In this document: positions 1 through 33,735 of the stretch, piece by piece | Layout: each line of letters starts with the position of its first letter | How positions within the stretch are numbered: position 1 is the stretch's first letter | Origin: Natronomonas sp. CBA1123 | GTDB taxonomy: Archaea > Halobacteriota > Halobacteria > Halobacteriales > Haloarculaceae | Direction of reading: 5' to 3' | Assembly (NCBI RefSeq): GCF_009741925.1 | Contig: NZ_WPCC01000035.1 | Span: forward strand, 1-33,735 | DNA: 33,735 nt | Position numbers and translations under genes: made by a program | Notes under the pieces: generated by a model | Databases searched by the model: none | The model's input: only the letters and a program-made list of their open reading frames with translations | Told to the model about the DNA's origin: nothing

Positions 1-760
1 CTCGTCGGTGGACGCCTCCGGCAGCGATGGGCCGACGGCAAGTCGCCATCGGGTCGCGTCGCGCGCTGAAGTCGCCCGTCGACCGCCGCGCTGGAGTTCC
101 GGACAGCGACGTGGTGACGGTGGGGGACGGTCCGGGGGTGCCGTCTGTCCGGGGGACGGTCGGGAGCGCGGCTTCGGCGGCGACCGCGACCGCTTCCGTC
201 GCACGACGGGCGCGCCGTCGGACGACTCGCTCGGGAAACAGCCACGCTTCGAAGCGGGCACGAAGCGACTGGTCCGGTGGGTCGACGTGCTCGGAGAGGA
301 CGCTGGCGGCGACAGGGTCGTCCGTCCACTCGCCCGATTCCAGCAGGCCATCGACGGATTCGGCGGCGGTCCCGCCCTGTGTGAGCGCGCCGACGAGCGT
401 ATCACGGAGCGCCGGCCGGACGACGTCGATGCCGTCCTCGACGGTCCCCTCACGGCGTGCCGTCTCGCCCGCACCATCGAGGATGCGGGCGAGTGCGACA
501 CTCGAGAGTGGATACTCGCTTGCGACTTCTTCGGGCGGAGGCGAAGCGAAGGGTTCCGTAGACGACCGCCTTCCGTCGGCGGTCGAATCGGGAGGCGCCC
601 TGATTTTCAGCGCGGCCAACAGCAGTGCGAGGAGCGCGACAGCGACGAGCAAACCGGTTTCGACCGTCGAGGAACTCGGCCACTCGGCAAGTACGGCAAG
701 CGCGACACCGACCAACACGAGGACGAACCCGGCGACGGCGGCGAGCAGTTGGCGTCTCAC
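1..760 (-). CDS. Small membrane protein of a MoxR/DUF58-type operon (DUF7269-like), 3' end outside window
   Basis: A minus-strand frame opens with GTG at 760, overlapping the stop of the DUF4129 gene (stop 757-759), and stays open to the window edge (about 253 residues). Two hydrophobic segments (about residues 4-24 and 37-52) are followed by a soluble, arginine-rich part. The overlap and order (DUF4129 protein, then a small two-helix protein) match haloarchaeal operons that continue with DUF58 and MoxR-like ATPase genes; this is family knowledge and those genes are not in view. The last 55 or so residues look odd. Peptides recalled from the family (GQTAP, then RTVP and VDGRLQRA) appear in the two other frames around C-runs near 148-177, so one or two base errors or real frameshifts may lie there. 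DUF7269 is a recollection, not a search result. Confidence 0.6.
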   Translation of the reverse strand, partial: MRRQLLAAVAGFVLVLVGVALAVLAEWPSSSTVETGLLVAVALLALLLAALKIRAPPDSTADGRRSSTEPFASPPPEEVASEYPLSSVALARILDGAGETARREGTVEDGIDVVRPALRDTLVGALTQGGTAAESVDGLLESGEWTDDPVAASVLSEHVDPPDQSLRARFEAWLFPERVVRRRARRATEAVAVAAEAALPTVPRTDGTPGPSPTVTTSLSGTPARRSTGDFSARRDPMATCRRPIAAGGVHRR

Positions 761-2865
761 TGCTCTTCACCCCCGCCGCGTCGTCGGATGGCTTCGTAGG
801 CGTCGGCCGCACGCGAGCGGACGGCCGCCGACAGCGGGCGGTCGCCGTACTCCACTTCCCGGAACAGTCGCGTCAGTTCCGCGACCGGTCGGCGGGGGAA
901 CCCCTGTTCGACCGCGGCAGCGGCTATCTCCTCGGGAGTACTCGAGCGCCATCGGTTCGGAGCGACGAGTCGGGCAAAGCCACGCCACAGCGCGCGAATC
1001 GAGCGACCGTCGTCGGTCACGTGACCCGGCGTGGCCGAGGCACTCTCGCTGGCGGTGGGGCCGTCAGCGTTCGAATCGTCGACAGAACGGCGACGGAACG
1101 CGAGAGCGACGGCGACGACGAGCGTGACCGTCGCTCCGAGAACCGCACCGAGGCCGTCGGCGACACGATAGCCGATGGCCGTCGCTCCAACGCCCGCCAC
1201 CGCGAGGGCGATGACGATCGGGTTCCGAACGGTCCGTCGGATACCGCCGGCCGTCGAGCGGAGGACCTCGCGCAAACGCTCGAAGAGCTCGGATGCCGAC
1301 CGCGGGAACGACATGAGACGTGCTGCTGCGCTCTGCACGGTCGCCGCGACAGCCGACGCGAGGCGCCCGATGTCGTCGGCCAGACGGAGTACGTTGCGGT
1401 ACGCCGACTCGACGAGCGACGACCACAGGCGTCGGAGCAGGCTGGGAAGGCGGCGGACGTTCGTGGCCGCGCGAACGGCGGTGACGCCCAGCCAGCGGAG
1501 CGTCCCGCCAGCCGTGGTGGCACCCTTCGTAACCGACCGCCGCCACCGGTAGAGGGCGATACCGACGACGACGGCAATCACCGAAGCGAGCGCGACGTAT
1601 CGGCCGGTCGGTCCGTAGAGGCCGTCGGCGACGACGACTGCAGCGACGGCGGCGACACCGGCAGCGACGGGTGCCACGCCGCGGCGACCGCGGATGCGGT
1701 AGGCGGCTGCTGCGAGCAGCGCGACGACGAGGGCGAAGACGCCCGCCGGAACGGCGTAGTGGGACGCGACGCTGGTCGTCGCCCGCTGGTCCGCAGTCTC
1801 GACCGCTATCGTTGTGGTCGGATTCAACGGTACGTCGACCGTGCGTCGACCGTCGGCACCGGTCGTCCCGCGGCGTTCACCGCCGACGAAGACGGCGGCT
1901 TCGGTCGGTTCGTTCCCCAGTCGAGCGATGACGTCGCCCTCGGTTCCCGGGAGCGCGAGGAGGTTCTCCGAGCGGAGCGACGCCGACAGCAGGAGTACGT
2001 CGACCCGTTCGGCCCCCGCGAAGTCACCGCGGACGACGCGGACCTGGAATCGTTCCGTTCCGTCTTCGGGGACCGCGACGGTCGCGGTGCCGTCGGCGTC
2101 GGTTTCGCCAACTGATTCGCCGTCTACGAAGACCCCGGCGCCGCGGAAGGGTCGGCCGTCGATTGCCGACTCGACGGTGAGCGTGTCGCCTGGGTAGGGC
2201 CGCCCGCGAACGTCGACCGTGACGGTACCGTCGACCGGGTAGGTGACGCTCGCGTTCGGCGTAACAGTCCCCTGGGCCGCCGCAGCGACCGAGAGGGCCG
2301 GGAACCCTGCGGGCGACGACAGGTCCGGAGCGCCGCCTTGGCGGACGCTGTCGGTGCTCGCACGGCAGTCGGGGCGCCCCGGAACGTCGACCCGAATCGT
2401 GAGTTCGCGCTCGTAGGGGACCGACCCGGTCACCTCGCCGTCGGCGTTCGTGGTGCCGACGCGCTCGCCGTTGAACCACACGGGCGCGTCGGCGAGCGGC
2501 TCGCCCTCGTAGGTGACCCGCGCCGTGACCTCGCCGCCGGGTTCCGGCTGACGGTCGAGACCGATAGAACAGCGCGGCTCGGTGCGCGTGGGTTCGCCGT
2601 CGTTCTCCGGGAGGAACCACTCCAGGAGTTCGTACAAATCGAAGGTGCCGTCGGGGGCTTCTCCCGAACCGCCGGTACCGGGATTTTGGCCCGTCGAGTC
2701 GCTCTCGCCTGAGTCGTCCCCGGAGCCAGCGCCGCCCGACGGCGCGACGACGGGGACGAGGAAGGCGGCGACGACGAGTGCGACCGCAGCGAGGACGACG
2801 AGACCGACCTGTGCGGTGCTGGTGGTCTCGTCCGTGCTCTCCGGGGACGGCGCGTCGTCGTTCAT
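757..2865 (-). CDS. DUF4129 domain membrane protein with Ig-like ectodomain repeats
   Basis: This 702-residue protein starts at the ATG at 2865. One membrane segment (about 19-41) leads into a Gly/Ser/Asp linker and an extracellular region. That region holds at least three Ig-like or carboxypeptidase-regulatory-like repeats (about 98-165, 220-290, 300-358), each with a 'G-DG' turn. Three more segments follow (about 371-391, 396-415, 423-440), then an amphipathic Arg-rich cytosolic stretch, two further segments (549-566, 570-591) and a C-terminal soluble domain (about 625-695) typical of DUF4129. The stop overlaps the next gene's GTG, implying translational coupling. Such proteins sit with transglutaminase-like, DUF58 and MoxR proteins and are thought to act in envelope or surface-protein assembly; that role is inferred. 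An upstream in-frame start is possible, but the TATA-like element at 2926-2934 argues for 2865 with a short leader. Confidence 0.85.
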   Translation of the reverse strand: MNDDAPSPESTDETTSTAQVGLVVLAAVALVVAAFLVPVVAPSGGAGSGDDSGESDSTGQNPGTGGSGEAPDGTFDLYELLEWFLPENDGEPTRTEPRCSIGLDRQPEPGGEVTARVTYEGEPLADAPVWFNGERVGTTNADGEVTGSVPYERELTIRVDVPGRPDCRASTDSVRQGGAPDLSSPAGFPALSVAAAAQGTVTPNASVTYPVDGTVTVDVRGRPYPGDTLTVESAIDGRPFRGAGVFVDGESVGETDADGTATVAVPEDGTERFQVRVVRGDFAGAERVDVLLLSASLRSENLLALPGTEGDVIARLGNEPTEAAVFVGGERRGTTGADGRRTVDVPLNPTTTIAVETADQRATTSVASHYAVPAGVFALVVALLAAAAYRIRGRRGVAPVAAGVAAVAAVVVADGLYGPTGRYVALASVIAVVVGIALYRWRRSVTKGATTAGGTLRWLGVTAVRAATNVRRLPSLLRRLWSSLVESAYRNVLRLADDIGRLASAVAATVQSAAARLMSFPRSASELFERLREVLRSTAGGIRRTVRNPIVIALAVAGVGATAIGYRVADGLGAVLGATVTLVVAVALAFRRRSVDDSNADGPTASESASATPGHVTDDGRSIRALWRGFARLVAPNRWRSSTPEEIAAAAVEQGFPRRPVAELTRLFREVEYGDRPLSAAVRSRAADAYEAIRRRGGGEEQ

Positions 2866-2925
2866 CCGTACACCCTGTTTTCGCGTTCGGGGACCGCTTC
2901 GGTGTGTACGTTGTGCCGTTCTTCG

Positions 2926-2934
2926 GTATAAAGT
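2926..2934 (-). promoter_or_regulatory. TATA-like element of the DUF4129 operon
   Basis: On the minus strand an AT-rich box (CTTTATACC) lies about 65 bp before the ATG at 2865, predicting a start of transcription near 2900 and a leader of about 35 nt. It is the only good box in the 206-bp gap 2866-3071, which otherwise shows nothing recognisable. Confidence 0.45.
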
Positions 2935-3071
2935 GTCGGGCGGACTGAAAACGTGAGAGTAGCCGAGCAGGGCCGTCACGCGCTGTCAGGGCGGCGTGGG
3001 GAACAGACCTGACGGTAGCTAGGTGAAAACGGGAAAACGTCGAAGGGGTGGTTCGACGGTGTGTAGCCGAG

Positions 3072-3716
3072 TTACGCCGTGAGGTCGGTGTTCTCGGTCG
3101 CGTCCTCGACCTGTTCGGAGACGTCCTCTATCTGCTGTTGGACGGTGTCAGCCTGCTCTTCGAGTTGTTCCTGGATGCTGTCGAGTTGCTCGTCGAGTTG
3201 GTCCTGGAACTCCTCGGAGCGCTCGTCGAGCTGCTCCTGGAGGTCCTCGATGGACTCTTGGAGGTTTTCGAGGGCGTCGACGGTCTGGTCTTCGAGGTCT
3301 TCACTGGCTTCGAGCAATTGGGAGACCTGTTCGTCGAGGGTCTCGAGGAAGTCCTCGAGGAGTTCGTCGACAGACTCGTGGCCGTCGTCGAGGTTCTCCT
3401 CGATGGTGTCGAGGGCGTCGGACTGGTTGGCTTCGAGTTCGTCGAGCTGCTCGTCGAGGGTCTCACGAACGTCCGCCAGCACGTCCTGGTCGCCGGGGAC
3501 GGCCGATTCGATGGCGTCGAAGTAGGCGTCGACGCCCGTGCGGACGAGGTCGTTACTGCGCTCGGAGAACTGTCGGGTCGTGTCGAAGCTCTCGACGAGA
3601 CGCTCGTTGACGTTCTGCTGGAACTCGACGCCGGACTCGATGGCGTTCTGGGTCTGTTCGAGCGTGCTGCGCTGGAAACTGAACATCGTGCTGACCGCGG
3701 AGTCGTTTTGGCTCAT
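3072..3716 (-). CDS. Phasin-like acidic coiled-coil protein
   Basis: A 214-residue protein starting MSQNDSAV at 3716. The first 75 residues form a helical domain with aromatic and hydrophobic positions (FSFQRSTLEQTQ, then VEFQQNV). The region from about residue 80 to 205 is almost entirely a Glu/Asp/Gln/Leu coiled coil with degenerate 7- and 11-residue repeats of the type 'LDEQLDEL' and 'LQEQLDER'. No catalytic motif or membrane segment is present. The N-terminal pattern resembles polyhydroxyalkanoate granule-associated phasins and PhaE-like proteins, but no PHA synthase is nearby, so function is only suggested. Other options are a structural or chemoreceptor-like coiled coil. It has a strong leaderless promoter with an ordered repeat array upstream. 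The start is well supported by the TATA distance; the open frame upstream runs through the promoter and is not coding. Confidence 0.8.
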   Translation of the reverse strand: MSQNDSAVSTMFSFQRSTLEQTQNAIESGVEFQQNVNERLVESFDTTRQFSERSNDLVRTGVDAYFDAIESAVPGDQDVLADVRETLDEQLDELEANQSDALDTIEENLDDGHESVDELLEDFLETLDEQVSQLLEASEDLEDQTVDALENLQESIEDLQEQLDERSEEFQDQLDEQLDSIQEQLEEQADTVQQQIEDVSEQVEDATENTDLTA

Positions 3717-3740
3717 TGTAATTGAACTAACGCGTCCCGA

Positions 3741-3752
3741 CCATATAAACTT
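3741..3752 (-). promoter_or_regulatory. TATA box of the phasin-like gene
   Basis: Minus-strand AAGTTTATATGG is centred about 30 bp before the ATG at 3716, the spacing expected for a nearly leaderless haloarchaeal transcript. It is one of the best TATA/BRE matches in the window and implies strong expression. Confidence 0.75.
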
Positions 3753-3787
3753 TACCACCAAATACCACTCAATACCAAGAAATGGTA
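3752..3787. repeat. Phased TACCA repeats upstream of the phasin-like promoter
   Basis: Immediately upstream of the BRE/TATA, AATACCA occurs at 3761-3767 and 3771-3777, exactly 10 bp apart. A related TACCACC lies at 3753-3759, and an inverted TGGTA at 3783-3787 faces the TACCA at 3773-3777 across 5 nt. Repeats spaced by one helical turn on the upstream side of a TATA box look like an activator-binding array; the protein is unknown. Confidence 0.5.
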
Positions 3788-3866
3788 ATAATCGTCTATC
3801 TTCTGGCGGCGAGGGGTCACCGACAGGGGCCAGAGGCTTGTAGCGACGGCCCGATAGACGATACGG

Positions 3867-4904
3867 ATGAGCAACGCAGCATCACTTCAGGAACTGCTGT
3901 CGGGAGCCTCCGAACTCACCATCGTCTGTCACAACAACCCCGACCCGGACTGTCTCGCGAGCGCGCTGGCGTTGGGACGAATCGCCGCCAAGGTGGGCAT
4001 CGACGAACGTCGCATCGTCTACAGCGGCCGAATCAGCCACCAGCAGAACCGGGCGTTCGTCAATCTCCTCGAAATCGACCTCAAGCCGTTCGATGCTGCC
4101 GCCATCACCGAACGCCCCGAGGACTCGTTGCTCGCGTTCGTCGACCACGCGGTTCCGGGGGCGAACAACGAGGTGCCCGAGGGGACGCACGTCGACATCG
4201 TCATCGACCACCACCCGAACGACGACATCGACGCGACGTTCGTCGACCACCGCGAGGAACTCGGGGCGACGGCAACCATCCTCGCGGAGTACGTCGAAGA
4301 ACTCGACGTGGAACTCGACACGCCCCTCGCGACCGCGCTGCTGTTCGCGATACGGCGCGAGACGCTGGGCTTCCTCCGAGGGACGACACCCGCCGAGTAC
4401 GAAGCCGCCGCCAGACTGCACGACCACGCCGACCGCGGACTCCTCCGAGAACTCTCCTCGCCATCGGTCACCGGGGCGACGGTGGACGCCATCGCCGACG
4501 CCATCGACAACCGAACCGTCCGCGGCGCCGTCCTCATCACTCACGTCGGCCGGACGACCGAACGGGATGCCCTGCCGCAGGCCGCCGACTATCTCGCCAC
4601 GCTGGAGGGCGTCGAAACCGCCATCGTCTTCGGCATCATCGACGAGTCGATTCACATCAGCGCCCGTTCGACGGACGCACGAGTCAACATCGGTGACGTC
4701 CTCTCGACGACGTTCGATGAGGTCGGAAGCGCCGGCGGCCACCGAGAGATGGCCGGTGGGGAGATTCCGCTCGGCATCTTCGCCGGCTACACCAGCGACG
4801 ACACAACGCTCGTCGACATCGTCGCCGCCGTCGTCACCGACCGACTTCTCGATGGATTGGGGTTAGTCGAATCCGAGAGCCGAAAAGAGACAACAGAGGA
4901 GTGA
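3867..4904 (+). CDS. DHH/DHHA1 family phosphoesterase
   Basis: This 345-residue soluble protein has the full DHH architecture. The N-terminal metal motif HNNPDPD is at residues 22-28, an aspartate motif (FVDHA) at 91-95, and the family signature DHHPND at 114-119. The DHHA1 domain ends with a GGHREMAGG loop at about 290-298. The family includes NrnA-type oligoribonuclease/pAp phosphatases and cyclic-dinucleotide phosphodiesterases, using two Mn2+ ions to hydrolyse phosphodiester or phosphomonoester bonds. No TrkA-N or membrane domain is fused, unlike several haloarchaeal paralogues. The GGH motif suggests a nucleotide substrate, but the exact one cannot be assigned. It is divergent from the phasin-like gene across a 150-bp gap and appears monocistronic. 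Confidence 0.9.
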   Translation: MSNAASLQELLSGASELTIVCHNNPDPDCLASALALGRIAAKVGIDERRIVYSGRISHQQNRAFVNLLEIDLKPFDAAAITERPEDSLLAFVDHAVPGANNEVPEGTHVDIVIDHHPNDDIDATFVDHREELGATATILAEYVEELDVELDTPLATALLFAIRRETLGFLRGTTPAEYEAAARLHDHADRGLLRELSSPSVTGATVDAIADAIDNRTVRGAVLITHVGRTTERDALPQAADYLATLEGVETAIVFGIIDESIHISARSTDARVNIGDVLSTTFDEVGSAGGHREMAGGEIPLGIFAGYTSDDTTLVDIVAAVVTDRLLDGLGLVESESRKETTEE

Positions 4905-4931
4905 CCGACCGAAGGGTCGAAGCGCCCGCTG

Positions 4932-5267
4932 TTACCCCTGTGCAGTCAGCGAATCGAAGGCCGCGGGGTTCTCCCAGAGTTCGTGTAACGTCCCGGCCGC
5001 GAGAAAGCGCGTGGGTGCCGTCACCCACTCGCTCGTCACCGCCGCATCGGGTTCGGGAGCGTCGGTAGTGAACCACCACGCGACGTACCGACCGTCGTCG
5101 AGTCGCGCCGTCGGATACGACTCCCGGTCGACGATGATGTCGATGCGCGTGTTCGACTCGACGGGCGGCTGTTCGTCCGTGTCGGCGCCGACGCTGACCT
5201 CGACGGGAACGTGACCGTCGGTTCCCGATGTCGGACGCTCGCCGTCATCCGTATCACGAGGCGACAT
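4932..5267 (-). CDS. Uncharacterised acidic haloarchaeal protein
   Basis: A 111-residue protein if started at MSPRDTDDG (5267). An upstream in-frame ATG at 5294 would add nine residues, but a T-rich TATA-like stretch at about 5295-5305 sits about 30 bp before 5267, favouring the shorter form. The first 40 residues are a low-complexity acidic tail. Residues 45-111 form a compact domain with strands (RIDIIVDRESYPTA) and two tryptophan-rich stretches (YVAWWFTT and ELWENPAAF). No known catalytic motif is visible and I do not recognise the family. It lies tail to tail with the DHH gene (27 bp between stops), so the two are separate transcription units. Confidence 0.7.
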   Translation of the reverse strand: MSPRDTDDGERPTSGTDGHVPVEVSVGADTDEQPPVESNTRIDIIVDRESYPTARLDDGRYVAWWFTTDAPEPDAAVTSEWVTAPTRFLAAGTLHELWENPAAFDSLTAQG

Positions 5268-5401
5268 GCTGTGGAGTATCGGCTTGGACGGCATCGTACA
5301 AAAAGACCAGTCGGCCACGCGTCTGACGGGGCCGAAAGGACCGATGCGAACGCTGGCCAGCTGGACGAACAGCGTGGTGTCCAGACCCCGTTTCGCCCGT
5401 C

Positions 5402-5410
5402 CAATTTAAT
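5402..5410 (+). promoter_or_regulatory. TATA-like element of the PPOX-fold gene
   Basis: An AT-rich box (CAATTTAAT) centred about 28 bp before the ATG at 5434 fits a leaderless transcript. Confidence 0.6.
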
Positions 5411-5433
5411 GAGGACGGAGTCGTATACGACCC

Positions 5434-5916
5434 ATGACAATCGACGAGCTCGCCGACCACGGCGTCGAACGCATGGACGAGGAGACGATTCGGGAGTTCC
5501 TCGAAACGCAGGGCACTGGTGTCCTCGGCCTCCCGACCGAGCGACTGCCGTACATGGTGCCACTGTCCTACGGATTCGACGGCGAAACGAACCTCTATTT
5601 CACCTACGTCGTCGGGGACGTAAGCCAGAAGGCGCTGTTGACCGAGGAAACCGCCGCGGCCAGCTTCCTGGTGTACTCCGCCGATACCGAGTACATGTGG
5701 AGCAGCGTCAGCCTCGAAGGTATCATCAGTCGAGTCCCGGAACGGGAGTGGGATTCGCTCGGGGACGCTCTCGAACCACTCCAGCGCCCCGAGGCGCTGA
5801 ACGACGCGAGCGAATCGGAGGATGTCGCTGTGTACCGGTTCGAGATACAGACCCAGACGGGAATCAGACACGCCGGAACCCCACCGGAGATGGACCCGGA
5901 TTCCTCCGAGAACTGA
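5434..5916 (+). CDS. Pyridoxamine 5'-phosphate oxidase-fold, FMN-binding family protein
   Basis: A 160-residue protein of the split-barrel flavin-binding fold. After a short N-terminal helix (MDEETIREFLETQGTGVLGL) come the strands PYMVPLSYGFDGETNLYFTY, VGDVSQKALL and AAASFLVYSA, the usual order in which the FMN phosphate and isoalloxazine are bound. Haloarchaea carry many copies; most are probable flavin- or F420-dependent reductases of unknown substrate and not vitamin B6 enzymes. The acidic C-terminal tail is typical of halophilic proteins. It is monocistronic, with its own TATA element and a T-rich stretch 10 bp after the stop. Confidence 0.85.
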   Translation: MTIDELADHGVERMDEETIREFLETQGTGVLGLPTERLPYMVPLSYGFDGETNLYFTYVVGDVSQKALLTEETAAASFLVYSADTEYMWSSVSLEGIISRVPEREWDSLGDALEPLQRPEALNDASESEDVAVYRFEIQTQTGIRHAGTPPEMDPDSSEN

Positions 5917-5925
5917 GTCCAGCAC

Positions 5926-5939
5926 TCGTTTTTCGTTTG
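5926..5939 (+). terminator. T-rich probable terminator after the PPOX-fold gene
   Basis: A run (CTCGTTTTTCGTTT) begins about 10 bases after the stop at 5916. Archaeal polymerase terminates at such T-tracts without needing a hairpin. The rest of the gap to 6081 holds nothing I recognise. Confidence 0.4.
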
Positions 5940-6081
5940 ATTGAGTAGCGCGACACCGAACGCTGGGCCCGCTTCCTCTGCTCCCGCTACGAAGCGGACG
6001 AATCAACCGCGTACCGCCAGCAGGGGGAGGCACCACCCAACTCTCACGGGAGGGCGTGCCTTCGAGTTTCGATTGTTCGCC

Positions 6082-6936
6082 TTACCGGTAGTCCTCGAGC
6101 ACCGATGCCACGTAGTCCCGGCCGCCACGGTGCCAGTAGAGACCGACCACCCGGAGCGATTTCTCGACGCGATATGGGACGAGCCCGTGCTTCTCGCAGA
6201 ACACCTCCCAGAACGTTTGGACCGTCTCGCGATCCTCGCGATTCCCGATGTCGACATCGAGGTCGCCGAGGGCTTCCGTCACCGCAAACAGCGTGTGGTC
6301 GACTGGCAGCGAGACCCATCCCATCCCCGCCAGCGGCGCAACGCAGTCGTGCATCAGCCGCACCCAGAACGGCGTACTGACGGCGTCCGCGATGCCCGGC
6401 AAGTCGGCGCCGCGGACCAATCGCGCCGCATGGGGCGCGACGTAGTCGGCCTGGCGCAGGAGTCCCTCTGGGCCCCCATCGAAGCGCTCGTACAGCGTGA
6501 CGGCGGAGGTGAACCACCAGTGGGCGTCGTAGGCGTCCATGATATCGAGCCGATTGAAGAACGCCTCGAGTTCCTGTTCCCCTTCGGTGGCGACCAGCCG
6601 ATGTGGGTCGTACACCCACTGATGCTGTTGCCAGAGGGTCTTACAGACGCGCCAGAACCCCACCCGTCCGATCTGCGGTTTGGGACGGCCGGATGGATGG
6701 GCGTGAAACGGGACGAGCGACAGCGTCAGGAACCGAGCGGCCTCGGTTGTCGTGAGGTCCAACTCCTCGACGACCGTGTACTCCGGGAGCGAACGATTCG
6801 CGAAGAAGTCCGCTCCCGCCTGTTCGGCGTGTTGGAGTCGCGAGACGAGCGCCAGTAGTTCCGGCTCGTCTCGAATCATCGCTACCGTCCGCTCGAACCG
6901 AATCCCTGTAATGGTTTGGAGCCACCCTGCTCGCAT
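6082..6936 (-). CDS. Uncharacterised protein, possibly HhH-GPD-like
   Basis: A 284-residue protein from MRAGWLQ at 6936; a GTG at 6963 would add nine residues. The open frame extends to an ATG at 7095, but the TATA box (6998-7005) lies inside that extension, so it is not coding. The protein is rich in Trp, His and Phe (GFWRVCKTLWQQHQWVYDPH, DAYDAHWWFTSAVTLYERFD) and wholly helical in appearance, without membrane segments. Near the C-terminus, GADLPGIADAV followed some 35 residues later by VSLPVDHTLFAVTEALG recalls the hairpin and 'PVDxH' catalytic segment of HhH-GPD DNA glycosylases (AGOG group), but no conserved lysine can be fixed by eye, so I treat it as unknown. It has its own promoter, divergent from the block at 7113-8758. 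Confidence 0.75.
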   Translation of the reverse strand: MRAGWLQTITGIRFERTVAMIRDEPELLALVSRLQHAEQAGADFFANRSLPEYTVVEELDLTTTEAARFLTLSLVPFHAHPSGRPKPQIGRVGFWRVCKTLWQQHQWVYDPHRLVATEGEQELEAFFNRLDIMDAYDAHWWFTSAVTLYERFDGGPEGLLRQADYVAPHAARLVRGADLPGIADAVSTPFWVRLMHDCVAPLAGMGWVSLPVDHTLFAVTEALGDLDVDIGNREDRETVQTFWEVFCEKHGLVPYRVEKSLRVVGLYWHRGGRDYVASVLEDYR

Positions 6937-6997
6937 CTGCCGTTCGAGGGGAGGTTGTGACACTCGAACTCGAATTCGCTCCGTTCGATGGGCCGGG

Positions 6998-7005
6998 ATA
7001 TATAA
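6998..7005 (-). promoter_or_regulatory. TATA box for the gene at 6082-6936
   Basis: Minus-strand TTATATAT predicts a transcript start near 6975, giving a 12-nt leader to GTG 6963 or about 40 nt to ATG 6936. It decides against the longer open frame starting at 7095. Confidence 0.65.
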
Positions 7006-7086
7006 TGGACAGGAAGACGGAGATGGCCACCTTAGGGAACATGACGTTCGGGGGTCGCAGATGGAGCCCCCATCCACCGCAAATTT

Positions 7087-7134
7087 AATGCCCATAGAGC
7101 ATATATTAGAATGTGATTATGTTTAATGGGCATT
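7087..7134. repeat. Inverted repeat AATGCCCAT...ATGGGCATT around the 7113 promoter
   Basis: A perfect 9-bp inverted repeat has its left arm at 7087-7095 and right arm at 7126-7134, separated by a very AT-rich 30-bp spacer. That spacer contains a second TATA-like sequence (CATATATTAG) and the GTG start at 7113. Each arm is preceded by TTT (TTTAATG in both), so there is also a short direct repeat. It may be an operator, an RNA hairpin over the start codon, or a recombination scar. Confidence 0.5.
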
Positions 7135-7475
7135 TTGAGTTGGCAGGGACGAGTGTCGAATACGGGGATGTTGGGTTTCTCTTCCCCGTCGATGAACTTG
7201 ATGCGACTGTGATCAAGCACCGGGACGCCCAACTCGCACTCGCCGGTGTCGATGGATCCGACGTCATCGTCGTTGCCCCGACGAGCCTCGCAACGAGTTA
7301 CCTCCTCACCCAGCACACGCTCACCGTAATCCCAGTCGACGGTCTCTCTACTGCAGTCCGAGCACGAATCGCCGAGGAAATCGACGCATCCATCGAGGCG
7401 TTCGACCTCGTTCAAATCGGCAAGTGGAACAAAGACAGCCCGAACCACTCGCTCGCGGAATTCACGGGCGCCTGA
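7113..7475 (+). CDS. Uncharacterised small protein upstream of the ADP-ribosylglycohydrolase
   Basis: A 120-residue protein. GTG at 7113 is chosen because the AT-rich element at 7081-7089 is about 28 bp upstream; ATG at 7119 is the alternative. It begins FNGHFELAGTSVEYGDVGFLFP, has a hydrophobic beta-like centre (SDVIVVAPTSLATSYLLTQHTLTVIPVDG), then a helix (VRARIAEEIDASIEAF) and a Trp-containing tail. The alternating pattern looks like a small alpha/beta domain. It is less acidic and has less biased codons than neighbouring core genes, suggesting accessory origin. I recognise no family. It is followed at 52 bp by another small gene, in line with the ADP-ribosylglycohydrolase. Confidence 0.7.
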   Translation: MIMFNGHFELAGTSVEYGDVGFLFPVDELDATVIKHRDAQLALAGVDGSDVIVVAPTSLATSYLLTQHTLTVIPVDGLSTAVRARIAEEIDASIEAFDLVQIGKWNKDSPNHSLAEFTGA

Positions 7476-7527
7476 GCACTGACTCGTGAACTACGGACCG
7501 GACAAGCCGAGCAATGCGTGACTCCCG

Positions 7528-7806
7528 ATGACTGATACACTCGAACCCCTCGCCGAAGAGTACCCGGAGGCCACCCCGTACATCCAGCAAGCCGTCGACG
7601 AGCACGGCGAAGAGTGGGTCTTGGAACACTACTACGAGCAACTCCACCCACTCGGGAGAGTAATGACAATGCCCGAAAAAGACGAACTTCCGTTCTACGA
7701 TGCGGACGAACACGACACGATGACGAAAGAAGAACGAGTCGAGATGTACCAAGCGTTGGCAGCGTATCGAGAGAACCTCCGTACGGGGACGAAACCCGAC
7801 GAGTGA
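7528..7806 (+). CDS. Uncharacterised 92-residue acidic protein
   Basis: A small, strongly acidic, all-helical protein with many aromatic residues: an N-terminal part YPEATPYIQQAVDEHGEEWV, a middle segment LEHYYEQLHPLGRVMTMPEKDELPFYD, and a C-terminal helix KEERVEMYQALAAYREN. No metal-binding or catalytic motif is evident. It lies between an unknown gene (52-bp gap) and the ADP-ribosylglycohydrolase (43-bp gap) in the same direction. The hydrolase also has its own TATA-like box, so co-transcription is possible but not certain. It could be a partner or adaptor protein, but nothing in the sequence proves that. Confidence 0.7.
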   Translation: MTDTLEPLAEEYPEATPYIQQAVDEHGEEWVLEHYYEQLHPLGRVMTMPEKDELPFYDADEHDTMTKEERVEMYQALAAYRENLRTGTKPDE

Positions 7807-7816
7807 CTGCCACCGT

Positions 7817-7825
7817 ACATTTTTC
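7817..7825 (+). promoter_or_regulatory. TATA-like element before the ADP-ribosylglycohydrolase
   Basis: ACATTTTTC lies about 29 bp before the ATG at 7850, consistent with an independent leaderless transcript for the hydrolase. Confidence 0.45.
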
Positions 7826-7849
7826 TCAGCGGTAGTCGTTGACCCACGC

Positions 7850-8758
7850 ATGGCGCTGGATCAGGCTCGTGGGGTCCTACTGGGGCTTGCGTGTGGCGAT
7901 GCACTCGGACGGCCAGTCGAGTTCGCGACTGCCGCCGAGATTGCTGCTGAACACGGGCGACTCGACGAAATGGTCGGGAACAGAGCGTGGAACCAGCCCG
8001 CGGGGACGATTACCGACGACACCGAGCAGGCGCTGTGTATCGCGCGAAGCCTTGCCGAACAGCAGGCGTTCGAACCGACTGATATTGCAGCCCGCTTCGT
8101 CACGTGGTACGACAGCGACCCGTTCGACATCGGCCGGATGACGATGAAGTCACTAAGCCGCCTCAAACACGGTGCAGCGTGGGACGAGGCAGGCCAGCAG
8201 GTGTGGGAAAACAGCCCCGAAGGACAAAACGCCGGCAACGGGAGCGTGATGCGCTGTCCACCGCTCGCGATTCCGTACGCGACCGACAGCGACCGGCTCG
8301 TCGACATCAGCAAGCAGTCATCGCAAATTACACACGCTGACCCACGGTGCACCTACGGTTGTGCGGTGTTGAACCTCACGCTTGCAGGGGTTCTCGAAGA
8401 CGTCGACAGGCCGCTACGGGATGCCCTCGACTATCTCGGTGAGAGTGCGCCGGACGAACTCATTTCTGCTCTTCGACCACTTACCAGAGGTGATTCACCC
8501 GACACCCTGGAGACCTCCGGATACGTGATCCATTCACTGCAAACAGCACTCCACGATGGCTTGGGATGTCCAACCGCCGAGGAGGCGATTGTGACCGCCG
8601 TCAACCGTGGCGGGGACACTGATACAATCGGTGCGATTGCGGGGGCAGTCGCTGGTGCACGGTTCGGTGCGTCCGAACTACCTGAACGGTGGCTTTCTGC
8701 TATTGCCGATAGGAATGAACTCGATGAGTTAGCGACCCGACTCGTGGAGATAGCGTGA
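7850..8758 (+). CDS. ADP-ribosylglycohydrolase (DraG/ARH family)
   Basis: This 302-residue protein carries the family's metal-binding signatures. GLACGDALGRPVE (about 12-24) is followed by ITDDTEQ (about 54-60), where the TDDT residues bind one Mg2+, then by GNGSVMRCPPLA near 128-139 and by the C-terminal VNRGGDTDTIGAIAGA (about 250-265), whose D-x-D-T residues bind the second metal. Known members remove ADP-ribose from arginine, serine or other targets, or hydrolyse related ADP-ribose compounds. The substrate here is unknown. Length and motifs are complete. Neighbouring small genes in the same direction and the tRNA-Arg immediately downstream suggest an accessory block. It might reverse an ADP-ribosylation made elsewhere; no ADP-ribosyltransferase is visible in the window. 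Confidence 0.92.
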   Translation: MALDQARGVLLGLACGDALGRPVEFATAAEIAAEHGRLDEMVGNRAWNQPAGTITDDTEQALCIARSLAEQQAFEPTDIAARFVTWYDSDPFDIGRMTMKSLSRLKHGAAWDEAGQQVWENSPEGQNAGNGSVMRCPPLAIPYATDSDRLVDISKQSSQITHADPRCTYGCAVLNLTLAGVLEDVDRPLRDALDYLGESAPDELISALRPLTRGDSPDTLETSGYVIHSLQTALHDGLGCPTAEEAIVTAVNRGGDTDTIGAIAGAVAGARFGASELPERWLSAIADRNELDELATRLVEIA

Positions 8759-8779
8759 GGGCCGTTCTTGTATTCGAAA

Positions 8780-8796
8780 CGTTCCGAAACGGAACG
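8780..8796. repeat. Hairpin at the 3' trailer of tRNA-Arg
   Basis: CGTTCCG-AAA-CGGAACG is a perfect 7-bp stem with a 3-nt loop. It abuts the tRNA-Arg 3' end (overlapping 2 nt) and lies just beyond the ADP-ribosylglycohydrolase stop. It may help tRNA 3' processing or termination of either transcript. Confidence 0.5.
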
Positions 8797-8867
8797 AGCC
8801 CGACGGGAGTTGAACCCGCGACATCTTGGTCCGGAACCAAGCACTCTGTCCACTGAGCTACGGGTTC
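8795..8867 (-). tRNA. tRNA-Arg (anticodon CCG)
   Basis: A 73-nt cloverleaf on the minus strand. The 5' acceptor GAACCCG pairs with 3' CGGGCTC apart from an A3-C70 mismatch. The D stem is GCTC/GAGT, the anticodon stem CTTGG/CCAAG with loop TTCCGGA (anticodon CCG, reading CGG), and the T arm GCGGG-TTCAACT-CCCGT; the discriminator base is G. CCA is not encoded. No intron is present. A TATA-like AATAGTTACATC lies about 30-40 bp upstream (8893-8905). The mismatch in the acceptor stem is unusual and could be a natural variant or an error. Confidence 0.93.
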
Positions 8868-8940
8868 TTGCTCACGAGTAGCCGAAGCCGTGATGTAACT
8901 ATTGTGAACGGAACTACAGACGGCCAAAGAAAGTCGAGCG

Positions 8941-9525
8941 TTACGGCGATTCGCCGGTCTCGATTGAGAAGTCCGAGATGGGGTAGGCGACGCAGGTAAG
9001 CGTGTAGCCGTCGTTGAGCTCGGGGTCGCCGAGCATCTGGTTGGTGTGATGTTCGACGTAGTCCTCGCTGTTGCCGCCGTCGGTGATGTGGCCGGCACAG
9101 GAGATACACTGTCCCTCCCGGCAGGCGTAGGGGAGGTCCCAGCCCTCGTCTTCGCCCGCCTCGAGGACGGTCTCGTTCTCCTTGACCTCGATGGTGGTGC
9201 CTTCCTTCACGTACTCGATTTCGTACACTTCCGCTTCGTCGTCGGGGATGGCGGCCGGACTGTCGTCGCCCGCCTCGCCGTCTTCGAGTTCGCCCTCGCT
9301 TTCACCCTCGCCGGCAGCGACCGCCGCGGCGGCCGCACCGCCACCGCCGATACTGCGGTTGCCCGGTTCGGGGAACTCCGTCTCCGGGACCGCCGAGGCC
9401 CGCTGTTCGACGACCTCGTCGGAGATGTCCTCTCGGGGCGTCCATTCCGCGCCCTTCGAGAAGTGCAGGACGACCGCGGCGAGTGTCAGCACCGCCCCGC
9501 CAACGATACCCACTGTCGTGACCAT
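8941..9525 (-). CDS. Membrane-anchored [2Fe-2S] ferredoxin
   Basis: A 194-residue protein with an N-terminal membrane segment (about residues 3-21). A long acidic and Gly/Ala-rich linker follows (about 25-97; it contains a run of alanines and GEGESEGELEDGE). The C-terminal domain is a plant-type ferredoxin. The cluster ligands are C135, C140 and C143 (ACREGQCISC) and C178 (TLTCVAYP). It would pass single electrons at the inner face of the cytoplasmic membrane or, if the N-terminus is cytosolic, outside; topology is not settled by the sequence. Haloarchaea use [2Fe-2S] ferredoxins as main electron carriers, and this anchored form differs from the soluble major one. No clear redox partner adjoins it; the divergent neighbour is a GST-family reductase. 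Confidence 0.92.
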   Translation of the reverse strand: MVTTVGIVGGAVLTLAAVVLHFSKGAEWTPREDISDEVVEQRASAVPETEFPEPGNRSIGGGGAAAAAVAAGEGESEGELEDGEAGDDSPAAIPDDEAEVYEIEYVKEGTTIEVKENETVLEAGEDEGWDLPYACREGQCISCAGHITDGGNSEDYVEHHTNQMLGDPELNDGYTLTCVAYPISDFSIETGESP

Positions 9526-9579
9526 ATTCGATGTTAGTAAAGGCCCTTCAATAGCGTTGTGATTCGACCTTTTTTCCTC

Positions 9580-9596
9580 GGCGGCCTTCGGCCGCC
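9580..9596. repeat. GC-rich hairpin in the ferredoxin/GST intergenic region
   Basis: GGCGGCC-TTC-GGCCGCC is a perfect 7-bp stem with a 3-nt loop, preceded on the plus strand by a run of T. It lies in the 207-bp gap between two divergent genes, so a terminator role is unlikely; a regulatory or neutral role is possible. Nothing else in the gap is recognisable apart from the GST promoter. Confidence 0.45.
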
Positions 9597-9703
9597 TCCG
9601 CGTACGGCGACGGAACGACTCGAACTCCTGCCCAGTACCACGAAATTACGCGACGGCGATTCTACCGTCACCGATTCCGGCAACCCCCGTCGTCGCCCGG
9701 AAG

Positions 9704-9709
9704 CATATC
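9704..9709 (+). promoter_or_regulatory. TATA-like element of the GST-family gene
   Basis: CATATC lies about 27 bp before the ATG at 9733, supporting that start over the open frame that extends further upstream through the intergenic hairpin. Confidence 0.5.
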
Positions 9710-9732
9710 CCCCGAGAGCGCGGACGAGCGGT

Positions 9733-10695
9733 ATGGTCAATCAGTTCATCGACGGCGAGTGGGTAACCGAGTACGACCCCACCGACGACGACGGGTCGTT
9801 CCAGCGCCAGCCCACGACGTTCCGGGACCGCGTCGACGCCGAAGACGTCGAAGTGGGTCGCTATCACCTCTACGTGTCGTATGCCTGCCCGTGGGCGCAC
9901 CGAACGCTCGTCACTCGGAAACTGCTCGGGTTGGAGGACGCCATCTCCGTCGACGTGGTCGACCCCTACCGCGACGACGAGGGCTGGCAGTTCACCCCCG
10001 AGAAGGACGGCGCCACCGAGGACACCGTCAACGGCGCCGACTACCTCCGGGAGGTGTACATCGAGGCCGACCCCGACTACACCGGCCGTGTCACGGTGCC
10101 GGTGCTGTGGGACAAAAAGGAGGACACCATCGTCAACAACGAGTCCCGGGAGATTATGCGGAACCTGACGACGGCGTTCGCCGGGTTGGGCAACGGCGTC
10201 GACCTCGCACCCGCGGACCGTAGAGCGGACATCGACTCCGTCCTCGACGATATCTACGAGCCCATCAACAACGGTGTCTACCGAACCGGCTTCGCCGAGA
10301 CGCAGTCGGCCTACGACGAAGCCGTCACCGAACTGTTCGACGCCCTCGACCACTGGGATTCGGTGCTGGCCGACCAGCGGTATCTCGTCGGTGACCGTCT
10401 CACTGAGGCCGACATCGCGATGTACACCACGCTCGTCCGCTTCGACGAGGTATACCACACCCACTTCATGTGCAACCACGAACTCATTCGGGAGTACGAC
10501 AACCTCTGGCCCTACCTACGAGACCTGTATCAGACACCGGGATTCGGCGAGACGACCCACATGGACCACATCAAGGAACACTACTACACCACGCATCCGG
10601 ACGTGAGCCCAAAACGAATCGTGCCGATGGGACCGAACCCCGATTTCGAGGCCCCGCACGACCGCGACGCCCTTGCCGGCGAGCCTCCGGTCTGA
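9733..10695 (+). CDS. Glutathione S-transferase family, glutathionyl-hydroquinone reductase-like (ECM4/YqjG type)
   Basis: This 320-residue protein has the Xi-class architecture. The N-terminal thioredoxin-like domain contains the catalytic motif SYACPWAHRT with C52. The segments VPVLWDKKEDTIVNNES (cis-Pro and thiol-binding loop) and DSVLDDIYEPINNGVYRTGFA follow, then the helical C-terminal domain with GDRLTEADIAMYTTLVRFDEVYHTHF and a long C-terminal extension. Bacterial and yeast members reduce glutathionyl-(hydro)quinones. Haloarchaea generally make gamma-glutamylcysteine instead of glutathione, so that thiol is the likely cofactor (inference). Start chosen by promoter spacing and family length. 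It is divergent from the [2Fe-2S] ferredoxin gene and monocistronic. Confidence 0.92.
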   Translation: MVNQFIDGEWVTEYDPTDDDGSFQRQPTTFRDRVDAEDVEVGRYHLYVSYACPWAHRTLVTRKLLGLEDAISVDVVDPYRDDEGWQFTPEKDGATEDTVNGADYLREVYIEADPDYTGRVTVPVLWDKKEDTIVNNESREIMRNLTTAFAGLGNGVDLAPADRRADIDSVLDDIYEPINNGVYRTGFAETQSAYDEAVTELFDALDHWDSVLADQRYLVGDRLTEADIAMYTTLVRFDEVYHTHFMCNHELIREYDNLWPYLRDLYQTPGFGETTHMDHIKEHYYTTHPDVSPKRIVPMGPNPDFEAPHDRDALAGEPPV

Positions 10696-10744
10696 AATCG
10701 TCGAGCCCCGTTCTCCCGGGCGCAGACTCCGCCGGTGGCGTTAC

Positions 10745-10776
10745 GCATATATGTGTGCGTGGTATACCCACACATA
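10745..10776. promoter_or_regulatory. Promoter with palindromic operator for the 48-residue protein
   Basis: A TATA box (CATATAT, 10745-10751) lies about 31 bp before the ATG at 10780. Overlapping its end and covering the expected transcription start is an inverted repeat: TATGTGTG (10750-10757) and CACACATA (10769-10776), enclosing the perfect palindrome GGTATACC (10761-10768). This is a strong candidate repressor site. Confidence 0.6.
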
Positions 10777-10779
10777 GCC

Positions 10780-10926
10780 ATGCCGGATACGAAGCGAGGC
10801 CGCGAACAGAAGGGTCGGAAGAAGCGAGAGCAGCGCCGCGAATACGAAATCGAGCGGGAACTCGAGGCCCAAGAGCGCGAGCGGGACTTCGAAGAACTGT
10901 ACGAGGAACAGGAAATCGAGCTGTGA
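10780..10926 (+). CDS. Very small charged helical protein
   Basis: A 48-residue protein starting MPDTKRGREQ. Its first half is highly basic (KRGREQKGRKKREQRR) and its second half highly acidic (a helix ending YEEQEIEL). It is predicted to be one long charged helix without Cys or hydrophobic core. The ATG at 10780 is preferred because the TATA box and palindrome precede it; an upstream in-frame start would run through the promoter. I do not recognise the family. A basic-then-acidic design suggests binding to nucleic acid or another protein. The elaborate palindrome over its promoter suggests a real, tightly controlled gene. Confidence 0.65.
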   Translation: MPDTKRGREQKGRKKREQRREYEIERELEAQERERDFEELYEEQEIEL

Positions 10927-11046
10927 GCGGTTGGTGACGGCTGATTCTGATTATTACTCGAGGTGGGGAGCCACCGCTACGGTCGGACGGTGACTCGCGA
11001 CGGAACCCATATTCGACTCGAATCCCTAGCGACGGGCGACGACTCG

Positions 11047-11073
11047 CTTCTGCCGTAAGAGAAACGGCAGAAG
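11047..11073. promoter_or_regulatory. Perfect inverted-repeat operator enclosing a TATA-like element
   Basis: CTTCTGCCGT (11047-11056) and ACGGCAGAAG (11064-11073) form a perfect 10-bp inverted repeat. The 7-nt spacer AAGAGAA is part of a TATA-like stretch (TAAGAGA, 11056-11062) centred 28 bp before the ATG at 11087. A dimeric regulator bound here would cover the TATA box and repress. The winged-helix protein encoded at 11389 is the obvious candidate (inference). Confidence 0.7.
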
Positions 11074-11086
11074 CCCACCCCAAACC

Positions 11087-11392
11087 ATGGCTTACACACT
11101 GATACTCGGCGTTCTGCTGGCGTTCGGGACGGTGAGTGCTGCCGGCATCCTCGGCGTCGGCCTCGCCGCGTTCATCCAGCGACGCTCGTGGCCGTATCTG
11201 CTGGTCGCACTCGCCCTCGCGGCGCTTTTCGTCCGCGCAATGACGGGTGTGGGATACATGACCGGCGGACTCTCGCTGGAAGCACACCACCTCTTGGAAC
11301 ACGGACTCGACATCGTGATGGCCGCCCTCGTCATCGCCGCCGTGCTGTCGGCACACACCCTCGGTGACCGCATCGGAGGTGAGATACGGTGA
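11087..11392 (+). CDS. Three-helix membrane protein with a histidine cluster (DUF7471-like)
   Basis: A 101-residue integral membrane protein with hydrophobic segments at about 5-30, 36-56 and 70-92. Between segments two and three it has LSLEAHHLLEHGLDI, with H67, H68 and H72 next to the membrane boundary, and another His at 90. This histidine arrangement could bind a metal ion or heme. Its stop overlaps the GTG of the next gene (winged-helix regulator), so the two are translationally coupled. A P19-type metal-binding lipoprotein follows. The family name DUF7471 is a recollection. Function is unknown; a sensor or transporter accessory role in metal homeostasis is inferred from context only. 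Confidence 0.85.
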   Translation: MAYTLILGVLLAFGTVSAAGILGVGLAAFIQRRSWPYLLVALALAALFVRAMTGVGYMTGGLSLEAHHLLEHGLDIVMAALVIAAVLSAHTLGDRIGGEIR

Positions 11393-11889
11393 GCGGCACC
11401 CGCGACAGCATCGAACGACACATCCGGGAGGACCCGGGCGTCCACTTCAACGAGTTGGTCCGGGCGCTGGACCTCGCACCCGGGCAGGTCCAGTATCACG
11501 TCCGAAAACTCCGGCGCCGCAGCGCCGTCGTCACCGACGAACTGTTCGGTCGGACCCACTACTACCCGCCGGAGTACGACGAGTGGGAGCGAGCGGCACT
11601 GGCGCTGTTGCGCCGGGAGACGAGCGCCGAAATCGTCGCGACCCTGCTCGACGAGGGACCGAGTCGACCCGTCGACATCGCCGAATCGGTCGGCATCGCC
11701 CGCAGCACGCTCTCATGGCACACCGAGCGACTCGTCGAAGCCGGCTTACTCGAGAAGCGCTACGACGGCCACCAACTCGCCGTCGTCGACGCCGACCGGA
11801 CCGCCGAGTTGCTGGACACCGCCGACCCGCGGCTCCCCGAGCGCCTCGTCGACCGATTTACGCGACTCGTCGACGCGCTGTTGGAATAA
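11389..11889 (+). CDS. Double winged-helix transcriptional regulator
   Basis: A 166-residue protein starting with GTG at 11389, overlapping the upstream stop. It has two winged-helix domains. The first (about 3-60) reads SIERHIREDPGVHFNELVRALDLAPGQVQYHVRKL, with the recognition helix at GQVQYHVRKL. The second (about 65-140) reads ALALLRRETSAEIVATLL, then RPVDIAESVGIARSTLSWHTERL, with the recognition helix at ARSTLSWHTERL. Tandem wHTH proteins of this ArsR/MarR-like type are common haloarchaeal regulators; no effector-binding cysteines are present. Being coupled to the membrane protein suggests that protein transmits a signal to it. The inverted repeat at 11047-11073 is its likely target. Confidence 0.9.
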   Translation: MSGTRDSIERHIREDPGVHFNELVRALDLAPGQVQYHVRKLRRRSAVVTDELFGRTHYYPPEYDEWERAALALLRRETSAEIVATLLDEGPSRPVDIAESVGIARSTLSWHTERLVEAGLLEKRYDGHQLAVVDADRTAELLDTADPRLPERLVDRFTRLVDALLE

Positions 11890-11929
11890 CGGACGACGAC
11901 AGTCCGCATGATTCGACGGTCGGACCAGA

Positions 11930-11938
11930 ATCCAAATA
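11930..11938 (+). promoter_or_regulatory. TATA-like element of the P19-like lipoprotein gene
   Basis: CAAATACGG is about 30 bp before the ATG at 11964, so this gene probably has its own leaderless transcript and is not simply read from the upstream pair. Confidence 0.45.
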
Positions 11939-11963
11939 CGGGTCCCGAACCGACGCATACGTA

Positions 11964-13043
11964 ATGCAACGCCGCGACTACGTTCGTGCGTGCCTCGGTG
12001 CCGGTGCCGTCGGAGTGGCCGGCTGTTCGGACCTCATTCGGACGCGGGAAGTCACCTCCACGCCGCCGATTCTCGAGAACCGACCCGACCGCGTGTACTA
12101 CCCGACGCACGTCGACGGGATGGCGATGGTCGATATGGCCAAAACCGACGACGGCGAGTACGCCTTCGCGCTGATGTACACCTACCCGCACCGCTTCTGG
12201 CGGGTCGATGCGACGACGACCCAACCCGAGGAGGCCAACCTCCACGACGTCGACGGGAGCAACGACATCCACCTGATGGCGGTCGTCTGGGACCCCCAGA
12301 CCGGCCGTGTCCTCCCGGATACGGGCATGAGCGTCGACATCGCCCGCGACGGCGAATCGCTGGACGAACAGGTCATCTACCCGATGCTGTCGGCGCGGAT
12401 GGGCTTTCACTACGGCGCGAACTTCAAACTCGACGGCGAGGGTACCTACGACGTGACGATGTCGGTCGGCGGCACGAACGTCCGTCGGACCGGCGAGTAC
12501 GTGGGCCGCTTCAGCGACCCCGGCAGCGTCACGGTTCCCTTCGAGTTCACCACCGAGAAGCGCGACGAACTCGGCATCGAGCGGGCTGGCGACCGGGCCG
12601 GCGAGGCCGCCGTCCCGTCGGTCATGGAGATGAACCACCCTCTCGGCGTCGCACCCACGCCGGAGGAACTCCCCGGAACCCACCACGGAACCGCCGAAAG
12701 CGACGAGGCGAAACTCGTCGTCGTCTCGCTCTCGGAGCGCCCCGACGGCGTCGACGGCGAGGGCGACTATCTCGCGGTGTCGGCCCGAACGCCGTACAAC
12801 GAACTCGTGTTGCCGGGAATGGCGCTTGACGCGACCGTCGAACGCGACGGCGAGACCGTCTTCGAGGGGACACTCGAGCGCACCTTCGACGACAGCCTCA
12901 ATTACCACTACGGTACGGCCGTCGACGACGTGCAGGCGGGCGACGAACTCACGCTCGAAGTCGTCACGCACCCACAGGTGGCCCGCCACGAAGGGTACGA
13001 GACGGCGTTCCTTCAGATGCCGAACGCCGAGTTGACGCTGTAG
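11964..13043 (+). CDS. Tat lipoprotein with P19/Tp34-like metal-binding domains (DUF7350-like)
   Basis: A 359-residue protein with a twin-arginine signal (MQRRDYVRACLGAGAVG) and lipobox VAGC, so C21 would be lipidated and the protein anchored outside the membrane. Residues about 40-195 resemble the P19/Tp34 periplasmic iron/copper-binding family: VDMAKTDDGEYAFALMYTYPHRFW, an NDIHLMAVVWDP strand and the hallmark MGFHYGANFKLDGEGTYDV. Residues about 230-359 look like a second, weaker copy of the fold (ETRV-type strands, then LNYHYGTAVDD). Family members help high-affinity iron uptake with an FTR1-type permease; none is visible here. Neighbours are a His-containing membrane protein and a regulator, suggesting metal homeostasis. 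DUF7350 is a recollection. Confidence 0.82.
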   Translation: MQRRDYVRACLGAGAVGVAGCSDLIRTREVTSTPPILENRPDRVYYPTHVDGMAMVDMAKTDDGEYAFALMYTYPHRFWRVDATTTQPEEANLHDVDGSNDIHLMAVVWDPQTGRVLPDTGMSVDIARDGESLDEQVIYPMLSARMGFHYGANFKLDGEGTYDVTMSVGGTNVRRTGEYVGRFSDPGSVTVPFEFTTEKRDELGIERAGDRAGEAAVPSVMEMNHPLGVAPTPEELPGTHHGTAESDEAKLVVVSLSERPDGVDGEGDYLAVSARTPYNELVLPGMALDATVERDGETVFEGTLERTFDDSLNYHYGTAVDDVQAGDELTLEVVTHPQVARHEGYETAFLQMPNAELTL

Positions 13044-13084
13044 TTCGACACCGCAGTTTTGAGGGACCGGACCGTAAGCCGACC

Positions 13085-13804
13085 GTGGCCTCCGAGTGTG
13101 CCGTCTGTGGCGAGGACGCGACGGTCAGCGACGCCTGTCCGCACTGCGGTGGAGCGTACTGTCCTGACCACCGGCCGCCCGACGCCCACGACTGTCCGGG
13201 GACGGCCGCCGGAACGACGGCCGGTTGGCGACTAGACCTCGACAAGTCGGACGCGGAGCGAAACGACACCGACGGCGAGACACCATCGCTATCGTCGCTG
13301 TTCCGGCCGGGCGTCGGTCTCGCCGTGTTGACGCTCGTCATCGTCGGCCTCGCGTTGGGCGCCGTCGCCGCTGTCGACCCCTTCGACGGCGGCGGACTCG
13401 ACGCCGACGCGGTCGAAACCCACATCGAGAACGGAAGCGACGCTGCGCGGGCCGACGCTGGCGTGGGAACGACCCAACACGACGATTCACTCGCCGCGGT
13501 CGCTCGCGCACACAGTCGCGACATGCGCGACCGAGGATTCGTCAACCACACGAACCCCGACGGGGAAGGTCCGCAAGACAGAGTCGACGCTGCCGGGCTC
13601 GACTGTCGGGTCGGCGAGAACATCTATCAGACGCCGCGAGGTGCCATCGCCACCTCCGAGCGTGCGTTCGCCGACCACGTCGTCCGGTCGTGGCTGGATT
13701 CGCCGGGCCACCGCCGGACGCTACTGCGAGACCGCTACACGAGACAGGGCGTCGGCGTCGCGGTGGGCGACGATGCCGTCTACGTCACGCAACTGTTCTG
13801 CTGA
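13085..13804 (+). CDS. AN1-type zinc finger fused to a membrane-anchored CAP/SCP domain
   Basis: A 239-residue protein starting with GTG at 13085, about 28 bp after a T-rich TATA-like box. Residues 5-37 hold eight zinc ligands in AN1 order (C5, C8, C18, C21, C26, H29, H35, C37). One membrane helix (about 76-97) separates this from a CAP domain (about 110-239). The CAP domain has the family features VARAHSRDMRDRGFVNHTNPDG, ENIYQTPRG and VRSWLDSPGHRRTLL, with probable cavity histidines and glutamate. With the zinc finger cytosolic, the CAP domain would be outside the cell. CAP proteins bind lipids or act in envelope biology; no enzyme activity can be assigned. The stop is one base from the end of the oppositely oriented TM2 gene. 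Confidence 0.88.
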   Translation: MASECAVCGEDATVSDACPHCGGAYCPDHRPPDAHDCPGTAAGTTAGWRLDLDKSDAERNDTDGETPSLSSLFRPGVGLAVLTLVIVGLALGAVAAVDPFDGGGLDADAVETHIENGSDAARADAGVGTTQHDDSLAAVARAHSRDMRDRGFVNHTNPDGEGPQDRVDAAGLDCRVGENIYQTPRGAIATSERAFADHVVRSWLDSPGHRRTLLRDRYTRQGVGVAVGDDAVYVTQLFC

Positions 13805-13805
13805 C

Positions 13806-14147
13806 TCAATTGACGTACTTTCGCTGGAACTCCTCGTCGGTCTTCGTGAGATACAGGATGCCCTCGATGAGACCGACGAGGGCCGGGATGGCCGTCCAGA
13901 AGAAACAGAGATACAGCACGCCCATTCCCGTCTCGCCGAGGTAGAACTTGTGGACGCCGAGCCCGCCGAGCAGGATGGCGAGAACGCCCGCCGTGACGCG
14001 GTCCTTATCGTAGTCCTGTGCGGGAGATTTCTGTCTGACGCCACACTCCGGGCAGATTTCGGCTTCCTTCTTGATTATCTCGCCACAGCTCGAACAGTAC
14101 TGTTCGTCCTCCGCCGGGCCGCCAGCGTCTCCGTGTTCGGTCGACAT
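13806..14147 (-). CDS. Zinc-ribbon plus TM2 domain membrane protein
   Basis: A 113-residue protein. The N-terminal zinc ribbon has C18, C21, C32 and C35 (YCSSCGEIIKKEAEICPECG). The C-terminal TM2 domain has two helices joined by a short loop (VLAILLGGLGVHKFYLGETGMGVLYLCFFW, then PALVGLIEGILYL). The GxHxFYLG motif is the TM2 hallmark. The role of the TM2 family in archaea is unknown. A good TATA box (TTATATAC on the minus strand, 14172-14179) lies 28 bp before the ATG, so the transcript is leaderless. It converges on the CAP gene with one base between them. Confidence 0.92.
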   Translation of the reverse strand: MSTEHGDAGGPAEDEQYCSSCGEIIKKEAEICPECGVRQKSPAQDYDKDRVTAGVLAILLGGLGVHKFYLGETGMGVLYLCFFWTAIPALVGLIEGILYLTKTDEEFQRKYVN

Positions 14148-14171
14148 ACTCGGAGTTGCTCCGCGCGACCG

Positions 14172-14179
14172 TATATAAC
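14172..14179 (-). promoter_or_regulatory. TATA box of the TM2 gene
   Basis: Minus-strand TTATATAC is centred 28 bp from the ATG at 14147, a textbook leaderless arrangement. Confidence 0.7.
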
Positions 14180-14191
14180 TGACCCCCGAAA

Positions 14192-14638
14192 TCAGCCGTC
14201 GGCGCGGTGGGAGACAACGAGGAGTCCGCCCGCGACGGCGGCATAGACGACGCCGACGGCGAGTATCCGAGCGTCGCCGTCAACGAGGAGCCCCACGAGT
14301 CCGACGCCGTAGGCGAACCCGAGGAGGCCCCCGCTGGCGGTCCGAATGACGTTGTACCCTCGTCTGTCGATGAACGTCGTCGCCGCCCAGTCAAGCAGCG
14401 CCGGAATCGGGAGGAAAGCGACGACGGCGAGGCTGCCGAGTACCGTCGGTCCGAGAAGCGCCACGAGGACACCCAGTGCGATACCGGGGTAAATCCCGAA
14501 ACACCGCGCACACAGGCGGACACGACGGCCGAAGACGACCGGCGCGTAACACCGGTAGTGCTCGTCGGGGCCGTGATGTGAGAGGAGATACCCCCGCGTT
14601 TCCGACAGGGCGGCGCGGATTCCCGCTCGGTCGACCAT
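14192..14638 (-). CDS. DUF2085 family membrane protein
   Basis: A 148-residue protein from ATG 14638; a TTG four codons upstream (14650) is less likely, because the TATA element at 14657-14669 is the right distance from 14638. After an amphipathic N-terminus it has the DUF2085 cysteine motif: YRCYAPVVFGRRVRLCARCFGIYPG with CxRC and a further Cys upstream. Four hydrophobic segments follow (GIALGVLVALLGPTV, LAVVAFLPIPALLDWA, GLLGFAYGVGLVGLL, LAVGVVYAAVAGGLLVV). The conserved cysteines could bind metal. Function is unknown. It is divergent from the DUF2391 gene; the two share an AT-rich promoter core. Confidence 0.88.
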   Translation of the reverse strand: MVDRAGIRAALSETRGYLLSHHGPDEHYRCYAPVVFGRRVRLCARCFGIYPGIALGVLVALLGPTVLGSLAVVAFLPIPALLDWAATTFIDRRGYNVIRTASGGLLGFAYGVGLVGLLVDGDARILAVGVVYAAVAGGLLVVSHRADG

Positions 14639-14656
14639 CGCCACGGACAACGGAGC

Positions 14657-14669
14657 CGTTTTACTTATC
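14657..14669. promoter_or_regulatory. Shared bidirectional TATA-like core of two divergent membrane-protein genes
   Basis: The single AT-rich stretch CGTTTTACTTATC is about 25 bp from the ATG at 14688 (plus strand) and about 25 bp from the ATG at 14638 (minus strand). The genes are only 49 bp apart and there is no second AT-rich box, so one core promoter may serve both directions. Confidence 0.55.
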
Positions 14670-14687
14670 GCTGCCGACGGGGCGAGT

Positions 14688-15116
14688 ATGCGCCGAATCC
14701 GGCCCCGAGGGCAGTTCCGGCTCGCCGACTCGGCTCAGCAAGTCGTCGGTGGGTTTCTGCTCGCCGGCCCGTTCGTCGTCACCGAGGAGGTGTGGACGCT
14801 TGCACGCGATATGAACCTGCTCCAGTTGCTCCTGACGGTTACCATCGTCTTCGCCATCGGCTACGCGGCGCTGTACAAGGCCGCCGGGCGCGACCCCGAC
14901 GACGACAGGGAGCTCGCGGGGATTCCCGCCCGGTTCCTCTCGTTGATGCTCGTCTCCTACGGGTCGGTCGCGATTCTCGCGGTGGCGTTCGGCGCCCCCG
15001 GCACCTTCCTCGACGACCTCGCCGGCGTCGAGATGCTCGTCGTCACGTTGCGGGCCATCGCCGTCGGCGCGGTGTTCAGCGTCGTCGGCGCTGCGACCGC
15101 CGACTCCGTGTTCTGA
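14688..15116 (+). CDS. DUF2391 family membrane protein
   Basis: A 142-residue integral membrane protein with four hydrophobic segments: QVVGGFLLAGPFVVTEE (20-36), LLQLLLTVTIVFAIGYAAL (44-62), FLSLMLVSYGSVAILAVAFG (83-102) and TLRAIAVGAVFSVVGAA (118-135). It matches the short haloarchaeal DUF2391 proteins, with an Arg-rich N-terminus and a conserved acidic EEVW after the first segment. No transported substrate is known. It is divergent from the DUF2085 gene and followed at 65 bp by a secreted dehydrogenase with its own start signals. Confidence 0.85.
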   Translation: MRRIRPRGQFRLADSAQQVVGGFLLAGPFVVTEEVWTLARDMNLLQLLLTVTIVFAIGYAALYKAAGRDPDDDRELAGIPARFLSLMLVSYGSVAILAVAFGAPGTFLDDLAGVEMLVVTLRAIAVGAVFSVVGAATADSVF

Positions 15117-15181
15117 CGTGCCGGCGGTCGAACGTTCGCCGGTGGGAGAGAACGTATCCGTCTCGCCCTCCGATGGCGGGT

Positions 15182-16474
15182 ATGCATCGGCCGACGCGAC
15201 GGACGTTGCTCGCCTGTGGCGTTGCCGGCCTGACGGCGACTGCCGGCTGTTTCGCGGGCGAAGCCGACGAGTACCCCACCGGCGAGGGCGAAACGACGTG
15301 GCCGGCGACACCGACGTGGCGGGCGGCCGAGGGGTCGCCGCTGGACGCCGAGGTGACGGCGACGACCGCCGTCGAGAACCTCTCGATTCCATGGGATTTG
15401 ACCTTCGCCGGCGACGAGGTGCTTTTCACCGAGCGGACCGGCGGCGTCCGACGGTTCGATGCCGAGACACTGGCGACGGAGACGGGCCTCCAGCCCGACG
15501 ACGCGACGACGGTGCTCTCGGCGGGTGACCTCCCCGACCGAACCGGCCCCGGCGAGGGCGGCACGCTCGGCATCGCCGCCCATCCCGGGTATCCGGACCC
15601 ACGAGTCCTGTTCGTCTACTACACCGCCGACGACGCCCTCCGGAACCGAGTCGTCCGCTACGACGTCGACACCGACGAGGTCTCGGTTGTCGTCGACGGG
15701 ATTCCGGCCAACGACTGGCACAACGGCGGCCGCATCGAAGTCGGCCCCGACGGCCACCTCTGGATACTGGCCGGCGACGCACAGGACGGCGCCGAGGTGG
15801 CACAGGACCCCGATTCCCTCGGCGGCGCAGTGCTTCGGGTAACCCTCGACGGCGACCCCGCACCCGGGAACCCCGACTTCGGGGCGGGCGGTGACCCCCG
15901 AACGTACACGCTCGGCCACCGGAACCCACAGGGTATCGATTTCACGCCGGACGGGGAGCCGCTGGTCGCCGAACACGGGCCGCTGAACCGCGACGAGGTG
16001 TCGGCGTTACGCCCCGGCGGAAACTACGGCTGGAACGTCGCCCGCGGTGGCCCCGGCGGCGTCCAGTACAACGCCTACGGCGAGAGCGAGGCGTTCACGC
16101 CGCCGATTCTCAACACCGGCGCCGACACGACGTGGGCGCCCTCCGGCAGCACGTTTTACACCGGCGAGGCGATACCCGAATGGCACAATCGACTGTTCGT
16201 CGCCGGGTTGCGCTCCCAGACGCTGTATTGTGTGACCCTCAACGCCGACGGGTCGGGGCCCGACGGCGGGAGACGCTTCGACGCGGACTGGCTGGACGAC
16301 CGCTACACCGCGACCGCACACCGACTCTACGAGGGCGAATACGGCCGACTGCGGCACGTCGAAGAGGGCCCCGACGGCGCGCTGTACCTGCTCACCTCGA
16401 ACCGCGACGGGCGGACGCTCACCGACTTCCCGGTCGACTCCGACGACCGAATCGTCAGAATCGAACCGACGTAA
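15182..16474 (+). CDS. PQQ-dependent sugar dehydrogenase (soluble aldose/sorbosone dehydrogenase type), Tat lipoprotein
   Basis: A 430-residue secreted protein. The signal has RR at 6-7 (MHRPTRRTLLACGVAG) and lipobox TAGC with C23, so it is likely exported folded and lipid-anchored. The rest is a six-bladed beta-propeller of the glucose/sorbosone dehydrogenase family: LSIPWDLTFAGDEVLFTERTGGVRRF, GGTLGIAAHPGY, NDWHNGGRIEVGPDGHLWIL (the family's catalytic-His HNGG motif), YTLGHRNPQGIDF and EHGPLNRDEV followed by GGNYGWN. Members oxidise sugars at the cell surface with pyrroloquinoline quinone, although PQQ synthesis is rare in haloarchaea and the real cofactor is uncertain. An ATG three codons upstream (15173) is an alternative start. 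Confidence 0.93.
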   Translation: MHRPTRRTLLACGVAGLTATAGCFAGEADEYPTGEGETTWPATPTWRAAEGSPLDAEVTATTAVENLSIPWDLTFAGDEVLFTERTGGVRRFDAETLATETGLQPDDATTVLSAGDLPDRTGPGEGGTLGIAAHPGYPDPRVLFVYYTADDALRNRVVRYDVDTDEVSVVVDGIPANDWHNGGRIEVGPDGHLWILAGDAQDGAEVAQDPDSLGGAVLRVTLDGDPAPGNPDFGAGGDPRTYTLGHRNPQGIDFTPDGEPLVAEHGPLNRDEVSALRPGGNYGWNVARGGPGGVQYNAYGESEAFTPPILNTGADTTWAPSGSTFYTGEAIPEWHNRLFVAGLRSQTLYCVTLNADGSGPDGGRRFDADWLDDRYTATAHRLYEGEYGRLRHVEEGPDGALYLLTSNRDGRTLTDFPVDSDDRIVRIEPT

Positions 16475-16506
16475 GGCTCAGGGTTCAGCGGGCCCTCACT
16501 CCGAGC

Positions 16507-16677
16507 ATGCCCGTCGGCGGCGACAGTTTCGAGTGTGACACCTGCGGGACGACGGCCGACCGCGAGACGGCGGTCCGGACGAAGACGATGGGCGGGCTCG
16601 ACGAGACGAAGTGGCAGACGTTCTGCTGTCCGAACTGCGGCAGTCGGCTGAAGACGGTGTTCGTCGGCGACGAGTGA
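16507..16677 (+). CDS. Small zinc-ribbon protein
   Basis: A 56-residue protein with one predicted zinc ribbon: C10 and C13 (ECDTCG), then C40/C41 and C44 (FCCPNCG), joined by a 27-residue loop containing DRETAVRTKTMGG. It ends shortly after the second knuckle (SRLKTVFVGDE). Such micro-proteins (below 70 residues, two CPXCG-like motifs) are abundant in haloarchaea and mostly of unknown function. It lies 33 bp after the dehydrogenase gene and 18 bp before the membrane-protein gene on the same strand, so it may share transcripts with either. Confidence 0.8.
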   Translation: MPVGGDSFECDTCGTTADRETAVRTKTMGGLDETKWQTFCCPNCGSRLKTVFVGDE

Positions 16678-16694
16678 GACGAGTACACCGACCG

Positions 16695-17246
16695 ATGTGG
16701 ACGGAGCTATTTGTCGTCCCGCCGCGAATCGGTGTTGTGTTCCGAAACGCGAGAGAGACCGGACCGGTCGTGTTGGTCCCGCTGGCGTGGGCGTTCGTCA
16801 CCGCCGCCCACCTTGGCAGCGTCGAAACCTACACGCTGTTCGTCGCCCACGTCGTGATGAGCATCCTGCTCGCGGCCTTCGCCGTCACGTCCTGGCGAGA
16901 GATGAGCGAGGGCGTGCTGTGGGCGTGGCGGACGGTCATCACCGTCGGCTTCCTCGTCACGGTGGCCGGAACGGTCGGCTTCCGCGTCGACAGCGGTTCG
17001 ACCGCGCTGTTTTCAGTCGCACTGTACGGCTGGATTGGACTACCCGCCGCCGGGTTCGTCTACACCGGTCGACGGGTGCGGGAGGGCGCGTGGATTTATT
17101 TCGGCGGGGCGGTGCTGTGCGTGCTCGGTGCGGTCGGCTACACGCTCGGCGTCGCCACCGGAACCGAACCCGCGCTCGCGGCGTCGCTCGCACTCGTCGG
17201 CGTCGGGCAAACCGCGGGCATCGCCGACGCAGTCTATCGGTACTGA
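16695..17246 (+). CDS. Six-helix integral membrane protein of unknown function
   Basis: A 183-residue protein starting MWTELFVVPP, 18 bp after the zinc-ribbon stop. A longer reading would overlap that gene and add an unlikely Arg-rich tail. Hydrophobic segments lie at about 20-38, 44-64, 76-95, 101-120, 131-150 and 157-178, with short loops and few charges. There are no conserved catalytic residues that I recognise. The tight spacing suggests it is co-transcribed with the zinc-ribbon gene. It converges on the R2lox-like gene with 6 bp between the ends. Confidence 0.82.
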   Translation: MWTELFVVPPRIGVVFRNARETGPVVLVPLAWAFVTAAHLGSVETYTLFVAHVVMSILLAAFAVTSWREMSEGVLWAWRTVITVGFLVTVAGTVGFRVDSGSTALFSVALYGWIGLPAAGFVYTGRRVREGAWIYFGGAVLCVLGAVGYTLGVATGTEPALAASLALVGVGQTAGIADAVYRY

Positions 17247-17252
17247 GCCGTC

Positions 17253-18183
17253 TCAGTCACCGACGCCCTCCAGTTCCGTGAGCGATTCGAGGTCCGGCAC
17301 GTCCTCTGCGGCGTCTTTGATTTGCTCCATCCGCTGGAGGTGTTTCTCGGTGGCGAACTGCTGGAGTTCCTCGGGGCTCGGCCCGATGTCCTCGCGGTAC
17401 TCCTCGTCGGGGTTGGCGGCGATGCCGTCGACCAACGGCAGGAGTTCGTTGACCGTCTCGTCGAGCAGCGAGGGGTCGACGTCGCCCTCGGAGACGAGTT
17501 CCTTGAGTTTCGCCATCCCGAACCCGACGTGTCGGCCCTCGTCCTGTCGGATGAGCGTAAAGCCCTCGTACAGTCCCGGCAGGTACGGGAGGTCGGGGTG
17601 GTTGTCCTTCGAGTACGCCTGCTGGAGGCCGTAGTAGCCGGTCTGGGCGAGGATGCCCTCGATGACGAGGTGGTAGTGACAGTACGCGCGGGCGAAGTTC
17701 TCCGGCGTGGGCTCGTCGAGCAACCGGTGCATCGCTTCCTCGTTGCGCTCGAAGAGGTCGTTGTACTCCTCGTTGAACCACTTCTCGTCGGTCGGCGAGG
17801 AGGTCTCGAAGCCGAGTTCCTCCTCGACGGGGTGGATGACCTCCCGCCAGTAGCGGTCGAAGTGGTCGGTGTGTTTGCCCTCCTCGTACAACTGCGTCGT
17901 GATGAACAGTTGGTCGTCGATGTCGTCGAGCGCCGTCGCAAGCGGCGCGAGGTCCTCGGTGACTGCCTGCTCGCCGGCACCGAACCGTGCCACGCCCATC
18001 CGGAAGTTGTCGAGTCGCTCTTCGGCATCGGGTGCGGATTGTAGGGACTCGACCAGCGCCTCGCGGTCGGCCTCGAGGTCGATATCGAAGGGGTCCCAGT
18101 GTCGTTCGACGGCGTTGCGGTAGTAGCGCGTCCCCCCGACTCTCCCGGTCGAGTTGGAGGTGACGTGTGCTATCTATATTCAT
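17253..18183 (-). CDS. R2-like ligand-binding oxidase (R2lox) with an apparent N-terminal frame break
   Basis: The intact frame runs from stop 17253 up to M at 17999 (248 residues) and carries the di-metal ferritin-like core. Numbered from that Met: E10, E40 with H43 (EEGKH), E114 and E154 with H157 (DEGRH). V13 and Y109 sit at the positions of the Val-Tyr ether crosslink of Mn/Fe R2lox proteins (V three after the first Glu, Y five before the third ligand Glu). Family-like sequence continues upstream in the same frame (TRYYRNAVERHWDPFD to about 18131-18165), yet that frame has no ATG, GTG or TTG before stops at 18174-18176 and 18180-18182. An ATG at 18183 with a TATA-like box 32 bp upstream is in another frame. 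Removing one G from the six-G run (18132-18137) would join them. Real frameshift, sequencing error or an unusual start all remain possible. Confidence 0.85.
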
Positions 18184-18271
18184 GGTTCTCCATGACGTTT
18201 CACACGAACCAGTATAGAGGTTACACCCCGCACTGAAGGCCCATTCAAGAGGTGCATCGAACGCGCGGCGC

Positions 18272-19003
18272 TCAGAACGTGTACGCCAACATCACTTCGT
18301 CGACGTGGTCGCCGTCGATAGTGTAGTGGTCCTTGCGGATGCCTTCGGTCTCCCAGCCGTGGTCTTCGAGGAAGACGATTGCCTCGTCGTTGGTCGTCGG
18401 GACGCTGTTGTACACCTTCCGGTAGCCGTTGGCCTCCGCCCAATCGAGGGCGCGTGCGAGCAGTCGACTCCCGATGCCGTTGTCCTGGTAGTCTCCGCGG
18501 ACGCCGACGGTGAGTTGAGCGGTGCTCTGGAGTTTATCGACCTGCGGCAAATCGAGGTGTGCCCACCCGATGACGTCGCCGTCGACGGTAGCGACGAAGA
18601 ACACCCGCGATTCGACGCTGTTGTGCCGCGTCACGGCGTCCTCGTACAGCAGTTGCTCGGCGATGGATTCGGCGACGACGTAGGTATCCTTCGCCGTCAC
18701 GTCCCGGATGGTGTCGATGAGCCCGTCGAAATCCGACTGCTTGGCCGGCCGAATCGTGTACTCGACGTCGCCGGCGGTGTAGGACTCCACCGACCCCACG
18801 TCGAGGGCGACCTGTAGCGTCCCGCCGTCGTCTTCGAGATACCCCCTCGATTCCAGCTGTTCGAGCGCCTCGCTGAACTCCTCGGGCGGCAGCGACGTGA
18901 CCTCTCGAACCCGATGCCGCGCCGCGGTGCCGTGCCGTTCGACGTACTGGTAAATCTCCTCTCCGGCCTCCGTTTCGAACGTCGGCCGCTCGGTCGTCTC
19001 CAT
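18272..19003 (-). CDS. GNAT N-acetyltransferase with N-terminal winged-helix domain
   Basis: A 243-residue protein from ATG 19003 (METTERP). Residues about 8-75 form a winged helix (EEIYQYVERHGTAARHRVREVTSLPPEEFSEALEQLESRGYLEDDG). Residues about 88-243 form a GNAT domain: YTIRPAKQSDFDGLIDTIRDV, VDGDVIGWAHLDL and the acetyl-CoA pyrophosphate loop in YQDNGIGSRLLARAL (Q-x-x-G-x-G), then GYRKVYNSVPTTNDEAIVFLEDHGW. It would transfer an acetyl group from acetyl-CoA to an unidentified amine. The wHTH/GNAT fusion occurs in haloarchaea, where the first domain may bind nucleic acid or protein. It is divergent from the LURP-one-like gene. Confidence 0.88.
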   Translation of the reverse strand: METTERPTFETEAGEEIYQYVERHGTAARHRVREVTSLPPEEFSEALEQLESRGYLEDDGGTLQVALDVGSVESYTAGDVEYTIRPAKQSDFDGLIDTIRDVTAKDTYVVAESIAEQLLYEDAVTRHNSVESRVFFVATVDGDVIGWAHLDLPQVDKLQSTAQLTVGVRGDYQDNGIGSRLLARALDWAEANGYRKVYNSVPTTNDEAIVFLEDHGWETEGIRKDHYTIDGDHVDEVMLAYTF

Positions 19004-19108
19004 ACCCGACCGGAGGAGTGAAGCCCACTTGAGTTCTTGGTTCGTGTTAGCTTTCGGCACTCCACACCGGTGAGTGGTTTCAGGACGGTTCAGAACGAAG
19101 AGTCGCAC

Positions 19109-19681
19109 ATGACAGCCGATGACTCCATCGCCACCGTCGATTTGACCGGCAGCGACTACGTCATCGAACGAAACCTGCTCCGGACCGAGTGCCGCGTCTA
19201 CGACGATTCGGGCGCGCTCCTCTTGCAGACGAAACGGAGGCCATTCGAGACGAGGAAGGCGTTCACGTTTCTCGATGCACGCGGCCGACCATTCTACGCC
19301 GTCGGCGCTCGCTGCGTCGACGGCGACGACGGCAACTACACCCTGACTGAGGCCGGCACCGACGACGACATCGCCGTCCTCGAAACGGATTTCACCTCGT
19401 TCAAACACGTCTGGCGGGTCCGCTCGCCCGACGGCGACCTCTGGGCAGTCATCGAATCACAGCACACGCTGTTGGAGGCCGCACGGAACGTCGTCGAAGT
19501 CATCGGCTGGCGCCCACGCGAGTACACCATCACCGGCCCGAACGGCGAGGCGTTTGGTCGACTCGAAGGCCGCTTCTCGCTTCGGAATACCCATGAGCTC
19601 CACGTCGGCGACTCCGGGAACGCACCGAAAGAGAGCCTCGTCGCCGCCGCCATCGCCATCGACGCCCTAGCGGGGAACTGA
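19109..19681 (+). CDS. LURP-one/scramblase-like family protein
   Basis: A 190-residue protein from ATG 19109. The sequence is a succession of beta strands typical of the LURP-one-related/tubby-like barrel: YVIERNLLRTECRVYDD, GALLLQTKRRPFETRKAFTFLDARGRPFYAVGA, GNYTLTEAG, VLETDFTSFKHVWRVRSPDG, LWAVIES and YTITGPNGEAFGRLEGRF. The central helix expected for the fold is supplied by HTLLEAARNVVEVIG. In other organisms these proteins bind phospholipids or are scramblase relatives; no function is known in haloarchaea. There is no signal peptide. It is divergent from the GNAT gene (105 bp apart) and directly followed by a methyltransferase pseudogene. Confidence 0.82.
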   Translation: MTADDSIATVDLTGSDYVIERNLLRTECRVYDDSGALLLQTKRRPFETRKAFTFLDARGRPFYAVGARCVDGDDGNYTLTEAGTDDDIAVLETDFTSFKHVWRVRSPDGDLWAVIESQHTLLEAARNVVEVIGWRPREYTITGPNGEAFGRLEGRFSLRNTHELHVGDSGNAPKESLVAAAIAIDALAGN

Positions 19682-19715
19682 CACCGCAATCCGGCCGGGC
19701 TATCCGACGCATACC

Positions 19716-20567
19716 ATTACTTCGAGTTGGGTTTCGGACAGTGCGGGCGGACATTCGCTCCTCGATTCGGACCGGTCGTGGCTGTATCGGCCGAGGCTGA
19801 AAGACGCCGTACGCCGGGTCGACATCGACGCCCACCTGAGAACGCGGTACGTGGCGCTGTACCGACTCCGATACGGAGAGGCGCTCAGCGTCGAAATCGG
19901 TCCCGCAACGGCGGATATCGGCATCGGAAGCACCGCCGAATTGGACAACGTCGTCAGCATCTCCGGGTAGGAACGCCCCGTCGCCAGAACCATCGTCGAC
20001 GAACTGAACGAAGACGACGTGTTCTGGGACGTCGGCGCGAACGTGGGCCCCTTCTCGTGAATCGCTGGCGACGTACTGGAGGACGGTCGCGTCGTCGCCT
20101 TCGAACCGTACCCGCCGAACGTCGAGCGACTGCGACACATTCTCCAGCGAAACGACGCTCCTCGCGAGATAGAGTCGCGTGCCCTCTCGGACGGCGAGGG
20201 CGAACGGACGTTCTTCGTCATCGGGACCGACGAGGCCGGGTCGAGGGAAGGCTCCATCGAGGACGGCTACGCGACCACCGACGACGCGGTCCGGACCATC
20301 ACCGTCGAGACGACGACCGCGGACAACGCCGTCACGGCGGGTGTCCACCCTCCGCCGAACGTCGTCAAGATAGACGTCGAAGGAGCCGCTCCCGCCGTGC
20401 TTGCGGGGATGGAAGGAACGCTCGCACGCCCGGACTGTCGACTGCTCGTCGTCGAACCGCACGACAACGAGGCAACCATCGAGACAGTGCTGGAAGACGC
20501 CAGCTTTCGGACCCGACGGCTTCGCGTCGGTGGGTCGAACAGAGTCGTCGCCGAACGAGCAGAGTAA
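19716..20567 (+). pseudogene. FkbM-family methyltransferase pseudogene (two in-frame stops)
   Basis: One reading frame (codons starting at multiples of three) runs from about 19716 to the TAA at 20565-20567 and encodes a recognisable FkbM methyltransferase. It shows DVFWDVGANVGPFS (SAM-binding motif I), GRVVAFEPYPPNVERL, VVKIDVEGAAPAVLAGME and LLVVEPHDNE. It is interrupted by TAG at 19968-19970 (after VVSISG) and TGA at 20058-20060 (directly after motif I), with no frameshift. The expected start is also absent: an ATT at 19716 sits where an ATG could have been, in frame and after a short gap. Three independent point changes suggest a genuinely decaying gene. FkbM enzymes O-methylate sugars in polysaccharides or lipids. 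Nothing shows transfer; composition matches the neighbours. Confidence 0.9.
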
Positions 20568-20721
20568 CATTACGCAACCACACCACCGCAGTATCCAACA
20601 TTCGTTGTGCGCGTAAGGAAAACGTATCGTCAGTACGGTCGACACCGTTCGCGGTACGCCGTGCTGACTGCGATGCGGGCGAAAATAAGCACGAACATAC
20701 GGTTCGACGGTGTTTCGGATT

Positions 20722-20730
20722 CTGGTTTAT
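20722..20730 (+). promoter_or_regulatory. TATA box of the cupredoxin gene
   Basis: GTTTATAAC is centred about 34 bp before the ATG at 20761. It is the clearest element in the 193-bp gap after the pseudogene; the rest of the gap shows nothing recognisable. Confidence 0.65.
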
Positions 20731-20760
20731 AACTAACTTCCCGGTTGCAGTACCCCACCC

Positions 20761-21642
20761 ATGGGACCGCAGCACCACCAACACGACCAGTACGCACAGA
20801 CACCGACGACGGGTCGCGGTACCTACAGACGTGACGTGATGAAGCTCGTCGGCGCCGGAACCGCCCTTGGCGTCGTCGGAGGCGCTGGCGGCGTCGCTGT
20901 CGCAGACGAACACGAATCCGAGGACGGCGACGAAGACGACGGTGCGGTCGTCGGAAACACGGTCCACGTCGTTCGGACGCTCATCCAGCCGTCGACGAAC
21001 CCCGAGCGACCCGCGGACTTCTTCTATCAGCCGACAGGGCTCCACGTCAACCCCGGTGACGTGGTGAAGTTCGTCTTCGAGACGCCCGACCACACGGTCA
21101 CGTCCTATCACCCCGCCTTCGGGATGCAACGTCGACTCCCACCCGGCGTCGGACCCATCTCGTCGCCACTGCTCGGTTGGGACCCGAACTCGCTTCCGGA
21201 CGACATCGTCATGCCACCGGCCGAGAACGGCGGCGAAGAGACGAGCGATGGAGCCAACTCCGAGGATACCGAGGCGGACGACGAGAGCGGCGAAGACGAC
21301 ACCGGCGACGAAAACGGCACCGACGACGAGGGGCACGGCCCACCCCAACCGAGCACGTGGCTCTACGCCTTCGAGACGCCGGGCGTCTACGACCTAGAGT
21401 GTGCCCCACACGAATCGTTTGGGATGGCGATGCGCGTCGTCGTCGGCGAGGAAACTGAAACCGCCTTCGAAACGTCCGACACCTCGCAGTTGCCACCACC
21501 ACGGGCCGGTCCGGTCGGCCTCGCCCGACAGGTGCTGACGGACCCGAACGTGGAGCCAGCGGCCATCGTCGAGAACGGCACCGTCGAGTGGATGGACCTC
21601 GAATTGAACACAACGTCGGGAAGCGGCGACGGCGAGGAGTAA
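20761..21642 (+). CDS. Tat-exported cupredoxin (plastocyanin/auracyanin-like) with acidic insertion
   Basis: A 293-residue protein with a Tat signal (about 18-49: TYRRDVMKLVGAG) preceded by a His/Gln-rich stretch. Residues about 85-230 make a type 1 copper domain. H111 is in TPDHTVTSYHP; C214, H217 and M222 are in LECAPHESFGMAM, giving the Cys-x2-His-x4-Met pattern of single-copper electron carriers. A long acidic insertion (about 154-196, rich in D, E, G, N) lies between the two ligand strands, where ordinary halocyanins have a short loop. A 60-residue C-terminal extension follows, containing PPPRAGPVGLARQVLTDP. It lacks a lipobox, so it may be free or held by an uncleaved signal. It probably shuttles electrons outside the membrane. 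Confidence 0.88.
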   Translation: MGPQHHQHDQYAQTPTTGRGTYRRDVMKLVGAGTALGVVGGAGGVAVADEHESEDGDEDDGAVVGNTVHVVRTLIQPSTNPERPADFFYQPTGLHVNPGDVVKFVFETPDHTVTSYHPAFGMQRRLPPGVGPISSPLLGWDPNSLPDDIVMPPAENGGEETSDGANSEDTEADDESGEDDTGDENGTDDEGHGPPQPSTWLYAFETPGVYDLECAPHESFGMAMRVVVGEETETAFETSDTSQLPPPRAGPVGLARQVLTDPNVEPAAIVENGTVEWMDLELNTTSGSGDGEE

Positions 21643-21657
21643 GCCGGCCATCGCCGC

Positions 21658-22284
21658 TCAAAACGAGCTCTCGACCTCGACGGCGACCTCGTTTCGGCGC
21701 AGGAACGGAAGCGTCCACGGCGCGTCGTAGCCCATAAAAAACGGCTCACCCGCGAGCGGAACGTTCGCCGCGTCGAGCTTATCGAGTAACGCCTCGGTCT
21801 CGCTGTCGATGCGTGCCTCGGTCGGCCGCCACGAAAACCGACGGACTGCGACGGTTCGCTCCGAAATTTCGAGAAGCTCGACGGAATCCTCGGTCGGCCG
21901 AGGCGCGCTCTCGATGTCGTACTCCGCCGGGAGATAAAACCGCATTCGACTGCCGTCCTCACCGCTGACTTCGACCGGTGCGGTCATCGAAATCGTCGCT
22001 CCGCCCGCGGACAGTTCGACTGGCGCAGTCATCTCGATTTCAGTCGTGTCCGCGTTCGCCCCTGCGATGTACTGGAACAGCCGTCGGAATGCGGCCGTCT
22101 GCGAATCAGCGGTCGTTTCCACGATGACCACCTTCGGATACCGACGCAGTTCCACGTCGTCGAGGCGCGCGACGACGGTGTAGGGAACCGTCTCCGTGGC
22201 GACGCGCTGATAGATGTTCGCCGCCCCGAATCCAGCGATGACGCCACCGACGACCCCGAGGGCGATTGTGCGCTTCCGAACCAT
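21658..22284 (-). CDS. SOUL heme-binding family protein
   Basis: A 208-residue protein with an N-terminal hydrophobic segment (about 7-25, ALGVVGGVIAGFGAANIY) that anchors or exports it. The SOUL domain occupies about 33-205: YTVVARLDDVELRRYPKVVIVETT, FRRLFQYIAGANADTTEIEMTAPV, a second MTAPVEV strand, MRFYLPAEY, VAVRRFSW and the C-terminal FFMGYDAPWTLPFLRRNEVAVEV. SOUL proteins bind tetrapyrroles or are relatives of unknown function; the heme His of vertebrate members is not obviously conserved here. It converges on the cupredoxin gene (15 bp between stops). A TATA-like GCTTATTG (minus strand, about 22303-22310) lies about 23 bp upstream. Confidence 0.9.
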   Translation of the reverse strand: MVRKRTIALGVVGGVIAGFGAANIYQRVATETVPYTVVARLDDVELRRYPKVVIVETTADSQTAAFRRLFQYIAGANADTTEIEMTAPVELSAGGATISMTAPVEVSGEDGSRMRFYLPAEYDIESAPRPTEDSVELLEISERTVAVRRFSWRPTEARIDSETEALLDKLDAANVPLAGEPFFMGYDAPWTLPFLRRNEVAVEVESSF

Positions 22285-22455
22285 GCTGTACGTACGGGGA
22301 CTGCCACAATAAGCCTACTCAGCGTTCGTTCGTCGGTTATTGCAGAACACCGGACGTGACGGGGTGCGTCCAGTGACCGGTTGCACTCGAACGAGGAGTT
22401 TCGGAACCGTAGGACGACGAAGGCACTGTCGAATATTATTCAACCGGTAATAGGA

Positions 22456-22529
22456 TGCCGCCTCCCGGATTTGAACCGGGGACAGCTCGATCTTCAGTCG
22501 AGTGCTCTCCCAGTCTGAGCTAAGGCGGC
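22456..22529 (-). tRNA. tRNA-Phe (anticodon GAA)
   Basis: A 74-nt cloverleaf on the minus strand. Acceptor GCCGCCT pairs fully with AGGCGGC, with discriminator A. The anticodon stem is CTCGA/TCGAG with loop CTGAAGA (GAA), and the T loop is TTCAAAT. No CCA or intron is encoded. A T-rich TATA-like stretch (about 22553-22564, read on the minus strand) lies about 30 bp upstream. Downstream, an AT-rich region near 22427-22452 may end transcription. Confidence 0.96.
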
Positions 22530-22602
22530 TTGCAGACGCAACGACGCCGACGCTATCAAAAAGGGTTTCGAAAGCCGGCGCGGCGATGAGACTGAATCGA
22601 GG

Positions 22603-22728
22603 CTAGATAAGGAACACGTCCGCGGAGTCGAACGTCCGGCCACAGTCGCCGCATTCGTACTCCATCCCATCGATGGATTCCAGTCGTCCGCCACACTCCG
22701 GGCAGTCCGAACCGGCACGTCCTGACAT
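22603..22728 (-). CDS. 41-residue zinc-ribbon protein
   Basis: A very small protein with one zinc ribbon: C9/C12 (DCPECGG) and C26/C29 (ECGDCGR), linked by a 13-residue loop (RLESIDGMEYE), then RTFDSADVFLI. The start ATG at 22728 gives almost exactly a free-standing ribbon. It sits between tRNA-Phe and tRNA-Val on the same strand, 58 bp after the tRNA-Val 3' end. Function is unknown; such micro-proteins could act as transcription or translation accessory factors. The longer open frame upstream runs through tRNA-Val and is not coding. Confidence 0.78.
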   Translation of the reverse strand: MSGRAGSDCPECGGRLESIDGMEYECGDCGRTFDSADVFLI

Positions 22729-22786
22729 ACTACGTGGTGGGTCGTGGCGGCGCATAGGCCTTTCGCGGCGACGACCGTTCGAAAAG

Positions 22787-22858
22787 TGGGCACGGATGGA
22801 ATCGAACCATCTTCTCGTCCTTGTAAGGGACGCGTCATAGCCACTAGACCACGCGCCC
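22787..22858 (-). tRNA. tRNA-Val (anticodon TAC)
   Basis: A 72-nt cloverleaf on the minus strand. Acceptor GGGCGCG pairs with CGTGCCC (one G-T), discriminator A. The anticodon stem is CGTCC/GGACG with loop CTTACAA (TAC, reading GUA), and the T loop is TTCGATT. No CCA or intron is encoded. A TATA-like GTTAACTC (22885-22892, minus strand) lies about 30 bp upstream. Confidence 0.96.
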
Positions 22859-22925
22859 GCACTCGGCCGAAACCGGCCCGTAGAGTTAACCCTTGCCTTC
22901 CGCGCCGGCCGGTCGTCGCCGGTGA

Positions 22926-22947
22926 CGGAACGTTTAGGCACGTTCCG
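22926..22947. promoter_or_regulatory. TATA-centred perfect inverted repeat before the DUF192 lipoprotein
   Basis: CGGAACGT (22926-22933) and ACGTTCCG (22940-22947) form a perfect 8-bp inverted repeat with the 6-nt spacer TTAGGC. The TATA-like GTTTAGG (22932-22938) lies in its centre, 29 bp before the ATG at 22964. A dimer bound here would block TBP. Confidence 0.65.
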
Positions 22948-22963
22948 TCCCGAGGGAGTGGAA

Positions 22964-23512
22964 ATGACGCGACACCGGACGTGGGCGCTCGTCGTGGTGG
23001 TCGTCGCCGCCGCCCTCGGCGGCTGTGTCGGCCCGTTCGACGCCGGCGGACAGTCGACGGCGGAACCGACGCCGACCGACGAACCGACGCCCACTGCGAC
23101 GCCGGTCCACAGCAGTTACGCCCAGACGACCGTCACGGTACAGGACGGCGACGGCGACGCCGAACTGGGGGCCGTCGAGGCCGCCATCGCCGACAACGGG
23201 ACGCTCCGGTACACCGGGTTGAGCGACACCGAATCACTGCCGGAGGACCGCGGGATGTTGTTCGTCTTCGACTCCGAGCGGGACCTGACGTTCGTGATGC
23301 GGGAGATGGACTTCGCCATCGACATCGTCTACATCGATTCCAACGGGACGATAACGTCGATTCACCACGCCCCCGCACCCGGACCCGACGAGGACGGCGA
23401 ATCCCAGCGCTACTCCGGCCGCGGACAGTACGTCCTCGAGGTGAACCACAACTGGACGACCGACCGCGGAATCGAAGTCGGCGACCGGGTCGCCTTCGAG
23501 TTGCCGGAATGA
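22964..23512 (+). CDS. DUF192 family lipoprotein
   Basis: A 182-residue protein from ATG 22964. The signal WALVVVVVAAALGGC has a lipobox ending at C21, followed by a Thr/Pro linker (about 30-48). The DUF192 domain fills about 50-182: TVTVQDGDG, RYTGLSDTESLPEDRGMLFVF, TFVMREMDFAIDIVYIDSNGTI, then QYVLEVNHNW and GIEVGDRVAFEL. DUF192 is a small beta-barrel of unknown function found in secreted prokaryotic proteins. It is followed 46 bp later by a paralogue, so the pair is a tandem duplication. Its promoter carries an inverted repeat over the TATA element. Confidence 0.9.
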   Translation: MTRHRTWALVVVVVAAALGGCVGPFDAGGQSTAEPTPTDEPTPTATPVHSSYAQTTVTVQDGDGDAELGAVEAAIADNGTLRYTGLSDTESLPEDRGMLFVFDSERDLTFVMREMDFAIDIVYIDSNGTITSIHHAPAPGPDEDGESQRYSGRGQYVLEVNHNWTTDRGIEVGDRVAFELPE

Positions 23513-23558
23513 GTGGCCGTCGGCACGCTTTTCGCCGGCCGGCCCGTCCGTCGGCGTG

Positions 23559-24083
23559 ATGGACCGACGCCGGCTCGGCTACGCGCTCTCGGCGGTCGTA
23601 GTTCTCGCGTTGCTCGTCTATCTCGGGTTCGCGATGGGCGTGTTCCCGTCGCTTCTGGCCGGCTACGACGCCTCGAACCCCGGTGACTCCGGCTACGAGC
23701 ACACCGACGTGACCGTCGTCGACGCCGACAGTGGCGAGGCGTTGGGGCGAGTCGACGCCGCCGTCGCCGACACGTTCTCGAAGCGTTACGTGGGCCTGAG
23801 CGACACCGAATCGCTGGCCGACGACCAGGGAATGCTGTTCGTCCACGACAGCGTCGCCGAGCGGACCTACGTGATGCGGGAGATGGACTTCGGCCTCGAC
23901 ATCGTATTCGTCGATTCCGACGGGACGATTACCGAAATCCACGAGGCACCCGCTCCAGGACCCGACGAGAACGGCAACGACCAGCAGTACACCGGCACGG
24001 GGCAGTACGTCCTCGAAGTGAATCGCGGGTGGACCGACGACCGCGGCGTCGAGGTCGGTGACCGACTCGTCTTCGAGGTGTAG
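23559..24083 (+). CDS. Membrane-anchored DUF192 family protein (paralogue)
   Basis: A 174-residue protein from ATG 23559 (a GTG directly before it is an alternative). The N-terminus has a membrane anchor (about 8-27, ALSAVVVLALLVYLGFAMGV) and no lipobox, unlike the upstream paralogue. The DUF192 domain (about 45-174) shares long blocks with it: YVGLSDTESLADDQGMLFVH, TYVMREMDFGLDIVFVDSDG, EAPAPGPDENG, QYVLEVN and EVGDRLVFEV. The two copies thus diverged in their anchors but kept the domain. The ABC transporter start lies 56 bp downstream with its own TATA box, so any functional link is speculative. Confidence 0.9.
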   Translation: MDRRRLGYALSAVVVLALLVYLGFAMGVFPSLLAGYDASNPGDSGYEHTDVTVVDADSGEALGRVDAAVADTFSKRYVGLSDTESLADDQGMLFVHDSVAERTYVMREMDFGLDIVFVDSDGTITEIHEAPAPGPDENGNDQQYTGTGQYVLEVNRGWTDDRGVEVGDRLVFEV

Positions 24084-24110
24084 CGGCCCGTCCGGCCGAT
24101 GTGCCAAGCG

Positions 24111-24117
24111 TTATACT
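24111..24117 (+). promoter_or_regulatory. TATA box of the ABC exporter gene
   Basis: TTATACT lies about 27 bp before the ATG at 24140. It rules out the GTG at 24101, whose coding sequence would include the promoter. Confidence 0.65.
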
Positions 24118-24139
24118 GACCGAACAGGCAGTTCAGGTA

Positions 24140-26068
24140 ATGGCGGAGAGTGCCGTCGGGGCCGACGAGGACGACCCCTTCGAGGAGCAACGGGAGAACG
24201 CGGAGAACCCGATGAGCAGGCTGTTCGCCGAGTACGGCCGACCGAACGCGTTACAGGTGACCGTCGGGGTTCTCGCGAGCATCTTTGCGCGACTGCTCGA
24301 TTTGCTGCCGCCCATCATGCTCGGCTTGGCCATCGATTCGGTGTTCGGCGAGCAGGCGTTTTCGCTGTGGCTGGTGCCGGAGGCGTGGACGCCGACCGAC
24401 GAGGTGACGCAGTTCTGGGTCGTCATCGGCATCATCGCCGGCGCCTTCGCGCTCGGGGCGGCGTTCCACTGGATACGCAACTGGGGGTTCAACTCCTTCG
24501 CACAGAACATCCAACACAGCATCCGGACGGACACCTACGACACGATGCAGCGGTTGAACATGGACTTCTTCGCCGACAAACAGACCGGCGAGTTGATGTC
24601 CATCCTCTCGAACGACGTCAACCGCCTCGAACGGTTCCTCAACGACGGCCTGAACTCGATGTTCCGGCTGTCGGTGATGGTGTTGGGCATCGGCGGCGTC
24701 TTGTTGTACTACAACTGGCAGTTGGCACTCATCGCGCTGCTTCCGGTGCCGCTCATCGCCGGCTTCACCTACCTGTTCATCCGGATTATCCAGCCGAAGT
24801 ACGCCCGCGTCCGCTCGTCGGTCGGAAAGGTAAACTCCCGACTGGAGAACAACCTCGGCGGGATTCAGGTCATCAAATCCGCCAACACCGAACCCTACGA
24901 GTCCGACCGGGTCGACGACGTGTCGATGGAGTACTTCGACGCCAACTGGGACGCAATCGAAACCCGCATCAAGTTCTTCCCCGGCCTCCGACTGCTCGCG
25001 GGCATCGGCTTCGTCGTCACGTTCATCGTCGGCGGGCTGTGGGTGTTCACCGGCACCGCACCCGGTCCGCTGACCGGCGACCTCTCGGTCGGGACGTTCG
25101 TCGTCTTCATCCTCTTCACCCAGCGGTTCATCTGGCCGATGGCCCAGTTCGGCCAGATAATCAACATGTATCAGCGGGCCTACGCCTCCTCCGAGCGCAT
25201 CTTCGGGCTGATGGACGAACCCGACCGCCTCGCTATCGACCCCGACGCCGAACCCCTCGACGTCGAGTCGGGCCGCGTCGAGTACGACGAGGTGACCTTC
25301 GGCTACGACGGTGAGGAGACCATCGTCGAGGACATCGACTTCACCGTCGACGGCGGCGAGACGCTCGCGCTCGTCGGGCCCACGGGCGCCGGGAAATCGA
25401 CGGTGTTGAAACTCCTCCTCCGACTGTACGACGTCGACGAGGGGGCGATACGCATCGACGGGCAGGACATCCGGAACGTGACCCTCCCCTCCCTGCGACA
25501 GCACATCGGCTACGTCGGACAGGACACGTTCCTCTTCTACGGTACCGTCCGGGAGAACATCACCTACGGCACCTTCGACGCCGACGAGGAGGCCGTAATC
25601 GAGGCCGCCAAGGCCGCGGAGGCCCACGATTTCATCACGAACCTCCCCGACGGCTACGACACGATGGTCGGCGAGCGCGGCGTCAAACTCTCCGGCGGCC
25701 AACGCCAGCGCATCTCCATCGCCCGGGCGGTCCTCAAAGACCCCGCCATCCTCGTGTTGGACGAGGCGACCAGCGACGTCGACACCGAAACCGAGATGCT
25801 CATTCAGCGGTCGCTGGACCGCCTCACCGCCGACCGAACGACCTTCGCCATCGCCCACCGCCTGTCGACCATCAAGGACGCCGACACCATCGTCGTCCTC
25901 GAAGACGGCGAAATCGTCGAGCGAGGCACCCACGAAGACCTACTCGACGAGGGCGGACTCTACGCACACCTCTGGGGCGTCCAGGCCGGCGAGATAGACG
26001 AACTGCCCGAGGAGTTCATCGAGCGTGCGGCCGAACGGCAGGCCCGCACGGACGCCGACGACGATTGA
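24140..26068 (+). CDS. ABC-type exporter, fused permease and ATPase (MsbA/multidrug type)
   Basis: A 642-residue half-transporter. The N-terminal membrane domain has six segments, including VTVGVLASIFARLLDLLPPI, VVIGIIAGAFALGAAFHW, LIALLPVPLIAGFTYLFI and LLAGIGFVVTFIVGGLWVF. The ATPase has Walker A GPTGAGKST (413-421), a Q-loop in YVGQDTFLF, signature LSGGQ (517-521), Walker B ILVLDEATS (D541, catalytic E542) and switch His in FAIAHRLST. All ATP-site residues are conserved, so a homodimer would be active. Family members export lipids, drugs or peptides; the substrate here is unknown. The acidic C-terminal tail (QARTDADDD) is a halophilic trait. Confidence 0.96.
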   Translation: MAESAVGADEDDPFEEQRENAENPMSRLFAEYGRPNALQVTVGVLASIFARLLDLLPPIMLGLAIDSVFGEQAFSLWLVPEAWTPTDEVTQFWVVIGIIAGAFALGAAFHWIRNWGFNSFAQNIQHSIRTDTYDTMQRLNMDFFADKQTGELMSILSNDVNRLERFLNDGLNSMFRLSVMVLGIGGVLLYYNWQLALIALLPVPLIAGFTYLFIRIIQPKYARVRSSVGKVNSRLENNLGGIQVIKSANTEPYESDRVDDVSMEYFDANWDAIETRIKFFPGLRLLAGIGFVVTFIVGGLWVFTGTAPGPLTGDLSVGTFVVFILFTQRFIWPMAQFGQIINMYQRAYASSERIFGLMDEPDRLAIDPDAEPLDVESGRVEYDEVTFGYDGEETIVEDIDFTVDGGETLALVGPTGAGKSTVLKLLLRLYDVDEGAIRIDGQDIRNVTLPSLRQHIGYVGQDTFLFYGTVRENITYGTFDADEEAVIEAAKAAEAHDFITNLPDGYDTMVGERGVKLSGGQRQRISIARAVLKDPAILVLDEATSDVDTETEMLIQRSLDRLTADRTTFAIAHRLSTIKDADTIVVLEDGEIVERGTHEDLLDEGGLYAHLWGVQAGEIDELPEEFIERAAERQARTDADDD

Positions 26069-26097
26069 GACAGAAGGGACCGTGGGTCAGCAGTTCC

Positions 26098-26250
26098 TCA
26101 GACAGTTTGCATGCCGTCTCGAACGTCGTCGTCCGACGGCGACATGTCGTGATACTCGTTGGCGTGGTTCTGGACGAGTTCGACGATTTCGTCGTCGTCG
26201 TCCGAGTGAACTTCGAACGCACAGGCGCTACAGGAGTACTGGTGTGTCAT
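26098..26250 (-). CDS. DUF1059 family small protein
   Basis: A 50-residue protein from ATG 26250. It matches the DUF1059 pattern: YSCSACAFEVHSDDDDEIVELVQNHANEYHDM, with the CSAC knuckle, acidic loop, and His in QNHANEYH. Two Cys and two His could bind zinc, but only as a single site. Function is unknown. It converges on the ABC exporter gene (29 bp between stops). The open frame upstream of 26250 lacks family similarity, so the short form is preferred. Confidence 0.85.
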   Translation of the reverse strand: MTHQYSCSACAFEVHSDDDDEIVELVQNHANEYHDMSPSDDDVRDGMQTV

Positions 26251-26336
26251 GCGGTCGGCACTGGGTGAAGCACCGACAAAGTTAGTCGCCCTGTGTGTAC
26301 AGTACGGTCGCGTTATGCGGCCCGCCGAGCGCGCCG

Positions 26337-26343
26337 ATTTAAG
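26337..26343 (+). promoter_or_regulatory. TATA-like element of the RimK-like gene
   Basis: ATTTAAG lies about 28 bp before the ATG at 26368, a normal leaderless arrangement. Confidence 0.6.
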
Positions 26344-26367
26344 TGCCACAGCCACCCATTGTAGGGT

Positions 26368-27241
26368 ATGCTCCGGCTCGCGGTCGCGACCGACGCCGAA
26401 ACACTCGAACGAATCCGCGACCCGCTCGCCGAACGCGACATCGAGGCGACGTACGTTCCTACGAGCGAGCGCGCCCAACCGCTCGCCGAGCCGCTTGCCG
26501 ACGGGGAGTTCGACGCCGGTTTCGTCTTCCCCTCGCGGCTGATGGAAGGCGGCGTCGCCGACGCCTTACTGGACGTGCCGTGGGTCAACGACCGGGAGGC
26601 CATCCTCCGCTCGCGGAACAAAGCCGGCGCACTCGCCCGTCTCGACCGCGCGGGCGTCGCGACCCCCGAGTCGGTGTACGTCTCGAATCCCGTCGACGAG
26701 TCCGAACTCCGGGCGACCTTCGAGCGGTTCGACCCGCCGGTCGTCGTCAAGCCGAACTCGACGACCCGTGGCGTCGGCATCGCCAAAGCGGGCGACCTCG
26801 ATTCGTTCTTCGGCGTGTGCGATTACCTCTCCTTGGTCCACGACTACCGCGCGACCGGCGACCGGTCGTTTCTGGTCCAGGAGTACCTCCCCGACGCCCG
26901 CGACTATCGGGGCGATGGTCGTCGACGGGGAGTACGTCGGCGCCGTCGAGCGCCGCCTCCCCGACGCCGAGCGACGGGCGGGGCGCTGGAAACACAACGT
27001 CCACCGCGGCGCCGTCGCCGAGGGGGTCGAACTACCGCCAGAGCACCGCGAACTGGCCGAAGACGCGGCCGAAGCCCTCGACATCGACTGGCTCGGCGTC
27101 GACATCCTCGTCTCGGGCGACCGCGCGGTCGTCAACGAGACGAACGCCCGCCCGACGGTCGACGCAGCGACGAAGTACGACGCGGGCTTCTACGACCGCC
27201 TCGCCGCCCTCATCCGTCGGACTGCACGTCGAGACCGCTAA
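26368..27241 (+). pseudogene. RimK-like ATP-grasp ligase, single-base frameshift
   Basis: The N-terminal two thirds read MLRLAVATDAETLERIRDP, WVNDREAILRSRNKAGAL, PPVVVKPNSTTRGVGIAKA and SFLVQEYLPDARDYR in one frame. The continuation, AMVVDGEYVGAVERRLPD, then LAEDAAEALDIDWLGVDILVSG and VNETNARPTVDAATKYD, is in the next frame. The break falls at GGGG (26909-26912); with three Gs the protein reads through as about 290 residues. This is an ATP-grasp enzyme of the RimK/lysine-biosynthesis type, which uses ATP to join an amino acid to an acid substrate; the substrate is unknown. Everything on both sides of the break is well conserved in character, so a sequencing error or very recent mutation is likelier than old decay. 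Confidence 0.85.
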
Positions 27242-27295
27242 CGTACTGTTCGTTTCGAATAGGAGTCCGAAAGAGGGAAACCGAGCGCCGAGGCC

Positions 27296-27697
27296 TCAGT
27301 CGAGGTCGATGTTCGCCGAGTTGCCGGTTCGGTCGAGCGTGATTTCGAGGATGCCGTTGTTGAACGTCGCCGACGCCGAGTGTTCGTCGACGCGGGCGGG
27401 GAGTTCGATGCGCTCCTCGTAGTCGCTCGTGTCCGTCGACGCCGAGATGGTGACGTGGCGGCCGTCACACTTGATGTCGATGTCTTCCTTGCGGACGCCG
27501 GGCATGTCCGCGACGACCCGAAGTTGGTCGTCGGTCTCGTAGATGGAGACGTGGGCGTCGCTACCGAAACCGGCGTTGCCCGCCGCGCTCACGCCGCCCG
27601 TCATCTCCTCCATCATTCGCTCTATCTCGCTGAAGATGTCGTCGAAGGGGTCGTCGCGGTCGTCACGGCGCATACCCGTCGGTATGTGAGTCGCCAT
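27296..27697 (-). CDS. Hsp20/alpha-crystallin family small heat-shock protein
   Basis: A 133-residue protein from ATG 27697 (a Met nine codons on is an alternative). An N-terminal disordered helix (FDDIFSEIERMMEEM) precedes an alpha-crystallin domain (about 46-123): HVSIYETDDQLRVVADMPGVRKEDIDIKCDGRHVTISA, YEERIELPARVDEHSASATFNNGILEITL. The A-x-x-x-NGIL motif near the C-terminal strand is intact. It would act as an ATP-independent holdase in the cytoplasm. A TATA-like GATATCGATTT (about 27722-27732, minus strand) lies 30 bp upstream. The gap to the GAPDH stop is 49 bp, and its own TATA makes it separate. Confidence 0.95.
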   Translation of the reverse strand: MATHIPTGMRRDDRDDPFDDIFSEIERMMEEMTGGVSAAGNAGFGSDAHVSIYETDDQLRVVADMPGVRKEDIDIKCDGRHVTISASTDTSDYEERIELPARVDEHSASATFNNGILEITLDRTGNSANIDLD

Positions 27698-27746
27698 CAA
27701 AAGCCTTCTGTCGAGGGCAGAAATCGATATCCGACGCGGACGGAGA

Positions 27747-28763
27747 TTAGAAACCGACGCCCATCGTCTCGTTGGTGCGCTGGATGGACTCCTCGGCGTC
27801 GGCAGTTCCCAACACGGCGCGGATGGCGTCGACGTTCTCCGGTACCACGTCGGATTCCTGGTGAATCGCCTGGAACAGATACAGGTCGTCGCCCTCGACG
27901 CTGATGGACTCCGACCAGATGCAGTTCTCCCAGATGTCCGCACGGGGTCGGCCGCGGTCCATCGCGTACTCTTTCAGTTTGCCGGCGCCGTCGATGTCGT
28001 AGGATTCGGGGACGAGGAACGTTCGGGACTGAGCGTCGAGCAACTCCCGCACCTCGTCGGCGTCGGGGGCGTCCTCCAGCGTCACGTTGACCGAGTGGGT
28101 GTGCATCAGCGTCGCGGGCACCTTCAACCCGAGCGTGTCGATAGCGAGGTCTGGGAAGATGGTGTTCACGTCGGGGCCGTGATGCGAGGGCAGCGAGACG
28201 GGGTTCGGCAGGATGTCGTTGATGGGACCTCGGCCGGTCTGGGCGGGGTCGCCGCCGCGGCGGACCAGGGTGACGCGGGCCTTCTCGACGCCGTACTCCT
28301 CCTGTAGCGGCGCGAGCAGTCGCGAGAGGCCGGTCGTGTTACAGGAGACGACGCGGACGTGGTCGGCGTCGGTGGCCTCCTCGAAGTTGCTTCGGGCGTT
28401 GAACGAGGCGTCGACGAGGTCGGCGTCCTCGCCGCCCTGATACAGCGCGGGCGTGTCGTACTCCTCGTACAGCGACTTGTTCTCGGCACCGATGCCGGAC
28501 GGGCAGGCGTCGACGACGATGTCGGCGGCTTCGACCAGCTCCTCGACGGTGCCGGTCAACTCGATGCCGGCTTCCTCGAACAGGTGGACGCGGTCCTCGA
28601 TTGCGGCGTACAGCGGATAGCCGTTTTCGACGGCGAGTTCCGCCTCGTGGTTGGGGCGGGTCTTGGCGACGCCGACCAACTCCATGTCGGGTTGGAGCGC
28701 GACGGCGTCGGCAACGCGTTTGCCGATGGTTCCGTAGCCGTTGACCGCGACCTGAATGCTCAT
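27747..28763 (-). CDS. gap: Type II glyceraldehyde-3-phosphate dehydrogenase
   Basis: A 338-residue archaeal-type GAPDH. The NAD(P)-binding start is [17 protein letters not shown] (5-21). The catalytic cysteine is C141 in [10 protein letters not shown], with [11 protein letters not shown] (about 219-229) and [18 protein letters not shown] (171-188) as type II signatures. It interconverts glyceraldehyde 3-phosphate and 1,3-bisphosphoglycerate. In Haloferax the type II enzyme (gapB) serves gluconeogenesis and a type I enzyme serves sugar breakdown; this is literature recall. A TATA element (GGTTATTCCC, minus strand, about 28785-28794) lies 27 bp before the ATG, so it is leaderless. It is divergent from the acyl-CoA-synthetase-like gene (98 bp apart). 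Confidence 0.97.
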
Positions 28764-28784
28764 ACCTCCGGGTCGTGTGCCGAC

Positions 28785-28839
28785 GGGAATAACCGTTTCT
28801 CTCCACGCCGCAGGGAGGTGGCCGGCCGAACCGTTAACA
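28785..28839. promoter_or_regulatory. Divergent core promoters of the GAPDH and ligase genes
   Basis: Two separate TATA-like boxes lie in the 98-bp gap. GGTTATTCCC (minus strand, 28785-28794) serves GAPDH 27 bp downstream, and CGTTAACAC (28831-28839, plus strand) serves the ligase at 28862. Both spacings fit leaderless transcripts. Confidence 0.6.
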
Positions 28840-28861
28840 CCCCGGCGTCTGTGGGTTGAGT

Positions 28862-30397
28862 ATGCACCCCACGATAGCGGACACGCTGGAACTCACCGCC
28901 GAAAAGTATCCCGAGAAAGAGGCGCTGGTGTATCCGCGGCGGGACCGCCGCTACACGTTCGCGGAACTCGACGAGCGCGCCGACCGACTGGCGAACGCCT
29001 TGGCCGACCTCGGCGTCGAGAAGGGCGACCGCGTCTCGACGATGCTGTACAACGGTTCGGAAATCGTCTGTACGGTGTTCGCGTGTGCGAAACTCGGCGC
29101 GGTGTTCAACCCCCTGAACTACCGCCTGCCGGCCGGCGAGGTCGAGTTCATCTGCAACGACGCCGAATCGAGCGTCCTCATCTACGAGGACGACACCCGC
29201 GAGGCGGTCGAAGGCGCCCGCGAAAACCTCGACACCGTCGAGGAGTACGTCTTCATCGAAGAGGACGCCCCCGACGACACCCACGACTTCGACGCCATCA
29301 TCGAAGCGGCGCCGGCAGAGCGGCCAGACACGGTCGTCTCCGAGGACGACGTGTACGCCTTCATCTACACCTCGGGGACGACGGGTCGGCCGAAGGGCGT
29401 CGTCCACGAACACCGCGACATGGTCGAACACAACCTCATCTGCGTCGCGGAGGGCGGCCTCCGGAAGGACGACGTGGGGCTGTCCGCGCTGCCGCTGTAT
29501 CACTGCGCGGAGTTACACGCTGCCCTGTTCCCCCGGATTCAGGTTGGTGCGAAAAGCGTCGTCCACCACGAGTTCGACCCCGTCGCTGTACTTCAGGACA
29601 TCGAGAAACACGACGTGTCCGTGATGTTCGCCGCGCCGACGGCGTGGAACGGACTGGCCCACGCCGCCGAGGAGGTCGACGCCGACACCTCCTCGCTGCG
29701 GCTCGGCCTCTACGGCGCCTCGCCGATGCCGAAGGAGGTACTCGACGCCTGTATGGAGCAGTTCTGTGACGACTACCTCCAGGCCTACGGCATGACCGAA
29801 ATCGGCCCCTGCGGGACGTTCCAACATCCCGACGAGCAGATACCGAAACAGGGGTCGGCGGGCAAACCCGCGCTGAACCACGACCTCCGGGTCGTCGAAC
29901 CCGACGGCGCGCCCGACGAGGAGGTCGAGCAGGGCGACATCGGCGAGATACTGTTCGCCGGACCGTGTACGATGCGGGAGTACTGGAACCGCCCGGAGGC
30001 GACCGCCGAGTCCCTCCGGGAGGAGGGTGGCGTCGAGTGGTACTACTCCGGCGACCTCGGCTACCTCGACGACGACGGCTACCTCTACGTCGTCGACCGG
30101 AAGGACGACATGATAATCACCGGCGGCGAGAACGTCTATCCGACCGAAGTCGAGGACGTTCTCTTTTCGCATCCCGACGTAGTCGAGGCGGCAGTCGTCG
30201 GCGAACCGCATCCCGAGTGGGGCGAGCAGGTCGTCGCCTACGTCGTCGGCGACACCGACGCCGACGCCCTGGAGTCGTTCGTCCTCGACAGCGACGACCT
30301 CGCGGACTTCAAGCGGCCCCGTGAGTACCATTTCGTCGAGGAACTGCCGAAGAACCCCAGCGGGAAAGTCCAGAAGTTCAAACTCCGCGAGGAGTAG
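28862..30397 (+). CDS. AMP-dependent acyl-CoA synthetase/ligase
   Basis: A 511-residue ANL-superfamily enzyme from ATG 28862 (a TTG two codons earlier is less likely). Motifs in order: [11 protein letters not shown] (169-179, phosphate loop), [34 protein letters not shown] (about 308-317), [34 protein letters not shown] (hinge Asp/Arg region) and the C-terminal catalytic Lys in [12 protein letters not shown]. It adenylates a carboxylic acid and transfers it to CoA. The size and motifs fit the medium- or long-chain acyl-CoA synthetase group, but the substrate is not readable. The M29 peptidase gene starts 45 bp downstream with its own weak TATA box. Confidence 0.93.
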
Positions 30398-30442
30398 TCC
30401 GCGAAGCCAATCCTTTTCGTCGTCTCGGACGCAGGTCCGGAC

Positions 30443-31429
30443 ATGAGCGATTCGGACGTACTCGATATCGAAGACCCCGAAGCCGTCGCCGCGGCGGCCG
30501 AGACCGCCGTCCAGCAGTGTCTCGCCGTCGAATCCGACGAGAGTTGCGTCGTCGTCACCGACGACAAACGCCAGCCCATCGGCGAGGCGCTGTACGACGC
30601 CGCCCTCGAAGCCACCGACGATGCCGTCATCGTCCGCTATCCGCCGGGACCACAGCACGGCGCGGAGCCACCCGAACCGGTCGCCGGGGCCTTGGCGTCG
30701 GCCGACGCCTTCCTCGCGCCGACGACGAAGAGCCTCAGCCACACCCGTGCCCGCTCGGACGCGACCGACGGCGGCGCCCGCGGCGCGACGCTGCCGGGCA
30801 TCACCGAAGAGGTGTTCACGACGGGACTGGACGCCGACTACGACGCCATCGCCGCCGAGTGCGAGGCGATGCTCGAGAACGTCGACGGCGCCGAGGAAAT
30901 CCGCGTCACCTCGCCGCAGGGCACCGACATCACCTTCGAGTTGGGCGACCGCGTCTGGAACGACGACACCGGCATCGTCCACGAACCGGGCGACTTCTCG
31001 AACCTCCCGGCCGGCGAGGTGTTTATCAGCCCCGAATCCGCCGAGGGCACCTACGTCGTCGACGGTACCATCCGACCCCACGGTCTGCTCGACGAGGGAC
31101 AGACGGTTACCTTCGAAGTCGAAGACGGCTACGTCACCTCCATCGGCGACGACGCCATCCGCGCCGATGTCGAGGAGGCCGCCGAGCAGGTTGGACAGAA
31201 CGCCTACAACATGGCCGAACTCGGCATCGGGACGAACATCGGCGTCACCGACCTCGTCGGCAGCGTTTTGCTCGACGAGAAGGCCGGCGGGACCGTCCAC
31301 ATCGCACTGGGCGACGACGCCGGCATCGGCGGCGACAACGACGCGCCCATCCACCTCGACGGCATTCTGCGGGAGCCGACGGTGTACGTGGATGGGGAGG
31401 AAGTGGAACTTCCTCAGGTCGAGCGGTGA
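30443..31429 (+). CDS. M29-family aminopeptidase
   Basis: A 328-residue protein with the metal-binding residues of M29 aminopeptidases (AmpS/AmpT type). E192 is in GEVFISPE, E259 in NMAELGIGTN, H286 in GTVHIALGDD and H304/D306 in PIHLDGIL; the spacings agree with the family. The family removes N-terminal residues from peptides using two metal ions. The protein is shorter than the usual 370-410 residues, mainly at the N-terminus, which is acidic (SDSDVLDIEDPEAV). The same fold includes 2,5-dihydroxypyridine dioxygenases, but the peptidase assignment fits better. It is cytoplasmic, with no signal. Confidence 0.9.
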   Translation: MSDSDVLDIEDPEAVAAAAETAVQQCLAVESDESCVVVTDDKRQPIGEALYDAALEATDDAVIVRYPPGPQHGAEPPEPVAGALASADAFLAPTTKSLSHTRARSDATDGGARGATLPGITEEVFTTGLDADYDAIAAECEAMLENVDGAEEIRVTSPQGTDITFELGDRVWNDDTGIVHEPGDFSNLPAGEVFISPESAEGTYVVDGTIRPHGLLDEGQTVTFEVEDGYVTSIGDDAIRADVEEAAEQVGQNAYNMAELGIGTNIGVTDLVGSVLLDEKAGGTVHIALGDDAGIGGDNDAPIHLDGILREPTVYVDGEEVELPQVER

Positions 31430-31476
31430 AACCGCGAGATGGGGAGGAAATCGGGCTCCCGACCGTCGAGTGACGC

Positions 31477-31656
31477 TCAGAACCGAGCGTACCAGAACAG
31501 TCCCCCGAGGACGACCACAAGTAAGACGAGAAAACCGACGAACAGCGCGACCCCGCCCGGGAGGAACGTCCCGAGGATGGCCCCGATGGAGACGAACCCG
31601 ATGGTGGCGAAGGCGTAGAACAGATACATCCGAACCGCCGAATCGGCGAGGGACAC
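31477..31656 (-). CDS. 59-residue two-helix membrane protein
   Basis: A minus-strand frame from GTG 31656 to TGA 31477-31479 encodes a small hydrophobic protein. VSLADSAVRMYLFY precedes two membrane segments (about 12-31 and 35-55), ending WYARF. It is supported by a TATA-like GATTATTT (about 31680-31688, minus strand) about 29 bp before the GTG. There is no ATG start nearby except an internal one at codon 10. It converges on the peptidase gene (47 bp apart) and is divergent from the HVO_0476-type gene. Function is unknown. It resembles the many small two-helix proteins of haloarchaea. Confidence 0.7.
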   Translation of the reverse strand: MSLADSAVRMYLFYAFATIGFVSIGAILGTFLPGGVALFVGFLVLLVVVLGGLFWYARF

Positions 31657-31734
31657 GGCATCGAACGCGGTGGCCGGTGAAATAATCCTATCGGCAGGTC
31701 ACGGTCGAAGCCTCGTCATCGTCGGAGCCACGCG

Positions 31735-31741
31735 CTTATAC
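31735..31741 (+). promoter_or_regulatory. TATA box of the HVO_0476-type zinc-finger gene
   Basis: CTTATAC lies 27 bp before the ATG at 31765, deciding for this start over an in-frame ATG three codons upstream. Confidence 0.65.
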
Positions 31742-31764
31742 GTTCGCACCGTCAAGTGCGGCCA

Positions 31765-32415
31765 ATGAGTCAACAGCGCGTCGCGGTTCGGTGTCCCTCC
31801 TGTTCGCCGGCCGACGAGACCGCCCACGAGGTGCTCAACCACGGTGGGCAGGCCACGGTTCGGTGCAGCGAGTGCAGCCACGTTCACAAGACGACCATCG
31901 AAGAGGAGTCCCGCGTCGACCGCCGGGTCATCGTCTCCCAGGACGACGAATCGACGGAGGCACGGGTCGAAGTGCCGCCCGAGGAGGAACTGTCGACGGG
32001 TGACGAGTTCCTCGTCGAAACCGACGAGGCGATTCTCACAGCGCGTATCACCTCCATCGAGACCACCGAGGGCGCCCGCGTCGACGAAGCCAGCGCAGAG
32101 GACGTAAAGACGCTGTGGACGCGTGCGGTCGGCAACGTCGCAGTGAACCTGACGCTACACCCGAAGGACGGCGGCCACGACGAGACCCGAAGCGTGAAGA
32201 TACAGGTGCCCGGCGACGAGGAGTTCGTCGTCGGCCGGACCCACGAGTACGGCGGCGAGGAGTTCACCGTCGAGCGCCTGCTGGTCAGAGAGGACGCCAC
32301 CGACTACTACCGAGAGGGCTACGACCACGCTGGCGACGCGGCGCTCGCGAAGGACCTCAAGCGGGTGTACGCCCGCGACGAGAACTCCACCCAGCGGGCG
32401 TGGTCCGCCTGGTAG
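31765..32415 (+). CDS. HVO_0476-type zinc-finger protein
   Basis: A 216-residue protein with an N-terminal zinc ribbon (C10/C13 in RCPSCSP; C34/C37 in VRCSECSH). The rest is acidic and beta-rich: RRVIVSQDDEST, GDEFLVETDEAILTARITSIE, then KTLWTRAVGNVAVNLTLHPKD, DEEFVVGRTHEYGGEEFTVERLLV and a C-terminal helix ending with RAWSAW. It matches haloarchaeal proteins named after Haloferax HVO_0476, of unknown function. It is followed after 4 bp by the protein-L-isoaspartate methyltransferase gene, so the two are co-transcribed. That partner suggests, without proof, a role in protein quality control or translation. Confidence 0.85.
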   Translation: MSQQRVAVRCPSCSPADETAHEVLNHGGQATVRCSECSHVHKTTIEEESRVDRRVIVSQDDESTEARVEVPPEEELSTGDEFLVETDEAILTARITSIETTEGARVDEASAEDVKTLWTRAVGNVAVNLTLHPKDGGHDETRSVKIQVPGDEEFVVGRTHEYGGEEFTVERLLVREDATDYYREGYDHAGDAALAKDLKRVYARDENSTQRAWSAW

Positions 32416-32419
32416 GACC

Positions 32420-33079
32420 GTGTTCCGACGCGACGACGACCCCGAATCGGATTTCGAGACCCGTCGCGAGCGGATGGTCGAGGCGCTCGCCGAGAGCGGC
32501 CGCATCGAACGCGAATCGACCATCGAGGCGCTGAAGGCCGTCCCGAGACACGAGTTCGTTCCACCGGAGCGACAAGGGAGTGCCTACGCCGACCGACCGC
32601 TCCCCATCGGCAACGACCAGACCGTCTCTGCCCCCCACATGGTCGGCATCATGTGTGACAGACTCGCCTTGAGCAAGGGCGAAGCGGTACTCGAAATCGG
32701 CACCGGCTGTGGGTATCACGCCGCGGTCACGGCCGAAATCGTCGGCGACGGCAACGTCTACAGCGTCGAGTACGTCGAGTCGCTGGCCACCGAGGCCCGA
32801 GAGCGACTCGACGACCTCGGGTACGACGTTCACGTCCGCGTCGGCGACGGCCACGACGGGTGGCCCGAGTACGCCCCCTACGACGCCGCGTATCTCACCT
32901 GCGCCGCCCGCGAGTTACCCGAGGCGGTCCTCGACCAACTCCGGGAGGGCGGCCGGTTGCTCGCGCCCGTCGGCGACCGTCGACAGCGACTCGTCCGCGC
33001 GGTCAAACGCGAGGGTGGCATCGACCGCGAGGAGTTCGGCGGCGTCCGGTTCGTCCCGATGCAGGGTGGCGATTCTTGA
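32420..33079 (+). CDS. pcm: Protein-L-isoaspartate O-methyltransferase
   Basis: A 219-residue protein starting with GTG at 32420, 4 bp after the upstream stop. It has the PIMT signature QTVSAPHMVGIM (67-78), SAM motif I VLEIGTGCGYHAAV (90-103), motif II around YSVEYVESLA, and the DAAYLTCAARELPEAVLDQLREGGRLLAPVG block (motif III). It methylates abnormal L-isoaspartyl residues so they can return to L-aspartate, repairing aged proteins in the cytoplasm. Length is normal. It is the second gene of a tight operon with the zinc-finger protein; the SAM methyltransferase fragment begins 22 bp downstream. Confidence 0.95.
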   Translation: MFRRDDDPESDFETRRERMVEALAESGRIERESTIEALKAVPRHEFVPPERQGSAYADRPLPIGNDQTVSAPHMVGIMCDRLALSKGEAVLEIGTGCGYHAAVTAEIVGDGNVYSVEYVESLATEARERLDDLGYDVHVRVGDGHDGWPEYAPYDAAYLTCAARELPEAVLDQLREGGRLLAPVGDRRQRLVRAVKREGGIDREEFGGVRFVPMQGGDS

Positions 33080-33101
33080 GGCCGGAGCGCGAAGTCGGCG
33101 T

Positions 33102-33735
33102 ATGCCAACGCAGGACCGAAGCGAGCCACCCTGGCGCGAGATAGCGTTGCTGTGGGCGGCCCGCCGCTGTGGCGCCCTCGACGCGCTGTCGACGACCGCG
33201 GGGACGCCCGAGGCAGTCGCCGACGCCACCGATATCGACCCGGAGTCGGCCGAGCGTCTCGTCGCGGCGCTGCAGTCGCAGGGCTTTCTCGCCCGCGTCG
33301 ACGGGGAGTACGAACCCACCAACCGCCTTTTGGGTTTTCTCACGAAGACCGACCTCCGCTCTATCGGCCGCCTGCCCGCAGAATTGGATGCCTTCGAGCG
33401 ATGGGTCGCGCTGCCGGGGACACTGGAGGGCGAAGCGCCGCCGGAACCCACTGACGCCCTCCGGAACGAACTCGGCAAAGAGGCCGCCACCGACGAGACA
33501 CGTCTGCGGTCGGAGGTGACGACCGCGGTCCACGCCGCCCCCGACGGCGACAGCGTCGTGGTGGTCGGCGATGGAGCGGGCCGTCGTGCCGTCGAGTTCG
33601 CCCGCCGTGGCTGGTCGGTGACGTTGCTGGACAGCGAAGCTCGAATCGACGCCGCCGAGCCGCTACTCCGGCGGGAGTCCGTCGACCTCCGCCGCGGCGA
33701 CGGAACCGAGATACCGCCGTGTGACCTCGTGGTCG
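33102..33735 (+). CDS. Winged-helix plus class I SAM methyltransferase, truncated by window end
   Basis: The frame opens at ATG 33102 and continues past the window edge (211 residues visible). Residues about 10-75 form a helical/winged-helix dimerisation domain (EIALLWAARRCGALDAL, PEAVADATDIDPESAERLVAALQSQGFLARVDGEYEPTN). The methyltransferase core starts near 145 with VVVVGDGAGRRAVEFARRGWSVTLLD, where motif I has G-x-G-x-G in the form GDGAGR, and reaches the motif IV-like PPCDLVV at the edge. This is the layout of O-methyltransferases with a wHTH-like N-terminus; the substrate is unknown. It is 22 bp after pcm on the same strand and probably part of the same operon. Confidence 0.85.
   Translation, partial: MPTQDRSEPPWREIALLWAARRCGALDALSTTAGTPEAVADATDIDPESAERLVAALQSQGFLARVDGEYEPTNRLLGFLTKTDLRSIGRLPAELDAFERWVALPGTLEGEAPPEPTDALRNELGKEAATDETRLRSEVTTAVHAAPDGDSVVVVGDGAGRRAVEFARRGWSVTLLDSEARIDAAEPLLRRESVDLRRGDGTEIPPCDLVV

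Follow-up and report, generated by a model that had tools for sequence, protein, structure and literature searches.

A P120-P92-ADP-ribosylglycohydrolase cassette in Natronomonas as a possible remainder of a mobile haloarchaeal CBS-HEPN defence module

We analysed a 33,735-nt stretch of DNA, contig NZ_WPCC01000035.1 of Natronomonas sp. CBA1123 (hereafter the window; genome label G000, a draft, 97% complete), and describe in it three genes, encoding the small proteins P120 and P92 and an ADP-ribosylglycohydrolase (ARH). In our best explanation, to which we give an even chance, they are what is left, without the effector, of a mobile haloarchaeal CBS-HEPN defence module. The full module would have the order CBS-HEPN <- -> P120 -> P92 -> ARH, sometimes followed by a HEAT-repeat protein, where the product of the divergent gene carries CBS-like domains and a C-terminal HEPN-like domain.

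Results

The three genes lie on the plus strand of a variable segment (5930..8771), flanked on one side by a conserved pyridoxamine-oxidase-like gene and on the other by tRNA-Arg(CCG) (8795..8867, minus strand), whose 3' end faces the segment. P120 (7119..7475) encodes 118 aa from the ATG at 7119, the start at which its relatives align, or 120 aa if the GTG at 7113 is the start (7113-7475). P92 (7528..7806; 92 aa) is the second cassette gene, and ARH (7850..8758; 302 aa) encodes a DraG-family ADP-ribosylglycohydrolase with intact active-site motifs. Open reading frames and motifs thus bear out the preliminary description of two small genes and a complete DraG-like hydrolase running in one direction near the tRNA gene. 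Its remark on the less typical composition of the small proteins also holds: GC3 is 0.67 in P120, 0.68 in P92 and 0.64 in ARH, compared with 0.80-0.86 in five other measured genes. In genome G009, the flanks (window positions 1-5929 and 8772-12000) align at 90-94% and the intervening segment does not; G009 carries other DNA in its place, including a 419-aa ORF. A search of 5900-9000 for repeats of the tRNA 3' end gave none that convinces (the best, at 6170-6187, matches 15 of 18 nt). Pfam scans of nine window proteins identified no integrase, and neither these scans nor PADLOC scans of four proteins recognised a defence gene next to the window cassette.

The divergent neighbour P284 (6082..6936, minus strand; 284 aa from its own ATG, a longer start being possible) was judged to lie outside the module. 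The proposal that it belongs to the unit was dropped, since it accompanies the cassette in 2 of 95 scanned loci (the window and Natronomonas gomsonensis) and relatives (G001, G009) carry P284 without P120. It occurs in 7 of the 60 genomes searched, its own included, and the window copy had no family match beyond one at E 0.86.

The gap between P284 and P120 (6937-7118) is AT-rich as described (GC 0.52 vs 0.653 for the window), and the arms of the 9-bp inverted repeat seen there lie at 7087-7095 (AATGCCCAT) and 7126-7134 (ATGGGCATT), the right arm inside the P120 coding sequence. This repeat was rejected as an operator, as it is not conserved across 74 P120 upstream regions. Exact repeats of length 8 or more occurred in 9 of the 74 regions, whereas 20 mononucleotide shuffles gave 5.15 on average and 7 at most, and a palindrome at the start codon, GAGCATA/TATGCTC, showed no covariation (p = 0.52 over 53 loci; p = 0.95 over 34 distinct pairs). 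Because the excess is small and the palindrome does not covary, the 9-bp repeat is best read as chance. A conserved promoter-like stretch (7075..7118, plus strand; CACCGCAAATTTAATG ... GCATATAT ... before the P120 ATG) probably serves a P120 transcript that is presumably leaderless. Inspection of the 74 upstream regions by eye placed TTAATG and GCATAT at constant distance from the ATG in the window's P120 subfamily; furthermore, of the 61 regions having an (A/C/G)ATA element, 53 have it at -22, in a search that favoured -22, and 13 other regions have none.

P120, P92 and ARH all code for protein, and purifying selection acts on them. Against N. gomsonensis, dN/dS is 0.34 for P120, 0.25 for P92 and 0.24-0.32 for pieces of ARH. 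Against other cassettes, the ratio is 0.20-0.39 for P120 (four comparisons), 0.06 for P92 (two comparisons, a third being saturated at synonymous sites and giving no ratio) and 0.09-0.12 for ARH (four comparisons).

By its sequence, ARH is a member of the ADP-ribosylglycohydrolase (ARH/DraG) family: residues 8-280 match Pfam ADP_ribosyl_GH (PF03747) at 254.8 bits (cut-off 26.2), and scores below the NCBIfam equivalog cut-offs (188.3 of 337.05 bits for DraG, 142.5 of 490 bits for Tri1) place it outside both equivalog classes. The window ARH has intact TDDT and GGDTDT stretches, D56 D57 and D256 T257 D258 T259 are invariant in 12 of 12 aligned sequences, and the GGDTDT stretch aligns to DraG where DraG has GGDADT. 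We take the TDD near the N-terminus and the GGDTDT near the C-terminus to be the metal-site motifs. The ARHs of cassettes with P92/P120 form a clade of their own; in six further loci the ARH found within 5 kb of P120 belongs to another lineage, and two of these loci have it adjoining CBS-HEPN (L111, L215). Both cassettes of N. gomsonensis have a broken ARH beside intact P120 and P92, the copy at the same site as ours having an internal stop and lacking about the last 58%, and ARH is therefore dispensable there. A second cassette-like place in the window genome (L069) holds only ARH and a P92 fragment. Directly 3' of the cassette ARH, six loci carry a HEAT-repeat gene, whose product has an N-terminal DxDxT stretch, read by eye; against Pfam it matched HEAT-type and similar helical-repeat families, with weak others, and no phosphatase family.

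Gene neighbourhoods were compared over 78 non-redundant P120 loci, which remained from 82 when near-duplicates were collapsed. P92 lies directly downstream of P120 in 40 of them; 27 have a downstream ARH, accompanied by P92 in 25. The preliminary description would have been contradicted by non-coding small genes or by the lack of a conserved association with the hydrolase; since dN/dS indicates purifying selection and the association is conserved, it stands on both counts. A divergent CBS-HEPN gene lies within 450 bp of P120 in 42 of the 78 loci, mostly 79-123 bp upstream. In the 392 genomes searched, all 33 CBS-HEPN matches listed at E < 1e-74 share a contig with P120, 30 of them within 1 kb and the other three 2.5-8.4 kb apart. 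Protein distances of P120 and CBS-HEPN correlate strongly (Mantel r = 0.945, n = 41), compared with r = 0.63 (n = 24) for P120/ARH and r = 0.56 (n = 37) for P120/P92, correlations that could also arise if the genes were inherited or transferred together with no functional link. In 29 of the 78 loci the stretch read shows no CBS partner for P120, and each of the 33 close CBS-HEPNs has a P120, which is the asymmetry expected of a toxin/antitoxin-type pair. Three loci have a different CBS protein upstream of P120, in which an RNxxxH stretch was seen by eye.

Some P120 loci have CARF, CARF-PIN, HNH and Mrr genes as neighbours, along with restriction and other defence-type genes; defence genes cluster in islands, and clustering alone raises linkage between the cassette and defence genes. 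The earlier suggestion of an ADP-ribose signalling, detoxification or defence unit is supported in its defence part, because other genomes show the divergent CBS-HEPN partner and, in some, the defence-type neighbours; ADP-ribose signalling is not proven.

The C-terminal domain of CBS-HEPN is predicted to be a HEPN RNase. Its RNxxAH motif is invariant in all 37 C-termini aligned (alignment A6, 37 of 41) and in all 43 full-length copies. The Pfam families most often matched by these 37 C-termini, the scores listed being below the curated cut-offs, were HEPN_RiboL-PSP (29 of 37, best E 7e-4), HEPN_Swt1 (16), Abi_2 (8), which we take to be a member of the HEPN superfamily, and HEPN_MAE_28990 (5, tied with the unrelated NETI). 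A CBS-HEPN profile found no HEPN structure in the PDB, and a PF18735 search gave a match in 1 of 116 relatives, with none above the cut-off, and in 0 of 14 control genomes. The window genome itself yielded no CBS-HEPN at E <= 1e-8 with all candidates scored. Eight places with distant CBS-HEPN matches had no P120; the gene caller recovered a CBS-HEPN relative in six of them (L277, L278, L280, L281, L283, L284). CBS-HEPN in general therefore does not need P120, and the weaker matches include P120-adjacent fragments as well as P120-free relatives.

P120 homologues are present in at least 58 of the 392 genomes of the order. These searches scored part of the first-look candidates (up to 11 per genome for P120 and 6 for CBS-HEPN), so absences in them are not exhaustive. 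Plasmid records carry P120 in nine cases and P92 in seven, and no relative of either was found in viral contigs. P120 had no match at E <= 1 in Pfam, NCBIfam, PHROG or PADLOC, and family searches gave no nucleotidyltransferase match. P120 shows no invariant charged residue, E114 being the sole nearly invariant one; its alignments were A5 (71 of the 74 extracted proteins) and A7 (63). Structure prediction, which had been suggested as a check, gave two AlphaFold2 models of P120 (mean pLDDT 68.9 from 19 rows and 80.1 from 63 rows), and a fold was recognised in neither: both lacked a PDB match at E <= 0.001, second looks gave no Z >= 2, and the second model had no match among viral proteins at E <= 0.001. 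The 71-row profile had a single PDB match, at chance level (E = 1.4). P120 thus has no recognisable fold, and its proposed role as an antitoxin-like partner of CBS-HEPN is therefore read from gene order alone.

P92 had only weak matches in Pfam, NCBIfam, PHROG and PADLOC, the Pfam one below its cut-off, and lies apart from P120 in 6 of 27 matches at E <= 1e-36. A weak match of P92 to 1rtw (E = 0.027) was also seen. P120, P92 and P284 matched no ADP-ribosyltransferase family; the proteins scanned thus include no linked DraT-type transferase.

Discussion

In the module as we picture it, infection would produce or perturb an adenine-nucleotide-type signal; sensed by the CBS domains, this signal would switch on the HEPN domain of CBS-HEPN, so that RNA is cut and the cell stopped. 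In healthy cells P120 would hold CBS-HEPN off in the manner of an antitoxin. ARH, perhaps with the help of P92, may strip ADP-ribose from one of the module's or the cell's proteins, either reversing viral ADP-ribosylation or resetting the switch. The effector being gone from the window, we propose that P120 is therefore left as an orphan antitoxin and ARH as a free-standing ADP-ribosylhydrolase. The HEPN RNase activity, the antitoxin role of P120, the ligand, the target and the roles of P92 and ARH are those that we infer. A more specific version, which we regard as unlikely, would make P120 the founder of a new antitoxin-like family restraining the CBS-HEPN RNase and P92-ARH an ADP-ribose switch on that pair: ADP-ribosylation of P120 or CBS-HEPN by a viral or host enzyme would free the RNase, and ARH would reset it.

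Several other readings of the cassette were weighed. P92 and ARH might form a counter-ADP-ribosylation unit independent of CBS-HEPN, removing ADP-ribose that viral ADP-ribosyltransferases place on host proteins, with P120 carried along or serving as a substrate-binding helper. ARH is an intact hydrolase by motif, an ADP-ribosyltransferase is reported in haloviruses HVTV-1 and HCTV-5 in the part of PMC8651126 available, and the same action is predicted for bacterial ARG-centred systems that lack a linked transferase (PMC9503650, in the part available). Additionally, 17 of the 27 non-redundant P120+ARH loci, the window included, have no adjacent CBS-HEPN; however, three of these 17 have CBS-HEPN 2-13 kb away and three the different CBS protein noted above. 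P120 also tracks CBS-HEPN more closely than ARH, and the nine window proteins show no match to Nudix, WYL or rhodanese-phosphatase families, hallmarks of those bacterial systems in the available part of PMC9503650. We regard this reading as doubtful. That ARH is a metabolic or housekeeping enzyme of DraG-like detoxification, linked to two genes of unrelated function and with no defence role, is distinctly unlikely: the group has many homologues, which turned up in 53 of 146 genomes, and of the 27 ARHs that fall outside the cassette clade 22 lack a nearby P92 or P120 (mostly within 1.5-kb flanks), but the cassette ARHs keep to their own clade with P92/P120, and cassette genes occur on plasmids, have atypical composition and, in some genomes, have defence genes around them.

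It is very unlikely that the cassette is a decaying island remnant, at present functionless in the window strain. Such decay would agree with the absence of a detected CBS-HEPN from the window genome, with the reduced L069 and with the broken same-site ARH of N. gomsonensis; against it, all three frames are intact in the window, with purifying dN/dS of 0.24-0.34 against N. gomsonensis. The least probable reading, to which we attach very little weight, is the earlier idea that one small protein is a toxin or an ADP-ribosylated target and ARH its antidote, as in a DraT-DraG-like pair. The genes are adjacent and co-directional, and distances correlate for P120/ARH (r = 0.63) and P92/ARH (r = 0.53), yet neither P120 nor P92 has an ADP-ribosyltransferase signature, both are intact where ARH is broken, and in 15 of the 40 non-redundant P120+P92 loci the 2.5 kb downstream contain no ARH. 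If ARH were the antidote to a toxin, such loss of ARH should not be tolerated, and a small-protein toxin is therefore disfavoured; the effector candidate is CBS-HEPN, and P120 has no invariant charged residue.

If our preferred reading, the remainder of a CBS-HEPN module, is right, this recurrent haloarchaeal gene set is a testable multi-gene relative of a recently validated CBS-HEPN defence type, and it offers a candidate for a dedicated antitoxin and a starting point for explaining why an ADP-ribosylhydrolase accompanies the set. The switch version, if true, would describe a haloarchaeal defence system whose HEPN effector is gated by reversible ADP-ribosylation. A direct test case would be haloarchaea under infection by tailed viruses with an ADP-ribosyltransferase.

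Among known systems, HEPN-MNT and other HEPN toxin-antitoxin pairs place a HEPN RNase next to a small partner gene. Unlike the partner in HEPN-MNT pairs, P120 has no nucleotidyltransferase family match, and the arrangement here is divergent, not a single operon. DraG and Tri1 (PDB 2woc, 6dre) match ARH over nearly its full length with the same motif stretches, whereas ARH has no nitrogenase or toxin partner in view and scores below the equivalog cut-offs. Iyer et al. 2022 (PMC9503650) describe bacterial ARG-centred conflict systems with Nudix/WYL regulators, phosphatases and chaperones; as set out in the available part of that paper, these systems share with the cassettes an ARH from one superfamily, the lack of a linked ADP-ribosyltransferase, and variable accessory nucleases. 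The paper describes them from bacteria, and its text contains neither of the terms haloarchaea and euryarchaea. HEPN-CBS fusions were noted by Anantharaman et al. 2013 (PMC3710099), with a predicted role in linking nucleotide sensing to RNA stability; the domain combination is the same, and P120, P92 or ARH partners are not mentioned in the available part of that paper. A comparison can also be made with DS-11, a single-protein CBS-HEPN anti-phage system validated experimentally (DefensePredictor, PMC13092281), in which, according to the available part of the source, defence requires the predicted ligand contact of the CBS part as well as HEPN residues. DS-11 is one protein, whereas the haloarchaeal CBS-HEPN comes with P120, P92 and ARH, is likened to it by domain names, and is present at 42 of 78 P120 loci and not found in the window genome. 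Both fuse CBS domains to HEPN, and the dependence on both parts seen in DS-11 is what we propose for the haloarchaeal protein.

Conservation and gene order of the cassette

The genes for P120 (118-120 aa), P92 (92 aa) and ARH, a DraG-type ADP-ribosylglycohydrolase, occupy 7119-8758 on the plus strand, flanked by the divergent P284 gene (284 aa) and tRNA-Arg(CCG). The window spans contig C15 completely; the draft assembly to which it belongs totals 3.45 Mb over 89 contigs, and among named relatives Natronomonas gomsonensis YCN60 is closest at this locus. All three genes proved to be coding and constrained, and the hydrolase is by sequence a complete DraG-family member, as the preliminary description had held. 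Neither small protein had a convincing family match in Pfam, NCBIfam, PHROGs or PADLOC; the best for P92 was HBS1_N (E 0.014, under the cut-off), and the P120 model (mean pLDDT 80) matched no known fold. Elsewhere in the window, ARAGORN called an unusually long tRNA-Asp (102 nt, 16917-17018) within a predicted ORF, which may contain an intron or be a false call.

We found P120 in 17 of 146 relatives and P92 in 16. P120 was present in 58 of 392 genomes of the order and in 49 of 272 from a class-wide draw, which may or may not have reached other orders; all 49 belong to the same order. Nine plasmid records carried P120 and seven P92. After removal of four superseded or duplicate loci, 82 P120 loci remained, and 78 after collapse at 97% identity or more. 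In this non-redundant set, a divergent gene for CBS-HEPN, a predicted effector, lay within 450 bp of P120 in 42 loci and only at greater distance (2-13 kb) in four; in three, a different CBS protein is encoded upstream in the orientation of P120, and in 29 the stretch read held no CBS partner. P92 stood directly 3' of P120 in 40/78. The suggested link between the small genes and the hydrolase is conserved: a same-strand downstream ARH occurred in 27/78 loci, 25 of them with P92. Adjacent CBS-HEPN, P92 and ARH were all absent from 13. The uncollapsed 82 loci gave 45 with CBS-HEPN, 43 with P92 and 29 with ARH, the gap between P120 and CBS-HEPN being 79-123 bp in 41/45; full-length downstream ARHs numbered 25 among loci with one full-length P120. 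Among P92 matches at E <= 1e-36, a count that leaves out ten weaker matches, mostly fragments, 21/27 lay beside P120 and six did not (places compared by eye). In 10 loci the gene directly after P120 encodes an Mrr-type restriction enzyme, and none of these has P92. Between P92 and ARH, three loci carry insertions: a probable ribbon-helix-helix/PIN pair in L184 (5616-6409, by eye), an amidohydrolase in L228 (2458-3924, by Pfam) and a protein closely resembling the latter in L180 (5854-7320, by eye).

A tree built from 54 ARHs places those of the cassettes in one clade of 27, as read from the printed tree. Its members are 24 ARHs for which P92 is visible, two accompanied by P120 alone, and that of genome G102, where P92 lies beyond an inserted gene. 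An automatic test for the smallest clade that includes every P92-linked ARH gave 48 tips, since the ARH of L200, of another lineage, sits upstream of a P120-P92 pair. Six ARHs other than the downstream cassette gene lie less than 5 kb from P120 (L200, L111, L056, L215, L222 and L226), all outside the cassette clade, against about 0.1 expected by chance (at about 0.5 ARH per genome, counted from search rows). Part of this excess could be attributable to defence-island clustering. A HEAT-repeat gene lay directly 3' of the cassette ARH in six loci, overlapping it by one to four bases in L046, L047, L048 and L062, where both ends were called. Near cassettes in some other genomes we also found CARF and CARF-PIN proteins, HNH nucleases, an AspBHI-type HNH enzyme, Mrr and AbiEi genes and a weak Cmr3-like match (E 0.0012).

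The CBS-HEPN partner

CBS-HEPN proteins are about 260-310 aa long. Their N-terminus is CBS-like (two of the three members scanned exceeded the CBS cut-off), and R-N-x-x-A-H occurs without exception in the C-terminal domain (37/37 aligned and 43/43 full-length copies). Single-sequence scans of this C-terminus gave weak scores to HEPN_RiboL-PSP (29/37), HEPN_Swt1 (16) and Abi_2 (8); HEPN_MAE_28990 was matched by 5/37, equal to the unrelated NETI. In PADLOC, 13/14 matched PDC-M34B and five matched a Csx1/Csm6 CARF-HEPN model. All 33 close CBS-HEPNs found (E < 1e-74, 392 genomes) had P120 on the same contig, 30 of them within 1 kb. Other genes part the two in G102, G174 and G212 (read for G102 and G174), and likewise, by 12.6 kb, in a second N. 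gomsonensis cassette. The divergent pair is split by 8-12.6 kb in L228 (4866-12250) and L230 (3587-15475), where P120 and CBS-HEPN are both intact; between them lie a gene resembling P-type ATPases and others, many encoding membrane proteins. Distant CBS-HEPN relatives had no P120 in the eight places examined. L277, L278 and L284 hold a separate subfamily without P120, with an MFGxQExVTVRELMT start and an RNxxAHYGN motif; no recognised defence genes stood among the few neighbours read, and this subfamily might be a housekeeping regulator.

Origin of the segment

The atypical composition noted earlier for the small proteins was borne out: GC3 is 0.64-0.68 in P120, P92 and ARH, well under the 0.80-0.86 of five other genes measured. 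G009, a genome of the same genus, aligns to the window at 90-94% on both flanks (1-5929 and 8772-12000), with about 1.65 kb of different DNA between them; since the flanks match and the DNA between differs, the position next to the tRNA-Arg 3' end is a site where DNA has been swapped. A search of 5900-9000 gave no clear att repeat, and no integrase was identified among nine window proteins scanned. In G009, a single 419-aa ORF (L266 4883-6142, minus strand) stands beside tRNA-Arg in place of P284 and the cassette; it lacks a Pfam or PADLOC match. By eye only, it has a PD-(D/E)XK-like stretch, and an ORF near P120 in L224 (6822-7127) resembles its N-terminus. At the same site in N. gomsonensis, P284, P120 and P92 are intact and the ARH is broken, with an internal stop and about the last 58% gone. 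Three further genomes of the genus encode proteins close to P284 (6082-6936; 83-98%), and weaker relatives (26-34%) occur elsewhere; in G009 and G001 its gene is distant from tRNA-Arg(CCG), so it has changed site. On contig C13 of the window genome, L069 (7692-11460) holds a second ARH, 72% identical, and nearby a fragment of P92 and an HNH gene of AspBHI type; P120 is absent.

Interpretation

P120-P92-ARH is a real, conserved and mobile module, for which a mechanism is only proposed. Close CBS-HEPN depends on P120, many P120 are solitary, and P120 and CBS-HEPN distances correlate tightly (r = 0.945); these observations, read through gene order, fit an effector with a dedicated inhibitor, P120. 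Joint inheritance alone could explain the distance correlation. The window copy is the form of the module without its predicted effector: no CBS-HEPN was found in the window genome at E <= 1e-8 (draft, 97% complete). The ARH may reverse viral ADP-ribosylation or reset the module.

We found no literature linking HEPN, CBS domain and ADP-ribosylglycohydrolase. The module was not described in the titles, abstract openings and passages retrieved on HEPN, CBS domain, ADP-ribosylglycohydrolase, haloarchaea and toxin-antitoxin, nor in the portions retrieved on ADP-ribosylglycohydrolase with CRISPR-Cas and archaea, or on CBS domain with HEPN and archaeal defense islands. Published work describes a predicted ADP-ribosylglycohydrolase disrupted by a transposase in a Halorubrum lacusprofundi laboratory strain (PMC10544981) and a Haloferax alexandrinus draG gene that goes down under silver stress (PMC10694973). 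ADP-ribosyltransferases are reported in haloviruses (PMC8651126), and bacterial ARG-centred conflict systems lacking a linked transferase are predicted to reverse viral ADP-ribosylation (PMC9503650, section 3.8). For the CBS-HEPN protein, the comparison is with DS-11, a single-protein system with demonstrated phage defence that needs both the HEPN residues and a predicted CBS ligand contact (PMC13092281).
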